DNA of 64,000 nt from Acanthamoeba sp. SK_2022b (Eukaryota > Discosea > Longamoebia > Acanthamoebidae), in contig JANDJZ010001754.1 in NCBI GenBank assembly GCA_027943245.1, forward strand, positions 124,001 to 188,000. The letters run 5' to 3'. The position numbers were made by a program, and so were the translations under genes. Below are positions 1 to 64,000 of the stretch, piece by piece; position 1 is the stretch's first letter; the number at the start of each line of letters is the position of its first letter. The notes beneath the pieces are model-generated. The model was not told where the DNA came from and did not search any database. It saw only the letters and a program-made list of their open reading frames with translations.

Positions 1-273
1 GGTCTCTTCCAGGGCGACCATTGCAGCATCGGCATAAGGGTTATCTTCACCAGAAGCCTCATTGATCTGCCTTGCTCGTAGAATAAAACGGGGCATACTA
101 TAAATATCAGGGCGTCGCTTCCCCGACGTTTCAGGATCAGCGTTTTGGCTACGTCGCCCTTCCCATAAACGAATGGCATAGAGGGTATGAAGCTCTACGG
201 TAAGAGTGGATTTTAATGCACCAGCGCGTGCAGCCGCCGGTTTTTGTTCGTTATTCTTTGCTGATTCAACCAT
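1..273 (-). CDS. TIGR03761-type integrating conjugative element protein, N-terminal part
   Basis: The reading frame starts at ATG 273 behind a GGAAGG-type ribosome site and runs off the left edge after 91 codons, so only the N-terminus is seen. The segment around residues 20-45 (LKSTLTVELHTLYAIRLWEG) resembles the start of the PFL_4669/TIGR03761 family found in PAPI-1/PFGI-1/SPI-7-type elements. The function of the family is not established. It follows the STY4528-like gene in the same direction after a 290-nt gap holding two palindromes. The family call rests on recalled similarity; the ORF itself is sound. Confidence 0.75.
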   Translation of the reverse strand, partial: MVESAKNNEQKPAAARAGALKSTLTVELHTLYAIRLWEGRRSQNADPETSGKRRPDIYSMPRFILRARQINEASGEDNPYADAAMVALEET

Positions 274-397
274 TAGAAGCATCCTTCCGGGAATGTGTGT
301 GGCTTGAAATAGTCTCGGCAGTCACCATTAGCAGCAATCCAAAACTCTTTTTCATTTCCAAAGGAAAAGTGATGACATGAATTTTGCTCATTTTTTA

Positions 398-424
398 GCC
401 ACTGCTGGCAGTACCAACAGTGGC
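398..424. repeat. Imperfect palindrome, copy 1 of a pair
   Basis: Two 13-nt arms around a single G at 411 pair with two mismatches. The element is preceded by a T run with AGC and followed by ACTTTTTAA. A second copy lies at 511-529. Both are in the gap between the STY4528-like gene and the TIGR03761-type gene, upstream of the latter. They could be operators, or hairpins ending or attenuating transcription. Confidence 0.7.
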
Positions 425-510
425 CACTTTTTAATCACACAAGTTTTAATCTGAGAGTGTCGAAAATTCTGGATACATACCCAGACCTTAGGTTGTTTAT
501 TTTTTAAGCG

Positions 511-529
511 GTGTTGGCAGTGCCAACAC
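511..529. repeat. Perfect palindrome, copy 2 of a pair
   Basis: GTGTTGGCA, a central G and TGCCAACAC form a perfect 9-bp inverted repeat. Like copy 1 it is flanked by T/A runs (TTTTTTAAGC before, TATTTTTTAAAC after). The shared flanks and core (TGGCAGT.CCAACA) show that the two sites are related to each other and not chance hairpins. The rest of the 274-563 gap shows no gene. Confidence 0.75.
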
Positions 530-563
530 TGTGTATTTTTTAAACACCTCTTCCTGTTTAGAT

Positions 564-1844
564 TTATGACTTATTTTTTGCGCGTGCCATTCCCAAACGT
601 AGCTTCGTAACTATGTCGCTGACATGCTCCCGCGACGCCAGGTGTTGACGGACCGGATCTGTTGGTTTTGCTGGCGCCGCAGAGCAAGGTATTTGGCGTC
701 GCGGTACAGGCCGGGTAGGTTCTGGGGATTTTGCACTCGCATACAGCTCACCGTTCCGGGCGCGCTTGATCACCGCCAGCAGCCAGCCAGTGGGGTTATT
801 CAGGCTGCCTTTGGCCATCGCCTGCTCAAGACTCTCCAGCACCTGACGGGCAACCTCTGCAGGCAATGCCTTAAGCTGGACACCAATCTGCCGCTGATCA
901 TCTGCCGCTATGCTGTTCTGCAGTTCGGCCGGTAACTCAGGTACGTACGTTGTTTTATTCACACTCTGTGTGAAAGAACGTACGTTACAGTTCGGTTTCG
1001 TTGATGCACCGTAATTGACTGATTTCAGCATGAGTTCGGGAAGCGAACCCAGTGTTTTGCCTCCCTGATTTACACTGAGTTCGGCATCAGAACTGGGCTT
1101 AATTTGACTCAGTTCGGTATCCGAACCCGGGGATTTCTTACTGAGTTCGGCGTCCGAACTGGGGATATTTTCCTGTCGTTGAGACACTCTGGCAGCCATC
1201 TGTTGCGGGGTTTGTGGCGACCCAAGCCGTTCAGCAATCGCCGCCATCTGTGAATGCTGATGACGCATTGTCGGGTCATGTTGAATATCGGTCAGTACCG
1301 ACCAGGCAGTCTGGCTGACGGTGCGATTTTTATGCGCGCAGCCCATGGCGACCGTATCCAGCCAGGTCGGATCCAATGTCTCCGCATCACGGGCCGAGAG
1401 TGGTTCATCATGTTGGGCATAGATGTTCCCCCTCACTCGCCCCTTGTCGTCACGCACACGCCGGCACAAACTGAGCCAGCCTGTCAGGCGTAACATCAGC
1501 AGCACGCGGCTGACAGTCTCGCGGGACGCCTTACCGTTAAATGGCGAGGCGAGCTGCAGCTGCAGTTCGTCATAGGTCGGGAACACGGCGCCCTGGTTCT
1601 GTTGTGCGTACAGGCGGATCATTATCCACGCGGTTTTATCCAGCGGTGACAGGCGAGTGTCCAGAAGCAACCGGCGGGGGATAGAGTCATGCACATTGCC
1701 CATGTACAGCAGACCGCTGCGCAGATTCGTGACATCGGGACTCCCCGTGTGCTTTTCCGCGCCTATTCGTTCCGCCAGGCGGGCATTCATTTGTTCGAGC
1801 GTAAAGGTGATCAGGCTGTCATCAGGTGTTTTATTTATGCTCAT
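564..1844 (-). CDS. STY4528-like integrating element protein (possible replication role)
   Basis: A 426-residue protein if started at ATG 1844; an upstream in-frame start at 1880 is possible, but AAGGA lies 13 nt before ATG 1844 and neither start has ideal spacing. Residues about 50-130 look like a helix-rich winged-helix DNA-binding region. The middle has an 11-residue repeat (SSDAELS, GSDTELS, SSDAELS), and the tail is basic. It resembles the STY4528 family of SPI-7-type islands, whose role is not settled; replication has been suggested. It is the last gene of the parA-led block. The repeated stretch is also palindromic at DNA level (see 1033-1160). Confidence 0.7.
   Translation of the reverse strand: MSINKTPDDSLITFTLEQMNARLAERIGAEKHTGSPDVTNLRSGLLYMGNVHDSIPRRLLLDTRLSPLDKTAWIMIRLYAQQNQGAVFPTYDELQLQLASPFNGKASRETVSRVLLMLRLTGWLSLCRRVRDDKGRVRGNIYAQHDEPLSARDAETLDPTWLDTVAMGCAHKNRTVSQTAWSVLTDIQHDPTMRHQHSQMAAIAERLGSPQTPQQMAARVSQRQENIPSSDAELSKKSPGSDTELSQIKPSSDAELSVNQGGKTLGSLPELMLKSVNYGASTKPNCNVRSFTQSVNKTTYVPELPAELQNSIAADDQRQIGVQLKALPAEVARQVLESLEQAMAKGSLNNPTGWLLAVIKRARNGELYASAKSPEPTRPVPRRQIPCSAAPAKPTDPVRQHLASREHVSDIVTKLRLGMARAKNKS
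1033..1160. repeat. Four iteron-like palindromes inside a coding region
   Basis: Palindromes begin at 1033, 1078, 1111 and 1144; the last three are spaced exactly 33 bp. The unit is AGTTCGG, three bases, CCGAACT: perfect at 1144-1160, one outer mismatch at 1111-1126, one internal mismatch at 1078-1094, and a diverged copy at 1033-1048. The 33-bp period matches the 11-residue protein repeat. The palindromy goes beyond what that repeat requires, so a DNA-binding function such as iterons is possible. Confidence 0.75.
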
Positions 1845-1957
1845 CGATTTTGCGCATCCTTTTACGCGGCCCACGCCCACAGGGCGAAAGCATCAAGCGT
1901 TTGTAGGCCTAACGGCACTCAGGCCTGTACCCGACATCAGGTACAGGGTCAGTGTCA

Positions 1958-2221
1958 TCACTTCCACAGTTCGTTGTTGTAGCGTTCATGGGTCAACAGC
2001 TCCCAGTCATCACCACTGTTTCGGCTGAGCAGTCGCCAGCTGGTACCGATATCAATCTTCATCCAGGCACGCCCAGGGGCGTGCTTGCCTTTAACATGAA
2101 GGTGCTTATAGTTACGTTCCCCGCGGCGGAAACGCCTGACCTGCTCCTTCGCCTTTCTCTGGCAGGATGGTGGCGCCGAACGGGGGACCTGCAACCCCGG
2201 CATTAACATCACAGGCTTCAT
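1958..2221 (-). CDS. Small unknown protein of the conjugative element
   Basis: An 87-residue basic protein. Its ATG at 2221 overlaps the stop of the DUF2857 gene as ATGA, which suggests translational coupling and supports it as real. The N-terminal half is rich in Arg/Lys/Pro; the C-terminal half (GRAWMKIDIGTSWRLLSR) alternates hydrophobic and charged residues as in a small beta-rich domain. No recognised motif. The position between a DUF2857 gene and an STY4528-like gene matches SPI-7-type islands, so it is probably a conserved element gene of unknown function. Confidence 0.65.
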   Translation of the reverse strand: MKPVMLMPGLQVPRSAPPSCQRKAKEQVRRFRRGERNYKHLHVKGKHAPGRAWMKIDIGTSWRLLSRNSGDDWELLTHERYNNELWK

Positions 2222-2847
2222 GCCAACCTCCTTGTATTTCCTCCCGGCGTAGCGCGTGGCGTACGCACGGCCTGAATGGCTTTTCTGGCCGTCGCAATCT
2301 GAGGGGCATCGAAGCTGCGAACTGCATGCCAGACAGCTGTCAGAGAAACATCCATCTGTTCGGCGGCCAGCATCATGACGTCCAGTCCATCCGCACTGGA
2401 AGCGTCATCGATGTCGGCTTTTTGCCACTGGCGCCACAATGCCGCATTCTCGTCGTCGCTGAGCGCTGCACAGCGCCCCTGGCGAATGTTGATACCGGTC
2501 ATGCGTCGGCGGGCGGCAACTTCAACGGTCGAGAGGCCAAAATAGTGCTGCATCATTTCGATAGAGCCCCCCAACGCCAGTGCACGATCAATCCGCTGCA
2601 TGCGCTGCTGCTCACGGCGCGCATGTTGCAGCATCAGAGAGAAATTCTCGTGATGGATTTGGAAGGTCAGCACCGATACCGAGCTGTTCATCAGGTAATG
2701 CAGGTCTTCAATGGTCAAACCGTGCAGCAGTTGCATCTCCTCCGTGGTCAGCCCCAGAGATTCACAGCGGCGGATATAGCCTGATTTAAGTTCCATCACG
2801 AGCTGGGTGAGCAGGCTGTTCGTCGCCTGAGACAAGCTATTACTCAT
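2218..2847 (-). CDS. DUF2857 family protein
   Basis: A 209-residue protein started at ATG 2847, behind a GGGGGG tract. The sequence is helical, with an N-terminal part (LTTEEMQLLHGLTIEDLHYL) and a middle part (YFGLSTVEVAARRRM) that looks like a helix-turn-helix. It resembles DUF2857 proteins of PFGI-1/SPI-7-type elements, thought to be regulatory or replication-linked but uncharacterised. It overlaps its upstream neighbour by 8 nt and its downstream neighbour by 4 nt, so the genes are tightly coupled. Confidence 0.75.
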   Translation of the reverse strand: MSNSLSQATNSLLTQLVMELKSGYIRRCESLGLTTEEMQLLHGLTIEDLHYLMNSSVSVLTFQIHHENFSLMLQHARREQQRMQRIDRALALGGSIEMMQHYFGLSTVEVAARRRMTGINIRQGRCAALSDDENAALWRQWQKADIDDASSADGLDVMMLAAEQMDVSLTAVWHAVRSFDAPQIATARKAIQAVRTPRATPGGNTRRLA

Positions 2848-3061
2848 AGTGAAGCCCCCCGATTTCTGAAAAATATCTCGAAAAAACAGCAAACAAGCAT
2901 GCCAGCAACACCATGGAAACGAACAGGAATGGCAACGCTGAAATGAAGTTTTTGCCCTTGCCCTTAAACCACGTTCTGGGATCAGGAACGTTGCCCATAC
3001 CTAGAAGCAGGAACCAAAAAACGAAGGTCTGCATTGTGAGAAGGTACAAATAAGGGTTCAT
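2840..3061 (-). CDS. Small two-helix membrane protein
   Basis: A 73-residue protein with two predicted membrane segments: residues about 4-22 (LYLLTMQTFVFWFLLLGM) and about 43-62 (LPFLFVSMVLLACLFAVF), joined by a basic loop (TWFKGKGKNF). The start overlaps the DUF2786 stop as ATGA and its end overlaps the DUF2857 start. Overlap on both sides and clear membrane segments make it a likely real gene. I do not recognise a family. Confidence 0.65.
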   Translation of the reverse strand: MNPYLYLLTMQTFVFWFLLLGMGNVPDPRTWFKGKGKNFISALPFLFVSMVLLACLFAVFSRYFSEIGGLHYE

Positions 3062-3780
3062 GAGTTGCGTCCTCCCTGATAACCAATGCCAGTGTTCACA
3101 GCCCCCTGAACCCCCTGGTGTAAACGGGCGTTCTGGCCTGCTTCGTATCCACGTAAACGGGCAATATCATCACCGCGGCAGGTTTTCGGGGCGCGCGTTT
3201 GCAGCTCCCCCATCTTTTGGCTTTCCAGCCAGGCTCCAATCAGCTCGCATTCCTGTTCAGTAACGGTAAACGTCGTGATGACTCTCCGGACGCCGGCAAC
3301 CCAGCCGGCACGAAACTGCTCTGCTCGGGCACGCCGCGTGCTCATTTTCAGGCGCTTATTCTGGGTTTTCAGGTAGTCTGCAGTCGCATCTTTCAACTGC
3401 CGGCTCAGCACATCGAACGCATAAGCCGCAACGGCCGGCCGCTCACTAAAACCGTAGAACGTCACGTTGCGGCGCGGGCCTGACGCGCTATCCCGCCAGG
3501 AAAAATGCAAACGGCATCCAAAGGCACGGGCAATCGCCCACGCCAGGCCGGACATCCATTCAGGCAGTTTTTGTTTCGCTTCTGAAGGTGCTCCCCGACT
3601 CGGTGCCGTCTGAATAGATGACAGGCTGGCCTCCAGCTCGCTGATGCCGTATTTTTCCATCAGTTTTTGCGCCCGGGCTAACGCCAGTCCAGCCTCATGC
3701 GCATTGCTGTTGCTGCGGGCCAGCTCAAGCAGTTTGCGCACCAGTTTCACCAGGCGCGCCTGTCGTTGTGAATGGCTCAT
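3058..3780 (-). CDS. DUF2786 domain protein
   Basis: A 240-residue protein. The N-terminal 50 residues (KLLELARSNSNAHEAGLALA, then AQKLMEKYGI) match the DUF2786 pattern, a short helical domain common on phages and integrating elements. The rest contains an aromatic and basic region (ARAFGCRLHFSW, VTFYGF) typical of the domain that follows it in such proteins. The start codon shares one base with the ParB stop (TGATG), so it is coupled to parB. The molecular function is unknown. Confidence 0.8.
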   Translation of the reverse strand: MSHSQRQARLVKLVRKLLELARSNSNAHEAGLALARAQKLMEKYGISELEASLSSIQTAPSRGAPSEAKQKLPEWMSGLAWAIARAFGCRLHFSWRDSASGPRRNVTFYGFSERPAVAAYAFDVLSRQLKDATADYLKTQNKRLKMSTRRARAEQFRAGWVAGVRRVITTFTVTEQECELIGAWLESQKMGELQTRAPKTCRGDDIARLRGYEAGQNARLHQGVQGAVNTGIGYQGGRNS

Positions 3781-5516
3781 CAGACTGCCTCCTCTGTTGC
3801 AGATAAATCACGCTGCAGTTCACGCAGACGGCGTAAGACGCGAATAAGGCGCATCAATTTCACGGCATGAATATCGTCAAGCAAAGGCCAGTCAGCCGCA
3901 TTTTCCGAACCGATAAGGGCTTCATTGAGCGAGCTGGATGAGGCACCGTCTGGGTTGTTGCCGGCAAGGGTCAGGAGTAACGCGGTAAAGCGAGAAGGAC
4001 GTTCGGCAGTCAATGCGTAGCCGGCAGCCTGCAAGTCGGCTTTATCGGCTTTGATTTCCGCCTCGCAGCCCGCCACTTCGGCCAGTTCGAATGCCAATCG
4101 GAAGGTGATCACCTGCAGGTGCTCGATATCGTCCTGCAGGGCAGAAATAGCCCAGATGGAGGAGACCGGCTCAAGTCCTACCTCGGCAAAAGGCACCTCT
4201 GCAACAGGGGTTATACCTTGCTTTGGCTGTGTCACGGTATTGCTGTGAGGGGCTGTCGGCTCATGAGGGGCCGGCAGGGGGGCTGTGGTATTCTCACCAT
4301 CTAAAACCGTTTCAACGTCACCCGACAACACAGAAGGCGCACCGTATAAATCAGGCTGAGTTTCAACACGTGGTTCAGTTTGAGTTGCAGGCGTTTCCTC
4401 TTCCTGAGCGTTCTGTGATTCATCATCGGCATCTCTCGTTGATTTATGCAACGCGCTGTCCAGCACCAAAGAAGAGCCTTCTCCCTGTACTTCAGGTACC
4501 GTCGGTCCGCCGGTATTTCCCTGCTGCAGTGCTGGCGCCAGTTCGACAGTATTGCCTTCGCCTGACAGCTCAGGCGTTAATGCCGGCTCAGGCTCACCGA
4601 GGTGCTTGCGCCGGTTTTGCTCTTTGGGATCGAGCTCCAGTAGCCAGCGGTCATAATTGAGCAACGGGTGTGGCAACGCGTTGATGAGCGCACCAATCAA
4701 CTCATCACGAAACATATCCAGAGAGTAGATTTCGGGGTCATCAAATTGGCTGCAAACTTTGCCAAAGACGCTATCAAACGGTTCTTGAACCTCGACAGTA
4801 ACACTATGTTCCTCCCAAGTTTTTTCAGCTTCAGCTCGTAAAGCAAGCAATTGACGAATTTGGGGGGCTCCCAATCCCGATTTAAGAAGAGATGGCATGA
4901 ATGGATATAGGTATTTCACCGTATCTTCCATACGGCTGATACTGGAGAAATGCACCGGATATCCATCAGCACTCATCAAACTTGAGAGCTCACGCAGAGA
5001 AACAGCTTTACCCAATTTTTCTTCATACAGGGCACGGGCATCCCGGATCCCCAGAGCTTTTTCGATAAACGCCAGATCTCCCCGTTGTTCGTTCTCGGCC
5101 AGATGGCCAAGAAGACAGGACAAACGACCGGGCCATGGCTTGAAAACACAAGAAATGCGGTAAAACCGTTCATCCCCTGTTTCTTGCCATAGTTCTTGCA
5201 AGATTGAATAACGGGTGTTACCACCATCACTGAAAAAATAACCCAGTTCGGGTTGTTCAGGATCAAGAGTAACTAATGGCACAGTTCTCAGGCCGCGAAC
5301 CCTAATCCCCGCCTTGATTTCATCATATTCAGGATTCCTCGAAATTCGTGGGTTATACGGCGATACGCTTAGCTGGTCGAGAGTAAGCACCAACGGCATA
5401 TCACTCACTGGCAGTACAGATGATGTCGAAGTTACTGCATGAGTGCCTGCAGCTGTTTTTCCCTGCTGGAGCAAAGCACTGTTCAGATCGAGGATCTTGG
5501 TTTTAGTACGCGCCAT
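3780..5516 (-). CDS. ParB-family partition protein, PFGI-1 type
   Basis: A 578-residue protein, longer than chromosomal ParB. Residues about 40-130 form the ParB N-terminal nuclease-like domain (LSVSPYNPR, IRVRGL, FFSDGGNTRYSIL). A helix-turn-helix region follows at about 165-220. Residues about 305-440 are a low-complexity acidic/Pro/Gln linker with degenerate repeats (SGEGNTVELAPALQ, QGEGSSLVLDSALH), and a helical domain ends the protein. It fits the ParB group of PFGI-1-class elements, expected to work with the ParA at 6868-7785 in maintaining the excised element. It sits 2 nt after the dnaB-like gene. Confidence 0.85.
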   Translation of the reverse strand: MARTKTKILDLNSALLQQGKTAAGTHAVTSTSSVLPVSDMPLVLTLDQLSVSPYNPRISRNPEYDEIKAGIRVRGLRTVPLVTLDPEQPELGYFFSDGGNTRYSILQELWQETGDERFYRISCVFKPWPGRLSCLLGHLAENEQRGDLAFIEKALGIRDARALYEEKLGKAVSLRELSSLMSADGYPVHFSSISRMEDTVKYLYPFMPSLLKSGLGAPQIRQLLALRAEAEKTWEEHSVTVEVQEPFDSVFGKVCSQFDDPEIYSLDMFRDELIGALINALPHPLLNYDRWLLELDPKEQNRRKHLGEPEPALTPELSGEGNTVELAPALQQGNTGGPTVPEVQGEGSSLVLDSALHKSTRDADDESQNAQEEETPATQTEPRVETQPDLYGAPSVLSGDVETVLDGENTTAPLPAPHEPTAPHSNTVTQPKQGITPVAEVPFAEVGLEPVSSIWAISALQDDIEHLQVITFRLAFELAEVAGCEAEIKADKADLQAAGYALTAERPSRFTALLLTLAGNNPDGASSSSLNEALIGSENAADWPLLDDIHAVKLMRLIRVLRRLRELQRDLSATEEAV

Positions 5517-5518
5517 AG

Positions 5519-6871
5519 TTACGCCCTCCCCGAGTATTGGTCATACTGACCATCGTGGAAGTCACTGAACGCGGTGAATTGCCCTTCAAACTTGACGCGA
5601 ACGGTGCCCGTTGCCCCCTGCCGCTGCTTACCAATGATAATTTCTGCCGTGCCGGCATCATCAGAGTCAGCGTAATAGACCTCATCCCGGTAGATGAAGG
5701 CGATCACATCGGCATCCTGCTCCAGCGCACCGGAGTCTCGCAGGTCACCATTAAAGGGGCGTTTGTCAGCACGGCTTTCCAACTGACGGTTCAGCTGAGA
5801 TAGCGCCACAACGGGACAATCAAGTTCTTTGGCCAGTGCTTTCAGACTGCGGGAAATTTCTGAAATTTCCTGGGTGCGGTTTTCCTGGCCAGGGCAACGC
5901 ATCAGCTGCAGGTAATCGACCATAATTAAACCCGGATAACCATACAACCGGGTATAGCGCCGTGCCCTGGAACGCAGCAGTGCGGGGGTCAAATACGATT
6001 CATCGTCAATAATCAGGCGGTTTTCCAATGGCAACAACCGCTCCATCGCTTTGGAAATGCGCGCCCAATCCTCATCATCCAACTGGCCGCTGCGCAGCCT
6101 TGAAAGTTCAACCCGCCCGTCAACAGCAATAAGGCGTTGGAGCAACTGCTCGCGCGGCATTTCCAGACTAAAGAAGAATGCAGGTTTCTCCGTGCCTCGG
6201 AGTGCGCCGGTGTAAGCGCTCAACGCAAAGGCGGTTTTACCCATCGATGGCCGTGCCGCAAGCAAAACCAAATCCCCCGGTTGCAAACCACACGTCATCG
6301 CATCAAGCTCTAAGAAGCCAGTCGGGGTGCCGGTGATACCATTACCGCCATTCACCGTCTCCAGATAAGTCACGACAGCATTCAGCCCATCGGTCAGGCT
6401 GACATTCTGCTGTGACGGTGTTTGTTCCGAGAGCTGGAACAATTGCTGTTCCGCCCTTTCGGTCAGGGCGGCAGAATCTGCGCGGGGATGAGCAGCATCT
6501 GCGCTCAATTCACGTCCGAGCTGCAACAGGCTACGCAGTCGACTTCGTTCAGCGACAATCCTGGCATAGGCGACAATATTGGCTGCGCTCGGTGTGTTTT
6601 TAGACAACTCCGCCAGATAGGCAAAACCGCCGACCTGCTCGAGCTCACCATTGTGTTCCAATGACTCATGGAGCGTAATCAGATCAATCGGCTGCTGAAC
6701 AGCCATCAGGCGAGCCATAGCCTGGAAAATGCGACGATGTACCGCCAGATAAAAATCACGATCTCCAACTAATGGAAGAATGTCATCCCAACGCTCGTTA
6801 TCCAACATCAAGCCACCGAGAACGGCCTGCTCGGCATCTGAAGAATAAGGTATATGCATATCAACCTTCAT
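5519..6871 (-). CDS. Replicative DNA helicase, DnaB-like (element-encoded)
   Basis: A 450-residue hexameric-helicase family protein close in length to chromosomal DnaB. The N-terminal domain starts SSDAEQAVLGGLML. The RecA-like domain has Walker A ARPSMGKTAF near residue 205, Walker B LIMVDYLQL near 317, and the DRP.NGDLRDSGALEQDADVI-like segment (here DKRPFNGDLRDSG) of family 4. It would unwind the circular element for autonomous replication. The ATG overlaps the parA stop (ATGA). A dnaB copy next to parA is characteristic of this element family. Confidence 0.9.
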   Translation of the reverse strand: MKVDMHIPYSSDAEQAVLGGLMLDNERWDDILPLVGDRDFYLAVHRRIFQAMARLMAVQQPIDLITLHESLEHNGELEQVGGFAYLAELSKNTPSAANIVAYARIVAERSRLRSLLQLGRELSADAAHPRADSAALTERAEQQLFQLSEQTPSQQNVSLTDGLNAVVTYLETVNGGNGITGTPTGFLELDAMTCGLQPGDLVLLAARPSMGKTAFALSAYTGALRGTEKPAFFFSLEMPREQLLQRLIAVDGRVELSRLRSGQLDDEDWARISKAMERLLPLENRLIIDDESYLTPALLRSRARRYTRLYGYPGLIMVDYLQLMRCPGQENRTQEISEISRSLKALAKELDCPVVALSQLNRQLESRADKRPFNGDLRDSGALEQDADVIAFIYRDEVYYADSDDAGTAEIIIGKQRQGATGTVRVKFEGQFTAFSDFHDGQYDQYSGRA

Positions 6872-7785
6872 TGATTTGCCTCCTGACGCAGAACGTCGAA
6901 GTCGGCAACCCAGTGAGGGAACAACTCGCAGGCCAGCTCATACATAGTGTCAGCAGCAGCGAGCGTTGATGTACGGGTGGTGGTTCTTTCGAGACGATGA
7001 ACAGGTTGGCCGGAAGCATGCCCCATTTTGTAAATTTCAAGCTTGGGGATGATGGTGTCGAGAAGGGAGACGTCGAAGGTATCTGCACGCAGATACTGCC
7101 CGTTTGCGATAATGCCGCGCAGACTGTTCAGGGTCTGCCAATCCAGATTCGTATACTCCATGCAGTTCGTCAGAATACGGATACGCGGTAACGCAATACC
7201 GTAGCTGGACAGTGGCAATAATCCCTCCATCAACCCCAATGTGCCACGCAGAAACTCACGCGTATCCGGCAATATAGGCTTGATAACACCGACGGCGAAC
7301 TCCGTACTGGCAACAAGAATGAGTTCGAGCATCACAGACGCTGCACCTTTGGAGTCAATAACGATAACGTCGTACTCGTTGAACAAAGGGTGCTGCAGAA
7401 CATTCTTCAGCCGCATACGACCATCAGGGGCATGCAACATGGCAGAGGATAAACGGTCGTGGGGATCGTTGGAAACGATGATGTCTAAATTTGGGATAAC
7501 AGAACGGGAGATGATTTCTTCGGGGTGATTGAGATCTACTGTCTTCATCAACAGTTCATACAAACCGTTGGGGGCTTCATATTCCAGGGAGAAAATGCTG
7601 CTTGCGGTGGGTTGGGAGTGGTCACCATCGATGAGGAGAGTTTTTTTACCTGCATCGGCAAGGAAGCCGGCAAGGTTGGCGCTTTGAGTGGATTTACCTT
7701 CGCCCCCTTTGGTTGAGACCATAGGGATAACGCGAGGTGCCGGGTGGCTAACACCCATAGATGTGGATTTAGCTAACTTATGCAT
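6868..7785 (-). CDS. parA: ParA/Soj-type partition ATPase
   Basis: A 305-residue ParA-type ATPase. The deviant Walker A motif KGGEGKST is at residues 26-33, followed by LLIDGDHSQPTAS; the Walker B region is VIVIDSKGA. It is the first gene of the block and the last before the tRNA-Phe attachment repeat, the usual place of soj/parA in PAPI-1/SPI-7 elements. No good Shine-Dalgarno sequence precedes ATG 7785; instead a long palindrome starts 3 nt upstream (7788-7819), suggesting control of transcription or translation at this site. Confidence 0.9.
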   Translation of the reverse strand: MHKLAKSTSMGVSHPAPRVIPMVSTKGGEGKSTQSANLAGFLADAGKKTLLIDGDHSQPTASSIFSLEYEAPNGLYELLMKTVDLNHPEEIISRSVIPNLDIIVSNDPHDRLSSAMLHAPDGRMRLKNVLQHPLFNEYDVIVIDSKGAASVMLELILVASTEFAVGVIKPILPDTREFLRGTLGLMEGLLPLSSYGIALPRIRILTNCMEYTNLDWQTLNSLRGIIANGQYLRADTFDVSLLDTIIPKLEIYKMGHASGQPVHRLERTTTRTSTLAAADTMYELACELFPHWVADFDVLRQEANQ

Positions 7786-7787
7786 GT

Positions 7788-7819
7788 TTTACACTCGAAT
7801 TTATCAATTCGCGTGTAAA
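7788..7819. promoter_or_regulatory. Near-perfect inverted repeat in the parA leader
   Basis: TTTACACTCGAATT (7788-7801) and AATTCGCGTGTAAA (7806-7819) pair over 14 bp with one mismatch around a 4-nt centre. It occupies the place of the parA ribosome site and promoter. It may be an autoregulatory operator, a parS-like centromere, or a hairpin hiding the start codon. Confidence 0.7.
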
Positions 7820-7861
7820 CGGTTAAATTATATATCCTTTAACAATCTTGCAACAAGCACA

Positions 7862-7910
7862 GGGATTGAAAATCCCCGTGTCCTTGGTTCGATTCCGAGT
7901 CCGGGCACCA
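7862..7910 (+). other. Attachment repeat: 3' part of tRNA-Phe (GAA) without its 5' half
   Basis: From the anticodon arm (GGGATTGAAAATCCCC) through the T arm (TTGGTTCGATTCC) to the acceptor 3' strand with CCA, 49 nt match the enterobacterial tRNA-Phe known to me. The D arm and 5' acceptor strand are absent (the preceding bases do not match), so it is not a working tRNA. tRNA-Phe is the integration site of SPI-7-type elements, and parA is the gene next to it, so this is the distal attachment site. The intact tRNA and the integrase should lie beyond the left edge. Confidence 0.9.
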
Positions 7911-7919
7911 TATTTAGAG

Positions 7920-7943
7920 AACCCAGCCTATGGCTGGGTTTTT
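7920..7943 (+). terminator. Terminator in tRNA repeat unit 1
   Basis: AACCCAGCC, loop TAT, GGCTGGGTT followed by a T run. It matches the terminator normally placed just after the tRNA. Confidence 0.85.
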
Positions 7944-8081
7944 CGCTTTCTGGAGTACGGACTCTCCATCGAACTACGTTCGATTATTCGGCCCAAAGTC
8001 CTCACCCTGCGGGCCAGCGCTAAAGCGCTGTTCAACCCGGCGCAGGTGCCGGTTGTCCGAGTCCGGGCACCATATTCAGAG

Positions 8082-8106
8082 AACCCAGCCTATGGCTGGG
8101 TTTTTG
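8082..8106 (+). terminator. Terminator in tRNA repeat unit 2
   Basis: Same hairpin as in unit 1 (AACCCAGCC, TAT, GGCTGGGTT) followed by TTTTG. Confidence 0.85.
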
Positions 8107-8243
8107 CTTTTCAGGGACAGGACTCTCCATCGAACTGCGTTCGATTATGAGGCCTGAAGGCCTCACCCTGCGGGCCAGCGCTAAAGCGCTGTTCAACGCG
8201 GCGCCAGCGCCGGTTGTCCGAGTCCGGGCACCATATTCAGAAT

Positions 8244-8265
8244 AACCCGCCTATGGCGGGTTTTT
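8244..8265 (+). terminator. Terminator in tRNA repeat unit 3
   Basis: AACCCGCC, TAT, GGCGGGTT plus T run. The A/T-to-G/C change on one arm is matched on the other arm compared with units 1 and 2, so the hairpin itself has been kept. Confidence 0.85.
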
Positions 8266-8529
8266 CGTTTTCTGGGATACGGACTCTCCATCGAACTACG
8301 TTCGATGATGCGGCCAAGGGCCTCGCTCGGAAGAAGGCAAAGTGCAGCGCGTGGTCGATCTGCGGCCGCGCTGAGGCGCAGTACATACATAGCGGGACAT
8401 CAGCAACGTCCTAAGCTCGAGGATTGGCTCAATGGCTGAGTGTCTAAAAGCATCCGCTGCAATGCTCTCGTGCAGAACTATTCCTACAAAACGGACTCCG
8501 GCATTGATCGCGACCAGAGCCGAGAAGAA

Positions 8530-8946
8530 CTATATAGTTAATGAACGTATACCGAATAACTGTTTGAGCTGAAAATCAACGGCTGGAAGAACCGGTGAAA
8601 ATAAATGACGAGTGGTTTTATACGGAAAAATTTTTCCCTGGTTTACTATGTGGTCTCTGATTTTTAACGGGCAGAAGGGCTCACCATTATTCCAGTCGTG
8701 TACTCTCACGCGTACATCAGTATAATCAAGCAATATACAAGGAAGGTACATTAGCCCAAGATTATTGGCCACACGATATCGATGGTTGCCATCCATAATG
8801 ATCCCCGTGTGCTTTTCAATGGGAACGGGTGTTATCCATTTTTGGCAACGCGCTATCTCCTCTGTTAATGCTATAACATGTTCCATATTGACCTCTTCAG
8901 AGGGACGGATCAAGGCAACTGGGTGTAATATTACCTCATACTGCAT
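8530..8946 (-). CDS. Small ParB/Srx-fold protein, SbnI-like N-domain (possible serine kinase)
   Basis: A 138-residue protein started at ATG 8946 after AGGTGAGGTGA, 7 nt behind the class V PLP gene, so it is the last gene of the siderophore operon. It has the ParB/Srx core: LHPVALIRPSEE, then PVPIEKHTGIIMDGNHRYRV with the DG(N/H)HR signature. In staphyloferrin B clusters SbnI, a ParB-like free L-serine kinase, makes O-phosphoserine for SbnA. This protein is about half the length of SbnI (about 250 residues) and lacks its C-terminal part. Kinase function is inferred from the fold and the presence of an SbnA homologue; a regulatory role is possible. Confidence 0.65.
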   Translation of the reverse strand: MQYEVILHPVALIRPSEEVNMEHVIALTEEIARCQKWITPVPIEKHTGIIMDGNHRYRVANNLGLMYLPCILLDYTDVRVRVHDWNNGEPFCPLKIRDHIVNQGKIFPYKTTRHLFSPVLPAVDFQLKQLFGIRSLTI

Positions 8947-8953
8947 GTTCACC

Positions 8954-10138
8954 TCACCTGAAATTTTCAAGGGCATTAAGTAAGATATCTATCTCATCTT
9001 CACTGTTATACGCATGAACGGATGCACGAACGACTGACTCCAGCCCACGATTTCGCATGTCAATGAATGTCGAACTAAATCGAGAACATGAGACATTAAT
9101 TCGACGTGGTTGAGCCGATAGGTATTCCTTAACAGATTCAGCTGTTTTATTTTTAACTGTAAATGTAACTATTCCTGATAGATTATCTCCTTTATCCTGT
9201 AACTGAACGTGCGTTATACATTTCAGGCCTAAGCGAAGTTGCTTAGCCAACTTAAAAATTCTTTGCGTTACTTTATCCTGCCCTAACGAAAGCGCATATT
9301 TCGCGGCAGCCCCCAGGCCAAGCCTGTCAGCGATATTTGCCTCCCAGCATTCGAATCGTCGGGCTCCCTCGCTAATATGATAACTCTGCTCATCTATAAG
9401 TCTTGCAGCATGGTGATCAAGCCACACCGGTTCAATATTCGAACTCAGGGTGCTGTCCATCCATAAAAAACCCGTACCGCGTGGAGCTCGCAGGTATTTA
9501 CGCCCTGAGGCTGTTAACACGTGGCACCCAATTTTTTGGACATCAAGTTGTAAATGTCCAATACCCTGGCAAGCATCAAGGAAAAACCACACGCCAGCAT
9601 CACGAGCAAGGGCGCCCATTTTTTCTACCGGCTGTATTGGTCCCCCATGAGTTCCCAGTATTGGGAGGCTGATTAATCTGACCCGAGGGTTGCCAAGGGC
9701 ATGTTGTAATTGCTTCAGACAAACAGCCCCCTCCTCATCCGCTTCCAGAATGTTGATCTGAATGCCATCACGTTTTTGTCGTTGCAGGTAAGGTATATAA
9801 TTACCTGCATATTCAGTGGTCGAAGTCAGGATGATATCTCCAGGGCGCAAGGGAAGAGAGTAGAATGCGATGTCCCAGGCCCGGGTAGCATTTTCCACAA
9901 GCGCGATATCTGCAGGCTTTGCCTGGATCATTTTCGCCAGATAACCATATATATCACTAAGCCATTGGCGCTCACTCTCTGCGGCTTCATACCCACCGAG
10001 GGTAATTTCTTTTAAATAGTGTTCATGCACAGCCTGTATAACCGGGACAGGCATTAAGCTTGCTCCTGCATTGTTAAAATGAATAACATGCTCAGTCCCT
10101 GGCGTGTCAGCGCGGAGTTGTGCCAGACTTAACGTCAT
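8954..10138 (-). CDS. Class V PLP-dependent enzyme (aminotransferase/cysteine desulfurase fold)
   Basis: A 394-residue fold-type I PLP enzyme. It starts HFNNAGASLMP, has the cofactor-binding aspartate/glutamine segment FFLDACQGIGH and the Schiff-base lysine in ASGRKYLRAPRGTG near residue 213. The ATG at 10138 follows GAGGAGA and overlaps the binding-protein gene by 32 nt. The HFNN.GA.L start recalls the isopenicillin-N-epimerase/C-S-lyase branch more than true cysteine desulfurases. Its substrate is unknown: it could modify an amino-acid building block or tailor the siderophore. The sbn, acs and pvs clusters known to me contain no matching enzyme. Confidence 0.8.
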   Translation of the reverse strand: MTLSLAQLRADTPGTEHVIHFNNAGASLMPVPVIQAVHEHYLKEITLGGYEAAESERQWLSDIYGYLAKMIQAKPADIALVENATRAWDIAFYSLPLRPGDIILTSTTEYAGNYIPYLQRQKRDGIQINILEADEEGAVCLKQLQHALGNPRVRLISLPILGTHGGPIQPVEKMGALARDAGVWFFLDACQGIGHLQLDVQKIGCHVLTASGRKYLRAPRGTGFLWMDSTLSSNIEPVWLDHHAARLIDEQSYHISEGARRFECWEANIADRLGLGAAAKYALSLGQDKVTQRIFKLAKQLRLGLKCITHVQLQDKGDNLSGIVTFTVKNKTAESVKEYLSAQPRRINVSCSRFSSTFIDMRNRGLESVVRASVHAYNSEDEIDILLNALENFR

Positions 10139-11267
10139 GGTTATTCTCCTCTTTTTTCAGGCTTACCATATACCCGGATTGATACGGAACGGGAAGAAAT
10201 TCCTGATGCATACGACGGAATGTGTCATCAGGGGCCAGGTCCGCGAATAATTGTGGATGTATCCATCTGGCGAGTTGCTGGATGGCAATAACGTCATACG
10301 GGCTGTTGTAGAACTGATGCCAGATGGCGAAAAATGCGCTATTACGGCGGGCAGTGCTATCTGCATAAGCTGGACGGGTGGTGAACCATGCCAGCTTACG
10401 CCTGGACTCCTCGATATTGACGCCCGGTCCGAGAGGGATCCACCTTCCGCCAGGAACGAAGGCCTGAAAATTCCCGCTGGTGAGTATGACGACATCAGGA
10501 TTTGCAGCTATCACCTTTTCAGGATTTAGCGTAAAAAATGAACCGGGAGCAAGATTGGCTGCGATATTGTCTCCTCCGGCTAATTTAACAAAACGCCCAA
10601 AACTCCCCTTTCCAAAGGTCATACAGCATTCTTCTGAATAACCTCCAAGACGTTCTAAAAATACCTTTGGCAATGGCTTCTGTAATTTTAAAGTCCTGGA
10701 TATGACGCGTTGTAACTCACTATCGCGAAACTTTAAATAGGCTTCAGAGCGTTCCGATTGACCAAATAACTCGCCAAATAGTTTCACTGTAGGAGGAATA
10801 TGTGCAATAGGGTCATACCGAAAATCCACATAGACAATTGGGATACCCGCACTGGCAAGTGCGGCTTCATACCCTGAGTCAACAATGGCATTTCGCGCAT
10901 CCATATTCATGATGATGACGTCAGGTTTCAAATTAATAGCCTGTTCGATATCGAAGGTCCCTTGCTCGCTGCCTCCAAATGTCGGGATTTTCTCCAGTTG
11001 TGGAAACTGTTGCCGGTACTGCTGCCATGTTGCCGGATCTGACTGTATTAAATCTTTCCGCCAGGCCACTATCCTCTTGGCAGGATTTTCTTTATCAAGC
11101 ATTGCGACCAGATACAGTTGGCGCCCTTCCCCAAGGATGACACGCTGTACCGGTAATTTGATGTTAACGGTTCGGCCAAGGAGATCGGTTACAGGCGTCA
11201 CCGTCTGTTCAGCATGAGCAACTGATGAGGTTAACAATACAATAAAGAGCACAAGTCGTAATATCAT
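10107..11267 (-). CDS. Periplasmic iron-siderophore-type substrate-binding protein
   Basis: A 386-residue protein with a Sec signal peptide (MILRLVLFIVLLTSSVAHA). The body fits the cobalamin/Fe-siderophore binding family: TVTPVTDLLGRTVNI, then INLKPDVIIM and KVIAANPDVVILTSG, the usual two-lobe pattern. It would carry the ferric chelate from the outer-membrane receptor to an ABC permease. No permease or ATPase gene is nearby, so it must borrow a transporter from elsewhere. At 386 residues it is longer than FhuD or FepB (about 300). The start overlaps the MFS stop as ATGA. Confidence 0.85.
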   Translation of the reverse strand: MILRLVLFIVLLTSSVAHAEQTVTPVTDLLGRTVNIKLPVQRVILGEGRQLYLVAMLDKENPAKRIVAWRKDLIQSDPATWQQYRQQFPQLEKIPTFGGSEQGTFDIEQAINLKPDVIIMNMDARNAIVDSGYEAALASAGIPIVYVDFRYDPIAHIPPTVKLFGELFGQSERSEAYLKFRDSELQRVISRTLKLQKPLPKVFLERLGGYSEECCMTFGKGSFGRFVKLAGGDNIAANLAPGSFFTLNPEKVIAANPDVVILTSGNFQAFVPGGRWIPLGPGVNIEESRRKLAWFTTRPAYADSTARRNSAFFAIWHQFYNSPYDVIAIQQLARWIHPQLFADLAPDDTFRRMHQEFLPVPYQSGYMVSLKKEENNHDVKSGTTPR

Positions 11268-12490
11268 TTTTCATAACCTATTTTCTTGTTGAATTCCCTT
11301 GAAGAACGGCTGATTTTTAACGTAATCATTAAAGTCATGGAATACATGACCACAACGCAAAGAAACAACGCTGACAACCCCGGCCAGAGAAGGACTACGC
11401 CCCCCAAAGCAATACCTATGATGGAGGCGAACTGGCTGATGCTCTGGACCACCCCCAATATATACCCTTGCATACCTTCGGCTGTTGTGCGCGAAATTAA
11501 TGCGGTAAGCACAGGCGTGGTTGCGCCAAGGAGAATTCCCCATAAAAAATAAAGCCCGATGAACCAGCTGGTTTCCCTTACTGTAGCCAGCAGCAGTGTT
11601 ACCAGGATACATCCCATGATGATCCCCACCATTCGGTAGAGCGTGCTGGCTATATCGTGCGCTTCAAACCATCTTGCCCAGAGAGACGCTGATACAATCA
11701 CTCCCGTAGCCTGTAATCCATAAGCTAATCCTGTTAGCCAATTAGGGGCATTGAACACCGTGCTGACATAAAGAGAAAAAGGCGTTTGCGTAATCATGCG
11801 GCTCATTAATAACAAGCCAAGAACCGTCAGTAAGCCAACAATGACGCCATTGTTGATTCCAGTTGGAGTCCTTTTCTTATCTTTTGAATGAACAGCTGAA
11901 GTAGACGAGACTCCATGAGGAGCATCAGCAGGTAATATGAAAAGAACAATCAGTGCACATAGCGTACAAATAATGAATGCGCTGACGTTTATCCAGAAGA
12001 AACTCAGTAGATCGAGAATGGCTCCCCCGATAATCGCCCCTGCCAAAGAGCCTGCGTTGGTCGACACCTGCAACCAGGCAAAAAGTCTCGTACGCTGTGC
12101 CGCTGGCACCATTGCAATACCATAGGCCTGCGCCGGCGCAATATAACCCGCACAGGTACCCTGTAAAAAACGTAAAATAAGCACCAGCCAGACGTCATTG
12201 GCGAAAGCAAGCCCAAGTTGCGTTAATGCCAGGCCCATCAGTGCGCGGATCATCATGACTTTATTGCCCGTTTTGTCGCCTACCCGCCCCCAGAATGTGC
12301 TGGTTAGCATAACGCCAAGCATCGGTGCTATATACACCCCTGTGCCAGCGATGCTCAATAGTTCTGTGGACGTCATGCTTTCGATATGAAGCGGCCAAAA
12401 AGGGCCGCTCATTTCCATCGCTCCCATCGAAAGTAGTTGCACGATAAACAGAAACTGGACAATAAAAGTCACACTGCCCGTTACGCGCAT
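11264..12490 (-). CDS. MFS transporter, likely siderophore exporter
   Basis: A 408-residue 12-helix major facilitator protein. ATG 12490 is chosen because AAGGAGGG lies 7 nt before it; an ATG at 12496 is only 1 nt from that site. The family loop between helices 2 and 3 reads FWGRVGDKTGNK. MFS exporters sit in most NIS clusters (SbnD, PvsC, FslB), and the position between the opine dehydrogenase and the binding protein fits secretion of the finished siderophore. Export is inferred; uptake cannot be excluded. Confidence 0.8.
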   Translation of the reverse strand: MRVTGSVTFIVQFLFIVQLLSMGAMEMSGPFWPLHIESMTSTELLSIAGTGVYIAPMLGVMLTSTFWGRVGDKTGNKVMMIRALMGLALTQLGLAFANDVWLVLILRFLQGTCAGYIAPAQAYGIAMVPAAQRTRLFAWLQVSTNAGSLAGAIIGGAILDLLSFFWINVSAFIICTLCALIVLFILPADAPHGVSSTSAVHSKDKKRTPTGINNGVIVGLLTVLGLLLMSRMITQTPFSLYVSTVFNAPNWLTGLAYGLQATGVIVSASLWARWFEAHDIASTLYRMVGIIMGCILVTLLLATVRETSWFIGLYFLWGILLGATTPVLTALISRTTAEGMQGYILGVVQSISQFASIIGIALGGVVLLWPGLSALFLCVVVMYSMTLMITLKISRSSREFNKKIGYEK

Positions 12491-12492
12491 CC

Positions 12493-13650
12493 TCATTCCC
12501 TCCTTATCGTTGGCCAATCGGCGGGGATCGGGGAGCGGGCAATCTTCCCTCCCATATACTCGCAACACCAGTAATAGATTTCTTCTATATATGGTGTTGG
12601 CACCTTGAGCCTCTGGCCGATTAAAACCAGCAGGCTTAAACCGCAGCCAATATCTTCCCGAAAGACCCGATGGTTTTTGTCAAAAATAAAAGTGTCGGAT
12701 CGCCCTTCGCGGATCAGAGGCAGCGGGATCCCCTCATAGGCCTTATTCGTTCGTAAAATACTGAGGAGTGTTCTGGGGTCAGAAATTGAGTCACCGTATG
12801 CCTCGACTATTTCCTGCTGCAATGGCTGCACAGAGCTGAGATCGATACCCAGTGAAAGTTCGGCAGCTTTACATAAGGCCTGATTTTCCTCATCACAGCG
12901 AGCAAGGAAATAAGCACCGAGTTCAGGGCAATCACTCCACCAACACGGAATATGATTGAAAGCATGCCCGTGCCACTGCCCCCATGGGCCGATGAGGCCA
13001 TAAATGACGGAACTGTGCATGATTGGATTTCCTGGTGTAAGGGTAATCTCCAGATAATTAGACAGCAGAGTGACGGGAGCCTCATAAAGCTGCCTCAGAT
13101 AATCAAGCAGAATATCGGTATTCTCAGGTGTTTCCCGGCGATGAACAGCCACGTACAACTGTGATTTCTCCCCCCCTATCCTGACACTTTTTCCGGGTAC
13201 AAGATCAAACGCAATATGGGGGACATCTTTCATGCCCCATATAACAATATTCGATAAGCCTCCAAATGCTTTTTCTGCCAGCCAGTCAAATCCGCCAAAA
13301 CCGGGAATGGCTCCGACGAAGACCTGCTTATGCCGGGGCAGCGCTGGCGCGATGCTTTGAAGCACGCTTTCGCGTACATGGCTTGGGGCAGTAATGATAA
13401 TGAGATCTGCAGCGGCGCAGGCTTCATCGACTGACGCCGTCATCCTGACGGCAGAGGCTTTTATGACATTTGCGTCAGGCATGATCGCATGCAACTGAGC
13501 GCCACTGCCTTGATATGCGGTGACAGTTTCTGGCCGGCTAGTGTAAAGAGTTACTGCAACTGCGGGATTTTGACTGAATAAAATGGCAGCAAGGTGGCCC
13601 GTACGGCCGGCCCCACATATTGTTACCCTTAACTTCTCGCCTGAGAACAT
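12493..13650 (-). CDS. NAD(P)-dependent opine (octopine/nopaline-type) dehydrogenase
   Basis: A 385-residue protein with an N-terminal Rossmann domain (VTICGAGRTGHLAA, residues 9-22) and a C-terminal octopine-dehydrogenase domain in which NPIMHSSVIYG near residue 213 carries the expected catalytic histidine. Family members form or cleave N-(carboxyalkyl)amino acids; CntM/OdhD make staphylopine and pseudopaline. No nicotianamine-synthase-like gene is present. It directly follows the SbnA homologue (TAATG overlap), where SbnB normally stands. The SbnA product ACEGA is chemically an opine, so this enzyme may split it to diaminopropionate and 2-oxoglutarate, or act the other way to attach a keto acid. 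Family is firm; reaction is inference. Confidence 0.85.
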   Translation of the reverse strand: MFSGEKLRVTICGAGRTGHLAAILFSQNPAVAVTLYTSRPETVTAYQGSGAQLHAIMPDANVIKASAVRMTASVDEACAAADLIIITAPSHVRESVLQSIAPALPRHKQVFVGAIPGFGGFDWLAEKAFGGLSNIVIWGMKDVPHIAFDLVPGKSVRIGGEKSQLYVAVHRRETPENTDILLDYLRQLYEAPVTLLSNYLEITLTPGNPIMHSSVIYGLIGPWGQWHGHAFNHIPCWWSDCPELGAYFLARCDEENQALCKAAELSLGIDLSSVQPLQQEIVEAYGDSISDPRTLLSILRTNKAYEGIPLPLIREGRSDTFIFDKNHRVFREDIGCGLSLLVLIGQRLKVPTPYIEEIYYWCCEYMGGKIARSPIPADWPTIRRE

Positions 13651-14663
13651 TATTCTCCCTCCTGAACAGAAGAGAGTGCAAACCAGCCATCAAGTTTCTC
13701 CCAGACTTGCTCGGAGAGAAGATCCCGTTCTTTGAGCCACTCCTCATTGAAGATCGTATTTAGATATTTTTCACCGCCATCTGCAATAACGAGAGCCACA
13801 TTCCCCCGAATCGTTCCATTATTGATAAATTCCAACGCTTTATATATTGCACCACCGGTAGAACCGCCAACAAGCAGCCCGAAACGGCGCGCAAGATAGC
13901 GTGCAGTTTCAAAAGCGCAGACGTCGGAAACCTGTTCACCATAATCAATGCAGCTGTAATCCAGAACTAATCCGACGGTGTCTCCTTCCGGTGTGCCGGT
14001 CCCTGATTGATAATAGGGTTTTCCTGGCTTGCCAAATACGATAGAGCCTTCTGGCTCTACCGCGATCGTAACTGTATCCGGATTATGAACCTTGAGGCCA
14101 TGCGCTATCCCTGTCATCGAACCGCCAGTGCCAACACATCCAATCCACGCGTCGACTTTGCCAATCTGGCAGATAATTTCACGCACCAGGTCTGCATATC
14201 CACCGGCATTGGCCGCATTATCTGATTGGTTCATGAAAACTGCGCCGGGTATTTCACCTGCAATTTCAGCCGCCATACGCTGTCGTTCCACAACCGCGAC
14301 TTCATTTTCACCATAATTACCCTTAACGTAACGAATATCTGCTCCCAGAGCTCGCATGATGGTAATTTTATCCTGAGCGGCATGATGGTCCACCACTGCA
14401 ATAAATTTAAGCCCAAATTCGATAGCCGCAATGGCCAGGCCGATCCCCGTATTTCCTGATGATGATTCAACAATCGTCCCACCTGGTTGGATCCGCCCTG
14501 ATTTCAGCGCCGCAACAATCATATTTCTGGCCATGCGATCTTTCATGCTCCCGCCAGGATTGTTCTTCTCCACTTTGATATAAAGACGAGAGTCAGATTG
14601 CGCCAGCGGTAATTGAATGACGGGAGTATTGCCAATCAAATCAGTTACTTTTCTGAAGATCAT
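13650..14663 (-). CDS. sbnA: SbnA-like PLP synthase (diaminopropionate precursor synthesis)
   Basis: A 337-residue fold-type II PLP enzyme of the cysteine-synthase group. The PLP lysine is K41 in NNPGGSMKDRMA; the substrate loop is SSSGNTGIGLA; the phosphate loop is GTGGSMTGIAHG; and ALVIADGGEKYLNT lies near the C-terminus. The NPGGSMKDR form and the length suit SbnA, which joins O-phospho-L-serine and L-glutamate to ACEGA, better than CysK or CysM. Its neighbours (ParB/Srx protein, decarboxylase, NIS synthetase) repeat the sbn gene set. A cysteine- or cystathionine-synthase activity is the alternative. Confidence 0.8.
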   Translation of the reverse strand: MIFRKVTDLIGNTPVIQLPLAQSDSRLYIKVEKNNPGGSMKDRMARNMIVAALKSGRIQPGGTIVESSSGNTGIGLAIAAIEFGLKFIAVVDHHAAQDKITIMRALGADIRYVKGNYGENEVAVVERQRMAAEIAGEIPGAVFMNQSDNAANAGGYADLVREIICQIGKVDAWIGCVGTGGSMTGIAHGLKVHNPDTVTIAVEPEGSIVFGKPGKPYYQSGTGTPEGDTVGLVLDYSCIDYGEQVSDVCAFETARYLARRFGLLVGGSTGGAIYKALEFINNGTIRGNVALVIADGGEKYLNTIFNEEWLKERDLLSEQVWEKLDGWFALSSVQEGE

Positions 14664-14674
14664 TTTACAACTCC

Positions 14675-16075
14675 TTAATTGTCAACGGTAAAAATGAGGT
14701 TTTGGCGCGAGCTCATGACAGCGGTCAGTCTTGTGGGGAGCGGGTGCCGGTGGAACTGGTTTTCCAGTAAATCCATTTGGTAACCAGCGGTATTGGCAAA
14801 TATCAGCAAGTCGCCCGGTTCAGGCAGGTGCTTGAATGCAATCAGACGGTTAGTTATAACGTCCTCGTCAAGGCAACTATGACCCGCAATCCATGCTTTC
14901 GCAGCAGGAGATGGCTCATGAGAATTCTGACGAATATGAAGCGGATCGCTTAAGAATTCAGAGTTAAACCACGTTTCGCATGCACTGAAGCTACTTCCCT
15001 CGACAAAAATAACGTATCCGGAATCACCGTGAGGCCGGACTCGACATACACGAAAAACACTTATGGCGCTCTGGTTGGCCAGACTTCTTCCGGGCTCGAC
15101 ACACAGCGTTAATCCTTCATCGATTAATGCATCGCAGACTCTTTTACCCACAGGGCCCGCGCCGCCAAGAAACTGAGTGAGCCAGTGCTCAGCGTTTATA
15201 TCACCACCATAGGGATAGAAAGCATCCGGGACCCGTCGAGTACGATAATTTTCCTGCGTCTGTGAGGATAGCCATGCCTTATAGCAATTCCCCTCTACAT
15301 ACTGAACGGGCAACCCTCCCCCGATATCGATAATGCATGGGGAATGGCCAAGACTACGGGCGCAGGCAATCAACGGTAATGTGTCAAAAAAAGCGTTAAC
15401 CCTGGATACGGGCGAGTAGCCACTAAGATGGAAATGGAAGCCATCGATTTTTAATGGATTACAGGTCTCGAGTTTCTGAAGCACGGCACTCACTTCACTG
15501 GATGACATACCAAAACGGCTGGTATGGCTGAACGCGGGGCGAAGGCGCAGTAGTATACTGATTCGGCCTGTCGGGCTTTTCCAGCATTTAGCTACTTCCA
15601 TGAGATCGTCCATTTCCTCGACTGAATCCACGACAATCCGCGCCCCCTGCAGAATTAACTCCTGCAAAAAACGTATTGTTTTTGCAGGACCGGTGGCACA
15701 CAAATCGGTGCCTCTGCATCCAGCGCGGATAGCATCGTTGAGCTCATGCAGGCTGGATACATCAGCCCCTGTTCCGGCAGCGACGGCAGCCTGTAATAAC
15801 GACTGTGATTTATTGACTTTAACGCCATAATAAAATTTCGCTTCAATACCAAATCCCGCCGTAATAGCAGCCATCGCATTGAAATTATTCTCCACGGTAT
15901 GCGGCCAAACAATATTGAGCGGAGAACCGTAAATTTCTGATAAGCGAACAAGAGTATCAGGGGACGTCTCTAACCATCGGGCAATAACAGGATCCACATA
16001 GGGGGGTAATTCTCTGGCAGGGCTTACCCGCCATGAAGTGGTTTCCCGGCAATAGGTATTTAACAGCGAAGCCAT
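14675..16075 (-). CDS. Type III PLP decarboxylase, SbnH-like
   Basis: A 466-residue alanine-racemase-fold decarboxylase of the DapDC/ornithine decarboxylase group. PLP lysine K86 is in KFYYGVKVNK; further sites are GFHFHLSGYSP, IIDIGGGLPVQY and CVEPGRSLANQ. The catalytic Cys/Asp pair is in GHSCLDEDV and the closing tyrosine in NTAGYQMD, so it looks active. Related enzymes in NIS clusters (SbnH, AcsE, PvsE, FslC) decarboxylate a diamino-acid unit before or after its condensation with citrate. It lies 11 nt after the receptor stop. Substrate, free diamino acid or citryl-diaminopropionate, is not readable from sequence. Confidence 0.85.
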   Translation of the reverse strand: MASLLNTYCRETTSWRVSPARELPPYVDPVIARWLETSPDTLVRLSEIYGSPLNIVWPHTVENNFNAMAAITAGFGIEAKFYYGVKVNKSQSLLQAAVAAGTGADVSSLHELNDAIRAGCRGTDLCATGPAKTIRFLQELILQGARIVVDSVEEMDDLMEVAKCWKSPTGRISILLRLRPAFSHTSRFGMSSSEVSAVLQKLETCNPLKIDGFHFHLSGYSPVSRVNAFFDTLPLIACARSLGHSPCIIDIGGGLPVQYVEGNCYKAWLSSQTQENYRTRRVPDAFYPYGGDINAEHWLTQFLGGAGPVGKRVCDALIDEGLTLCVEPGRSLANQSAISVFRVCRVRPHGDSGYVIFVEGSSFSACETWFNSEFLSDPLHIRQNSHEPSPAAKAWIAGHSCLDEDVITNRLIAFKHLPEPGDLLIFANTAGYQMDLLENQFHRHPLPTRLTAVMSSRQNLIFTVDN

Positions 16076-16086
16076 ATTAAATCCTC

Positions 16087-18198
16087 TCAGAAATCAATGG
16101 TTACCGATGCAAGGAAGGTGCGTGGCGCTCCCTGCGCAATGGTGCTGTATGACGCCACGCCAGCCCAATAATGGCGATCTAACACGTTCTGAACATCAAA
16201 GCGGAAAGTTGCCGGTGTACCGTACACACGCGTTTTATAGGCAGCCCCCATATCTACCGTTGTCCAAGAACGGATAGACTGCGTATTCGCCTGATTGACG
16301 TACTGCTTCCCGCTGTAATTAACATGACTGTTCAGGGACAATCCCCGTAGGACAGGGAGGTCATATTCCACACCCGCGTTTGCTTGTACCGGGGAGACGC
16401 CAACGGGTTTGTTACCACGAACGCCGGTGGAGGGAGATTTGGTGAGCTCAGCATCAATCAGGGAAAGGCTTCCTGACATTCGCAAATTATCAAGAGGTTT
16501 ATGGGAGATATTCAGTTCAATTCCTCGGTTCCGCTGCTCGCTATTGGAATTGAATGTATTGTTACTGTCGATTGCACCACTCGGCTTCGTGATCTGGAAA
16601 AGAGCAAGACTGTTTTGGATTCCCGCCTCATCGTATTTAATGCCCACTTCGTATTGACGCGATCGGTATGGACGCATCACCTGACCTGCGTTTTGTGCCG
16701 TACCAGGGGCAACATCACCTTTGCTGAGCCCCTCAATGTAGTTGGCATACAGCGAAACGGGTTTCCAGGGACGGTAAACCAGGCCAAGCATCGGAGTGAC
16801 GGCAGAGTCATCATAGGTGGATGAACGATCGCCATTAGCGGCGAAGTTATCGGCACGAACCCTTTGGAGACGCACGCCTGGCGTGATGTCAACACGTCCA
16901 TCCAGTACGGTCATTGTGTCTGCAAGCGCGAGACCACTTAACTGGCTGGAGGAGGTTTTTGATACTCTGGCTGGCGCAGAAGGCAGGGTGACATCAACGT
17001 CTGACGGGGAATAAATATTGGAATCTACCGTTTGCCCCCAAGTGCTGGCGATTGCGAGGCGATCATGGTAATAACTGACCTGCAGCGTCGCCTGATGATC
17101 AATGGAACCGGTTGAAAAATAACTTCTTGCGCCAGCTTCTAAAGTATAACGATTCACCTTAAAGCGGAAATTAGTAATCGTCGAGACGACATCCCCTTTG
17201 TCGTTAATAATATTAGGGGTTTGCTCTGATATGCGTGAAACCATCGAGCGCCCACCGCCTGCATTCGCAAAAACGGTCACGTTGTCATTAATATCGTATT
17301 CTGTGTGTAGCAATGCCCCCTGATCCCGGATTTTCCACCACATCCCCTTTTGTGCGATGTTTGTCTTACCATCAGGAGCATCCGGAACATCAATGCCTGC
17401 AGCGACAGTGAAGGGGCGATTTGGGGATTTGACTCGCTGATATTGATCAAGCAGGTCAAGGGAAGCCCTCACCCCTCCGTTCCCATAATCGAGAGCAAGC
17501 GCGCCTAATGCCGTATTTTTATAGGCATTGTCGAGTGCCAAATCGCCACCACTACCGCCACCGTTAAAACGGATTCCCCACACCTCACCGTCCGGGGTAA
17601 CCCACAATTTACCGACATCGACGTATGCACCGAGTTGGTTGTTGGACTCCCAGGTGGTGGTGAGTCGTTTAATATCCTGAGCTGTAGCCCTTTTAGTCAC
17701 TGCGTTGATGACACCGCCAACCCCTCCATTCGGGGACATCCCATAGAGCCCCGCGCCCGGCCCCTTCAGTAACTCTATTCGTTCGAGATATTGCGGCAAT
17801 AATTGATAATTTGGTGCCACACCATAGACACCATTGAGTGCCACTTCACCGGTATTGCCTTCACCAATAGGGAATCCACGGATCATGAAAGAATCCAGGA
17901 TCCCGCCTGAAGGAGAGGTAACCCGCACGGATGAATCATTTTTTATAACATCGCCGAGAGATTTAGCCTGCCTGTCTTCAATGTATCGCGAGGTATATCC
18001 CTTGATACTGAATGGCGTATCATGAATGACTTTACTTCCTAATAAGCCAATGTTGGCTTGTTTGGATAGTTCATCTTCAGTTTGTGTAACAGCACTGTCG
18101 GCGGTAACGACAACGGTATCTTCCGCGTTCGCAATATAAGGAATTAAAATTTCTACAACAGCCAAAACCAGAAACTTCTTTCTACGATTCATAACCAT
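16087..18198 (-). CDS. TonB-dependent ferric-siderophore receptor
   Basis: A 703-residue outer-membrane receptor. A signal peptide ending IANA is followed by EDTVVVTA, a TonB-box-like segment, so there is no N-terminal signalling domain. The plug domain (DTPFSIKGYTS, IRGFPIGEGNTG, ERIELLKGPGAGLYG) precedes a 22-strand-type barrel that ends with phenylalanine (FLASVTIDF). The family resembles receptors for hydroxamate/carboxylate siderophores of the FpvA/FhuE/FcuA group. Second gene of the operon, 28 nt after the synthetase. ExbBD for energy are encoded at 43066-44046 and 42640-43062. Confidence 0.9.
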   Translation of the reverse strand: MVMNRRKKFLVLAVVEILIPYIANAEDTVVVTADSAVTQTEDELSKQANIGLLGSKVIHDTPFSIKGYTSRYIEDRQAKSLGDVIKNDSSVRVTSPSGGILDSFMIRGFPIGEGNTGEVALNGVYGVAPNYQLLPQYLERIELLKGPGAGLYGMSPNGGVGGVINAVTKRATAQDIKRLTTTWESNNQLGAYVDVGKLWVTPDGEVWGIRFNGGGSGGDLALDNAYKNTALGALALDYGNGGVRASLDLLDQYQRVKSPNRPFTVAAGIDVPDAPDGKTNIAQKGMWWKIRDQGALLHTEYDINDNVTVFANAGGGRSMVSRISEQTPNIINDKGDVVSTITNFRFKVNRYTLEAGARSYFSTGSIDHQATLQVSYYHDRLAIASTWGQTVDSNIYSPSDVDVTLPSAPARVSKTSSSQLSGLALADTMTVLDGRVDITPGVRLQRVRADNFAANGDRSSTYDDSAVTPMLGLVYRPWKPVSLYANYIEGLSKGDVAPGTAQNAGQVMRPYRSRQYEVGIKYDEAGIQNSLALFQITKPSGAIDSNNTFNSNSEQRNRGIELNISHKPLDNLRMSGSLSLIDAELTKSPSTGVRGNKPVGVSPVQANAGVEYDLPVLRGLSLNSHVNYSGKQYVNQANTQSIRSWTTVDMGAAYKTRVYGTPATFRFDVQNVLDRHYWAGVASYSTIAQGAPRTFLASVTIDF

Positions 18199-18226
18199 TA
18201 TCTCGAGTCCCAGAGTTACCGGCGTA

Positions 18227-20086
18227 TCAATCAGCTAAAGGATTATTAAGGCCGTGCTGAAGTCGATAATCAGTATATTGTTGTAAATGCATGCTCATTA
18301 ATGAGCGGGTATACCAGGGATGGTTCATAAAATGCTCGCGTTCCTGATGCCAGAAGCTGTCATCTAGCCTTGGGTGAAGTTCTTTAAATACATGGTCAAG
18401 TTCTTCGCCAATAACTTTCCACATACGGTTATCTTGGATGCAATAGAAGTGAGTCAGGCAAAGGGCGATTTCATGTAAATGACTGACAAGGCAAGCATCC
18501 ACGACGAAGGTTCTGACGGGTTCAATATCATCTTCAAACACCGTGGGTAAAATGCCAGGCCAGATATAAGGCTTGAGTTCGTAACCTTGCTTACGGAGTG
18601 CCGGGGCCCAGCTGCGGCCATCGCCGAAGTCACGGATAAGCATGGCCACAGCGCGGCCGGAATCATCAAATAAAACCTGCGTATTTTGTTGGTGTGCTTC
18701 AAGCGCCACGCCATAAATCAAATACATAGCCAAGACCGGTTTCAGTATGATCCGGGTGTAATGACGAAACCATGTCTCAGGCGTGTATCCTGACAAGGCA
18801 ATCAGCTCACTGATAAGGGGATCGGATTTATGCGGGAGGGCGGTAAATAGCGATGCAACCGTGATAGCCAATGAATTATCGTTTCTTTTCCACGCATCCG
18901 TACTACGAAACACGACGGAGAGAAACTTACCCTCAGCGTCATCCATACGATCTTTATGACGGAAGTGCCATGCGGCATCTTCCCGGAAAAAGTCGAGTTT
19001 GCCGTCAAAACCCTGCTCCACATCCAGGATATCCTCAATAATCGTACTAATACGCGGCCCCATGTGAATGGATTTAGCCTGGAGGCTACGCATCTCACTG
19101 GTCATCCATATGGCAACGGGCAATTTTATAAAAGGCAATGCCGGGGCCGTCGGAAGCATAGTTCTGAACGACATTGAGGGTGCGGTTTCAATTTCGGGAC
19201 CAAATGGCAAAAGAATGCCTTCGTCTATTTCTTTGGCGAAATGACCCAAGACCCAATGTTCAAGATGCCAGGGGTGAAGGGGAATGGGCAGCCATTCTTG
19301 AGGGTTGTGATGTTGACTTTCGAGCCAGGCGCACCATTCACTCCAGACGCCAGGAAAGGCCGATGACAGCCATTGATGGGTATCCTGAACATGAGGCATC
19401 TTCTCGCAATAAACCATGTCGGCCTGTATGGCTCCCATGCGAAGAATGACTCGGGCTCCAAATTCGGCGGACAGGGCCTCGATGTCTTCATCGTTTAATC
19501 CAGGCCGGGACTTCCAGGTAGGATAATAAGGGTGGCCTTCCAGAGATCCCCACTGGTCCAGGAGAGTCGCCCCCTCTCTCAAACTGTGATGGCGTCTTAT
19601 CCATTTAACAAAATAAGACTCCCCCTCTTTCTCCATGTCTTTAGTAATGCTATTCCGCCATTTTGACCGATGCGCTCTGGCCAGCCGGTCATTATGGATA
19701 CTGTTAGCAACATCTTTATTGAATTTAGCTATACCCTCAGCCGAAGGGCTGAAACTAAATTCATTTTTCAGGACGTCGATCAGTTGTTCATGTGACAGAA
19801 TCGGTGTTTTGCTCCCGTCGGCTGCCTCGAGGATAATATCACCACGATTAATAACACTATTCGCCGGAAAAACCGCCGTTAGATTTAGCCGAAGGGTATA
19901 TTCTCCATCAGAGAGGCGGTAATTAACCCTACTTTTATCATCGAAAATCTCAAGTTTCTTTTCATCAAGTAGTTTTTCCGAAAAAAGACAACGAATTATT
20001 CGAGAGAGTGCGTTACGAGCCGAAAAATCAGGTTGTGTTGAAAGTGCCTGTCTCGCAAAGCCATTCTCCTCTGCCAGCTCCATCAT
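18227..20086 (-). CDS. NIS siderophore synthetase (IucA/IucC family)
   Basis: A 619-residue synthetase. ATG 20086 is 4 nt and ATG 20083 is 7 nt from GGGAGA; either is possible. Family motifs are intact: GHPYYPTWKSRPGL near residue 184, IPLHPWHLEHW, APSMSFRTMLPT, KLPVAIWMTSEMR, and EAHQQNTQVLFD with RDFGDG near residue 462. Such enzymes adenylate a carboxylate, usually citrate, and join it to an amine or alcohol. It is the first gene of the operon and the only synthetase, as in rhizoferrin loci and unlike staphyloferrin B (three) or aerobactin (two). A single enzyme suggests one repeated condensation, for example two citrates on one diamine. Confidence 0.92.
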   Translation of the reverse strand: MMELAEENGFARQALSTQPDFSARNALSRIIRCLFSEKLLDEKKLEIFDDKSRVNYRLSDGEYTLRLNLTAVFPANSVINRGDIILEAADGSKTPILSHEQLIDVLKNEFSFSPSAEGIAKFNKDVANSIHNDRLARAHRSKWRNSITKDMEKEGESYFVKWIRRHHSLREGATLLDQWGSLEGHPYYPTWKSRPGLNDEDIEALSAEFGARVILRMGAIQADMVYCEKMPHVQDTHQWLSSAFPGVWSEWCAWLESQHHNPQEWLPIPLHPWHLEHWVLGHFAKEIDEGILLPFGPEIETAPSMSFRTMLPTAPALPFIKLPVAIWMTSEMRSLQAKSIHMGPRISTIIEDILDVEQGFDGKLDFFREDAAWHFRHKDRMDDAEGKFLSVVFRSTDAWKRNDNSLAITVASLFTALPHKSDPLISELIALSGYTPETWFRHYTRIILKPVLAMYLIYGVALEAHQQNTQVLFDDSGRAVAMLIRDFGDGRSWAPALRKQGYELKPYIWPGILPTVFEDDIEPVRTFVVDACLVSHLHEIALCLTHFYCIQDNRMWKVIGEELDHVFKELHPRLDDSFWHQEREHFMNHPWYTRSLMSMHLQQYTDYRLQHGLNNPLAD

Positions 20087-20225
20087 ATTTTCTCCCAAAG
20101 TAAGAGGGTTGAAACGATTAGGCGTAAATTGAGAACCTTAAGATCAACGTGATATTTCATTGCTCTCTCAGGTTCCTTGAAAACTTTCAGTCACTACGCT
20201 ACCATCAAAATAAATTCATGTAAAT

Positions 20226-20244
20226 GATAATCAATATCATTCTC
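20226..20244. promoter_or_regulatory. Fur box between the divergent siderophore transcripts
   Basis: GATAATCAATATCATTCTC matches the 19-bp Fur consensus at 15 of 19 positions. It lies 140 nt upstream of the NIS synthetase start and 59 nt upstream of the CitE-like start, placed to repress both promoters when iron is plentiful. Confidence 0.85.
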
Positions 20245-20302
20245 ATAACTGTAATCCATGATGAGAGAATCAATTTATATCAATCACTTAGGCGGACAAG
20301 GT

Positions 20303-21127
20303 ATGAGTATAGAGATTAGCTATTTGTTTATCCCTGCTAATAAAGAGGTAATGTTTTCGAAGGCGTTGGCCAGTGGTACCGATGCGATCATTATTGATCT
20401 TGAAGATGCTGTTCATCCGAACGAAAAGCCCCTTGGGCGTGATAACGTTCTGAGTTGGCTACATAAAATTAATAAGAGCAGCGTTAAAACCGGAATATAT
20501 ATCCGGATAAATCATCCAAACGACAAGGAATTTGATGACGACATCAGTTTACTCAATTCATTAAATAAGCCATTGATTACGGGTGTGATGGTGCCAAAAC
20601 TGGAATGCAGTGAAACGATAAACCATTTGAAGTCGAGGCTTAATGCCGGAATATCAAGGCTACCCTTTATCGGCATCATAGAAACGGCGCGAGGATTGTA
20701 TCACTGTGAGAGTATAGCCTGTAGCGGTGTGGTCAGATTAGCGTTCGGCTCTTTAGATTATTCGCACGATATTAATTGTCTGCAAACACCTGAGGCACTT
20801 CTCTATGCGAGAAGTCGTATCGTGGTGGCTTCACGGCTTGCCAACCTACCGCCCCCTATTGATTGCGTCACCCCCGAATTTTGTACGCCCGAAACGTTGT
20901 TAACGGATTGCTGCCATGCCCGATCTCTTGGATTCAGTGCGAAATTATGTATTCATCCGGATCAAGTCGATGTGGTTGCCAAAGCATTTAGCCCTACTGA
21001 GGAACAAATTAAATGGGCTGAAGAAGTGTTAAAACAGTCCAGAGAGAGTTATGCATTCCAGATCGGAGGTTCGATGGTAGATTTACCTTTAATAAAACAG
21101 GCGGCCCGTTTAATGGACAATAAATAA
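20303..21127 (+). CDS. CitE/HpcH-type lyase, probable citrate supplier for the siderophore
   Basis: A 274-residue TIM-barrel protein of the HpcH/HpaI-CitE family. ATG 20303 is chosen over 20258 because GGCGGACAAGG stands directly before it and residues from SYLFIPANK onward match the family start. Active-site segments are IIIDLEDAVHP (metal/acid), IGIIETARGL (Glu), LAFGSLDYSHDI and KLCIHPDQ. SbnG and AcsB, members of the same superfamily, make citrate for staphyloferrin B and achromobactin outside the TCA cycle. It is alone on the plus strand and shares the Fur-controlled region with the operon. A malyl- or citramalyl-CoA lyase function is the alternative. Confidence 0.8.
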   Translation: MSIEISYLFIPANKEVMFSKALASGTDAIIIDLEDAVHPNEKPLGRDNVLSWLHKINKSSVKTGIYIRINHPNDKEFDDDISLLNSLNKPLITGVMVPKLECSETINHLKSRLNAGISRLPFIGIIETARGLYHCESIACSGVVRLAFGSLDYSHDINCLQTPEALLYARSRIVVASRLANLPPPIDCVTPEFCTPETLLTDCCHARSLGFSAKLCIHPDQVDVVAKAFSPTEEQIKWAEEVLKQSRESYAFQIGGSMVDLPLIKQAARLMDNK

Positions 21128-21150
21128 ATCAGAATGGACATATTAGCAAC

Positions 21151-21189
21151 CCACTCAAATAATATTAATCATAATTATTATTTGAGTGG
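21151..21189. terminator. Hairpin after the CitE-like gene
   Basis: CCACTCAAATAAT and ATTATTTGAGTGG form a perfect 13-bp stem around a 13-nt loop, 24 nt after the CitE-like stop. No clean T run follows on either strand, so it is a terminator only by position and shape. Confidence 0.55.
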
Positions 21190-21367
21190 TTATAGATAAA
21201 CTCTCTCTATATATATTTAACCGTTCGATATCATTTAACGTCAGGCCAAAGCATTTGCCCCGGAGAGAGTGTCCGACAAGCAAAGAGTAGCCTTCCAGTA
21301 AGGAGCCCGAGTCTGCGATAGAGGCGCTGCATTTCGCACAAACCAGGCATGTTGTCACAACGCTCAT
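21155..21367 (-). CDS. Doubtful small protein
   Basis: A 70-residue frame on the opposite strand. Its first 45 residues look protein-like, with a CAKC pair and GHSLRGKCFGL, but the last 20 read through the hairpin at 21151-21189, and no Shine-Dalgarno sequence precedes the ATG. It may be a small zinc-ribbon-like gene or a remnant. No family recognised. Apart from this and the hairpin, 21128-21460 holds nothing I can name. Confidence 0.35.
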   Translation of the reverse strand: MSVVTTCLVCAKCSASIADSGSLLEGYSLLVGHSLRGKCFGLTLNDIERLNIYRESLSITTQIIIMINII

Positions 21368-21460
21368 TTTGGTAAGATTTTCTTATGAATTCATGATAGC
21401 ATCGGGTAACACTATTACGCTGGCAAGGATGTCAGAGGGACTGAAATCATAGGGACGAAG

Positions 21461-22075
21461 ATGCAGACTGCTATGCAAAGCAATCCCCCCGAAATTACAC
21501 TATCAGCACTGAGCCATCTGGCCTTTTGTGCTCTTGTTGGGCTGGGTATTGCTCGCCAGGAAGGCGTTGCCAGTACGCCGTTGACTGAACATCTGTTTTT
21601 GGTTCGTTGGTTGGCTACGGCTCAAAAACAAAAGCGGTTTCCAAAATGTGTTGCCATTGATATTGCACTCCTGCTTGAGCAGGGACGGAGAAAAGGCCCC
21701 GCCAGCAAGCTGCGTGAAAAACTGCAATACCTGTGGCGATCCTGCACTGACCCCCTCATCACCCAATCGGACTTATTTCGACTCACCTATGTTACCGAGA
21801 AACTGAGAGAGCAAGGTTGGAAAAACTTCATCATGGACAGCCACATCTGGAAAGATGAACGCTTTTCTGCATCTTCTGCACCCAATGAGTTTTACACGGA
21901 AGAAAATACGTTAAGAGCAGCGTTCTCCGATAATGGTGAGTTAACCAATACTTTAGAGTTACGCATCATTGGAGATGTTGAATCACTCTTGGCGCTAATG
22001 GCCCAATCAGCTATTTCTGCAAAGCTGATTGAGAGAGGCGAGCTCTTCCATCGGGTCGTGCTGTTTCCCCAATAA
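21461..22075 (+). CDS. DUF2913 family protein
   Basis: A 204-residue protein behind AGGGACGAAG. The run LSHLAFCALVGLGIAR, followed by LVRWLATAQKQKRFPKCVA and LREKLQYLWRSC, matches what I recall of DUF2913 proteins, scattered in enterobacterial accessory regions and of unknown function. The length is normal and no break is seen. It lies beyond the siderophore locus, on the opposite strand to the operon, with a decayed region after it. No sign that it takes part in siderophore synthesis. Confidence 0.75.
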   Translation: MQTAMQSNPPEITLSALSHLAFCALVGLGIARQEGVASTPLTEHLFLVRWLATAQKQKRFPKCVAIDIALLLEQGRRKGPASKLREKLQYLWRSCTDPLITQSDLFRLTYVTEKLREQGWKNFIMDSHIWKDERFSASSAPNEFYTEENTLRAAFSDNGELTNTLELRIIGDVESLLALMAQSAISAKLIERGELFHRVVLFPQ

Positions 22076-22440
22076 GCACTTATATCCAATCACGCAGCCC
22101 TGCACGCTCGGCTGAGTCGTGCCACAATGGCCAGCGCCAGTGTAAAGAAAATTAGCCGCCTTGCCGCCAATGATGCAGCAGCCGCTCGAGATAATGTGGA
22201 AAAAAGTCTATTACTACGGGAGGATCACGCAGGATAACAAACAGATTACCGAAGGAATGCTTTTTTCTTGCCGGGAGAATACAGGCAACCCACCTTGCGA
22301 AGTGGTCTATACTCCATAGACAAGTAAGCTTTTATTACCAAAGAGACATAACAAGAAGAGGCCCATTAAGAGGCCCTTGCAATCTTCAATTATGTTCCAT
22401 CAACCCCATCCCATAGTGGATACATTATGGGATGCGTACC

Positions 22441-22853
22441 CTATTTTTTAGGCGCGGAACAAAGCCTCTCTGGCATCCTGCCGTTATACATGACAAGGTT
22501 GCCATCATCTAACTTTGCAAGTTTCAGCACATAGAGTCGTTTGTTAACACCCAGAAAAAATTTTTTCACCTCGCCTAAGGAGAAGTTATCTCATCTAAGA
22601 TAATTAGGCTATCGATTAAGAACCTCATAATCGCTCTATTAGACCCACTCTTAGTTCGGTACATAGCCGAAACATCAGCATCTTCCCATCCTTCTTGCCA
22701 TTGATGGCATAGTAGCAAGTCAGGCCTTTATATCAGCGCAATCGCCTTACGCGGGGTAGCCGCTCCTCTTTGAGAGCCCATTGGCATTGAGTCGATGTTC
22801 ACTAAACGCGCAACACATTTTGTATATGGCATGAACACTTCTTGTCCTATCAC
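22441..22853 (-). pseudogene. Broken gene remnant, unknown family
   Basis: Three protein-like pieces run one after another on the minus strand. The frame from GTG 22853 to TAA 22728 contains FMPYTKCVARLVNIDSMPMG. In the same frame beyond that stop comes LLLCHQWQEGWEDADVSAMY. After a shift near 22590 comes EVKKFFLGVNKRLYVLKLAK, ending LCSAPKK at TAG 22441. They could be one gene broken by a stop and a frameshift, or several fragments. No start with a ribosome site is seen. Confidence 0.4.
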
Positions 22854-23253
22854 TTAACGCTCACAGGGGGCGAATTCTATTGATTCAGGATGAGAACGAC
22901 GAAGTAAGGGAACCTCTTCCTCAGGCCCCCCCCTGCTCATTCACTCAACAAGCAGCTATGAACAAGCATTCAACCCATTGAATTAAAATGTAAAAAAAGA
23001 AGTATAATAAACTGATTTCATAATTTCACTTTTAATTTCATTTTTTCAAAATACCCCCTGATTCTAATATCACGTTATTTCACCTTCTCAGCGCCTATTT
23101 TAGGGTTATTCTAAGCAACGAACACCCGATCCCGGAAATGCAAAACGAACGCAGGCTGGCACATACACCAGAAAATCAGATGAGAATCCATACGATGGGT
23201 AGCCGCTTCAGGCGATCGTTTTCATGGAGTCGAGACTCAGGGATATCGGATTT

Positions 23254-23404
23254 TTACGTAGGAATAATCATTAAAACCACATGCAAGCTTTCATAGGGAT
23301 TTTCATGGAAAGAAATACGCCCGTAGCCTTTACCTGATGTGCTACCAAATTCTAAACGGGCATTTAAAAATTCGGTATTTCTGGCCCGCACACATTTTAA
23401 TTAA
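23254..23404 (-). pseudogene. C-terminal gene fragment, unknown family
   Basis: A minus-strand frame without start codon includes FLNARLEFGSTSGKGYGRIS and ends SLHVVLMIIPT. A stop lies just upstream in frame, so only about 46 codons remain. The Gly/Ser-rich beta pattern could come from a surface or fimbrial protein, but that is a guess. Confidence 0.35.
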
Positions 23405-23481
23405 ATTTAATTCGTGAAGCTTACTTATAAGAAAAAGGCAGCCTGGTTGCTATAAGCCACCCTATCTGCAGCCGTATTTCT

Positions 23482-23500
23482 GGGTATTATTCTCATTATA
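23482..23500. promoter_or_regulatory. Weak Fur-box candidate before the N-hydroxylase gene
   Basis: GGGTATTATTCTCATTATA matches the Fur consensus at 12 of 19 positions, with the right half TCATTAT intact. It ends 13 nt before the start codon. Plausible given the gene function, but weak. Confidence 0.4.
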
Positions 23501-23513
23501 CTGGAGCTTATTA

Positions 23514-24809
23514 ATGAATCAGCGTTTGGATATCATCGGCATTGGCCTTGGCCCGTCGAATCTTAGCCTGGCGGCCTTAGGAAGTGAAATAGAAGGGTTT
23601 ACGGGGCAATTCCTGGAGCGCAAACCTCATTTCTCCTGGCACCCAGGGATGATCCTGGCGGATTGCAGCATGCAGACCAACTTTTTAAAAGACCTGGTGA
23701 GTGCAGTTGCCCCCACCAATCGCTACAGCTTTCTCAACTATCTGGTAAAAAACAGAAAGTTCTATCGTTTTCTGACGACGGAGCAGCGCACCGCATCGCG
23801 TGAAGAGTTCGCCGATTACCTCACCTGGGCCGCCGGCGGGATGGACTCGTTGGCGTTTAACCAAGACGTTCAGCAGATCGAGTTCGACGATCGGCAGCGC
23901 CAGTTCGTGGTGACCACCTCGAATAAGGTCTTCCACGCCAAACACGTCAGCATTGGTATAGGCAAGAAAATAAAGTTGCCGGATTGCGTGACGGCGCAAA
24001 GCGATCGCTGTTTCCACGCCAGTGAAATGATGCTTCGCAACCCCGATTTGACCGGCAAACGCGTGGCGATCGTCGGCGGCGGCCAGAGCGGCGCCGATCT
24101 GTTCCTGAATATTTTTAAAGGGGAATGGGGCCAGCCGGAACAGCTCGACTGGATATCGCGCCGCAACAATTACAACGCGCTTGATGAAGCGGCCTTTGCC
24201 AACGAATACTTCACGCCCGATTACGTCGAGAGCTTTTACTCGCTGGATAGCGCGGCCAAGCGGCATATGCTGGCCGAACAGAAGATGACCTCAGACGGCA
24301 TCACCAGTGAGTCGCTGCTGGCGATTTATCGCGCCATGTACCACCGCTTCGATGTCCTGCGCGAGAAATTATGGGTGCGCCTGCTGCCCAGCCGTTCGCT
24401 GACGGCCGTGAAACACACGCTGGATAACGCCTACCAACTCGAAACGCGTCATCATCTCGATCACGGTGAGGAAGCCTTCAAGGCGGACGTGGTGATCTTT
24501 GCCACCGGTTATCAGACGGCCACGCCAGAGTTCCTTGAACCTTTGGCCCACCGCCTGCTGACCACTGCGGATGGCGAATACCGCATCGCCCCAGACTTTA
24601 CCTTTGAGTGGGAAGGCCCGGCGGAGAACTGCTTATTCGCCATGAACGCCAGTATGCACAATCACGGCATCGCCGATCCGCAGTTGAGCCTGATGGCGTG
24701 GCGATCGGCCCGGATTCTTAATCGGGCGTTAGACCACAAGCCATTTGATCTGGGAACCACGCCGACGGCCATTCAATGGCGCAGTGAAAGCGTGCCACAC
24801 GCGTTTTAA
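23514..24809 (+). CDS. Amine/lysine/ornithine N-hydroxylase (IucD/PvdA/AlcA family)
   Basis: A 431-residue flavin monooxygenase. FAD site IGIGLGPSNLSLAA is near residue 10, NADPH site VAIVGGGQSGADLFL near residue 183, and the family signature DVVIFATGYQ lies toward the C-terminus. Such enzymes N-hydroxylate lysine, ornithine, putrescine or cadaverine to start a hydroxamate siderophore. GGAG stands 8 nt before the ATG. No acyltransferase or hydroxamate-type NIS synthetase follows; the next gene is a TupA-like ATP-grasp protein. The GC-rich sequence points to resident chromosome and not to the neighbouring island. Confidence 0.88.
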   Translation: MNQRLDIIGIGLGPSNLSLAALGSEIEGFTGQFLERKPHFSWHPGMILADCSMQTNFLKDLVSAVAPTNRYSFLNYLVKNRKFYRFLTTEQRTASREEFADYLTWAAGGMDSLAFNQDVQQIEFDDRQRQFVVTTSNKVFHAKHVSIGIGKKIKLPDCVTAQSDRCFHASEMMLRNPDLTGKRVAIVGGGQSGADLFLNIFKGEWGQPEQLDWISRRNNYNALDEAAFANEYFTPDYVESFYSLDSAAKRHMLAEQKMTSDGITSESLLAIYRAMYHRFDVLREKLWVRLLPSRSLTAVKHTLDNAYQLETRHHLDHGEEAFKADVVIFATGYQTATPEFLEPLAHRLLTTADGEYRIAPDFTFEWEGPAENCLFAMNASMHNHGIADPQLSLMAWRSARILNRALDHKPFDLGTTPTAIQWRSESVPHAF

Positions 24810-24859
24810 ATACAAGAACGTCTTAATCATTGTCACTACGCTTTGATGGAATTACGTAT

Positions 24860-25744
24860 ATGAAAAGACAAGTCATTAAATTTATTACAAAGCAGCTGGC
24901 CGTATTGGCCCCCGAATTCAAGGCCAGATTGCTCTACAAAAAAGCATTTGGCAAACCGTTGAACTTGCAGGCGCCATCCACCTGGAATGAAAAGATCAAT
25001 CACCTGAAGTTGAATGGCTATAGTCACAATGCGTTGGTGAAGCAGTGTGCAGATAAATATGCGGTAAGACAGTACATCAAAGATCAAGGGTGCGAAGAGA
25101 TCCTTAATGAATTGTACTTTGCCTGCGATTCAGTGAACGATATTCCGTGGGACGCATTACCGGATAAGTTTGTGATCAAAGGGAATCACGGTTCCGGTTA
25201 TAACCTGATTTGCCAGAATAAAAAATTGCTGAATATCAAGAGCGCCAAAAAATTGATCGATGGCTGGATGAAAGACGATTATTGGAAAACCTATGTAGAG
25301 CTCAACTACAAAGGGATACAAAAAAAGATCATTGGGGAGAAATATATCGAATCGGCCAATGGTCACGGGCCTGAAGACTATAAAATCTATTGCTTCCGCG
25401 GTGTGCCTTACTGCACGTTGTTGTGTGTCGGCAGAGATACCGGGTCGCCGAAGTATTACTTCTTTGACAAAGATTTCAAGTTTCTGTGCTACAGCGATGA
25501 CTGCCTGGCCTTGAGCCAGGAAGAAATAGACGCCTTCGTGAAGCCAGAAGGCTACGATGAGCTGTTTGAGTATGCTTCACGCTTGTCCGCGCCCTTCGAG
25601 TTTGTTCGCGTTGATTTCTACATCTCCAAAGGCCAGATCATTTTCGGCGAATTGACCTTTACCCCCTCCGCCGGGCTGGATACGGATATCCTGCCGCCAA
25701 CCGATGTTTTGCTTGGCGAGATGTTGACGTTGCAACAGCACTGA
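24860..25744 (+). CDS. TupA-like ATP-grasp protein
   Basis: A 294-residue protein. ATG 24860 is preferred to an upstream in-frame TTG at 24830. It matches the ATP-grasp group often labelled glycosyltransferase or TupA-like: NEKINHLKLNGY near the start, DKFVIKGNHGSGYNLIC as the ATP-binding strand, PEDYKIYCFRGVPY and FEFVRVDFYISKGQIIFGEL with the metal-binding acidic residues near the end. ATP-grasp enzymes form amide bonds from carboxylates and amines. The pairing 50 nt after an N-hydroxylase suggests ligation of a hydroxylated amine, but such genes also occur in polysaccharide loci. Confidence 0.8.
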   Translation: MKRQVIKFITKQLAVLAPEFKARLLYKKAFGKPLNLQAPSTWNEKINHLKLNGYSHNALVKQCADKYAVRQYIKDQGCEEILNELYFACDSVNDIPWDALPDKFVIKGNHGSGYNLICQNKKLLNIKSAKKLIDGWMKDDYWKTYVELNYKGIQKKIIGEKYIESANGHGPEDYKIYCFRGVPYCTLLCVGRDTGSPKYYFFDKDFKFLCYSDDCLALSQEEIDAFVKPEGYDELFEYASRLSAPFEFVRVDFYISKGQIIFGELTFTPSAGLDTDILPPTDVLLGEMLTLQQH

Positions 25745-26012
25745 TTTTCACCTGGCCCCACGGTGAAGCTCGGCCACGCCTGAGCAGAAATACCGGCCGG
25801 CACGTTTGCCGCCTGCCGGTCGGTATTGCCTTGAGGGTTATCGGGCCGAGGCTCTCGCCCGTTCTTCCGCCGTGACGGCAACATCTCCGCCTCCCGCCCT
25901 TGGCTATCCGCACCAGCCCCAAGGGCAATACCTCAACCAGATTGCATAACCATTTGAAAAACAATGGTATTGAGCGATTAATAAGAATCACTTACATATT
26001 TATAATAAAATG

Positions 26013-26103
26013 TTCTATATGTATAGGAAGCTATAATATAAGATACCGGAAAGTTTCCCTGGTGTTGTTGTGTGTCTTTGCCCTATTTTATAGGGCTTTT
26101 TTT
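26013..26103 (+). ncRNA. Possible small RNA
   Basis: TATAAT boxes at 26001-26006 and 26032-26037 lie before a strong Rho-independent terminator, giving a transcript of about 60-90 nt with no coding frame of note. I recognise no known RNA family. The only support is promoter-like and terminator signals in the right order; the ends are estimates. Confidence 0.3.
26080..26103 (+). terminator. Strong terminator 336 nt after the ATP-grasp gene
   Basis: GCCCTA, loop TTTTA, TAGGGC followed by seven T. The distance from the previous stop codon is unusual for a gene terminator. Confidence 0.8.
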
Positions 26104-26160
26104 GCTAAACAACGTTGATAACCGTGTGTTTTCACCCTTCTTCGCCGTTTGCTCACCCAC

Positions 26161-26179
26161 AAAAATCATAATCATTTCT
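26161..26179. promoter_or_regulatory. Fur-box candidate upstream of the esterase
   Basis: AAAAATCATAATCATTTCT matches the Fur consensus at 13 of 19 positions. It lies 190 nt before the esterase start; the gene's likely role in iron release makes it plausible. Confidence 0.4.
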
Positions 26180-26369
26180 AATTAATTGTAATCCTTCTTA
26201 TTCCTGACTTATCAATAATAACAAGGGGTTGCTATTAACCCGGCAAAGCAACTGGCGGCCCTCTGTGGGCTGCGGCCGCACTTCGCCGTCGGAATGCCCG
26301 CCCTAAAGGTAGGTTTTGCCGGCCCCGAACGGATGCTACTATCGGCTTTTTACAAGGATGTTGATCCGC

Positions 26370-27284
26370 ATGTTCTTGTCCAACCGGCGTTTTATCTCCG
26401 CGCTTCTGGCGCTCGCCATCGGCCTTTGGCTGCCGGGCTCCGTGCTGGCCAGGCCCGACCTGGAACGCAAGATCGGCACTACCGTTGCCGATAGCGATTC
26501 TGCAGATTACCGTTTCAGCGATCTGCGCTTCACCTCCGCCGACGGCCAACGGCATTACCGCGTTCGCATCGCCCAGCCGCGCCAGGCCCCTGCGCCTGAC
26601 GGCTATCCAACGGTTTATTTCCTCGACGGCAATGCAGTGCTGATGGGATTGAATCCCGCCTTGCTGGCCAAATTGGCGGCGGCGAAGCGGCCGCCGGTGC
26701 TGGTGATGATCGGCTATGACAACGATCTGCGCATCGATGCCGCCGGCCGCGCCTACGACTATACGCTCCCTCTGCCGGCGGGCCTGAAGCAACCGCCGCG
26801 GGGTGGCGGGGGCGCGGATGCGTTCCTGCAATTGATTGAAACTCGGATCAAACCGGCGATCGCCGCCAAACTGGCGGTCGATCCGCAGCGGCAAACGCTG
26901 TGGGGTCACTCCTATGGCGGGCTCTTCGTGCTGCACACATTGTTCACCCATCCCACCGCCTTCCAACGCTACATCGCCGTGGAACCCTCGCTGTGGTGGG
27001 GCAACGGCATGATCCTGCAAGAAGCGCAGCAGATGATGGCGCGACGCCCGGCGCCGGTGGCGAAGCTGCAACTGTGGGTTGGCCTGGCGGAACGCGATCG
27101 TGCGGCCCCGCCCGGCGTGAAGAGCCCCGCTCTGCCGGCGGACGCAACGCGTTTATTGGCCGAACACCTGGCGCAGCTCGACGGTCTCGCCGTCGGCTAT
27201 CGGGAGTGGCCGGCCTTAGGACACGGCGCCATGCTGGATGCCGCCATCGAGCCGGCGCTGAGCAGCGTCATAACAGAGAACTAA
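26370..27284 (+). CDS. Secreted alpha/beta hydrolase, IroE/Fes-like esterase
   Basis: A 304-residue protein started at ATG 26370 (AAGGA upstream; an ATG at 26358 overlaps that site). The signal peptide runs to about residue 20 (LALAIGLWLPGSVLA). The esterase-D/IroE-type fold shows YPTVYFLDGNAVL, the nucleophile elbow GHSYGGLF and EPSLWWGNG; the catalytic histidine is probably in LGHGAMLD. Family members hydrolyse trilactone siderophores (IroE, Fes) or other esters. The periplasmic signal and a Fur-like site fit trimming of a siderophore, though no enterobactin or salmochelin genes are in view. Confidence 0.75.
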   Translation: MFLSNRRFISALLALAIGLWLPGSVLARPDLERKIGTTVADSDSADYRFSDLRFTSADGQRHYRVRIAQPRQAPAPDGYPTVYFLDGNAVLMGLNPALLAKLAAAKRPPVLVMIGYDNDLRIDAAGRAYDYTLPLPAGLKQPPRGGGGADAFLQLIETRIKPAIAAKLAVDPQRQTLWGHSYGGLFVLHTLFTHPTAFQRYIAVEPSLWWGNGMILQEAQQMMARRPAPVAKLQLWVGLAERDRAAPPGVKSPALPADATRLLAEHLAQLDGLAVGYREWPALGHGAMLDAAIEPALSSVITEN

Positions 27285-27711
27285 ATCAGCGGATCAGAAG
27301 GTATCGGCCACATTTTCATCTGCGGCGCATATCTTCTGATGAGAAGAGTGTTTAATATCTGAGACAGCGAGTGGCGGGCGCGGGTGGGCGCGTCAAAAAA
27401 CAAAGTGGCTCCCCCGTCGGCAAGTGAGCTTGCTCTATCCGGTGGAGCCATACAGTACTGCAGTTTTCCCGGTGGGGCCCTGGTGAGGCGCAAGTAGGAA
27501 AAGATGGTGTAAGCAGGGCATTTCAGCGTTTTAATACCGCCTGTTTCACTATTTTCTTCTCCCTGTGACGCCTACTATAAGCGCCCCCTCACCCGGCGGA
27601 AAAGGGTGAAAACCACCCTTGAAATACATTAACGGAAGTGATATTAGAAGCGGTTGAGGCGAAAGTGCCTAGTTCAGTTTTGAATAATTAAATCAGGGAA
27701 TTATATTAAAA
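27285..27711. other. Intergenic region, 427 bp
   Basis: A small hairpin AAGGGTG/CACCCTT lies at about 27602-27620 without T run. Otherwise nothing recognisable; it should hold the promoter of the GNAT gene. Confidence 0.5.
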
Positions 27712-28122
27712 ATGAATATTAATATCACCGACAAACCCAACCCGCAGGATGAAGAGTTCGTTATCGACAGCCTCTGGGCTCACAACCATAAAACCCAGCC
27801 CGTAGACATTCACCCACTGTTCCTGACCGTCACCGACGACAACCAGCAGATCGTCGGCGGCCTGGTCGCACGTACCTGGTGGGGCGGCCTGGAAGTGCAG
27901 TATCTGTGGGTCGGCGATCGGTGTCGCAAGAGTGGTTACGGCCGCCAATTGATGCAACTGGCCGAAGAAGAAGCCCGCAAGCGCGGTTGCCATATGGCCT
28001 ATGTCGATACCTTCGATTTCCAGGCCCGGGGCTTCTACGAAAAACTGGGCTACCGGGTCTACGGCGAGCTGGGCGACTACGCGCATCGCCACACCCGCCA
28101 TTACCTGGCTAAAAGCCTGTAA
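27712..28122 (+). CDS. GNAT family N-acetyltransferase
   Basis: A 136-residue GNAT protein. The acetyl-CoA site is seen as QYLWVGDRCRKSGYGRQLM (R/Q-x-x-G-x-G/A form), followed by EARKRGCHMAYVDTFDFQA and FYEKLGYRVYGEL, the usual strand 6 and C-terminal elements. Full length for the small single-domain group. Such proteins acetylate small amines, antibiotics or protein N-termini; the substrate cannot be told here. It ends 27 nt before the PAS-LuxR regulator and may be cotranscribed with it and the permease. Confidence 0.88.
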   Translation: MNINITDKPNPQDEEFVIDSLWAHNHKTQPVDIHPLFLTVTDDNQQIVGGLVARTWWGGLEVQYLWVGDRCRKSGYGRQLMQLAEEEARKRGCHMAYVDTFDFQARGFYEKLGYRVYGELGDYAHRHTRHYLAKSL

Positions 28123-28149
28123 CGCGGCCTGAGCGGCGCAGAGGTAGGT

Positions 28150-28839
28150 ATGGGTTCATCGCATAAAAATAATGAATCTTATTTTAAGGGCCTCATCACC
28201 ATGATGGAGCACCTGAGCGAGCCCTGGGGCATCAAAGACCAGCTGTCTCGCCACCTTTATATGAATCGCGCCGCTTATCTCTATACCAATACGCCGCTGA
28301 ATTTCGACGTCGCCGGCAAATATGACCACGAATTCCCCGCCGACTGGGCCGACTCCGCCGCCGACTTTATCGAACATGACAAGATGACCGAAGCGGCGCG
28401 CGATCGGGTCACGGTCATAGAAACGCACTACTGGTACGGCAAAGACAGCCTGACGCCGTTTATCAGCGAAAAGCTGCCGGTATACAACGATGACAAACAG
28501 GTGATTGGCGTGATCTGGAACGCCAAGCCGATGAACAGCCTGTCGCCGCTGAAATACATCAATCAGCAAAAGCCCAGCGTGTTGACCACCGAAGTCAATA
28601 ACGAGCTGTTCACCCGTGCCGAACTCGATGTCATTTTTCTTATGCTTCAGCGGTTTACGGTGAAAGAGATCGCAAAAATCTATAACGTCAGCAATAAGAC
28701 CATCGAAAACCGCATTTATAACATTTACCAGAAGGCCAACGTGCATACTCAGCAGCAATTTGAGGAGTACTGCAAATACGCCAACCTGGATAACTACATT
28801 CCCGATCGCCTGATAACCAAAGGCATTCAGTTTATTTGA
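28150..28839 (+). CDS. PAS-like sensor with LuxR-type helix-turn-helix
   Basis: A 229-residue regulator. Residues about 20-140 form a PAS-like domain (HLYMNRAAYLYTN, EKLPVYNDDKQVIGVIWNAK). Residues about 155-215 are a GerE/LuxR DNA-binding domain (FTRAELDVIFLMLQRFTVKE, AKIYNVSNKTIENRIYNIYQ). No receiver domain, so it probably senses a small ligand directly. The next gene begins 20 nt after its stop, so control of that transporter is likely. ATG 28150 follows GAGGTAG. Confidence 0.82.
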   Translation: MGSSHKNNESYFKGLITMMEHLSEPWGIKDQLSRHLYMNRAAYLYTNTPLNFDVAGKYDHEFPADWADSAADFIEHDKMTEAARDRVTVIETHYWYGKDSLTPFISEKLPVYNDDKQVIGVIWNAKPMNSLSPLKYINQQKPSVLTTEVNNELFTRAELDVIFLMLQRFTVKEIAKIYNVSNKTIENRIYNIYQKANVHTQQQFEEYCKYANLDNYIPDRLITKGIQFI

Positions 28840-28859
28840 ACCGCAAGGAAGATCTCACC

Positions 28860-30161
28860 GTGATAAAGATCGAAGATTATCCGCTCACCCGGGTGCCGCA
28901 GGATAAAAGAGTTTCGTTTTTAAGCGTGGCCATCGTGCATATGGGCATGTTGACCGCGCTGGACCAGTTCATGCTCGGCGCCGTACTCGGCAACTCCATG
29001 ACGCTGATTGACGCCTTCACCGCCATTTTCGTCGGCAGCCTGATCTTCGGCGTGGTGACCTACGGCCTGGGGCTGGCGGGCATGCGCGAAGGGATTTCCG
29101 GCAGCCTGCTGGCGCGCTGGTGCGGCTTCGGCCGTCTGGGGTCGGTGCTGATCGGCGTGGTGGTGGCCGTCAGCCTGTTGGGTTGGTTCGGCATTCAGAA
29201 CGCCATTTTCGCCAAGTCGCTCGACTTCGCGCTCGGCAATAAGCTGGGCTTCGGCCTGGCCGCCGGGCTCTCGGGCACGCTGCTGACCATCCTGGTGGCA
29301 TTCGGCTTCAAAGCGCTGCGCATCGCCGCCCGTATCGCGGTGCCGATGTTCATCATGCTGGTGGCCTATATATCGGTGACCGCACTGACCGGGCATAACC
29401 TGCAGGAGATCATCCAGCTGGCGCCGCCGGGTGAACCGCTGACCATCAGCGCCGGCATCACCATCGTCGTCGGCGGCGCCATCGTGGCCAGCCTGATGAC
29501 GCCCGACCTGACCCGTTACTCCAAAAACGGCAAGCACGTGCTCGGCGTCACGATCTTCACCATCATCGCCGGCGAGTTCGTGGTGAACGGTCTGGCAATC
29601 CTGATCGCCAAAACCCTGGGCACCGCCGATGTGGTCACCATCATGTCGCAAGCAGCCGGCGGCGCCGGTTTGCTGGTCGTGGTGTTCTCCACCCTGCGCG
29701 TCAACGATCTCAACCTGTATTCCTCTTCGCTGGGCATCGTCAACGCGGTGGAAGGCATCACCGGCAAAAAGCTGAAGTACACCTACACCACTCTGGTGAT
29801 CGGGATTCTGGGCACCACGCTGTCGGTGCTGGGCATTCTGGACCGCTTTGTCGACTTCCTGACGGTGCTTGGCGTAGTCTTCCCGCCGATTATCGGCATC
29901 ATGCTGGTGGACTATTATCTGCTGCGCAGCCACCGCAAAATCCTGGACGAGAGCCGCCGCACGGGCCAGCTGCCAAACGAGACGCCAACCATCGGCTGGG
30001 CGGCGATCGTCGCCAGCATCGCCGGTGGCGCCGTGGGTCTGGCGACCGAATGGGGAGTACCGACCATCAACTCTCTGGTGGCCGCCAGCCTGCTGTATTG
30101 GGTGCTCAAACTGGCCTTCAGCCGGGCGCAAAAACCGCTGGCCTCACAGAAGTCGCTCTGA
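28860..30161 (+). CDS. Cytosine permease-like NCS1 transporter
   Basis: A 433-residue membrane protein started at GTG 28860, 8 nt after AAGGAAG; a TTG at 28836 overlapping the previous stop is less likely. About 12 hydrophobic segments. The N-terminal segment DKRVSFLSVAIVHMGMLTAL and GVVFPPIIGIMLVDYYLLRS near the end are typical of CodB-type permeases for cytosine or other nucleobases. No deaminase gene is adjacent, so the substrate is not fixed. Likely controlled by the PAS-LuxR protein before it. Confidence 0.82.
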   Translation: MIKIEDYPLTRVPQDKRVSFLSVAIVHMGMLTALDQFMLGAVLGNSMTLIDAFTAIFVGSLIFGVVTYGLGLAGMREGISGSLLARWCGFGRLGSVLIGVVVAVSLLGWFGIQNAIFAKSLDFALGNKLGFGLAAGLSGTLLTILVAFGFKALRIAARIAVPMFIMLVAYISVTALTGHNLQEIIQLAPPGEPLTISAGITIVVGGAIVASLMTPDLTRYSKNGKHVLGVTIFTIIAGEFVVNGLAILIAKTLGTADVVTIMSQAAGGAGLLVVVFSTLRVNDLNLYSSSLGIVNAVEGITGKKLKYTYTTLVIGILGTTLSVLGILDRFVDFLTVLGVVFPPIIGIMLVDYYLLRSHRKILDESRRTGQLPNETPTIGWAAIVASIAGGAVGLATEWGVPTINSLVAASLLYWVLKLAFSRAQKPLASQKSL

Positions 30162-30689
30162 TTTTCGCCCATGAGTTAATGCACTCCTCGGTGACGGGGG
30201 AGTGTTTATGCTCAGGAAAGGTGGGCGTAACGGAAAAGAATGGGCCGATCGCGCGGACAAACGGCCATAGTGGTTAGGGTCCCTGGTGTCGGTAGCAAGC
30301 TATCTATTAGGCTCAGAGTGTGGCAGCGCCCCCTCTGAGTTTTTTATTATAAAATCGTTGGCTTCAGTGTTTTGATCATAAAGAAAAACTTCAGCTTGAA
30401 TGAACAGTAGCTCATGAAATCGGCTTTGGTCAACATAAAAGTACACATAAAATTGGCTTTTGTGTTCACTTTTCCATAAGCAAAAGCTAATCAATTGATT
30501 TACACAGTTTTATCATCTTTGCAGGTCACCCCGATCGCCTGCGCTAATATCACTGCGCTAAACGGCTGACAAGAAACAATAATTACCACCAATAATCAGC
30601 CTGTTACCTCCCCCTCAGCGCCTTTTTATCTGGACAACGCCGACGCGTAAGATATAGTGAAGCCAGCGTAATGTTTGTAAGGACAGCCG
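30162..30689. other. Intergenic region, 528 bp
   Basis: A hairpin CACTCC/GGAGTG at 30182-30204 lies 20 nt after the permease and may end its transcript. A second terminator follows at 30312-30345. The rest is AT-rich and probably holds the promoter of the XRE-yhhQ-queF operon. No gene seen. Confidence 0.55.
30312..30345 (+). terminator. Terminator-like hairpin 150 nt after the permease
   Basis: CTCAGAG and CTCTGAG pair across a 14-nt loop and are followed by six T. Given the nearer hairpin at 30182, this could end an independent short transcript. Confidence 0.6.
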
Positions 30690-31304
30690 ATGAAAACCAC
30701 CAACGCACAGCGCAAAATCAACATCATTAAAAATATTGAATATCTGATGCGTACCCGCGGTGAAACCAAGGCTTCCTTTTCCAACCGCAGCGGCCTGACG
30801 CGCACGACTCTCTACAAAATTCTTGACGGAAGAGTGAACAACGTTCAGCAATCCACCGTGAATCGGATTTCCGATTTCTTCGGGGTCTCCTGTGAAGAGA
30901 TCGAAGACTACGATCTGGAAAAACTGGAGCTGCTCAACGAAACGCTGTCCACCGAGGGCAACAAGAACCCTTCCGCCATCCCGGTGATCCCGCAGTCGCG
31001 CTATCTGGCCGTCTCGCAGCGCAAGATCGGGCAACTGGTCACCGAGTTTCCTCTGACTTATTTCTTCGGCGATGAGTCGAACATGTTGGCAATGAAAATA
31101 GAGACCGAAATTAAAGGGTCATTTATTCCCGGCGAAGTCATCATCATCAAACGCCCGCCGGTACTGATTTGCGATTCACCTTTGCTGTATCACTCGGGAA
31201 AAAGCGGCTTCTTTGTGGTTGACGACAAAGACAGCGAAAGCATGGACAAACGCCCTCAGGACACCGTGCAATTCCTGGGTTATATCGTTGGAGAAAGGTT
31301 ATAA
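30690..31304 (+). CDS. XRE-family regulator of the queuosine operon
   Basis: A 204-residue protein. Residues about 10-70 are a Cro/CI-type helix-turn-helix (NRSGLTRTTLYKILDGRVNN). The C-terminal half (NMLAMKIETEIKGSFIPGEV, then DTVQFLGYIVGERL) resembles the S24/LexA-like sensor fold of phage repressors, but I see no clear catalytic Ser/Lys pair. The yhhQ gene starts immediately after its stop, so it should control uptake and reduction of queuosine precursors. The ligand is unknown; preQ0/preQ1 is a reasonable guess. Confidence 0.8.
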   Translation: MKTTNAQRKINIIKNIEYLMRTRGETKASFSNRSGLTRTTLYKILDGRVNNVQQSTVNRISDFFGVSCEEIEDYDLEKLELLNETLSTEGNKNPSAIPVIPQSRYLAVSQRKIGQLVTEFPLTYFFGDESNMLAMKIETEIKGSFIPGEVIIIKRPPVLICDSPLLYHSGKSGFFVVDDKDSESMDKRPQDTVQFLGYIVGERL

Positions 31305-32201
31305 ATGGAACCGAATCAGAAGTTCAAGCTGTTGGGCTTCACCCGGCATGGCACCATCGCGGCCAATGTCATGGTATTGGCCACCGGCAAAACCATTACC
31401 ATGGGGCTGAATGAGCTGGCCGACAGCGAAATATCAGAAGATCTGAGCCGGCACGAGCTGCAGGCGCTGTACCGCAAACTCTATGGCGACAACAAACAAA
31501 AAACCGCCTACGAGCTCAGCGATCGCCACGAACGCTCCTGGTACGCCTACCTGATTATTACCGTGGCGCTCAGCGTGATTTATATTTTCTCAACGCTGTG
31601 CGGCGTCAAGCCGATCCAAATCCCGGTGCTGAATCTCATCACGCCGCCGGCGATCTTCATCTACCCGCTCACGTTCATTCTGGTGGACATCCTCAACGAA
31701 TTCTATGGATTACGGCTGGCCCGGCGCACGATTATCATCTCGTTTATCGCCAACCTGACCTTCGTCCTGGGGGTCTGGGTAACGACGCTGGTGCCGAGCA
31801 TTCCGCAGTGGGAGTACAGCGAGACCTACAACGGCATCGTGCACAGCATCATGGCGGTGCTGGTGGCCTCGTCGGCGGCCTATCTGATCTCCGAGAACGT
31901 CAACTCCTACCTGCTTTGCAAAATCAAAGAGTTGACCAATTCCCGCTACCTGTTTGTGCGCGTGATCACCAGTACCGTTGTGGCTTCGGCCATCGACAGC
32001 GTGGTGTTCTGTACGCTGGCGTTCTACAACGTGCTGAGCTGGGACATCATCAAAACCATGATCCTGTCGCAGTTCCTGATCAAGGTGGTTTACGCCCTGC
32101 TGGGCGTCGGGCCAATCTACGCCACCCGCAGTCTGTTTAACCGCTACATCAATACCGAACAAGCAAAGGGCAATGAATATGCATATCCAAAAGCAAGATA
32201 A
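31305..32201 (+). CDS. yhhQ: YhhQ/VUT-type queuosine precursor transporter with N-terminal extension
   Basis: A 298-residue protein. The C-terminal ~210 residues are the VUT/ECF-like membrane domain (SAYLIITVALSVIYIFSTL-like first helix, PLTFILVDILNEFYG signature, NVNSYLLCKIKE), which imports preQ0/preQ1. About 75 extra residues come first (FTRHGTIAANVMVLATGKTI, then DLSRHELQALYRKLYG) and are absent from the usual ~220-residue YhhQ. The extension has no membrane segment and looks like a small folded domain. GAGAAAGG precedes the ATG, and the end overlaps queF. Confidence 0.85.
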   Translation: MEPNQKFKLLGFTRHGTIAANVMVLATGKTITMGLNELADSEISEDLSRHELQALYRKLYGDNKQKTAYELSDRHERSWYAYLIITVALSVIYIFSTLCGVKPIQIPVLNLITPPAIFIYPLTFILVDILNEFYGLRLARRTIIISFIANLTFVLGVWVTTLVPSIPQWEYSETYNGIVHSIMAVLVASSAAYLISENVNSYLLCKIKELTNSRYLFVRVITSTVVASAIDSVVFCTLAFYNVLSWDIIKTMILSQFLIKVVYALLGVGPIYATRSLFNRYINTEQAKGNEYAYPKAR

Positions 32202-33018
32202 GATCACCCATCTTGGCGCGAACTCCGATTATCCGGATCAATATGCTCCCGCATTGCTCGAAGCCTTGCCGCGTGCGCGCGGCCGCGATCTGATCGGCGT
32301 GGACGAGCGGCAGCTGTCGTTCAGCGGCTTTGATCTGTGGACCGCCTTCGAGCTGTCCTGGCTCAACGCCAAGGGCAAGCCGGTGGTGGGCATCGGCGAA
32401 TTTACCTTCCCGCATTCCTCGTCGAACCTGATCGAGTCCAAATCGTTCAAGCTGTATCTCAACAGCTTCAACCAAACGCGCTTTGACAGCGTGGAACAGG
32501 TGAGCGCCGCCATGCAGAAAGATCTGTCGCAGGCGGCCAACGGCCAGGTCACCGTCAAGCTCTATCCGGGGCTGGAAGGTTACCCGGCGCAGATCGACCG
32601 CCTGCCGGGCATCAACATCGACGATCTGGATATCGCGGTCGACGACTTCGCCTTCAAACCGGAATACCTGAGCGGCGCGGCCGAGAGAGGGGAACCGGTG
32701 TCGGAGACGCTGTCTTCCAACCTGCTGAAATCCAACTGCCTGGTCACCAACCAGCCGGACTGGGGCAGCGTCGTGATCCGCTATGAAGGCCGCAAAATCG
32801 ACCGCGAAAGCCTGCTGCGCTACCTGATCTCCTTCCGCCAGCACAACGAATTCCACGAGCAGTGCGTCGAGCGTATTTTCAACGACATCAAGCAGAGCTG
32901 CCGTCCGGAAAAACTCAGCGTGTTCGCGCGCTACACCCGCCGCGGCGGCCTGGATATCAACCCCTTCCGCAGCGATTTCGAAACGGCGCCGGCGCTCGGT
33001 CGCCTGATCAGACAGTAA
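32179..33018 (+). CDS. queF: NADPH-dependent 7-cyano-7-deazaguanine (preQ0) reductase, QueF long type
   Basis: A 279-residue tandem T-fold protein of the E. coli YqcD type. ATG 32179 has AAAGGG 8 nt upstream; ATG 32173 is only 2 nt away from it. FTFPHSSSNLIESKSFKLYL is the QueF motif with E and S residues; SNLLKSNCLVTNQPDWGSV carries the catalytic cysteine, and YRHNE-like SFRQHNEFHEQCVERI follows. It reduces preQ0 to preQ1 in queuosine synthesis. Coupling to a precursor importer makes this a salvage unit. Confidence 0.93.
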   Translation: MHIQKQDKITHLGANSDYPDQYAPALLEALPRARGRDLIGVDERQLSFSGFDLWTAFELSWLNAKGKPVVGIGEFTFPHSSSNLIESKSFKLYLNSFNQTRFDSVEQVSAAMQKDLSQAANGQVTVKLYPGLEGYPAQIDRLPGINIDDLDIAVDDFAFKPEYLSGAAERGEPVSETLSSNLLKSNCLVTNQPDWGSVVIRYEGRKIDRESLLRYLISFRQHNEFHEQCVERIFNDIKQSCRPEKLSVFARYTRRGGLDINPFRSDFETAPALGRLIRQ

Positions 33019-33030
33019 GCGTTATCCCCA

Positions 33031-33057
33031 CAATGCTCCCGCCAGGGAGCATTGTTT
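33031..33057 (+). terminator. Terminator after queF
   Basis: CAATGCTCCC, loop GCCA, GGGAGCATTG followed by TTT, 12 nt after the queF stop. Perfect 10-bp stem. Confidence 0.8.
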
Positions 33058-33142
33058 CCCTCGCTTTCATCTCCCTGTTATTTTTCGCCATTATCGTCGT
33101 CAGCGGCTATCTTCAAAGCACACTGACGGAGATTAACGACGC

Positions 33143-35290
33143 ATGCCTGACCTTTCACGCAGAGACATCCTGCGGGCTGCCGCCATCGGATCGGCGTTCT
33201 CGCTGTTGCCCGCCTCGATTCGCAAAGCGCTGGCCATTCCCGCCAACAACCGCACCGGCACCCTGCGCGACGTCGAACACGTGGTGATCCTGATGCAGGA
33301 GAACCGCTCTTTCGACCACTACTTCGGCACCCTGCCGGGCGTACGCGGCTTCAGCGATCGCTTTACCATTCCCTTGCCCGGCGATCGCCATGTCTGGCAA
33401 CAGCAGGGCGCCGAGCGGCTGGTGCTGCCCTACCACCTGGACAGCAAACGCGGCAACGCCCAGCGCGTCACCGGCACGCCGCATTCGTGGGTGGATGAGC
33501 AAGCCGCCTGGGATCACGGCCGCATGAGCGCCTGGCCCACCTACAAAACGCCGGCTTCGATGGGCTACTACCGCCAGCATGAGCTGCCGTTCCAGTTCGC
33601 GCTGGCCAACGCCTTTACCCTGTGCGACGCCTATCACTGCGCTATTCACGCCGGCACCAACACCAACCGGCTGTTCCACTGGACCGGCACCAACGGCCCG
33701 TCCGCCGCCGACGTGGCGGTGGTGGTCAACGAATGGGACAGCCCCGGCCCGGCGGAGATCGGCTACCAGTGGACAACCTATCCGGAACGGCTGGAGGCGA
33801 GCGGCGTCAGCTGGAAGGTGTATCAATTCCTGCCGGACAACTTTACCGACAACCCGTTGGCGGGCTTCCGCCAGTACCGCGCCGCCAGCATTCAGGTGGG
33901 CAATCCGGCGCGGCCGCCGAAAGACTTCAACGCCTTCGTGCCCTATCGCGATGCGCTCAACGAGGCCGCACCGCTGTACAAAGGCAACGGCAACACCCTG
34001 CCGGCCGCCGACGGCAACGATCTGGACGCCATGCTGGCCGGGTTCCGCTCCGACATACAGCAGGGCAAACTGCCGCAGGTCAGCTGGATCATCGCGCCGG
34101 CGGCCTATTCGGAACACCCCGATCCCTCCAGCCCGGTGCAGGGCGGCTGGTTCACCCAAGAGATCCTCAACGCGCTGACCGACAACCCAGAGGTGTGGAG
34201 TAAAACCGTCCTGCTGGTCAACTACGACGAAAACGACGGCTTTTTTGACCATATGCCTTCGCCTTCCGCGCCGTCGCTGCGCGAGGACGGCAGCTTCGCC
34301 GGTAAATCGACGGTGCCGTTCGACACCGAGATCTTCCAGCACGTGGCGCCGCCCGGTTCGCAGGATCAACCGCCGCCGGACGGCCGCATTTACGGCCCCG
34401 GCCCGCGGGTGCCGATGCTGGTGCTGTCGCCCTGGAGCCGCGGCGGCTGGGTCAATTCGCAGGTCTTCGATCACACCTCGGTGCTGCAATTCCTGGAAAA
34501 GCGCTTTCAGGTGCATGAACCCAACATCAGCGCCTGGCGCCGCGCCGTGTGCGGCGATCTCACCTCGGCGTTCAACTTCGTCGACCCTAACGGCGAAGCG
34601 CTGCCGAGCCTGCCCGCCACCAGCCGCCACGCCGCCGATGGCCTGCGCCAGCGCCAGGAACAGCTGCCGCAGGTACCGCTGCCATCGCCTGTCCACCAGC
34701 GTTTGCCCCACCAACGCCGCCTGGCGCGCCCTTCCCGCGCGCTGCCCTACCAGCTGCACGTCGAGGCCACCGTCGCGGCCGAACAGCGCCGCGTGACGCT
34801 GAACCTGTTCAATACCGGCGAGCAGGGCGCGGTGTTTCACGTCTACGATCGGCGAGATCTGGCGCAGATCCCGCGCCGTTTTACCGTCGAGGCGGGCAAG
34901 GCGATCAGCGACGACTGGCAGACGGAGGATGAGTACCATCTGTGGCTGCTCGGCCCCAACGGCTTTCATCGTGAACTGCGCGGCGCCCTGAACCGGCCGC
35001 AGCCGGAGGTGCGTTTGCGCCCGACGGGCCGCAGCCTGCAGCTGCAGCTGAACAATCCGGGCACCGAAGCGATAGCGGTTACCCTCGAACGCTGCCCCTA
35101 TACGCAGCAGGGCCCGTGGCACATCACGCTGCCGGCAGGCGGCAGCCACCAGCAAAGCTTTGATGCCCACGCCAGCGGCGGTTGGTATGACCTTACGCTG
35201 CAAAGCCCGGGAGGTTGGCTACGCCGCCTGGCGGGCCGGTTGGAGGATGGCGAGCACAGCGTCAGCGACCCGCTTATGGGCCAGGAGTAA
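33143..35290 (+). CDS. Tat-exported phospholipase C (phosphocholine-type, PF04185 family)
   Basis: A 715-residue protein with a twin-arginine signal (SRRDILRAAAIGS). The catalytic phosphoesterase domain has HVVILMQENRSFDHYFGTL near residue 46, NYDENDGFFDHM near 365 and SPWSRGGWVNSQVFDHTSV near 430. Two copies of the DUF756-type C-terminal domain follow (about 535-620 and 625-705). This order matches PlcN/PlcH of Pseudomonas, which cleave phosphatidylcholine or phosphatidylserine. The gene is intact. It may serve phosphate or lipid scavenging or act as an exoenzyme. No dedicated chaperone or Pho box was recognised. Confidence 0.88.
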   Translation: MPDLSRRDILRAAAIGSAFSLLPASIRKALAIPANNRTGTLRDVEHVVILMQENRSFDHYFGTLPGVRGFSDRFTIPLPGDRHVWQQQGAERLVLPYHLDSKRGNAQRVTGTPHSWVDEQAAWDHGRMSAWPTYKTPASMGYYRQHELPFQFALANAFTLCDAYHCAIHAGTNTNRLFHWTGTNGPSAADVAVVVNEWDSPGPAEIGYQWTTYPERLEASGVSWKVYQFLPDNFTDNPLAGFRQYRAASIQVGNPARPPKDFNAFVPYRDALNEAAPLYKGNGNTLPAADGNDLDAMLAGFRSDIQQGKLPQVSWIIAPAAYSEHPDPSSPVQGGWFTQEILNALTDNPEVWSKTVLLVNYDENDGFFDHMPSPSAPSLREDGSFAGKSTVPFDTEIFQHVAPPGSQDQPPPDGRIYGPGPRVPMLVLSPWSRGGWVNSQVFDHTSVLQFLEKRFQVHEPNISAWRRAVCGDLTSAFNFVDPNGEALPSLPATSRHAADGLRQRQEQLPQVPLPSPVHQRLPHQRRLARPSRALPYQLHVEATVAAEQRRVTLNLFNTGEQGAVFHVYDRRDLAQIPRRFTVEAGKAISDDWQTEDEYHLWLLGPNGFHRELRGALNRPQPEVRLRPTGRSLQLQLNNPGTEAIAVTLERCPYTQQGPWHITLPAGGSHQQSFDAHASGGWYDLTLQSPGGWLRRLAGRLEDGEHSVSDPLMGQE

Positions 35291-35454
35291 AGCGTTGTAG
35301 ATTGAAATCGCGGAAATTAAACCGCCAGCCTCTTTTTTGTGGCGCCCACAGACGTCGGTTCTCCCGCGGTGGGCGCATTCTCAAAACCTTCTCCCTGCCC
35401 CACCCCCGCTATTTTTTTGATCTCGCTCACGGTCGGATATTATTTCATTGCCTT

Positions 35455-35482
35455 GCTAAACCGGTTCTTCTATTTTAGCCAC
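35455..35482. promoter_or_regulatory. ScrR operator candidate before scrK
   Basis: AACCGGTT (35459-35466) sits within GCTAAACCGGTT, and a matching TTTAGC follows at about 35473. The same AACCGGTT core occurs before scrY, as expected for a LacI-family repressor site. Confidence 0.6.
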
Positions 35483-35514
35483 CCATCTGACAAGGCTAAT
35501 AACAGGGATTAAGC

Positions 35515-36441
35515 ATGATAAATCGCGTATGGGTACTGGGCGACGCCGTGATCGACCTGGTGCCGGAAAATGCCAACGGTTATCTCAAATGCCCCGGCGG
35601 CGCGCCGGCTAACGTGGCGGTGGGGATCGCCCGGCTTGGTGGCGACAGCGCCTTTATCGGGCGGGTGGGGCAAGACGGCTTCGGTGCCTTTCTGCAGCAG
35701 GTGCTGAGCGATGAAGGGGTGGATATCGGCCATATGCGGCCAGACCCCGAACACCACACCTCCACGGTCGTGGTGGATCTCGATCTGCAGGGTGAGCGCT
35801 CATTCACGTTTATGGTGCAGCCCAGTGCCGATCTGTTTTTGCAGCCTGACGATCTGCCGGATTTCCAACGGGGGGAATGGCTGCACCTCTGCTCCATCGC
35901 GCTCTCGCAGGAACCCAGCCGCAGCGCGGCCTTTGCCGCGATGGAACGCATCCGGGCGGCCGGTGGCCGGGTCAGTTTCGATCCCAACATCCGCGAAGAG
36001 GTCTGGCGCCAGCCGGAAGCGCTGCGCCCCTGCCTGCAAAAGGCGCTGCTGCTGGCGGACGTGGTGAAACTGTCGCGCGAAGAGCTGGCTTTCATCAGCC
36101 ATCTTGACGATCTGGAGAACGCCATTCGCTGGATGATGCAAACCTATCCGCTGCGCCTGCTGCTGGTGACGCTGGGCGGCGACGGCGTCTATGTGCATGA
36201 CGGCCAACGGCTGCGTCATTTCCGCGCGGCGCCTGTCGTTCCGGTCGATACCACCGGCGCCGGCGATGCCTTCGTCGCCGGGCTGTTAGCGGCGCTGGCA
36301 CGCCTTCACGAATTGCCGCAGGAAGCGCAGTGGCCGGCGGTTATCGCCCAGGCGCAGGCCTGCGGCGCGCTGGCCACCACCGCCAAAGGGGCCATGACCG
36401 CCCTGCCCCACGCCGACGAGCTGGCGGCTTTCCTCCGTTGA
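35515..36441 (+). CDS. scrK: Fructokinase
   Basis: A 308-residue PfkB-family kinase. N-terminal VWVLGDAVIDLVPE and PGGAPANVAVGIARLGGDS match ScrK, and VDTTGAGDAFVAGLL is the PfkB signature with the catalytic aspartate. It phosphorylates the free fructose released by ScrB. It has its own promoter and operator and a terminator (36452-36484) before scrY, the usual scrK/scrYAB split. AGGGATTAAGC-type ribosome site before ATG 35515. Confidence 0.93.
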   Translation: MINRVWVLGDAVIDLVPENANGYLKCPGGAPANVAVGIARLGGDSAFIGRVGQDGFGAFLQQVLSDEGVDIGHMRPDPEHHTSTVVVDLDLQGERSFTFMVQPSADLFLQPDDLPDFQRGEWLHLCSIALSQEPSRSAAFAAMERIRAAGGRVSFDPNIREEVWRQPEALRPCLQKALLLADVVKLSREELAFISHLDDLENAIRWMMQTYPLRLLLVTLGGDGVYVHDGQRLRHFRAAPVVPVDTTGAGDAFVAGLLAALARLHELPQEAQWPAVIAQAQACGALATTAKGAMTALPHADELAAFLR

Positions 36442-36451
36442 TCCTCTGCAT

Positions 36452-36484
36452 CCACGGCGATCCTCAGGTTCGCCGTGGTCTTTT
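36452..36484 (+). terminator. Terminator after scrK
   Basis: CCACGGCGA and TCGCCGTGG form a 9-bp stem with a 9-nt loop, followed by TCTTTT, 10 nt after the scrK stop. Confidence 0.8.
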
Positions 36485-36571
36485 GCCCACGATTTGCGCG
36501 CTCGATCACAATAGCTGAATCGGGTTAGCTAACTGAGTTGCCAGCTCGCCTCCCTCTCGTTATCTTTCGCC

Positions 36572-36590
36572 TTGAAAAACCGGTTTGCAA
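36572..36590. promoter_or_regulatory. ScrR operator candidate before scrY
   Basis: The perfect palindrome AAACCGGTTT (36577-36586) lies within TTGAAAAACCGGTTTGCAA, 46 nt before the scrY start and matching the core before scrK. Confidence 0.65.
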
Positions 36591-36632
36591 TTTAGCAAAC
36601 AATAATAACAACCCTTACCCGGATGATAGACG

Positions 36633-38036
36633 ATGATGAAAAAACTCAGCTATTTGGCGATAACAACAGGGCTTTTCCTCTCCGCTTCCAGCGCAGCGGC
36701 ATCGGGCAGCGGCGGCATCGAGGCGCGCCTCAACGCCCTGGAACAACGTCTGGCGCAGGCGGAACGGCGCGCCGCACAGGCTGAAACCCGCGCGACGGCG
36801 GCGGAACGCCGGGCGCAACAGCTGGAACAGCGCACCGCCAACACCGAACGGCAAACCGCGCAGATTGCGCAGCATGCCGCTACGCCGATTGCCCCGACCG
36901 GCGCACTGAAACTGAACGGCTTCAACGATCTGAAGCTGTACGGCGACGTGGAGTTCAACCTGGACGGCGCCAGCCGCAGCGGCCAACTGACGTCGCTGAA
37001 AGGCAGCGACCACAAGGACTGGAAGCCCGGCAACAAAGAGCGTTGGGATATCAACGGCCGCATTCTGGTCGGGCTGGACGGCTACCGCCGCAATCAGGAC
37101 GGCAACTTCTCCGGCTTCAGCGTGCAGCCGCTGGCGGACATGACCGGCAAAATGAACCTGGACGACGCCGCCTTCTTCTTCGGCAATGAAAAGAACTGGC
37201 AAACCAAAATCGGCCGCTTTGAAGCCTACGACATGTTCCCGCTGAATCAGGACACCTTCATTCAATACTCCGGCAATACCGCCAACGATCTGTACGCCGA
37301 CGGCTTCGGCTATATCTACATGATGAAAGAAGGCCGCGGCCGCAGCAGCAGCGGCGGCAACCTGATGTTGAGCAAATACGCCGGTGATGTCTATTTCGAG
37401 CTGAACACGCTGGTGGAGGACGGCACTTCGCTGTTCCAGGACAACAGCTACCACGGCAACGCCCTGAACAATAAGAAAAACGTCGCCTATTTGCGCCCGG
37501 TGATCGCCTGGAAAAAAGACGCCTTCAGCATCGCAGCGGCAATGGAAAGCAACGTGGTGAATAACGCCTACGGTTATCAGGACGGCCAGGGCCGCTTCGT
37601 CGATCAGTCCAAGCGCAACGGCTACGGCATGACGATGAGCTGGAACAACAGCGCCGCCGATCCGGACAACGGCGTGGTGGCCAACCTGAGCACCGCCTAT
37701 CTGGATGCGTCAGGCGAGCAAGACTTCACCGCCGGCGTGAACGTGCTGTGGCGGCGCTTCGAACTGGGTTATATCTATGCCCATAACAATATCAAAGAGT
37801 TCAATACCGCCGGGATCGCCGCCGATATCCACAACCCGCTCAGCGAACCGGGCAACTACGACATCCACACCGTTCATGCGTCGTATCAGATACCTAACAT
37901 TATGAATATGAAGAATTTCAATTTGTATTTGGGGGCCTATGTCTCGCTGCTGGAAGCCAACGCCGACAACAAGATAGCCAACGGCGACAACGACCAGCGT
38001 TACGGCATGCGCGCCAGATTCAAATATTTCTTCTGA
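36633..38036 (+). CDS. scrY: Sucrose porin (maltoporin family)
   Basis: A 467-residue outer-membrane porin. A signal peptide (LAITTGLFLSASSAAA) is followed by an N-terminal coiled-coil extension (about residues 30-85, NALEQRLAQAERRAAQAETR pattern), the periplasmic extension typical of ScrY and absent from LamB. The barrel ends YGMRARFKYFF with terminal Phe. It lets sucrose cross the outer membrane. First gene of scrYAB; a hairpin after it may lower expression of the downstream genes. Confidence 0.93.
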   Translation: MMKKLSYLAITTGLFLSASSAAASGSGGIEARLNALEQRLAQAERRAAQAETRATAAERRAQQLEQRTANTERQTAQIAQHAATPIAPTGALKLNGFNDLKLYGDVEFNLDGASRSGQLTSLKGSDHKDWKPGNKERWDINGRILVGLDGYRRNQDGNFSGFSVQPLADMTGKMNLDDAAFFFGNEKNWQTKIGRFEAYDMFPLNQDTFIQYSGNTANDLYADGFGYIYMMKEGRGRSSSGGNLMLSKYAGDVYFELNTLVEDGTSLFQDNSYHGNALNNKKNVAYLRPVIAWKKDAFSIAAAMESNVVNNAYGYQDGQGRFVDQSKRNGYGMTMSWNNSAADPDNGVVANLSTAYLDASGEQDFTAGVNVLWRRFELGYIYAHNNIKEFNTAGIAADIHNPLSEPGNYDIHTVHASYQIPNIMNMKNFNLYLGAYVSLLEANADNKIANGDNDQRYGMRARFKYFF

Positions 38037-38049
38037 CATCGATTCACGT

Positions 38050-38083
38050 CGCTGCGCCGCAAACTGCGCAGCGGCATTTTTAT
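38050..38083 (+). terminator. Intercistronic hairpin between scrY and scrA
   Basis: CGCTGCGC, eight nt, GCGCAGCG, then GCATTTTTATTT. It has the form of a Rho-independent terminator inside the operon. Partial readthrough would give much porin and less PTS enzyme. Confidence 0.7.
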
Positions 38084-38099
38084 TTAGCAAGGGGACAAC

Positions 38100-39470
38100 A
38101 TGGACATTACCGCAACCGCCAACGCGCTGTTGCCACTGCTCGGCGGTAAAGAGAATATCGCCAGCGCCGCCCACTGCGCCACGCGCCTGCGCCTGGTACT
38201 GGTGGACGACAGCAAAGTGGATAAAGAGGCCATCGGCAAACTGGACGGCGTCAAAGGCTGCTTCAGCAACGCCGGTCAGATCCAGGTGATCTTCGGCACC
38301 GGGCTGGTCAACAAGGTGCATGCGGAATTCATCAAGGCGGCGGGCGTCAGCGAATCCAGCAAGGCCGAAGCCGCCGATATTGCGGCGAAAAAGCTCAACC
38401 CGCTGCAGCGCATCGCCCGCCTGCTGTCGAACATCTTCGTGCCGATCATCCCGGCGATCGTCGCGTCCGGCCTGTTGATGGGGCTGCTCGGTATGGTGAA
38501 AACCTATGGCTGGGCCGATGCCAACAGCGCGCTGTTTATCATGCTGGATATGTTCAGCTCGGCGGCGTTCATTATCCTGCCGATTCTGATCGGCTTCACC
38601 GCCGCACGCGAATTCGGTGGCAACCCCTACCTGGGCGCCACGCTCGGCGGCATTCTGACGCATCCGGCGCTGACCAACGCCTGGGGCGTCGCCGGAGGGT
38701 TCCACACCATGAACTTCTTCGGTCTGGACATCGCCATGATCGGCTATCAGGGCACCGTGTTCCCGGTGCTGCTGACGGTGTGGTTCATGAGCGTGCTGGA
38801 AAAGCGGCTGCGCAAGGTGATCCCCAACGCGCTCGATCTGATCCTGACGCCGTTCCTGACGGTGGTCATCTCAGGCTTTGTCGCCCTGCTGTTTATCGGC
38901 CCCGCCGGCCGGGCGCTGGGCGACGGCATCTCCTTCGTGCTCAGCACGCTGATTGCCCATGCGGGGTGGTTCGCCGGGCTGCTGTTCGGCGGCCTCTATT
39001 CCGCTATCGTCATCACCGGCATTCACCACAGTTTCCATGCGGTAGAGGCCGGGCTGCTCGGCAACCCCAATATCGGCGTCAACTTCCTGCTGCCGATCTG
39101 GTCGATGGCCAACATCGCTCAGGGCGGCGCCTGCCTGGCGGTGTATTTCAAAACCCGCGACGCCAAAATCAAAGCCATCGCGGTGCCTTCGGCCTTTTCC
39201 GCCATGCTCGGCATCACCGAGGCGGCGCTGTTCGGTATCAACCTGCGCTTCGTGAAGCCTTTCCTGGCGGCGCTGGCGGGCGGCGCGCTCGGCGGCGCCT
39301 GGGTGGTGGCCAACCATGTCGGCATGAACGCGGTCGGACTGACGGCGATCCCCGGCATGGCGATCGTGCAGGCCAGTTCGCTGGTCAGCTATATCCTCGG
39401 CCTGGCAATCGCTTTTGGCAGCGCCTTCGTGCTCTCCCTGCTGCTGAAATACAACACGGACGCGCAATGA
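38100..39470 (+). CDS. scrA: Sucrose PTS permease, EIIBC
   Basis: A 456-residue PTS protein. The N-terminal EIIB domain has the phosphorylated cysteine in NIASAAHCATRLRLVL, and the EIIC domain follows from about residue 110 (FVPIIPAIVASGLLMGLLG). HHSFHAVEAGLLG and GITEAALFGINLRF are conserved in the sucrose/beta-glucoside EIIC group. There is no EIIA domain, so EIIA-Glc serves it, as for known ScrA. It imports sucrose as sucrose-6-phosphate. AAGGGG stands 6 nt before the ATG; the stop overlaps scrB. Confidence 0.94.
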   Translation: MDITATANALLPLLGGKENIASAAHCATRLRLVLVDDSKVDKEAIGKLDGVKGCFSNAGQIQVIFGTGLVNKVHAEFIKAAGVSESSKAEAADIAAKKLNPLQRIARLLSNIFVPIIPAIVASGLLMGLLGMVKTYGWADANSALFIMLDMFSSAAFIILPILIGFTAAREFGGNPYLGATLGGILTHPALTNAWGVAGGFHTMNFFGLDIAMIGYQGTVFPVLLTVWFMSVLEKRLRKVIPNALDLILTPFLTVVISGFVALLFIGPAGRALGDGISFVLSTLIAHAGWFAGLLFGGLYSAIVITGIHHSFHAVEAGLLGNPNIGVNFLLPIWSMANIAQGGACLAVYFKTRDAKIKAIAVPSAFSAMLGITEAALFGINLRFVKPFLAALAGGALGGAWVVANHVGMNAVGLTAIPGMAIVQASSLVSYILGLAIAFGSAFVLSLLLKYNTDAQ

Positions 39471-40879
39471 TGGAAGAACTCAGCTTAATCAAACAGGCAC
39501 TGCGGGCGGTCATGAACGGCCAGCCACTCGCGCTGCGCGATCCGCACCGCCCGGCCTGGCATCTGGCGCCCAGCGTTGGCTTGCTGAACGATCCTAACGG
39601 CTTTATCCAGCACAACGGCGTTTATCACCTGTTCTATCAGTGGAATCCGCTGGGCTGCGATCATCGCAACAAGTGCTGGGGACACTGGCAGTCGATCGAT
39701 TTAGTGCATTGGGAACATCAGCCGCTCGCCCTGGCACCGGGCGCCTGTTACGACAGCCACGGCTGTTACTCCGGCTCGGCGGTGGTGGCGGAAGACAAAA
39801 TCACGCTGATCTATACCGGCAATGTGAAATTCCCCGACGGCTCACGCACCGCTTACCAATGCCTGGCTCAGGAAAGCGATCGGGGCGAATACCGCAAACT
39901 CGGGCCGGTGCTGCCGCTGCCGGAGGGCTACAGCGGCCACGTACGCGATCCGAAAGTGTGGCGTCATCAGGATGCCTGGTACATGGTGCTCGGCGCGCGT
40001 GACTTGCAGGATCGCGGCAAGGTGTTGCTGCTGCGTTCCAGCGATCTGCGCGACTGGCAAGCGCTGGGAGAGATCGCCGGTTCCGGCCTGAACGACCTGG
40101 GCGAATTCGGCTACATGTGGGAGTGCCCGGATCTGTTCTCGCTGGACGGCGGCGACGTGTTGATCTGCTGCCCGCAGGGGCTGGCGCCGCAGCCGGAACG
40201 CTACCTCAACCGTTATCAGGCCGGTTATCTGCTCGGCAAGCTGGATTATCGGCAGGTGGCCTTCAGCCACGGCGAATTTCACGAGCTGGACGCCGGCTTC
40301 GAGTTCTACGCGCCCCAGACAACGCTGGCGGAAGATGGCCGCCGCCTGCTGTTCGCCTGGATGGGCGTGCCCGAGCAAGATGAAGAAGCCCATCCGACGC
40401 GCCGTTATGGCTGGATCCATACCATGACCTGCCCACGCGAGCTGTCGCTGCGGCATGGCCGCCTCCACCAGCGCCCGGCGCGCGAGTTGCAACAGCTGCG
40501 CGGCGAGCGAGAAGACTGGCGAGGCCGCGCCGATGACGCCCCCGCCTATGCGCTGGGCGCCGCGGAGCTGCAGCTGACGCCGCAGGGCGCGTTCAGCGCC
40601 GCCTTTGGCGACGCGATGACGCTGAGCTGGGACGGCGAGCGGCTGCAGCTGACGCGCGCCTCTCTGGCCGACGGCCGGCCGGAGCACCGTTACTGGCGCG
40701 GCCCGGTCACGCATCTGCAGCTGCTGTTCGATCGCTCCAGCGTGGAAATCTTCATCAACCACGGCGAGGCGGTGATGAGCGCGCGCTACTTCCCGGCAGG
40801 TGAACCGCAACTGCGGCTGAACGGGAGCGCAGCGCTGGCGTTGGAATACTGGCCGCTGACGCCATGCATGCTAGAATGA
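39467..40879 (+). CDS. scrB: Sucrose-6-phosphate hydrolase
   Basis: A 470-residue glycoside hydrolase family 32 enzyme. HLAPSVGLLNDPNGFIQHNG carries the nucleophile aspartate, HVRDPKVW the transition-state aspartate and MWECPDLFSL the acid/base glutamate. The C-terminal beta-sandwich ends with DRSSVEIFINHGE. It splits sucrose-6-phosphate to glucose-6-phosphate and fructose. It overlaps scrA at ATGATGG/TGA; ATG 39467 or 39470 may be used. Confidence 0.94.
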   Translation: MMEELSLIKQALRAVMNGQPLALRDPHRPAWHLAPSVGLLNDPNGFIQHNGVYHLFYQWNPLGCDHRNKCWGHWQSIDLVHWEHQPLALAPGACYDSHGCYSGSAVVAEDKITLIYTGNVKFPDGSRTAYQCLAQESDRGEYRKLGPVLPLPEGYSGHVRDPKVWRHQDAWYMVLGARDLQDRGKVLLLRSSDLRDWQALGEIAGSGLNDLGEFGYMWECPDLFSLDGGDVLICCPQGLAPQPERYLNRYQAGYLLGKLDYRQVAFSHGEFHELDAGFEFYAPQTTLAEDGRRLLFAWMGVPEQDEEAHPTRRYGWIHTMTCPRELSLRHGRLHQRPARELQQLRGEREDWRGRADDAPAYALGAAELQLTPQGAFSAAFGDAMTLSWDGERLQLTRASLADGRPEHRYWRGPVTHLQLLFDRSSVEIFINHGEAVMSARYFPAGEPQLRLNGSAALALEYWPLTPCMLE

Positions 40880-40900
40880 CGCATCCTCCGATGACTTCAG

Positions 40901-41944
40901 ATGGCGTCAGTGAAAAAAAATAAACGCATTACCATCAGTGACATCGCCACGCTGGCCGGGGTGTCGAAATCGACCGCCAGCCTGGTGCTGAACGGCCGCA
41001 GCAAGGAATACCGGGTGTCCGACGACACCCGCGATCGCATTCTGGCGCTGGCGCACGAACACCATTATCAGCCCAGCATCCACGCCCGCTCTTTGCGCTC
41101 CAACCGCAGCCACACGCTGGGGCTGGTGGTACCGGAGATGACCAACTACGGCTTTGCGGTGATCTCACGCGAGCTGGAAACGCTGTGCCGCGAAGCCGGT
41201 CTGCAGCTGTTGATCGCCTGCACCGATGAAAACCCGGCGCAGGAGATGATGGCGGTGAACAGTCTGGTGCAACGGCAGGTCGACGGCCTGATCGTCGCCT
41301 CCAGCCAGCTGAACGACGCGGAATACCAGAAGATCAACGTCGGGCTGCCGGTGGTGCAGATGGACCGCCTGATCGCCGGTTCCGAGCTGCCGCTGGTGAT
41401 CACCGATTCGGTTAATGCGACCGCCGACCTGGTGGAAAAGGTCGCGCGCCAACATCCGGATGAGATCTATTTTCTCGGCGGGCAGCCGCGCATTTCACCG
41501 ACCCGCGATCGGCTGGCCGGCTTCCAGCTTGGCCTGGAGCGCGCCGGCGTAACGTGCAAACCGGAATGGATCATCAACGGCAGTTACCACCCCAGCTCGG
41601 GTTACGAGATGTTCGCTCAGCTGTGCGCACAGCTGGGGCGTCCGCCCAAAGCGCTGTTCACCGCCGCCTGTGGCCTGCTGGAAGGGGTGTTGCGTTATCT
41701 GACGCAGCATCAGCTGATGGAGAGCGACATCCACCTGTGCAGCTTCGACGATCACTACCTGTTCGATTGCATGACGCTGAAGATAGACACGGTCGCGCAA
41801 GACTGCCGGGCGCTGGCGCAGCATAGCTTCGACCAGGTTACTGCGCTCATCGACGAGCGGCCGCTGGAACAGCATGCGCTTTATCTGCCGGGCCGCATCC
41901 ACTGGCGTCATGCCGGTTCCCGGGCGTTGTTGGCCGGGGAGTGA
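40901..41944 (+). CDS. scrR: Sucrose regulon repressor, LacI family
   Basis: A 347-residue LacI/GalR repressor. The helix-turn-helix and hinge read [20 protein letters not shown], then [16 protein letters not shown]. The sugar-binding core follows ([49 protein letters not shown]). It is last in the scr group, 21 nt after scrB, and should bind the AACCGGTT sites before scrK and scrY, with fructose or fructose-1-phosphate as inducer in known systems. Confidence 0.92.
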
Positions 41945-41965
41945 TATTTCTGAATCAGTAAAAAT

Positions 41966-41989
41966 CCGCCTTCATAGAAGGCGGCTTTG
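41966..41989 (+). terminator. Hairpin after scrR
   Basis: CCGCCTTC, ATA, GAAGGCGG followed by CTTT, 22 nt after the scrR stop. Weak T run. It abuts the IS200-type element. Confidence 0.6.
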
Positions 41990-42592
41990 ACTACGCCCCA
42001 GAGGGGCGCTCTAAGTTCGGACTCATAGAGCCCTCTCTTCACACTTCATGTAGCGATAGCTGTTTATCATCCGCTTCATGCTTTTCTTGATACTTGACGT
42101 ATTTACGGATCATTTCTGCATTCACACCTACGGTGTCTACACAGTATCCCTTTGCCCAGAAGTGATTTCCCCATAGTTTATGCTTACGTAAGTAGGGAAA
42201 TTTGCTGAAGAGCCTTATTGCTGTCCTACCCTTCAAGTGGCCCATCACTTCTGATACTGACAACTTCGGCGGTATCTTCACCAAAAGATGCACATGATCT
42301 AACTGAACGTTTAGTTCAATAATTTGGATCTTCAGTTGCTCACTGAGTATCCATATCTGTCGGTACACTTCTTTCCCAACATTGCCTTTGAGAATTCTGA
42401 AACGGCACTTAGGCGTCCAGACTATATGATATTGACAATGCCACAGTACGTGGGAAGCTCTTTGAAACCTGCTCATGTTTAATTTCCTTATCAGTTGTGG
42501 GGACAACAGATAGGGATTTTGGCATGAGCAGGTTTTTACAGGCAGAGCCAAAACCGAGTCGATAACCACGTCCACAGGACGTGGTTTTAAGT
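41985..42592 (-). mobile_element. IS200/IS605-type insertion sequence
   Basis: A single tnpA is flanked by subterminal hairpins: CGCCCC..GGGGCG at 41994-42008 and AACCACGTCC..GGACGTGGTT at 42564-42586. There are no terminal inverted repeats or target duplication, as expected for this family. Outer ends are approximate. It lies between the convergent ends of scrR and exbD, so it interrupts no gene. Confidence 0.8.
42039..42476 (-). CDS. tnpA: IS200-family transposase (Y1 HUH nuclease)
   Basis: A 145-residue single-strand transposase started at ATG 42476; longer upstream frames lack the family match. SHVLWHCQYHIVWTPKCRF begins the fold, LDHVHLLVKIPPKLSVSEV has the HUH motif, and the catalytic tyrosine is probably in MIRKYVKYQEKH. 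FWAKGYCVDTVG matches the IS200 group. Length is near the usual ~150, so it looks intact. No tnpB. Confidence 0.88.
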   Translation of the reverse strand: MSRFQRASHVLWHCQYHIVWTPKCRFRILKGNVGKEVYRQIWILSEQLKIQIIELNVQLDHVHLLVKIPPKLSVSEVMGHLKGRTAIRLFSKFPYLRKHKLWGNHFWAKGYCVDTVGVNAEMIRKYVKYQEKHEADDKQLSLHEV

Positions 42593-42602
42593 TAGGAATA
42601 AA

Positions 42603-42624
42603 AAAGGGCGCCTGAGCGCCCTTT
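42603..42624 (-). terminator. exbD terminator
   Basis: AAAGGGCGC and GCGCCCTTT form a 9-bp stem with a 4-nt loop; read on the minus strand it is followed by TTATTCC after a T run, 16 nt beyond the exbD stop. Confidence 0.8.
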
Positions 42625-42639
42625 ATCGTTTTGCTGCCA

Positions 42640-43062
42640 CTACTTGGCGGCGCCTTCCATGCCCACCAGCCCCACTTTCAGGTAGCCGGCTTTACGCAGG
42701 GTGTCCATCACGCTCATCAGCGTTTCATAGTCCACGCTCTTGTCCGCCTGGAAGAAGATGGTGGTTTCTTTGTTCGCCTGAGTGCGTTGATCCAGCACCG
42801 AAGTCAGCTGATCGGCATTCACCGGCTGATCGCCAACGTAGAGCTGCTTGTCGGCCTTCACCGACAGGAACACCGGTTTTTCCGGCCGCGGCTGCGGTTT
42901 GGCGGAAGAAGCCGGCAGATCGACGCGAATATCTACCGTTGCCAACGGCGCGGCCACCATAAAGATGATCAACAGCACCAACATAACGTCGATAAACGGC
43001 GTTACGTTGATTTCATGCAGTTCGCCGCTGTCGTCCAGATCTTCATTTAAGCGCATCGCCAT
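42640..43062 (-). CDS. exbD: TonB-system protein ExbD
   Basis: A 140-residue inner-membrane protein with one membrane helix (NVTPFIDVMLVLLIIFMVAA) that carries the proton-path aspartate in PFIDVMLVLLIIFM, then a periplasmic domain (FLSVKADKQLYVGDQPVN). With ExbB and TonB it energises outer-membrane receptors such as the one at 16087-18198. It starts 3 nt after exbB, and the pair lies next to divergent metC, as in E. coli. Confidence 0.95.
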   Translation of the reverse strand: MAMRLNEDLDDSGELHEINVTPFIDVMLVLLIIFMVAAPLATVDIRVDLPASSAKPQPRPEKPVFLSVKADKQLYVGDQPVNADQLTSVLDQRTQANKETTIFFQADKSVDYETLMSVMDTLRKAGYLKVGLVGMEGAAK

Positions 43063-43065
43063 GAC

Positions 43066-44046
43066 TCACCCCGCCCGCAGTTGGTGTGCGTGCTGTGAGC
43101 GCTTGGCTTCCGCCGTCGCGGCCAGATCCAGATCGCGGCCCTGCAGCAGCAAGACCTGCGCCGCCACGTCGCCCACCTGGGCACGGTGGCCGCTGATGAC
43201 GCGGGCGAAGATGTTGTAGATAACGACGGCAGGGATCGCCGCGACCAGGCCCAGCGCGGTCGCCAGCAGCGCCTCTGCGATGCCCGGCGCCACGACCGCC
43301 AGGTTGGTGGTCTGCGAATGGGCGATGCCGATGAAGCTGTTCATGATGCCCCACACGGTGCCGAACAGGCCGACGAACGGCGAGATGGCGCCGATGGTAG
43401 CCAGGAAACCGTTGCCGCGGCCCATGTTGCGGCTGTAGGCCGCCACGCGGCGCTCGAGGCGGAAACCGGTGCGTTCCTTGATGCCGTTGTTGTCGTTAGA
43501 TTCCGCAGACAGCTCCAGCTCATTTTGCGCATCGTTCAGCAACACCGCGCTGACGCTTTCCGGGCCGAAGTTTTGCGCCAGCTCGGAGGCTTCATCCAAC
43601 GAGCGCGCTTCGGCCAGCGCCAGCTGTTCGCGGCGCAGACGGCGCTTGGCGCGCAGCAGTTCGCTGCCTTTGGAGAACAGAATGGTCCAGGTCACGATCG
43701 AGGCCAGCACCAGGCCGATCATTACCGCTTTCACCACCGCGTCGGCGTGCTGGTACATGCCCCAAACGGACAGGTCCATGCCGCGGGTTTCCGGTGGCTG
43801 GATCGTTGGCGCCGGGTTCACCGGCGTGATGCTCTCCGGCGCGGCGGCTGCAGCAGGTGCAGGCGCGGTGGTCGGCGCAACGCTTTCGGTAACGGCCGGA
43901 TTGGCCGCCGGCGCTGCCTGCGCACTGCCGGCCAGCCCCACGACCAGCACCATAGAAGCCATCAGGCTGCGGCCGAAGGCCTTGCCCCACTGCGCCCGGC
44001 CCTGGCCGAACGATCCTTGATTTAAATTCTTGCCAGCCGTTTTCAC
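43066..44046 (-). CDS. exbB: TonB-system protein ExbB, long form
   Basis: A 326-residue protein. The start is taken as GTG 44046, 6 nt after GGAGG; an upstream in-frame TTG at 44073 has no such site. Unlike E. coli ExbB (244 residues) it has a cleavable signal ([17 protein letters not shown]) and a ~70-residue Ala/Pro linker before the core. Three membrane helices follow ([57 protein letters not shown]). It forms the proton-driven motor with ExbD. A Fur box lies 76-94 nt upstream of the start. Confidence 0.93.
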
Positions 44047-44121
44047 GCTGTGCCTCCACCCATTACCGATCAAAATTAAGGAATAATTCAGCGTGCGATC
44101 ATATCAAACCAACCGGGGATT

Positions 44122-44140
44122 GATAGTAGTTCTCATTATT
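44122..44140. promoter_or_regulatory. Fur box upstream of exbB
   Basis: Read on the minus strand, AATAATGAGAACTACTATC matches the 19-bp Fur consensus at 14 of 19 positions. Position and gene function agree with iron control of exbBD in enterobacteria. Confidence 0.65.
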
Positions 44141-44388
44141 ATTTACCAAATAAACGAGAAAATTTTAGCCAGCCCCGCCGCAAAGCGCCAATCCGCGCCC
44201 GTTCACCGCCAAACGCCCCTTTTATGGGGTTATTTCGTTACTTTTCTCCCACAACGGCGCAACAAGGCCGCGCTGCCGAACGGCGTCTTGACCGAGGAAT
44301 GGGCTTCTCTCTCGCCCCCCGGCAGAAGGATGAGGCGAGAAAGGCGTGCTCGGCAGCCAATTATAGCCGTTTCTGTATCTGGAAGTTA

Positions 44389-44404
44389 AAACGTCTGGAT
44401 GGCT
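44389..44404. promoter_or_regulatory. MetJ (met-box) candidate before metC
   Basis: AAACGTCT followed by GGATGGCT match two adjacent AGACGTCT boxes at 7 and 5 of 8 positions, 74 nt before the metC start. MetJ control of metC is established in E. coli. Confidence 0.55.
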
Positions 44405-44477
44405 ATATTAACTCATGCTAACGTAAGGGCTATCGTAAACGGGCACGTGCAGAGCAACCAGAGGTGAGCCAGGTACC

Positions 44478-45674
44478 ATGACGTCAAAACACATCGAAAC
44501 CACGCTGATCGGCGCCGGCCGCGGCAAACGCTACACCCAGGGCTCCGTCAATCCCGTCACGCAACGCGCCTCTTCTTTGGTTTTCGACTCCGTCGCCGCC
44601 AAAAAGCATGCCACCGCGCAGCGCGCCCACGGCGAGCTGTTTTACGGCCGACGCGGCACGCTGACCCACTTTGCCCTGCAGGATGCGATGGTGGAGCTGG
44701 AGGGCGGCGCCGGCTGCGTGCTGTACCCCTGCGGCGCAGCGGCGGTGGCCAATGCGATCCTGTCGTTCGTCGGCGCCGGCGATCACCTGCTGGTCACGGG
44801 TTCGGCGTACGAACCGACCCAGGATTTCTGCACCCATATCCTCGGCCGCATGAACGTCAGCACCACCTATTTCGATCCGCTGATCGGCGCCGACATCGCC
44901 ACGCTGATCCAACCCAATACCCGCGTGGTGTTCCTGGAATCCCCCGGCTCCATCACCCTGGAAGTGCAGGACATTCCGGCGATGGTGCAGGCCATTCGCG
45001 CCGTGGCGCCGGAGGTGGTGATCATGATCGACAATACCTGGGCGGCGGGCGTGCTGTTCAAGGCGTTGGATTTCGACATCGACATTTCGATTCAGGCCGG
45101 CACCAAATACCTGATCGGCCATTCCGATTACATGCTCGGCACCGCCGTCGCCAACGCGCGCTGTTGGGATCGGCTGCGCGAGTACTCCTACCTGATGGGG
45201 CAAATGGTGGATGCCGACACCGCCTACATGGCGAGCCGCGGCCTGCGCACCCTGAGCGTACGCCTGAAGCAGCACGAACGCAGCAGCATCGAAGTCGCCC
45301 ACTGGCTGGCGGCACGGCCGGAAGTGGCGACGGTCAATCACCCGGCCCTGCCCAGCTGCAAGGGCCACGAGTTCTACCGCCGCGACTTCAGCGGCTGCAA
45401 CGGGCTGTTCTCCTTCGTGCTGAAAGAGCGGTTGGACGATGCGCAGTTGGCCGCCTACCTGGACAACTTCAGCCACTTCAGCATGGCCTACTCCTGGGGC
45501 GGCTTCGAGTCGCTGATCCTGGCCAACCAGCCGGAAGAGCTGGAAGCGATCCGTCCGGCGGGCGGCGTCGATTTCTCCGGCACGCTGGTGCGCCTGCACA
45601 TCGGCCTGGAGAACGTCGAAGACCTGATCGCCGATCTGGCGGCCGGTTTCGATCGCCTCAACGGCGTGCGCTAA
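44478..45674 (+). CDS. metC: Cystathionine beta-lyase
   Basis: A 398-residue Cys/Met-metabolism PLP enzyme. [20 protein letters not shown] and [14 protein letters not shown] are conserved N-terminal segments; [20 protein letters not shown] binds the cofactor, and the Schiff-base lysine is in [19 protein letters not shown]. It turns cystathionine to homocysteine in methionine synthesis. Divergent from exbB, as in E. coli. GAGGTGAG precedes the ATG. Confidence 0.95.
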
Positions 45675-45819
45675 GGCGGATTCCGCTAATTTTCTTCGTC
45701 TCGTTTAATGTCGGCTTAAGCTATTAGCGGTACACTATCCGGGTAACTGTCAGATACGGTAACCGCCGCACCCTGGAGAACGTGACCCCGGGCGCAACCG
45801 GCATGCAACAGGACATAAA

Positions 45820-46479
45820 ATGGATGTATTACGAGAGATTATTCATGCGCTTTGGCAGCAGGACTTTATTGCCCTCGCCGATCCAAGCGTAATTTGGGTG
45901 GTTTACGCCGTACTTTTCACCACTCTGTTTTTGGAAAACGGACTGCTGCCCGCCTCCTTCCTCCCCGGCGACAGCCTGCTGCTGCTGTCGGGTGCGCTGA
46001 TCGCCAAAGGCGTGATGGGCTTTGCCCCCACCCTGCTGATTTTGACCGCTGCCGCCGGCCTCGGCTGCTGGCTGAGCTATATCCAGGGCCGCTGGCTGGG
46101 CCACACCGGCCTGGTGAAAGGCTGGCTGCTGCAGCTGCCGGCACAGTACCACCAACGCGCGCATAACCTGTTCAACCGCCACGGGCTGACGGCGCTGCTG
46201 ATCGGCCGCTTCCTCGGCTTCGTGCGCACGCTGCTGCCGACCATGGCCGGCATTTCCGGGCTCAACAGCTCACGCTTCCAGGTGTTCAACTGGCTGAGCG
46301 CGGCGATCTGGGTTTGCGCGCTGGTGGGCCTCGGCTACGCTTTCAGCCAAATCCCGCTGGTGAAGCGCTACGAAAGCCAGGTGATGACCGGCCTGATGCT
46401 GCTGCCGCTGCTGCTGCTGTTCGTCGGCCTGCTGGGCGCCATGCTGGTCATTTGGCGTAAAAAGCGCGCCTCCTCCTGA
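45820..46479 (+). CDS. yghB: DedA-family inner-membrane protein YghB
   Basis: A 219-residue protein with several membrane helices. It shows the DedA features [20 protein letters not shown] near residue 40 and [20 protein letters not shown] near residue 128. YghB and YqjA of E. coli act redundantly in membrane lipid balance, cell division and Tat export. Placement after metC is the E. coli order. The LysR gene converges with it, 10 nt between stops. Confidence 0.92.
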
Positions 46480-46489
46480 GCCCGGCGCG

Positions 46490-47410
46490 CTACAGCGCCT
46501 TCTCGACCAACGCCAGACTGGCGGGCAACTTGCTCACCAGCGTATCCACCGCCAGCCGCACCTTCAGCGGCAGGTGAGGCGTGTGCGGCCACACCGCATG
46601 CGCTTCAAAGGCGGCGCCCGGCCGGTCGCGCAGCAAGCGCACCAGCGCCCCGCTCAACAGCTGCTCACGCACCAGCCAGCACGGCAGCCAGGCAATGCCG
46701 AACCCCGCCGTCGCCGCATCCGCAATCGCCTGCAGATCGTCCATTTGCAGCCGGTTAGTCGGCATCACTTCCTGCGGCTTGCCGTCGCTATCCAATACCA
46801 ACCAGCTGCGCCGCGCACCGGCGCGCATATAGGTCACCGCCTCATGCTGCGCCAGCTGTTCGATGCTGTGCGGCTCGCCGCACCGCTGCAGATAGGCCGG
46901 CGAGGCGCACAGCGTCATGCGATGATCGCCGATGCGGCGCGCCACCAGCCCGCCGCTGTTGGCCAGCGTGCCGTTGCGGATCGCCATGTCGAAGCCGTCC
47001 TCAATCAGATCCACCACCCGATCGTTGAACGACAGCTCCAGCTCCAGGCCCGGGTGCTCGCGCGTCAGCTCGGTCAACAGCGGCGCAATGCACATGCGGC
47101 CAAACAGCACCGGCATCGATACCCGCAGCCGGCCGCTGACCTGTCGCTTGCCCGACTCCAGCAGCGTTTCCGCACTGCGGATCTCCTCCAGCGCTCGCAG
47201 GCAGCGCTCATAGAATAACGCGCCGTCGTCGGTCAGGCTCTGGCTGCGGGTAGTGCGATGAAACAGCCGCACGCCCAGCCGCTGTTCCAGCCGGGCGATG
47301 GTTTTCCCCACCGCCGAACGCGACAGGTGCAGCCGGCTGGCCGCCAACGCAAAACTGCCCGCCTCCACGGCGGTGACGAATACCGAAATGCCGCTCAATC
47401 GATCGCTCAT
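46490..47410 (-). CDS. LysR-family regulator
   Basis: A 306-residue regulator started at ATG 47410 (MSDRLSGI), preceded by GGGCGAC. The winged HTH is FALAASRLHLSRSAVGKTIA; the effector domain follows from about residue 95 (GRLRVSMPVLFGRMCIAPLL). It belongs to the CrgA-like subgroup often placed beside the oxidoreductase it controls. The divergent alcohol dehydrogenase-like gene starts 107 nt away and is the probable target. Ligand unknown. Confidence 0.88.
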   Translation of the reverse strand: MSDRLSGISVFVTAVEAGSFALAASRLHLSRSAVGKTIARLEQRLGVRLFHRTTRSQSLTDDGALFYERCLRALEEIRSAETLLESGKRQVSGRLRVSMPVLFGRMCIAPLLTELTREHPGLELELSFNDRVVDLIEDGFDMAIRNGTLANSGGLVARRIGDHRMTLCASPAYLQRCGEPHSIEQLAQHEAVTYMRAGARRSWLVLDSDGKPQEVMPTNRLQMDDLQAIADAATAGFGIAWLPCWLVREQLLSGALVRLLRDRPGAAFEAHAVWPHTPHLPLKVRLAVDTLVSKLPASLALVEKAL

Positions 47411-47517
47411 GATTTGTCGCCCTGAAAGAAACAATCCTCGGAAATCTTATCGCCACTGGCGAACCTTCATCAACGATATTATCGACCAGCCGTTAATCGC
47501 TGACTTTGGAGAACATC

Positions 47518-48546
47518 ATGACCGACACGATGCAACGCTGGACGATGGACGCCCTGGGGCGTGAACACCTGCGGTTGACCGCCGACGCGATCCCGCAGCC
47601 GGGGCCACACGAAATCAGAGTGAAAGTGAAAGCGGTCGCGCTCAACTACCGCGACAAACTGATGATTGAAAGCGGCATGGGGCTGACGCTGCCGCAGCCG
47701 TTCACCCCCGCCTCGGACATGGCCGGCGAGGTCGACGCTATCGGCCCCGGCGTCAGCCGTTTCCAACCCGGCGCCAGGGTCATCTCTACCTTCAGCCCCG
47801 GCTGGCTCGACGGCCGGCAAAAACCGTACGGCAATGCGCGCCAGGTGCCTTACCACACCCTCGGCGGTTTCTATCAGGGCGTGCTGGCGGAATATGTGAT
47901 TTTGCATGAGGACTGGCTGGTGGCGGCGCCGGCGTCGCTGGACGACGTGCAGGCCAGCACCCTGCCGTGCGCCGGGCTAACCGCCTGGTTCGCGCTGGTG
48001 GAGCAAGGCAAGCTGCATGCCGGCGAGACGGTGCTGGTGCAAGGCACCGGCGGGGTGGCGCTGTTCGCGCTGCAGATCGCCAAAGCGCACGGCGCCGAGG
48101 TATATGTGACTTCCGGCAGCGATGAAAAGCTGGCGCGTGCCCAGGCGCTGGGCGCCAGTCACGGCATCAACCGACTGAACGGCGATTGGGTGGAAGCAGT
48201 TTATGCACTGACGCAGGATCGCGGCATCGACCATGTGATCGACACCGTCGGCGGCCCGAATCTGGGCAACTCGGTACGCGCCGTGGCGGTGGGCGGCCGC
48301 ATCTCGGTGATCGGCGTGCTGGCGGGCGCCGAGATTTCCGCCCCCGCCGGCCTGCTGCTGCTGAAATCGGCGGAGATCCAGGGCATCGGCGTCGGCCACC
48401 GCCGCGCGCTGGAAGATCTGGTGCGCGCCGTGGACGCCGTCAACCTGCAGCCGGTGATCGACCAGGTCTACCGTTTCGATCAGCTGCCGCAGGCGTTGGA
48501 TCACCTCGACCGCGGGCCGTTCGGCAAGATCGTCCTGACCCCGTAA
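47518..48546 (+). CDS. Zinc-independent MDR oxidoreductase (quinone reductase-like)
   Basis: A 342-residue medium-chain dehydrogenase/reductase started at ATG 47518 behind GGAGAACATC. N-terminal NYRDKLMIESGMGLTLPQPF and the cofactor site VLVQGTGGVALFALQIAKAHG near residue 165 are seen. The structural-zinc cysteine cluster is absent, so it fits the NAD(P)H:quinone oxidoreductase/alcohol dehydrogenase-like group. Substrate unknown. Probably controlled by the divergent LysR protein. Confidence 0.85.
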   Translation: MTDTMQRWTMDALGREHLRLTADAIPQPGPHEIRVKVKAVALNYRDKLMIESGMGLTLPQPFTPASDMAGEVDAIGPGVSRFQPGARVISTFSPGWLDGRQKPYGNARQVPYHTLGGFYQGVLAEYVILHEDWLVAAPASLDDVQASTLPCAGLTAWFALVEQGKLHAGETVLVQGTGGVALFALQIAKAHGAEVYVTSGSDEKLARAQALGASHGINRLNGDWVEAVYALTQDRGIDHVIDTVGGPNLGNSVRAVAVGGRISVIGVLAGAEISAPAGLLLLKSAEIQGIGVGHRRALEDLVRAVDAVNLQPVIDQVYRFDQLPQALDHLDRGPFGKIVLTP

Positions 48547-48553
48547 ACGCGGT

Positions 48554-49471
48554 TCAGCCCTCCAGCAGCAGCGGGTTGGCGTCGCGCAGCCGGGCGATTT
48601 CATCGCTCGGCGTCATGCCGAACAGGCGCTTGAATTCACGGCTGAACTGCGACGCGCTCTCGTAGCCGACGCGGATCGCCGCCGTGCTGGCCTTCAGGCC
48701 GTCATGCACCATCAACAGGCGCGCCTTATGCAGCCGGTACGACTTCACGTATTGCAGCGGCGAGGTGTTGGTCACCGCCTTGAAGTTGTGGTGGAACGCC
48801 GAGACGCTCATGTTGACCTCGCTGGCCAACTGCTCGACGTTGAGGTTGTCGGCATATTGATTTTCTATGCGCCGCAGCGCCTTGGCGATCTGGCTAAAGT
48901 GGGTATGGCGGTTGACCAGCTCCTGCAGCGACGCGCCGCAGGTGCCGCGCAGCACGTAGTAGAGGATTTCGCGCACGATCTGCGGCCCCAGCACCCGGGC
49001 ATCGAGCGGCTTGGCCATCACGTCCAGCAGGCGTTCGGTGGCGCACAGCAGCTCTTCCGTCAGCTCGGCCAGGTTCACCCCGTTGCTCTCCGCCCGCGGT
49101 TGCATCAGGTAGTCGTCATCGCCGATGTCGATCAGCAAGTCCTGCAGCATTTGGGTATCGATATTGACCGCCAACCCAACCAGCGGCAGTTCCGGGCTGG
49201 CGAAGGTTTCGCACTCGAACGGCAGCGGCACCGTCATCAGCAGGTAGTTGCGCGGATCGTACTGGAACATCTTGTTGCCGCAATAGCCCACCTTGTGCCC
49301 CTGAAAGACGATCACGATCCCCGGCTCGTACATCACCGGTTGGCGCGGGCTGTGGCGATCGACATACAGGATCTTTACCCGCGGCACCGGTGACGGCGTG
49401 TAGCCGTTGCCGGTGGCGATAGCCATCGCCTGGTGCGCCATGCGGCTGCGCTGCGCATCGATTTCAATCAC
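48554..49471 (-). CDS. yqhC: AraC-family regulator YqhC
   Basis: A 305-residue protein with the AraC N-terminal arm/cupin-like domain ([20 protein letters not shown]) and two C-terminal HTH motifs ([40 protein letters not shown]). Position divergent from yqhD identifies it as YqhC, the aldehyde-responsive activator of yqhD-dkgA in E. coli. Start ATG 49471 lies 197 nt from the yqhD start, which leaves room for its binding sites. Confidence 0.92.
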
Positions 49472-49667
49472 GGAAACACCCTCTTACAGTCAGAACGATT
49501 CGGCATAAATAATAATTTAAAACTCGCCATTTCTACAGCGACTTGTAGGAATAGGCAAGAACCAAACAGGAATGTGCATTGTGCGTTGCCGCCAGGTTCC
49601 TGACAATACGGGCCAGAAACCTTTGCGCCACTTTGGCGCCCGCCTGACAGAAAGAGAGAAATCATCC

Positions 49668-50831
49668 ATGCAAAACTTCATTCTGCATACCCCAACCAAA
49701 ATCCTGTTCGGCAAGGACCAAATTGCCGAAGTGGCCGGCCAGATCCCGGCGGACGCACGCATTCTGATCACCTACGGTGGCGGCAGCGTGAAGAAAAACG
49801 GCGTGCTGGATCAGGTGTACAGCGCGCTGGCCGGCCGCGACGTGCGGGAGTTCTCCGGCATCGAGCCGAACCCGACCTACGAAACGCTGATGAAAGCGGT
49901 CGAAGTGGTGAAGGCGGAAAACATCGATTTCCTGCTGGCGGTCGGCGGCGGTTCGGTGGTTGACGGCACCAAGTTCATCGCCGCCGCCGCGCGTTACACC
50001 GCCGACGGCGACGCCTGGCATATCCTGCAGACCGTCGGCAGCCACATCGCCGACGCAGTGCCGATGGGCTGCGTGCTGACGCTGCCGGCCACCGGTTCCG
50101 AATCCAACAGCGGCGCGGTGATCACCCGTAAAAGCAGCGGCGACAAGCAGCACTTCTTCTCGCCGCTGGTGCAGCCGCGCTTCGCCGTACTGGATCCGGT
50201 GGTGACCTACTCGCTGCCGCCGCGCCAGATCGCCAACGGCGTGGTCGACGCCTTCGTGCACACCCTGGAGCAGTACCTGACCTACCCGGTCGACGCCAAG
50301 GTGCAGGATCGCTTCGCCGAAGGCCTGCTGCTGACCCTGCTGGAAGACGGCCCGCGCGCGCTGGCCGAACCGGAAAACTATGGGGTGCGCGCCAACGTGA
50401 TGTGGAGCGCCACCATGGCGCTGAACGGCCTGATCGGCGCCGGGGTGCCGCAGGACTGGGCGACCCACATGCTGGGCCACGAGCTGACCGCCATGCACGA
50501 TCTCGACCACGCGCAAACGCTGGCCATCGTACTGCCGGCGCTGCTGCACGAGAAGAAAGCGCAGAAGCGCGAAAAACTGCTGCAGTACGCTGACCGCGTC
50601 TGGGGCCTGCGCGAAGGCAGCGAAGACAGCCGCATCGACGGCGCCATCGCCGCCACTCGCGCCTTCTTCGAGCAGATGGGCGTACCGACCCGCATGGCGG
50701 ATTATCAGCTCGACGGCAGCAGCATTCCGGCGCTGCTCGACAAGCTGCATCAGCACGGCATGACCGCCTTGGGCGAGCATCAGGACATCACCCTGGACGT
50801 CAGCCGCCGCATTTACGAAGCGGCGCGTTAA
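49668..50831 (+). CDS. yqhD: NADPH-dependent aldehyde reductase YqhD
   Basis: A 387-residue iron-type alcohol dehydrogenase; ATG 49668 follows AGAGAGAAA. The NADPH-binding segment is LAVGGGSVVDGTKFIAAAA; metal ligands lie in NGVVDAFVHTLEQYL and in GHELTAMHDLDHAQTLAIV. It detoxifies short-chain and lipid-derived aldehydes. The yqhC-yqhD-dkgA order is as in E. coli. An upstream in-frame start near 49572 exists, but the conserved N-terminus is MQNFILHTPTKILFG. Confidence 0.94.
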   Translation: MQNFILHTPTKILFGKDQIAEVAGQIPADARILITYGGGSVKKNGVLDQVYSALAGRDVREFSGIEPNPTYETLMKAVEVVKAENIDFLLAVGGGSVVDGTKFIAAAARYTADGDAWHILQTVGSHIADAVPMGCVLTLPATGSESNSGAVITRKSSGDKQHFFSPLVQPRFAVLDPVVTYSLPPRQIANGVVDAFVHTLEQYLTYPVDAKVQDRFAEGLLLTLLEDGPRALAEPENYGVRANVMWSATMALNGLIGAGVPQDWATHMLGHELTAMHDLDHAQTLAIVLPALLHEKKAQKREKLLQYADRVWGLREGSEDSRIDGAIAATRAFFEQMGVPTRMADYQLDGSSIPALLDKLHQHGMTALGEHQDITLDVSRRIYEAAR

Positions 50832-51118
50832 TCGCAAAACGGCGATTTTTTGCTAGGCTTTAGTCTCCGCCAGCCATTTTTCGCCGCATCCGGCGCCCGG
50901 CCGATCACCGGGTGCCGTCGGGCGCCTCCGCGCGCCGCCGATCGTTTCGCACCACCCGTCTTACCGCTCATTCGCAGGGAGAGCGGGGAGAAAGTCGCCC
51001 TCCCGCCACCGCTGAAATTAGGCTGGCAAACCCGGCAACCGCCCATTTTGCCAACTAGAATTTATCTATAGCCGTTTCGGTGCCGCAGGCGCCGCAATCC
51101 GTACACAAGGAGATGCGC

Positions 51119-51943
51119 ATGACAACGCAACAACCCATCATCAAACTCCACGATGGTAATCTGATGCCGCAGTTGGGTCTCGGCGTTTGGCAGGCGAGTA
51201 TTGAAGAGACCACCCGCGCGGTGAGCAAAGCGCTGGAGATCGGTTACCGCTCCATCGACACCGCCGCGATCTACAAGAACGAGGAAGGCGTCGGCGCCGC
51301 ACTGCAGTCCAGTTCGCTGCCGCGCAGCGAGCTGTTCATCACCACCAAGCTGTGGAACGACGATCAGGGCGATCCACTGGCGGCGCTGGAAACCAGTTTG
51401 GAAAAACTCAGGCTGGACTATGTGGATCTGTACCTGATCCACTGGCCGCGCCCGCAGCAAGATCAATACGTCTCCGCCTGGCGCGAACTGATCAAGCTGC
51501 GCGATCAAGGCCTGGTCAAAAGCATCGGCGTATGCAACTTCCATACGCCGCACCTGCAGCGCCTGCTGGATGAAACCAACGTGGCGCCGGTCGTCAACCA
51601 GATAGAGCTGCACCCGCTGCTGCAACAGCGCCAGCTGCGCGCCTGGAACGCCACGCACCATATCGCCACCGAATCCTGGAGCCCGCTGGCGCAGGGCGGT
51701 GAAGGGGTGTTCGACCAGCCGCTGATCAAGGCACTGGCCGAGAAATACGAGAAAACCCCGGCGCAGATCGTGGTGCGCTGGCACCTGGACAGCGGCCTTA
51801 TCGTGATCCCGAAATCGGTCACGCCGTCGCGCATCCGCGAAAACTTCGAGGTGTTTGATTTCAAACTCGATAAGGACGAACTGGGCGAGATCGCCAAGCT
51901 GGACGTCGGCAACCGCCTCGGGCCGGATCCGGATACCCTGTAA
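51119..51943 (+). CDS. dkgA: 2,5-diketo-D-gluconate/methylglyoxal reductase A
   Basis: A 274-residue aldo-keto reductase. ATG 51119 is 6 nt after AAGGAG; an ATG at 51113 overlaps that site. Catalytic residues are in YRSIDTAAIYKNEEGVG (Asp, Tyr), FITTKLWNDDQ (Lys) and LYLIHWPRP (His). IVIPKSVTPSRIRENFEVFD binds NADPH. It reduces 2,5-diketogluconate and methylglyoxal. A 287-bp gap after yqhD holds no gene; cotranscription with yqhD is known in E. coli. Confidence 0.93.
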   Translation: MTTQQPIIKLHDGNLMPQLGLGVWQASIEETTRAVSKALEIGYRSIDTAAIYKNEEGVGAALQSSSLPRSELFITTKLWNDDQGDPLAALETSLEKLRLDYVDLYLIHWPRPQQDQYVSAWRELIKLRDQGLVKSIGVCNFHTPHLQRLLDETNVAPVVNQIELHPLLQQRQLRAWNATHHIATESWSPLAQGGEGVFDQPLIKALAEKYEKTPAQIVVRWHLDSGLIVIPKSVTPSRIRENFEVFDFKLDKDELGEIAKLDVGNRLGPDPDTL

Positions 51944-51952
51944 CCCCTCCCC

Positions 51953-51980
51953 AAGCCCTCTCCCGTCGGAGGGGGCTTTT
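51953..51980 (+). terminator. Terminator after dkgA
   Basis: AAGCCCTCTCC, loop CGTC, GGAGGGGGCTT followed by T residues, 9 nt after the stop. One G:T pair in the stem. Confidence 0.8.
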
Positions 51981-52086
51981 CCTTCCCGCGCATTGCCCCC
52001 TTACGCCGCCTGACGTTATGATGACGACGCCGGAGGCCTCGCCCGCCGGTTAACGCCGTTAAAAAAACAGACAAGCACGGAGCACC

Positions 52087-52692
52087 ATGAAATTCTCTTT
52101 CTCACACGGGTTACGACTGGGCATGCTTTGCGTCATGCTGGTGCTGGCGGGTTGCGCCGGCAAGAAACAGCGTATCAGCTACGATCGCCACGCTTTCGAT
52201 AGCGCCATTAAAGACGCCGCCAGCGAATACGGTGTGGACGCCAAGCTGATCACCGCCATGATCCAGGTGGAGTCCGGCTTCAACCCCGCGGCGGTGAGCA
52301 AGTCCAACGCTATCGGCCTGATGCAGCTGAAAGCCGATACCGCCGGCTGCGATGCCTACCGCTACAAAGGCAAACGCGGCTGCCCGGACGCTGACGACCT
52401 GCGGGATCCCGACACCAATATCGATCTCGGCGCCGCCTACCTGGCCACCTTGCAAAAACAGCAGCTTAAAGGGATCACGAACCCTGTTACGCTGCGCTAC
52501 GCCACCATCATCGCCTACGTCAACGGCACCGGCGCGCTGCTGCGCACCTTCTCCAGCAACCGTCAGCAGGCCATCGCGATGATCAACAACCTGTCGCCGG
52601 AAGCCTTTAACTGGCACGTGCGCAAATACCATCCCGCTCCGCAGGCGCCGCGCCATTTGATGAAAGTGGAAGCCGCCTACGATAGTTTGTGA
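52087..52692 (+). CDS. Membrane-bound lytic murein transglycosylase (EmtA/MltC-like lipoprotein)
   Basis: A 201-residue lipoprotein with lipobox LVLAGC (Cys at residue 23) and one SLT domain: DAKLITAMIQVESGFNPAAV with the catalytic glutamate and SNAIGLMQLKADTAG. It is close in length to EmtA (MltE, about 203 residues), which cleaves the glycan strand endolytically. The context (dkgA before, ygiQ after) does not match E. coli emtA, so I leave the symbol open. Confidence 0.85.
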   Translation: MKFSFSHGLRLGMLCVMLVLAGCAGKKQRISYDRHAFDSAIKDAASEYGVDAKLITAMIQVESGFNPAAVSKSNAIGLMQLKADTAGCDAYRYKGKRGCPDADDLRDPDTNIDLGAAYLATLQKQQLKGITNPVTLRYATIIAYVNGTGALLRTFSSNRQQAIAMINNLSPEAFNWHVRKYHPAPQAPRHLMKVEAAYDSL

Positions 52693-52703
52693 TGAGCAAA
52701 AGT

Positions 52704-52733
52704 AAAAAGGAGAACCCGAGGGTTCTCCTTTTT
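52704..52733. terminator. Bidirectional terminator between the transglycosylase gene and ygiQ
   Basis: AAAAAGGAGAACCC and GGGTTCTCCTTTTT form a perfect 14-bp stem with a 2-nt loop. Its T and A ends serve both convergent genes. Confidence 0.9.
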
Positions 52734-52755
52734 GTTTGCGCACGCGGCGTCGCCG

Positions 52756-54924
52756 TTACGGCTTGGCTTTGCGAATCGGTTTGCGCGGCGGCCGGTTGGA
52801 CGGCGTGCGCTGCCGATTGATATCGGTATGTTTGGTCAGCGCCGGCCGGGTATGGCGCTGCAGGCGTTTCGCTTCGCGCTGCTCGTCGATGCTTGGCGCC
52901 GGCACCAGACACTCACGGCGGCTGCCGATCAGGTGCTTCAGCCCCATCTCTTCCAGCGCGGTGCGGATCAGCGCCCAGTTGGCCGGGTCGTGGTAACGCA
53001 GCAGCGCCTTATGCAGGCGACGCTGGCGATCACCGCGCGGCACCACCACGTCTTCGCTCTTGTACCCCACCTTGCTCAGCGGGTTTTTGCCGCTGTAATA
53101 CATGGTGGTGGAGTTGGCCATCGGCGAAGGATAGAAGTTTTGCACCTGATCGAGGCGGAAACGGTTCTTCTTCAGCCACAGCGCCAGGTTCACCATGTCT
53201 TCATCGCGGGTGCCCGGGTGCGACGAGATGAAGTACGGGATCAGGTACTGCTCTTTGCCCGCCTGCTTCGAATAGTGATCAAACAGCTGCTTGAAGCGAT
53301 CGTAGCTGCCCATGCCCGGCTTCATCATCTTCGACAGCGGCCCTTCTTCGGTGTGCTCCGGCGCGATCTTCAGGTAGCCGCCGACGTGGTGGGTCGCCAG
53401 CTCCTTGATATAACGCGGATCTTCCACCGCCAGATCGTAACGAACCCCGGAAGCGATCAGGATCTTCTTGATGCCCTCCAGCGAACGCGCACGGCGATAC
53501 AGTTTGATGGTCGGCTCGTGGTTGGTGTCCATGTAGGTGCAAATCTCCGGATACACGCACGAGGCGCGGCGGCAGGTCTGCTCGGCGCGCGGGTTGGTGC
53601 AGCGCAGCATATACATGTTGGCGGTCGGGCCGCCGAGATCGGAGATCACGCCGGTAAAGCCCGGCACCTTGTCGCGGATCTCTTCGATTTCGCGAACGAT
53701 CGAATCTTCCGAACGGCTCTGGATGATGCGCCCTTCGTGCTCGGTGATCGAACAGAACGAGCAGCCGCCGTAGCAACCGCGCATGATGTTCACCGAGAAA
53801 CGGATCATGTCATAGGCCGGAATGCGATCCTGGCCGTAGGACGGATGCGGTACGCGCTGATAAGGCAGCGCGAAGACGCTGTCCATCTCCGGCGTGGTCA
53901 GCGGGATCGCCGGCGGGTTGATCCACACGTAGCGATCGCCGTGTTTCTGCATCAGCGCACGGGCGCAGCCCGGGTTGGTTTCATGGTGCAAAATGCGCGA
54001 GGTGTGCGCATACAGCACCTTGTCGCCCTTCACTTTCTCGAAGGACGGCAGCAGCACGTAGGTCTTCTCCCACGGCTTCGGCTTGGCGGCGCGCACGGTG
54101 ACAGGCTTGGCTTCAGGCTCTTTCGGCTTGGCGCCGTCGGCGCACGGCAGATCGTCGCCGTACGGGTTCGGGATAGCTTCGATGCGGCCCGGCTTGTCGA
54201 GACGGGTGGAATCCACGCCGCTCCAGCCCGGCAGCGCTTCTTTGCGCATCACCGCGGTATTGCGAATATCGTGGATGTCGCCGATCTTCTCGCCGGCGGC
54301 CAGGCGATGTGCCACTTCCACCAGCGGGCGTTCGCCGTTGCCGTAGATCAGCATGTCGGCTTTGGAATCCACCAGCACCGAGCGGCGCACGGTATCAGAC
54401 CAGTAATCGTAGTGGGCGATGCGGCGCAGGCTGGCTTCGATGCCGCCCAGCACGATCGGCACGTCTTTGTAGGCTTCTTTACAACGCTGGCTGTAAACCA
54501 GGGTAGCGCGATCCGGGCGTTTGCCGCCGACGTTGCCGGCGGTGTAAGCATCGTCGTGGCGCAGTTTGCGATCGGCGGTATAGCGGTTGATCATCGAGTC
54601 CATGTTGCCGGCGGTGATGCCGAAGAACAGGTTCGGTTTCCCCAACCGCATGAAATCTTCTTTGTTGCTCCAGTCCGGCTGCGCGATGATGCCGACGCGG
54701 AAGCCCTGCGCTTCCAGCATGCGGCCGATGATCGCCATGCCGAAGCTCGGGTGATCGACATAGGCGTCGCCGCTGATGATGATCACGTCGCAGCTGTCCC
54801 AGCCCAGTTGATCCATCTCTGCTCGCGACATCGGTAAAAACGGCGCGGTGCCAAAACATTCAGCCCAATAAGGCTTATAGGAAAACAGTTCACGATCGGG
54901 TTGGATCAGGCTGGTGGTGCTCAT
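52756..54924 (-). CDS. ygiQ: YgiQ-family radical SAM protein
   Basis: A 722-residue protein. The N-terminal domain ([20 protein letters not shown]) is cobalamin-binding-like. The radical SAM cluster CYGGCSFC is near residue 375, and a C-terminal YgiQ-specific domain ends in a basic tail ([12 protein letters not shown]). The function is not established. Full length, about as in E. coli where ygiQ is split in some strains. It is convergent with the transglycosylase gene. Confidence 0.93.
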
Positions 54925-55004
54925 TCTGCTGCTCTTTTTACAGGTTAATTAATCGCCGGGCGGCGATTATACGCACTAGCAGCAAAAAGAGCATGGTTAT
55001 TTCG

Positions 55005-55739
55005 CTAACCGTTCACTTCGAATTCATAAACGTCGCTGCGACACAGGATATCGCTGAACTCCAGCGCCTCGCCCTGGGCATTGCGGCTGGTCTGGGTGAT
55101 GTGCAACAACGGCGCGCCGCACGGCACGTTGAGCAGCTCGGCGACCTCGTCGCTGCAGGACACCGCCTTCAGCAGAAAGTGTTTATCTTCAGGCACGATG
55201 CCGCGCGATTGCCATAACGCATACAGCGAATGCTCCAGCTGCCCCGGTTCGGGCAGGAAGCGCGGCGGAATATAGGTGGTTTCCAGCGAGACCGGGCTGC
55301 CGTTCAGCAAGCGCAAACGCCGCAGTTTGATCACCTCATCCCCCTCCGCCAGCCCCAGCGCCGCCGCGGCCTTGGACGGCGCGCCGACCCGGGTGCGCAG
55401 CAACCATCGGTTACTGACGCTGCTGCCGTGGCGCAGCGCCTGAGCGGTGAAACCGCTGTCTTTATCGAGGGAATAGCCGATGCGCATCGCCACGCGGGTG
55501 CCAACGCCCTGCTGCCGCGAAATCAGCCCCTTCTCCTCCAGCAGCTTCATCGCCTTGCTGACGGTGACGCGCGACAGCCCCAGGCCTTCCGCCATCTGCC
55601 GTTCCGGCGGCAAAAACGCCTCCGCCGCCAACACCTGCTGCCTGATTGCGGTTTCTATCGCCGTCGCCAGCTGAATATAACGCGGCGCTACCGCCCCCTG
55701 CGCCAGATGGCCACGCAGCCAGGCCATAAAATCCGTCAT
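55005..55739 (-). CDS. GntR-family regulator with UTRA domain
   Basis: A 244-residue HutC-type regulator. The winged HTH covers residues about 20-85 (FLPPERQMAEGLGLSRVTVS, KAMKLLEEKGLISRQQGVGT); the UTRA ligand domain follows from about 105 to the end (SPVSLETTYIPPRF). Such regulators sense the substrate of the adjacent pathway. The NCS1 transporter/kinase pair at 56398-58724 is divergent, and two inverted repeats lie in the gap, so they are the probable targets. Confidence 0.9.
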   Translation of the reverse strand: MTDFMAWLRGHLAQGAVAPRYIQLATAIETAIRQQVLAAEAFLPPERQMAEGLGLSRVTVSKAMKLLEEKGLISRQQGVGTRVAMRIGYSLDKDSGFTAQALRHGSSVSNRWLLRTRVGAPSKAAAALGLAEGDEVIKLRRLRLLNGSPVSLETTYIPPRFLPEPGQLEHSLYALWQSRGIVPEDKHFLLKAVSCSDEVAELLNVPCGAPLLHITQTSRNAQGEALEFSDILCRSDVYEFEVNG

Positions 55740-55788
55740 TCGCCCGCCCTCTTACCTATGCCATTTGTCTGGATTTCGTTTTTTATCC

Positions 55789-55807
55789 TATCGCCGATCC
55801 GGCGATA
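55789..55807. promoter_or_regulatory. Inverted repeat near the GntR gene start
   Basis: TATCGCC, GATCC, GGCGATA: perfect 7-bp arms, 50 nt before the GntR start. Possible autoregulatory operator. Confidence 0.5.
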
Positions 55808-55910
55808 AGCCCCTCACCTTAACTAAAATATCGCTAATGTTTTCAGAGTGGCATCACAATTTTTGCCTAATGGACTTTCATTGGATCTAGATCGCGCGTA
55901 ATCTGTGCTT

Positions 55911-55930
55911 ATTGATGTTGATACATCAAT
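55911..55930. promoter_or_regulatory. Inverted repeat, GntR operator candidate
   Basis: ATTGATG, six nt, CATCAAT: perfect 7-bp arms between the divergent GntR and permease genes. Confidence 0.5.
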
Positions 55931-56397
55931 CGCACCAACACCAGGGACCCACTTTAAAAACAATAAAAAACCCGCTGCCAGCCCTAAAGGATACCCTTGA
56001 TGGCCGGTAGCGGGGATATACTGTCAGCACAAACGGCCGAGAATAAGCAACGTAGCTAATGGATAGCTTGCTCACTGCTCATAGCCACATCACAGGATCC
56101 CCTTGCGGTGGGCGCAACGGATCGATGTCGGCAAATAGAAACGTTCCCGCTTCGCCAAACCCCGCTGCAGACCCACTCTTTGACTACACTCATTGGCGCC
56201 GTGCGGCCGACGTGCCTCACCCGATAAGGCGGATACCGCCCTCATTTTGACAGACCCGGCGGTCTCAGCCGCTACACACTGCGCGGAATCGGCGTCTTCA
56301 CCGACAACGGAATAGCCGGCGTCAACCGCGCCAACGGAATCGATTTTCAGTCAACTGCGGCGGCCCTCGCGGCCCTGCGCTACAGGGATCATTTGCT

Positions 56398-57795
56398 ATG
56401 ACCGATATCAATCGCAATGAAGCATGGAAGGTAGAAAGCACCGGTATCGATCGGGTGCCGGACGCGGAACAGACCGGCAAGCCCATCGAGCTGTTTTGGA
56501 TCTGGTCGGCGGCCAATATCGGCATTCTCGGCGTGGTGTACGGCGCCATTATCGTCGGCTTCGGCTTATCCTTCCTGCAATCGGTACTCGCCGCGCTGGT
56601 CGGCGTCGCCAGCTTCGTGCTGGTCGGCCTCACCAGCTTCGCCGGCAAGCGCGGGCGCACCTCTACGCTGACGCTCTCACGGGTGATTTTCGGCCTGAAG
56701 GGCAACGTGGCGCCCACCCTGTTCAGTTGGATCAACCTGATGGGCTGGGAAGCGGTCAATGTGATCACCGGCACCCTGACGCTGGCGGCGCTGTTCGAAG
56801 CCTTCGGGTTGGGTAGCAGCCACCTGCTGACCGCGCTCAGCCTGCTGCTGTTCGGCGGGCTCACTGTCGTCGTCAGCCTGCTGGGGCAAAATACCGTGGT
56901 CTGGATGCAAAGCTGGTTCAGCCGCATCTTCGGCACCATGACGCTGATCGTGGTGCTCTATATCCTGTTCAACACCGAGTGGAGCCAGGTGCTGGCGCTG
57001 CCTTCCGGCAGCTGGTTGACCGGCTTCCTGCCGGCAGTATCGGTGATCGCCGCCGGCACCGGCATCAGCTGGGCGATTGCCGGCGCCGATTACAGCCGCT
57101 ATCAAAGCCCGAGCTCGTCGAGCAAAAGCATTTTCGCCGCGGTAATGGGCGGCGCCTGTTTGCCGCTGATGCTGCTGATGCTGGCCGGCATCCTGCTTTC
57201 CGTGCAGCTGCCCGATCTGGCCAGCGCCGCCAACCCCATCGCGCTGATAGGCTCCGTGCTGCCCGCCTGGATGGCGATCCCTTATCTGCTGGCCGCCACC
57301 GCCGGCATCGTCACCATCGCGGTGCTCAGCCTGTATTCCGCCAGCCTTAACCTGCTGACCATCGGCGTGCAGGTCAAACAGTGGCTGGCGGTGTCGATCG
57401 ACGCGGCCGTAGTGCTGGGCATCGCCCTGTATGTGCTGTTCATCTCCGGCGATTTCATGGGGCCATTCATCTCCTTCCTGGTGTTCTGCGGCGTCTTCCT
57501 GGCGGCCTGGGAGGCGATTTTCCTGCTCGATTACCTGTGCCTGCGCCGCCGCCACGGGTATGATGGCAACGCTTTGTACGGCCTGCATGGCCAGAACCGC
57601 GGCGTGCGCAAAGCCCCGCTGTTCTGCTGGTTCCTCGGCGCCCTGTGCGGCCTGCTGGTCACCAAAACCGGTTTTATCGACGGCCCGCTGGCCAAAGGCT
57701 TGTTCGCCGATTCCAGCCTGGGGCTGTTTGTGTCGTTCGCGGTGAGTCTGATCGCTTACGGTCTGTACCTGACCCAACGCAGAGAACATCAATGA
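56398..57795 (+). CDS. NCS1 purine/cytosine permease-family transporter
   Basis: A 465-residue protein with about 12 membrane segments. IDRVPDAEQTGKPIELFWIW and ANIGILGVVYGAII begin the NCS1 fold; INLMGWEAVNVITGTL and AGTGISWAIAGADYSRY are family segments. It imports a nucleobase or nucleoside. The downstream sugar-kinase gene overlaps its end by 4 nt, so the substrate is probably a nucleoside or related compound that is phosphorylated on entry. AGGGA precedes the ATG. Confidence 0.85.
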   Translation: MTDINRNEAWKVESTGIDRVPDAEQTGKPIELFWIWSAANIGILGVVYGAIIVGFGLSFLQSVLAALVGVASFVLVGLTSFAGKRGRTSTLTLSRVIFGLKGNVAPTLFSWINLMGWEAVNVITGTLTLAALFEAFGLGSSHLLTALSLLLFGGLTVVVSLLGQNTVVWMQSWFSRIFGTMTLIVVLYILFNTEWSQVLALPSGSWLTGFLPAVSVIAAGTGISWAIAGADYSRYQSPSSSSKSIFAAVMGGACLPLMLLMLAGILLSVQLPDLASAANPIALIGSVLPAWMAIPYLLAATAGIVTIAVLSLYSASLNLLTIGVQVKQWLAVSIDAAVVLGIALYVLFISGDFMGPFISFLVFCGVFLAAWEAIFLLDYLCLRRRHGYDGNALYGLHGQNRGVRKAPLFCWFLGALCGLLVTKTGFIDGPLAKGLFADSSLGLFVSFAVSLIAYGLYLTQRREHQ

Positions 57796-58724
57796 GTGAG
57801 TGGGAAGCTGTAACACCTGTCCTGGTTATTGGGGGCGCGGTCGGCGATCTGGTGATGACGCTGCCGCGCCTGCCGACCAGCGGCGAAGATATCGAAGCCC
57901 AGCCGCAGGCGCGGCAAATCGGCGGCTGCGCGTTCAACGTGGCGCGCGCGCTGGTGCGCCTGGAAACGCCGGTGATTAACGGCATGCCGGTTGGCAACGG
58001 CGAATGGGGCGCGGCTGCCGAAGCCGCCATGGGCGAGCTGGGGCTGGAGGTGCTGTTGCGCCACGGCCAGATGGACAACGGCTGGTGCCTGGCGCTGGTG
58101 GAGCCGGACGGCGAACGCACCTTCATCACGGTTTCCGGCTGCGAAAGCCAATGGAATAAAGCGCAGCTGGCGACGCTGCCGCTGACGGAGCACACCCTGA
58201 TCTACGCCAGCGGCTACGAGCTGGCGGGCGAAAGCGGCGAAGCGCTGCGCGAGTGGCTGACGCGCATGCCGTTCGACCAACCGCGCCTGATCGATCCCGG
58301 CCCGCGCATCGCTCAGCTCAGTGAAGATTTCTTCGCCATGCTCAGCGACAGCCACACCCTATTGACGCTCAACCGCGACGAAGTGGCCGCGCTGTGCGGC
58401 GCCGGCGACGCCGTAGAGGCCGCGCAGCGCTATGCCGCCGCCCGCAACCTGACGCTGATCTGCCGCCTGGATCGCGACGGCGCATGGATCTGCGACGGCC
58501 GCACGCCGCCGCTGCACGTTCCCGCCTATCCGGTAGACGTGGTCGACACCATCGGCGCGGGCGATGCCCACTGCGCCGGTTTACTGGCGGGCCTGTCCGC
58601 CGGCTGGCCGCTGCCGCAGGCGGTCGATCTGGCCAACCGGGTCGCCGCTTGCGTGGTGGCCAGCCTCGGGGCCGCCAATCCGCCGGACTGGCAGCAGTTG
58701 CAACAGCGCTTCCCGCAGGCCTGA
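57792..58724 (+). CDS. PfkB-family carbohydrate/nucleoside kinase
   Basis: A 310-residue ribokinase-like protein started at ATG 57792, overlapping the permease stop (ATGA). VLVIGGAVGDLVMTLPRL and IGGCAFNVARALVRLET are the N-terminal PfkB signature; VDTIGAGDAHCAGLLAGL holds the catalytic aspartate. Pseudouridine or another nucleoside is a plausible substrate because of the partner permease, but no glycosidase gene is adjacent. Regulated with the permease by the GntR protein, by inference. Confidence 0.87.
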   Translation: MSEWEAVTPVLVIGGAVGDLVMTLPRLPTSGEDIEAQPQARQIGGCAFNVARALVRLETPVINGMPVGNGEWGAAAEAAMGELGLEVLLRHGQMDNGWCLALVEPDGERTFITVSGCESQWNKAQLATLPLTEHTLIYASGYELAGESGEALREWLTRMPFDQPRLIDPGPRIAQLSEDFFAMLSDSHTLLTLNRDEVAALCGAGDAVEAAQRYAAARNLTLICRLDRDGAWICDGRTPPLHVPAYPVDVVDTIGAGDAHCAGLLAGLSAGWPLPQAVDLANRVAACVVASLGAANPPDWQQLQQRFPQA

Positions 58725-58758
58725 CGTTTCAGGGCGCAGCCAGGCTGCGCCCCCAGCC

Positions 58759-60009
58759 TTACTGCGCCGCCACCGCGCTCTTCTGCGGCGAGTGGCGGTA
58801 GTTGAAGCTCAACGCGAACACGATCCCCAGCACCAGCGTATACAGCGCAAACACCAGCCAGATGCTCTGCCAGTCTTTCACGCCGTCATGGCTGAAGAAG
58901 TCCACCACCTCGCCGCTGGCGAGCGCCCCGAGATAGGCGCCCAACCCGTTCACCATGGTCATGAACAGCCCCTGCGCGCTGGCGCGGATGCGGTGATCGG
59001 CCTCTTTCTCGACGAAGATCGCGCCGGAGATATTAAAGAAGTCGAACGCACAGCCGTAGACGATCATCGACAGCAGCAGCAGAACGAAACCAAAGCCGAC
59101 CGGCGTGCCGTACGCCAGGAACAGGAAACGCAGCGTCCAGGCCGCCATGCTGATCAGCATCACCTGCTTGATGCCGTAACGGCGCAGGAAGAAGGGAATG
59201 GTGAGGATAAAGAACACTTCAGAGATCTGCGACAGCGACAGCAGCACCGCCGGATACCGGACGCTGAGGCTGTCCTGATACAGCGGATTGAGCGACAGAT
59301 CGTGCAGGAACGGGTTGCCGAAGGTATTGGTTATCTGCAGCGCCGCCCCAAGCAACATGGCGAACAGGAAAAACAGCGCCATGCGCCGCTGGCGGAACAG
59401 CACCAGCGCATCCAGCCCCAGCACGCTCACCCAGCTCTTTGACTCGGCCGCGCGGTTGGTCGGGCAGCGCGGCAGCGTCAGCGAATAGGCCGACAGCAGC
59501 AGCGACGCCGCAGAAGCCAGGTACAGCTGCAGATTGCTGAGCTCGATTTGGCTAAAGCCGACCAGCCACATCGCCAGAATGAACCCCACCGTGCCGTACA
59601 CCCGCACCGGCGGAAAGTCCTTCACCGTGTCAAAGCCGTGCTTCTCGAGGCAAAAATAGGAAATGGCGTTGGAGAGCGCGATGGTCGGCATATAGACCAT
59701 GGCGTTGAACAGCATCACCCAGAACATCAGCATCGGTTGCTCGACCTGCGCCGCGCAGTACAGCGCCAGCGCCCCGAGCAGGTGGCAAAGCGCATACAGA
59801 GAGTTGGCCTTCATCCACCGATCGGCAATGATGCCCGCCAGCCCCGGCATGATCAGCGCAGCGATGCCTTTGGCGCTGTAAACCATCCCCACCTGCATGC
59901 CGCTGAAATGCAGCGTGTTGATCATGTAGGAGCCCAGCGTCACCAGCCAGGCACCCCAGATAAAGAACTGCAGGAAAATCATGACTTTCAATCGTGTTTT
60001 TATCGCCAT
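58759..60009 (-). CDS. xapB: Xanthosine/nucleoside MFS transporter
   Basis: A 416-residue nucleoside:H+ symporter of the NupG/XapB group. ATG 60009 is 8 nt from AAGG; upstream GTG/ATG at 60018 and 60015 are too close to it. The sequence MIFLQFFIWGAWLVTLGSYM opens the fold; YGTVGFILAMWLVGFSQIEL and MIVYGCAFDFFNISGAIFVE match XapB closely. It imports xanthosine for the adjacent phosphorylase. Third-order partner of the xapA gene, which is 81 nt upstream. Confidence 0.88.
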   Translation of the reverse strand: MAIKTRLKVMIFLQFFIWGAWLVTLGSYMINTLHFSGMQVGMVYSAKGIAALIMPGLAGIIADRWMKANSLYALCHLLGALALYCAAQVEQPMLMFWVMLFNAMVYMPTIALSNAISYFCLEKHGFDTVKDFPPVRVYGTVGFILAMWLVGFSQIELSNLQLYLASAASLLLSAYSLTLPRCPTNRAAESKSWVSVLGLDALVLFRQRRMALFFLFAMLLGAALQITNTFGNPFLHDLSLNPLYQDSLSVRYPAVLLSLSQISEVFFILTIPFFLRRYGIKQVMLISMAAWTLRFLFLAYGTPVGFGFVLLLLSMIVYGCAFDFFNISGAIFVEKEADHRIRASAQGLFMTMVNGLGAYLGALASGEVVDFFSHDGVKDWQSIWLVFALYTLVLGIVFALSFNYRHSPQKSAVAAQ

Positions 60010-60090
60010 CGCCATCACCTTGTTATTATGCTTTCAACGATGATTGATGCGGCAGGCCCCCTGCAGCCCGCCGCCGGTTTGCTTGCGCTA

Positions 60091-60912
60091 TTACAGCGTT
60101 TTGAACAGCTCGCGGATCAGGCGCATGAAATCGTCCGCCGCCAGCGCCGCGCAGCTGAGCGTTTGTTCATGGGAAAGCGGCGTATCCGACAGCCCTTCGG
60201 CGTAGTTGGTCATCGCGGATACCACCAGCACCTTGAGGCCGCAGTGGCGCGCCGTCAGGACTTCCGGCACGATCGACATCCCCACCACGTCGCAGCCCAG
60301 GGTCTGCATCATGCGGATCTCCGCCGGCGTTTCGAAATTCGGCCCGGTGTAGGCGGCGAATACCCCTTCCGCCAGCGGGATGCCCGCGCTTTCGGCCACC
60401 GCCGCCAGTTGGGCGCGCAGATCGCGATCGTAGGCGTTTGCCAGGCTGAAGAAGCGCGGCCCGAAGCGCTCGTCGTTGGCGCCGACCAGCGGCGATTCCG
60501 GCATGAAGTTGATGTGATCGGTAATGGCCACCAGGCTGCCCGGCGCCACCGAGCGGCGCAGCGAACCGGCGGCGTTGGTCGCCAGCAGGAATTCGCAGCC
60601 CAGCAGTTTGAAGGTGCGCACCGCGGTGGTCATCACCTGCATGCCGCGCCCTTCATAGAAATGACCGCGCCCTTTCATGCACAATACCGGTACGCCCTCC
60701 AGCTTGCCGGCGACCAGCTGCCCGGCATGGCCGGCGACGCCGCTCACCGGAAAGCCCGGCAGCTCCGCGTAGTCGATGGTGACGGTTTCGGTCATCACCT
60801 CCGCCAGGGCGCCGAGCCCGGAGCCGAGAATCAAGGCCGCTTTCGGCTGGAACCCCGGCAGGCGTGCGCGGACGACATCGGCGCAGGTAAAAGCATCTTC
60901 TTGATTAAACAT
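60091..60912 (-). CDS. xapA: Purine nucleoside phosphorylase II (xanthosine phosphorylase)
   Basis: A 273-residue PNP started at ATG 60912. Phosphate- and base-site segments LILGSGLGALAEVM, MKGRGHFYEG, LLATNAAGSLRRSVAPGSLV and AAYTGPNFETPAEIRMMQTL are intact. It phosphorolyses xanthosine, inosine and guanosine. Together with xapB and a divergent LysR gene it repeats the E. coli xapAB-xapR unit. Confidence 0.9.
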   Translation of the reverse strand: MFNQEDAFTCADVVRARLPGFQPKAALILGSGLGALAEVMTETVTIDYAELPGFPVSGVAGHAGQLVAGKLEGVPVLCMKGRGHFYEGRGMQVMTTAVRTFKLLGCEFLLATNAAGSLRRSVAPGSLVAITDHINFMPESPLVGANDERFGPRFFSLANAYDRDLRAQLAAVAESAGIPLAEGVFAAYTGPNFETPAEIRMMQTLGCDVVGMSIVPEVLTARHCGLKVLVVSAMTNYAEGLSDTPLSHEQTLSCAALAADDFMRLIRELFKTL

Positions 60913-61049
60913 CGTATTCTCTCTTTCAGCGGGGGATAATAATCCCCATAGTAGAGAGCGAGGCTCAGCCGAGACCAATACATTCTTGGCGGCCGATTTA
61001 TTCCATTTACCTATAAGTTGAGCTGCGTCACAAGGAGACGATATCCCGG

Positions 61050-61961
61050 ATGAATCAGCCCCATGCCCTGCCCGATCCCGGCCGGATTAACTTCCGCCTG
61101 CTGCACTATTTCCGCGTAGTGGCGGAAGAGATGAACTTCACCCAGGCGGCTCGGCGGCTGAATATGTCACAGCCGCCGCTCAGCAAGCACATCAAGGAGC
61201 TGGAGAGCCAGCTCGGCGTGGTGCTGTTCAAACGCACCACCCGCTCCATGACGCTGACGCCGGCCGGCCGCACGCTGCTGCGCAACGTCGAGCGGCTGCT
61301 GGATCAGGCCGACAGCGCGCTGCATCAGGTGCAACAGATGGGGCGCGGCGAAGGCGGCCACATGGTGGTCGGCATGGTCGGCACCTCGGCCTGGGGCGGC
61401 CTGATCGCGGCGCTGCGGCGGTTCAGCGAGCAAAGCGCCGGCGTCACCTGGTCGTTGAACGAGCTGACGCCCAGCCAGCAAATCGCCGCGCTGCAAAAGC
61501 GGCATATCGATATCGGGGTCTGGCGAGAGGCGCAGCAGCAGACGCTGCCGGGGTTGACCTGCCAACGGTTGGCGAGCGAAAGCATCGCCGTGGTGCTGCC
61601 GCTCGATCATCCGCTGGCGCAGCAGGAAAACATCCCGCTGGCGGCGCTGCAGAACGATAGCTTCATCGTGCTGCCGCCGCATGAGGCCAGCCTGGGGCTG
61701 TATCTGCACAATCTGTGTCTGCAGCAGGGATTCCTGCCGGACGTCGCTTATCAGGTCAACGAGCCGCAAACCCTGCTGGCGCTGGTGGCGGAAGGTTGCG
61801 GCATTACGCTGCTGCCGGACAGCTACGGCCGCATTCCGTGGCCCGGCGTCCGCTTTTGCTCGCTGCAACAGGCGCCGCCGGCGGATCTGTATGCGGTTTA
61901 CCGCGCCGACAGCGTCACACCGGTGGTGCAGGCCTTTTTGGAGATGCTGCGGGCGCCGTAA
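61050..61961 (+). CDS. xapR: LysR-family regulator, XapR-like
   Basis: A 303-residue LysR protein. The HTH is NFTQAARRLNMSQPPLSKHI; the effector domain starts near residue 100. It is divergent from xapA with a 137-bp gap, where its site should lie. In E. coli XapR lies after xapB and activates xapAB with xanthosine, so the identity is by context; the arrangement differs. AAGGAGA precedes the ATG. Confidence 0.8.
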   Translation: MNQPHALPDPGRINFRLLHYFRVVAEEMNFTQAARRLNMSQPPLSKHIKELESQLGVVLFKRTTRSMTLTPAGRTLLRNVERLLDQADSALHQVQQMGRGEGGHMVVGMVGTSAWGGLIAALRRFSEQSAGVTWSLNELTPSQQIAALQKRHIDIGVWREAQQQTLPGLTCQRLASESIAVVLPLDHPLAQQENIPLAALQNDSFIVLPPHEASLGLYLHNLCLQQGFLPDVAYQVNEPQTLLALVAEGCGITLLPDSYGRIPWPGVRFCSLQQAPPADLYAVYRADSVTPVVQAFLEMLRAP

Positions 61962-61978
61962 GCGGCCCGCAGCGCAGA

Positions 61979-63394
61979 TTACATCGTCGGCTGCACCATC
62001 AGCTGGCCGGCGGTGCCGCGATCGGCCATTTCCAGCGTCTGGCTGTAATACAGGAACGGGAAGTGTTCGGAGGTAGGTTGGTTGAAATACACCAGCAGCT
62101 CGACGTCGCCATCGACCCAGACGGTGTCCTTCCAGCCGCGATCTTCCGCCATCGGCTGCGCGCCGTTGACGCGTTTGATCAGGAACTGCACGCCCTGAAT
62201 ATGGAACGACTGCGGCGTATCCGCATGAATGTTCCAGCGTTCCCAGGTGCCTTGCTGCGCCTGCACGTCGATGCGGTTCATATCCCAAATCGCGCCGTTG
62301 ATGCCAACGCCGCCGTCGCCCAGGCGGAAATCGCGGGTGCGGCTGGCGCTGCCGTCCAACAGCTGATCCGCCAGCAGGCGCATCGGCAGGTTGTCGGTCA
62401 CCAGCGGCAGCAGGCCGGTCGGGCGCAGCGTCAGCACCTGGGTGGACACCAGAATGCTCGACGGCTCGAACAGGCCGCGCAGGCGATCCATGATGCCCGC
62501 CGCTTCACCGGCGGTGATGGTCACCTCGTCGCCCTTCGACATGTCGATCAGCACTTCCCGGCGTTCGCCCGGCGCCAGCGACAGCTGCTGCACCGCGACC
62601 GGCGCGGGCAGGAAGCCCTGATCGCTGGCAATCACGTTGAATGGGCGCCCGTCGCTGAGCTGCAGGGTATAGCGGCGCGCGTTGGAGGCGTTAAGCAGGC
62701 GCAAACGCACCCAGCCGCGCGACACTTCGACATACGGGTTTTGCACGCCGTTGACCAACAGCGTATCGCCGACGAAGCCGCCCTGCGACGGCGCATCGTA
62801 TTGCGGCGTGCCGAAGTTATCGAAGCGCTTGTCCTGAATGATCAGCGGGAAATCGTCGACGCCGTAGTGGTTGGGCAGCGGCAGCGCTTTGCTGACGGCA
62901 TCTTCCACCAGCCACAGCCCGGCCAGCCCGTTGTAAACGTGCGGCGCCATGCGGTTCGGCGTGTTGGCGTGGTACCAGCAGGTGGCTGCCGCCTGACGAA
63001 TAGGCAGCACCGGCGACCAGTCGACGTTCGGCGACATCATGCGCGGCGCGCCACCCATCAGCGTGCCCGGCACCTGCAACCCGCTGACGGTCATCGCCAC
63101 CGGCTCCTGCAGGCGGTTGCTGTAGATCAGCTTGACGTCGTCGCCGCTGTAAACCCGCACCGTCGGCCCCAAATACATGCCGTTGACGCCCCACACCGCC
63201 GCTTTGCGGTTATCCATAAACGCCCAGTGGGCGCGCTGCAGGGTCAGGAACAGCGGCTGACCGCGGCGAGACTCCAGCAGTGGAGGGATGGGTAATGGGG
63301 TCTGCGTTCCGCTCGCCTCTGCCCTCAGCGGCACGGCGCTCGCGCACAGCGCCAGGCCCGATGCCTGTAAAAACTGACGTCGACTGAGTGACAT
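61979..63394 (-). CDS. ftsP: Cell division protein FtsP (SufI)
   Basis: A 471-residue multicopper-oxidase-fold protein with twin-arginine signal (SRRQFLQASGLALCASA); ATG 63394 follows GGAGAAAAT. It keeps the cupredoxin folds (VWGVNGMYLGPTVRV, CWYHANTPNRM, FHIQGVQFLIKR), but the copper-ligand histidines are largely replaced, as known for SufI. It protects the divisome under stress. It follows plsC, as in E. coli. Confidence 0.94.
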   Translation of the reverse strand: MSLSRRQFLQASGLALCASAVPLRAEASGTQTPLPIPPLLESRRGQPLFLTLQRAHWAFMDNRKAAVWGVNGMYLGPTVRVYSGDDVKLIYSNRLQEPVAMTVSGLQVPGTLMGGAPRMMSPNVDWSPVLPIRQAAATCWYHANTPNRMAPHVYNGLAGLWLVEDAVSKALPLPNHYGVDDFPLIIQDKRFDNFGTPQYDAPSQGGFVGDTLLVNGVQNPYVEVSRGWVRLRLLNASNARRYTLQLSDGRPFNVIASDQGFLPAPVAVQQLSLAPGERREVLIDMSKGDEVTITAGEAAGIMDRLRGLFEPSSILVSTQVLTLRPTGLLPLVTDNLPMRLLADQLLDGSASRTRDFRLGDGGVGINGAIWDMNRIDVQAQQGTWERWNIHADTPQSFHIQGVQFLIKRVNGAQPMAEDRGWKDTVWVDGDVELLVYFNQPTSEHFPFLYYSQTLEMADRGTAGQLMVQPTM

Positions 63395-63526
63395 ATTTTC
63401 TCCATGAAAAGCAATAACTAAACCGTGTGCAAAACCCAAACGCCCGCCAATCAAGATTAGCAGGCGCTCAGGCGTTAACGGCGCTGAACGCCAATTAAAA
63501 ACGTATTCTTTGAAGCCGGTAGACTC

Positions 63527-64000
63527 TTATTTTTTGGCGGCGTTGCGCTGGGCGACTTCGGCGTCCAATTCGGCGATCTTCGCCTCCATCAGCTCGCGGC
63601 AATGGGCCGCCAGCTCGCGCACGTTTTCTTTGCCGTATTTGCTGGTATCCACCGGCGCCAACATCTCGACGATCACATGACCGTTATTCCAGCGATTAAG
63701 ATTTATATTACCGCTGGTGGTCGATACGCAGATCGGCACAATCGGCACGCCGGCGGCGATGGCCGCGTGGAACGCGCCGGTTTTAAACGGCATCAGCCCG
63801 CGGCCGCGGCTGCGGGTCCCTTCCGGGAACATCCAGATCGAAATGTCCTTCTTTTTGAACTGCTCCGCCACCTGGGCGATGGTGCCGTGCGCCTTGGCAC
63901 GATTATCACGATCTATCAGCAGATTACCGGTCAGCCAATACAGCGGGCCGAAAAACGGGATCCACACCAGACTTTTTTTACCGACGGTCACGGTGCGCGG
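63527..64000 (-). CDS. plsC: 1-acyl-sn-glycerol-3-phosphate acyltransferase, C-terminal part
   Basis: The frame continues past the right edge, so the start and the NHxxxxD motif are outside the window. The visible 157 codons include GPLYWLTGNLLIDRDNR, the FPEGTRSRGRGLMPFKTGAF block and GVPIVPICVSTTSGNINLNR, all typical of PlsC. It makes phosphatidic acid from lysophosphatidic acid at the inner membrane. An apparent GTG at 63991 is an internal valine. Confidence 0.95.
   Translation of the reverse strand, partial: PRTVTVGKKSLVWIPFFGPLYWLTGNLLIDRDNRAKAHGTIAQVAEQFKKKDISIWMFPEGTRSRGRGLMPFKTGAFHAAIAAGVPIVPICVSTTSGNINLNRWNNGHVIVEMLAPVDTSKYGKENVRELAAHCRELMEAKIAELDAEVAQRNAAKK

Follow-up and report, generated by a model that had tools for sequence, protein, structure and literature searches.

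A predicted rhizobactin-type siderophore cluster, matching the proteobactin locus of Proteus mirabilis, on a probably horizontally moved block of enterobacterial DNA

The stretch of DNA analysed here (64,000 nucleotides; hereafter the window) carries a ten-gene NIS siderophore locus, in which nine minus-strand genes lie head to tail and the tenth, encoding a lyase, is divergent (Table 1). A check of the open reading frames (ORFs) found all ten present and in frame, at the place and on the strand given by an earlier sequence-only reading of this DNA, with a Pfam match for nine and a weak NCBIfam match for the other; the staphyloferrin-B-like, rhizoferrin-like and opine-like parts that this reading had recognized were borne out by the gene families present. 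The MFS and IucA/IucC ORFs reach 12568 and 20098, respectively, and their starts were set at 12490 and 20086 from the annotated homologues in Serratia marcescens E28; the annotated start of the E28 lyase homologue corresponds to about 20303. A protein search of the assembly found the IucA/IucC synthetase as its sole match to this family, a count that is a lower bound. The best solved relative of the opine dehydrogenase is octopine dehydrogenase (3c7a, E 5e-35). Homologues of the decarboxylase are annotated as Y4yA family, and its profile matches include DAP decarboxylases, 6knh/6kni and N-citrylornithine decarboxylase. The SbnA-, SbnH/LysA- and SerK-like assignments all lie under the NCBIfam cut-offs, as do the RipC (151 bits) and CitE (111 bits) matches of the lyase, of which the best PDB relative is the acyl-CoA lyase beta chain 8khl.

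Table 1. Features of the siderophore locus and its surroundings (positions in the window)
Feature	Position	Strand	Evidence
tRNA-Phe tail (presumed 3' end), island boundary	7862..7910	+	100% to annotated E. coli tRNA-Phe, 49 nt
Whole block common with S. marcescens E28 pE28_003	8467..21159		blastn, 96.4-96.6% identity
SerK/SbnI-like minimal free L-serine kinase candidate (148 aa)	8530..8976	-	pbtH position; NCBIfam SerK and Foldseek
Class V PLP enzyme	8954..10138	-	Pfam class V aminotransferase
Periplasmic ferric-siderophore binding protein	10107..11267	-	Pfam Peripla_BP_2
MFS exporter, FslB-like	11264..12490	-	Pfam MFS_1; NCBIfam FslB, 144 bits (cut-off 600)
Opine dehydrogenase, octopine-dehydrogenase family (predicted pyruvate-dependent)	12493..13650	-	Pfam Octopine_DH
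SbnA-like synthase	13650..14663	-	Pfam PALP; best NCBIfam model TIGR03945 SbnA, 237 bits (cut-off 350)
Y4yA/SbnH/LysA-like fold III PLP decarboxylase	14675..16075	-	Pfam Orn_Arg_deC_N
TonB-dependent siderophore receptor	16087..18198	-	TIGR01783, 330 bits, over cut-off
NIS synthetase IucA/IucC	18227..20086	-	Pfam PF04183 and PF06276 (IucA_IucC and FhuF)
Fur-like box, divergent promoter	20225..20239	+	1 mismatch to TGATAATNATTATCA
RipC/CitE-like lyase (predicted (citra)malate supplier)	20258..21127	+	Pfam HpcH_HpaI

Fur control of the locus had also been proposed, and the divergent promoter does hold a strong predicted Fur-like box, the 15-mer TGATAATCAATATCA. With up to three mismatches to TGATAATNATTATCA allowed, the window has eight matches against 1.39 expected, a number reached in 0 of 100 shuffles, and the 15-mer in the divergent promoter is the only one of the eight with fewer than three mismatches.

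Two of the ten proteins required closer classification. The 148-aa protein previously labelled ParB/Srx has no Pfam match and a weak NCBIfam match to SerK (35.9 bits, cut-off 380); its PDB profile matches are to SerK (E 1e-11) and SbnI (5e-5), and the top nine Foldseek matches of its AlphaFold model (pLDDT 90) are all SerK or SbnI, if the P. furiosus "conserved hypothetical protein" 1vk1 is counted as a SerK homologue. The catalytic Glu and Asp of this fold are represented by E27, which aligns with SerK E30 and is found in 36 of 37 sequences, and D62, found in all 37. Judged by alignment and predicted structure, the protein looks like a minimal serine kinase of the SbnI/SerK type. With regard to the class V PLP enzyme, the putative PLP lysine K214 is invariant and mean column identity is 78% among 15 aligned copies, and the predicted structure is poor (pLDDT 68). 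A cysteine desulfurase was considered and rejected, as the INVS[C/T/R]S-type region, where the desulfurase catalytic cysteine would lie, varies among the 15 copies and holds no conserved cysteine.

The signs of transfer noted earlier were borne out. By blastn, the cluster forms a discrete 12.7-kb block shared with S. marcescens E28, with unrelated flanks within the pE28_003 record stretch, and its GC content is 47.7%, as compared to 61.7% for 31-64 kb. In the E28 copy, an IS903B element lies at the decarboxylase. Of the proposed tRNA-Phe attachment site, a stretch of 49 nt identical to tRNA-Phe stood and an intact gene did not: ARAGORN found no tRNA in the window, and the site is thus a tRNA tail. 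This tail adjoins island genes encoding STY4528-family, DnaB and ParA proteins, and the siderophore block begins approximately 550 nt outside that island. For the flank at 31-55 kb, no good match was found in the plasmid collection, and the metC-yqhD region matched Klebsiella at 79.8% over 18% of the query.

The sequence-only reading knew of no described cluster with all of these parts. The set is not undescribed, however, because the pbt (proteobactin) locus of P. mirabilis matches it in genes and order apart from the class V gene. pbtABCDEFGHI (Himpsl 2010) is listed in the excerpted text of a 2024 review (PMC11026637) as synthetase, TonB receptor, decarboxylase, PLP synthase, opine dehydrogenase, MFS, binding protein and a "hypothetical", the other strand carrying a citrate-lyase-like gene; the same excerpts call PbtA type B, suggest oxaloacetate and give no structure. 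In P. mirabilis ATCC 29906 the same nine genes lie in the same order as in the window (75.8% DNA identity over 11 kb), with the pbt "hypothetical" corresponding to the SerK-like gene and the citE-like gene on the opposite strand. The two loci differ in that the window has the additional class V gene, which is missing from P. mirabilis pbt and from the Proteus and Caballeronia PML1(12) stretches examined, whereas the lyase gene of P. mirabilis is neighboured by FecCD and ATPase genes, of which no homologue was found in the window. The lack of these ABC permease and ATPase homologues, along with the insertion in E28 and the degraded relatives described below, could indicate a transferred cluster in decay whose siderophore is no longer made. 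Such an outcome seems very unlikely for the window, as its ten ORFs are open and align over nearly their full length with homologues, and the Fur-like box is a good one.

A scan of species-representative genomes was seeded with the opine dehydrogenase alone; 80 loci were kept of 98 relatives, and family counts from the genome searches are lower bounds. The decarboxylase, the SbnA-like synthase, the IucA/IucC synthetase and the MFS exporter were found together in 78 of the 80 loci, and contig ends truncate the other two; since the loci were found by the dehydrogenase alone, sharing of this core points to linkage beyond chance. By comparison, four of four divergent Octopine_DH genes (22-40% identity) had no annotated IucA/IucC gene within 8 kb. 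The class V gene is present in 24 of the 80 loci (coverage bar 50%). Carriers of the same cluster include rhizobia, Pectobacterium, Proteus and insect symbionts, and a megablast search of E. coli genomes returned nothing. Lyase copies in Arsenophonus are degraded, as is the island in Hamiltonella hApis_5AT.

Presence of the lyase gene divides the synthetase tree, from which loci L017 and L051 (synthetase coverage 0.39 and 0.79) were left out of 83, into one side with the window and Pseudomonas sp. FEN and another with rhizobia and Caballeronia; a Cupriavidus locus (L037) is one further exception to this division. Synthetases of the lyase-bearing branch (Pseudomonas, most Enterobacterales loci, Bosea) mostly show the motif HPYYPTWK[SA]R, and those of the lyase-free branch (Burkholderiales, Rhizobiales) mostly HPFYPTWK[SA]K. 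R198 occurs in 36 of 36 synthetases with lyase and 1 of 46 without, and Y191 in 35 of 36 and 2 of 46, respectively; here a locus counts as "with lyase" when 10% or more of the lyase aligns, a bar that the two Arsenophonus copies pass (the bar for locus counts was 50%). With only two changes of the lyase label required on the tree, these residues reflect no more than one or two independent events, too few to prove specificity.

Of the 80 loci, two belong to strains published as rhizobactin producers. Pseudomonas sp. FEN (NZ_CAJFDC010000013.1, locus L045) has homologues of all ten genes, with the kinase and lyase genes grouped on the opposite strand and the receptor preceded by a FecR-type gene; its genome gave one IucA/IucC and one Octopine_DH match (lower bounds), in neighbouring genes. 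Rhizobactin and rhizobactin B were identified in FEN by MS and NMR, with the amide placed by NMR on the CH2-side carboxyl of citramalate, and are the only such products reported for it in the excerpted text of PMC7676072, where rhizobactin contains no citrate. Caballeronia mineralivorans PML1(12) is named as a rhizobactin producer in the title of a 2023 paper (Blanco Nouche 2023). Its cluster (L048/L101) lies over two contig ends, with a break inside the dehydrogenase gene, and the second contig ends with the genes for the receptor, the decarboxylase and the SbnA-like protein; synthetase, MFS, binding-protein and serine-kinase-like genes are also present, no lyase or class V gene was found in the stretches examined, and the one IucA/IucC match in the genome (a lower bound) is within L048. 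Because both producers hold a homologous cluster that contains their only IucA/IucC match, a citrate-based product is improbable, and the citrate-diamine proposed by the sequence-only reading is disfavoured; the opine group that it considered possible is probably present. That reading had named a described cluster with the same ten genes and a known product as the finding that would undo its claim of novelty, and in large part one exists, with pbt as the cluster and rhizobactin as the product class.

Other known systems account for the locus less well. Rhizobactin-1021 synthesis needs two IucA/IucC synthetases, and a route of this type was rejected for FEN, in which one match was found. Staphyloferrin B synthesis (sbn) involves three NIS synthetases, SbnC/E/F, plus SbnB, and the window resembles it in combining SbnI-, SbnA- and SbnH-like genes; an opine dehydrogenase working in reverse could stand in for SbnB, so that this enzyme and the SbnA-like synthase would supply L-2,3-diaminopropionate, the synthetase would add citrate and the SbnH-like enzyme would decarboxylate the intermediate to a citrate-diamine carboxylate. 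We consider this quite improbable, since the assembly gave one synthetase match rather than three, no SbnB-like gene was found among the ten by Pfam and NCBIfam, the nearest solved dehydrogenase is octopine dehydrogenase, and the acid differs; in the strains reported to make rhizobactin, which is citrate-free as described in excerpts of PMC7676072, this cluster holds the sole IucA/IucC match. A rhizoferrin-type (FslA/FslB/FslC-like) locus is suggested by the similarity of synthetase, exporter and decarboxylase to FslA (285 bits), FslB (144) and FslC (20.6), and is hardly credible with scores so far under the curated cut-offs of 1000, 600 and 500; we also know of no place in rhizoferrin assembly for an opine dehydrogenase, an SbnA-like synthase or a serine kinase. 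Opine metallophores of the staphylopine type are alike in having an opine dehydrogenase that joins a keto acid to an amine, a function predicted for the enzyme here, but the window has an Octopine_DH-family enzyme and a NIS synthetase; a nicotianamine-type metallophore was rejected, as Pfam found no nicotianamine-synthase-like gene among the ten.

The product is thus most likely a rhizobactin, composed of a hydroxy acid, lysine, ethylenediamine and alanine as an opine, and each bond of rhizobactin, as given in the excerpted text of PMC7676072, is matched by one enzyme class in the cluster. From gene content, homology, linkage and the single IucA/IucC match in two producers, we infer the enzymatic steps, their order and the product as follows. 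The SerK/SbnI-like kinase would form O-phospho-L-serine, the SbnA-like synthase would exchange the phosphate for the alpha-amine of lysine, and the Y4yA/SbnH-like decarboxylase would remove the serine-derived carboxyl to leave the ethylenediamine arm; SbnA itself uses glutamate, not lysine, which is a point against the lysine step. Reductive coupling of the free amine with pyruvate by the opine dehydrogenase would then create the N-(1-carboxyethyl) (alanine opine) terminus. The RipC-like lyase, acting in the direction of synthesis, would provide citramalate from pyruvate and acetyl-CoA or malate from glyoxylate and acetyl-CoA, and the single IucA/IucC synthetase would link this acid, through its CH2-side carboxyl, to the epsilon-amine of lysine as an amide. 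The MFS protein would export the product, and the TonB receptor and binding protein would take it up again.

The lyase is a mark of the clade to which FEN belongs and may be a source of citramalate, which makes rhizobactin B our best single guess for the product in the carrier strain. The link between lyase and citramalate may hold, with one or two evolutionary changes behind it, and the rule would not be absolute, since FEN makes both congeners. Calculated [M+H]+ values are about m/z 378.19 (C15H27N3O8) and 392.20 (C16H29N3O8). This route leaves the class V enzyme without a step, and its conservation within the operon could mean that it tailors the product of the same pathway into a new congener in place of rhizobactin B; this is rather unlikely, as FEN has the gene and is reported to make just rhizobactin and rhizobactin B (excerpts of PMC7676072). 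Overall, the locus is very probably a complete-looking, horizontally moved cluster of the pbt/rhizobactin type, predicted to direct synthesis mainly of rhizobactin B, together with minor amounts of rhizobactin.

The stretch, taken to be from an enterobacterium, is a new carrier of a known system seen already in Proteus, Pseudomonas and Caballeronia. Our analysis links the proteobactin cluster, defined by Proteus genetics in 2010, to rhizobactin, the structure of which has been known since 1985. The chances are about even that proteobactin is identical or closely related to rhizobactin B and that the pbt-like clusters across Proteobacteria form one rhizobactin family, with a lyase-bearing citramalate branch and a lyase-free malate branch. 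If so, the lyase would join SbnG as a second enzyme of the aldolase family dedicated to providing a NIS synthetase with its hydroxy acid. In the literature searched, no paper was found that names both rhizobactin and proteobactin, and Himpsl 2010 or Blanco Nouche 2023 may already state part of this argument. The results point away from the published suggestion that rhizobactin-1021 genes serve for rhizobactin B synthesis in FEN, its product being credited to rhbAB homologues in the excerpts of PMC7676072, and yield a six-step route and a malate-versus-citramalate rule, both of which can be tested. As the cluster is found in rhizobia and insect symbionts as well as in Pectobacterium and Proteus, its product would bear on iron competition in all of these bacteria.

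The ten-gene set put forward in the sequence-only reading is present as ten open reading frames, each of which could be assigned to a family, in the order given in the table. Fur-like matches with at most three mismatches number 8 in the window versus 1.39 expected, and the one in the divergent promoter is the only match with fewer than three mismatches. In the class V enzyme, the lysine at the PLP position is invariant, and the alignment of homologues of this enzyme holds no conserved desulfurase cysteine; the route proposed below gives this enzyme no step. An inner-membrane importer is absent from the locus.

Features of the window and their positions
Position	Feature	Details
564-7785	Putative end of an SPI-7-type island, adjoining the tRNA-Phe tail	Judged by genes for STY4528-family island replication protein, DUF2786/DUF7168, DnaB and ParA
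7862-7910	tRNA-Phe tail	Identical to E. coli tRNA-Phe
7894-8276	Direct repeat, three copies spaced by 161-162 nt	Unit starts with the last tRNA-Phe bases, then a terminator-like hairpin
8467-21159	Single block shared with S. marcescens E28	96.4-96.6% DNA identity
8530-21127	Ten ORFs, nine minus strand, one divergent	Left to right (family searches): SerK/SbnI-like protein, class V PLP enzyme, periplasmic binding protein, MFS exporter, octopine-dehydrogenase-family enzyme, SbnA-like synthase, LysA/SbnH-like decarboxylase, TonB receptor, IucA/IucC synthetase, divergent RipC/CitE-like lyase
20225-20239	Fur-like box	One mismatch
23514-27284	Lysine/ornithine N-hydroxylase-family gene, then TupA-like ATP-grasp gene and putative esterase	Nearest NCBIfam model of the first: histamine N-monooxygenase, below cut-off
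33143-35290	Phosphocholine-specific phospholipase C gene, in the flank	Full length; 933 bits, over cut-off

Linkage of these genes was assessed by scanning genome contigs with a profile built from an alignment of opine dehydrogenases only; the best 80 of 98 relatives were kept, and their loci were searched with the ten window proteins, with presence scored at 50% coverage. The co-occurrence of the IucA/IucC and octopine-dehydrogenase families, which the sequence-only reading had named as a check, was borne out: among the best 80 of 98 loci, synthetase, decarboxylase, SbnA-like synthase and MFS exporter were each found in 79 and all four in 78, and the two loci without the full core (L017 and L048) are both cut by a contig end. 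TonB receptor (76), serine-kinase-like protein (74), binding protein (68), lyase (33) and class V enzyme (24) followed. Four divergent plasmid-borne Octopine_DH genes (22-40% identity; 4 of 46 records) sit in other gene company, and the gene table, which is incomplete, lists no IucA/IucC gene within 8 kb of them. The core in 78 of the best 80 loci, together with the placement of divergent Octopine_DH genes elsewhere, argues that the dehydrogenase clade of the window belongs to the siderophore locus.

The cluster also has a close, differently placed copy. In tblastn of plasmid records, the synthetase showed 95.8% identity to Serratia marcescens E28 (pE28_003), 77% to Proteus mirabilis and, among the matches listed, 45-48% to rhizobial records. 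The E28 record carries the same ten genes, with the decarboxylase gene interrupted by an IS903B element (L002:5784-8250). Since one block is shared and the 19.6-kb E28 stretch compared has nothing in common with the window outside it, the cluster appears to have moved as a unit; its setting is an island end and tRNA-Phe tail in the window versus an AI-2E-family transporter and alcohol dehydrogenase in E28. Although pE28_003 is a linear "plasmid" record, its flanks are of chromosome type (solA, DUF2770), both presumably chromosomal genes. Of the tRNA-Phe that had been placed beside the locus, the tail is present, and no whole tRNA was found in the 64-kb window; the direct copies following it look like repeated attachment-site tails.

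As for the host, the metC-yqhD-dkgA flank identifies the window DNA as enterobacterial. Because the assembly comprises 44.9 Mb in 1129 contigs, the window appears to come from bacterial DNA within a much larger, perhaps eukaryotic, assembly; an enterobacterial contig there would be a contaminant or a symbiont. A protein search of the whole assembly gave one synthetase match; with no second match there, the N-hydroxylase-family region may belong to a further metal-chelator locus of unusual type.

The claim that no described cluster holds all of these parts did not survive comparison with the proteobactin (pbt) operon of P. mirabilis, which, in the gene-by-gene list of a 2024 review (PMC11026637), corresponds to the window set without the class V enzyme. 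Gene order in P. mirabilis ATCC 29906 equals that of the window, whereas no homologues of the FecCD and ATPase genes in the P. mirabilis locus occur in the window. These matches in gene list and order place the window cluster, on sequence grounds, in the pbt/rhizobactin kind. Hamiltonella has been reported as a carrier of the same island. A search of the accessible literature found no publication naming both proteobactin and rhizobactin.

According to PMC7676072, rhizobactin is built from ethylenediamine to which alanine, lysine and malic acid are attached, and Pseudomonas sp. FEN produces it along with a larger amount of rhizobactin B, with citramalic acid in place of malic acid and the amide on the CH2-side carboxyl; biosynthesis is left open there, with a pointer to two homologues of rhbAB from rhizobactin 1021, a hydroxamate of different structure. 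FEN itself was among the scan matches (NZ_CAJFDC010000013.1, a contig of the published assembly; PMC7849696), with homologues of 10/10 window genes; its genome gave one IucA/IucC and one Octopine_DH match, in neighbouring genes, all such per-genome counts being lower bounds. Caballeronia mineralivorans PML1(12), named as a rhizobactin producer in the title of a 2023 paper, is also among the best 80 of 98 loci (L048), with at least one IucA/IucC match, in the cluster. A contig end within the dehydrogenase gene interrupts this cluster; the contig on the other side of the break, 11,272 bases long, has the receptor, decarboxylase and SbnA-like synthase genes at its end, together with the initial 59 aligned dehydrogenase residues. 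P. mirabilis ATCC 29906, P. batumici and Pectobacterium betavasculorum each gave at least one IucA/IucC match.

The lyase divides these clusters. At 50% coverage, it was found in 23/23 Pseudomonas, 9/11 Enterobacterales, 1/27 Alphaproteobacteria and 0/19 Betaproteobacteria loci (best 80 of 98). The two Enterobacterales exceptions are the insect symbionts Arsenophonus (L064, L065), which kept the cluster; their best lyase alignments, at 12% and 36% of the query length, suggest that the gene is being lost. The sole alphaproteobacterial carrier, Bosea sp. Tri-44, has a rearranged gene order and a synthetase grouping with Pseudomonas (support 81); cross-class transfer is possible. The best named model for the lyase, although below cut-off, is RipC, the citramalyl-CoA lyase that cleaves a C-C bond in itaconate degradation. 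Among solved structures, acyl-CoA lyase beta chains are the best relatives of the lyase, and the mitochondrial citrate-lyase-beta-like protein ranks lower. A tree of 82 synthetases splits lyase-bearing from lyase-free clusters with two label changes, a lyase-free Cupriavidus locus (L037) falling on the lyase side. That side includes the window and FEN, while PML1(12) and Sinorhizobium, as sampled in the tree, fall on the other; the original rhizobactin source is S. meliloti DM4 (PMC7676072). Beside the conserved EGHP motif, synthetases carry Y191/R198 on the lyase side versus F/K on the other, with R198 in 36/36 with and 1/46 without the lyase. Distribution, tree and residues fit citramalate supply by the lyase; the pattern may also all be one historical split.

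Judged by enzyme family, every rhizobactin bond can be paired with one enzyme class of the cluster. The serine-kinase-like protein would form O-phosphoserine: its profile matches free serine kinase and SbnI in PDB, and the top nine Foldseek matches of its predicted model (pLDDT 90.2) are free serine kinase or SbnI entries, the first being an older Pyrococcus "conserved hypothetical protein" which, together with SerK, also heads the profile matches. The position aligned with SerK E30, the residue mutated in matched PDB entries, is Glu in 36/37 homologues. The SbnA-like synthase would then add the alpha-amine of lysine, and action of the decarboxylase would yield the ethylenediamine arm. Pyruvate would be attached by the opine dehydrogenase, for which octopine dehydrogenase is the nearest solved relative, and the hydroxy acid would be joined to the epsilon-amine by the synthetase. 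The window cluster probably makes a rhizobactin by this route.
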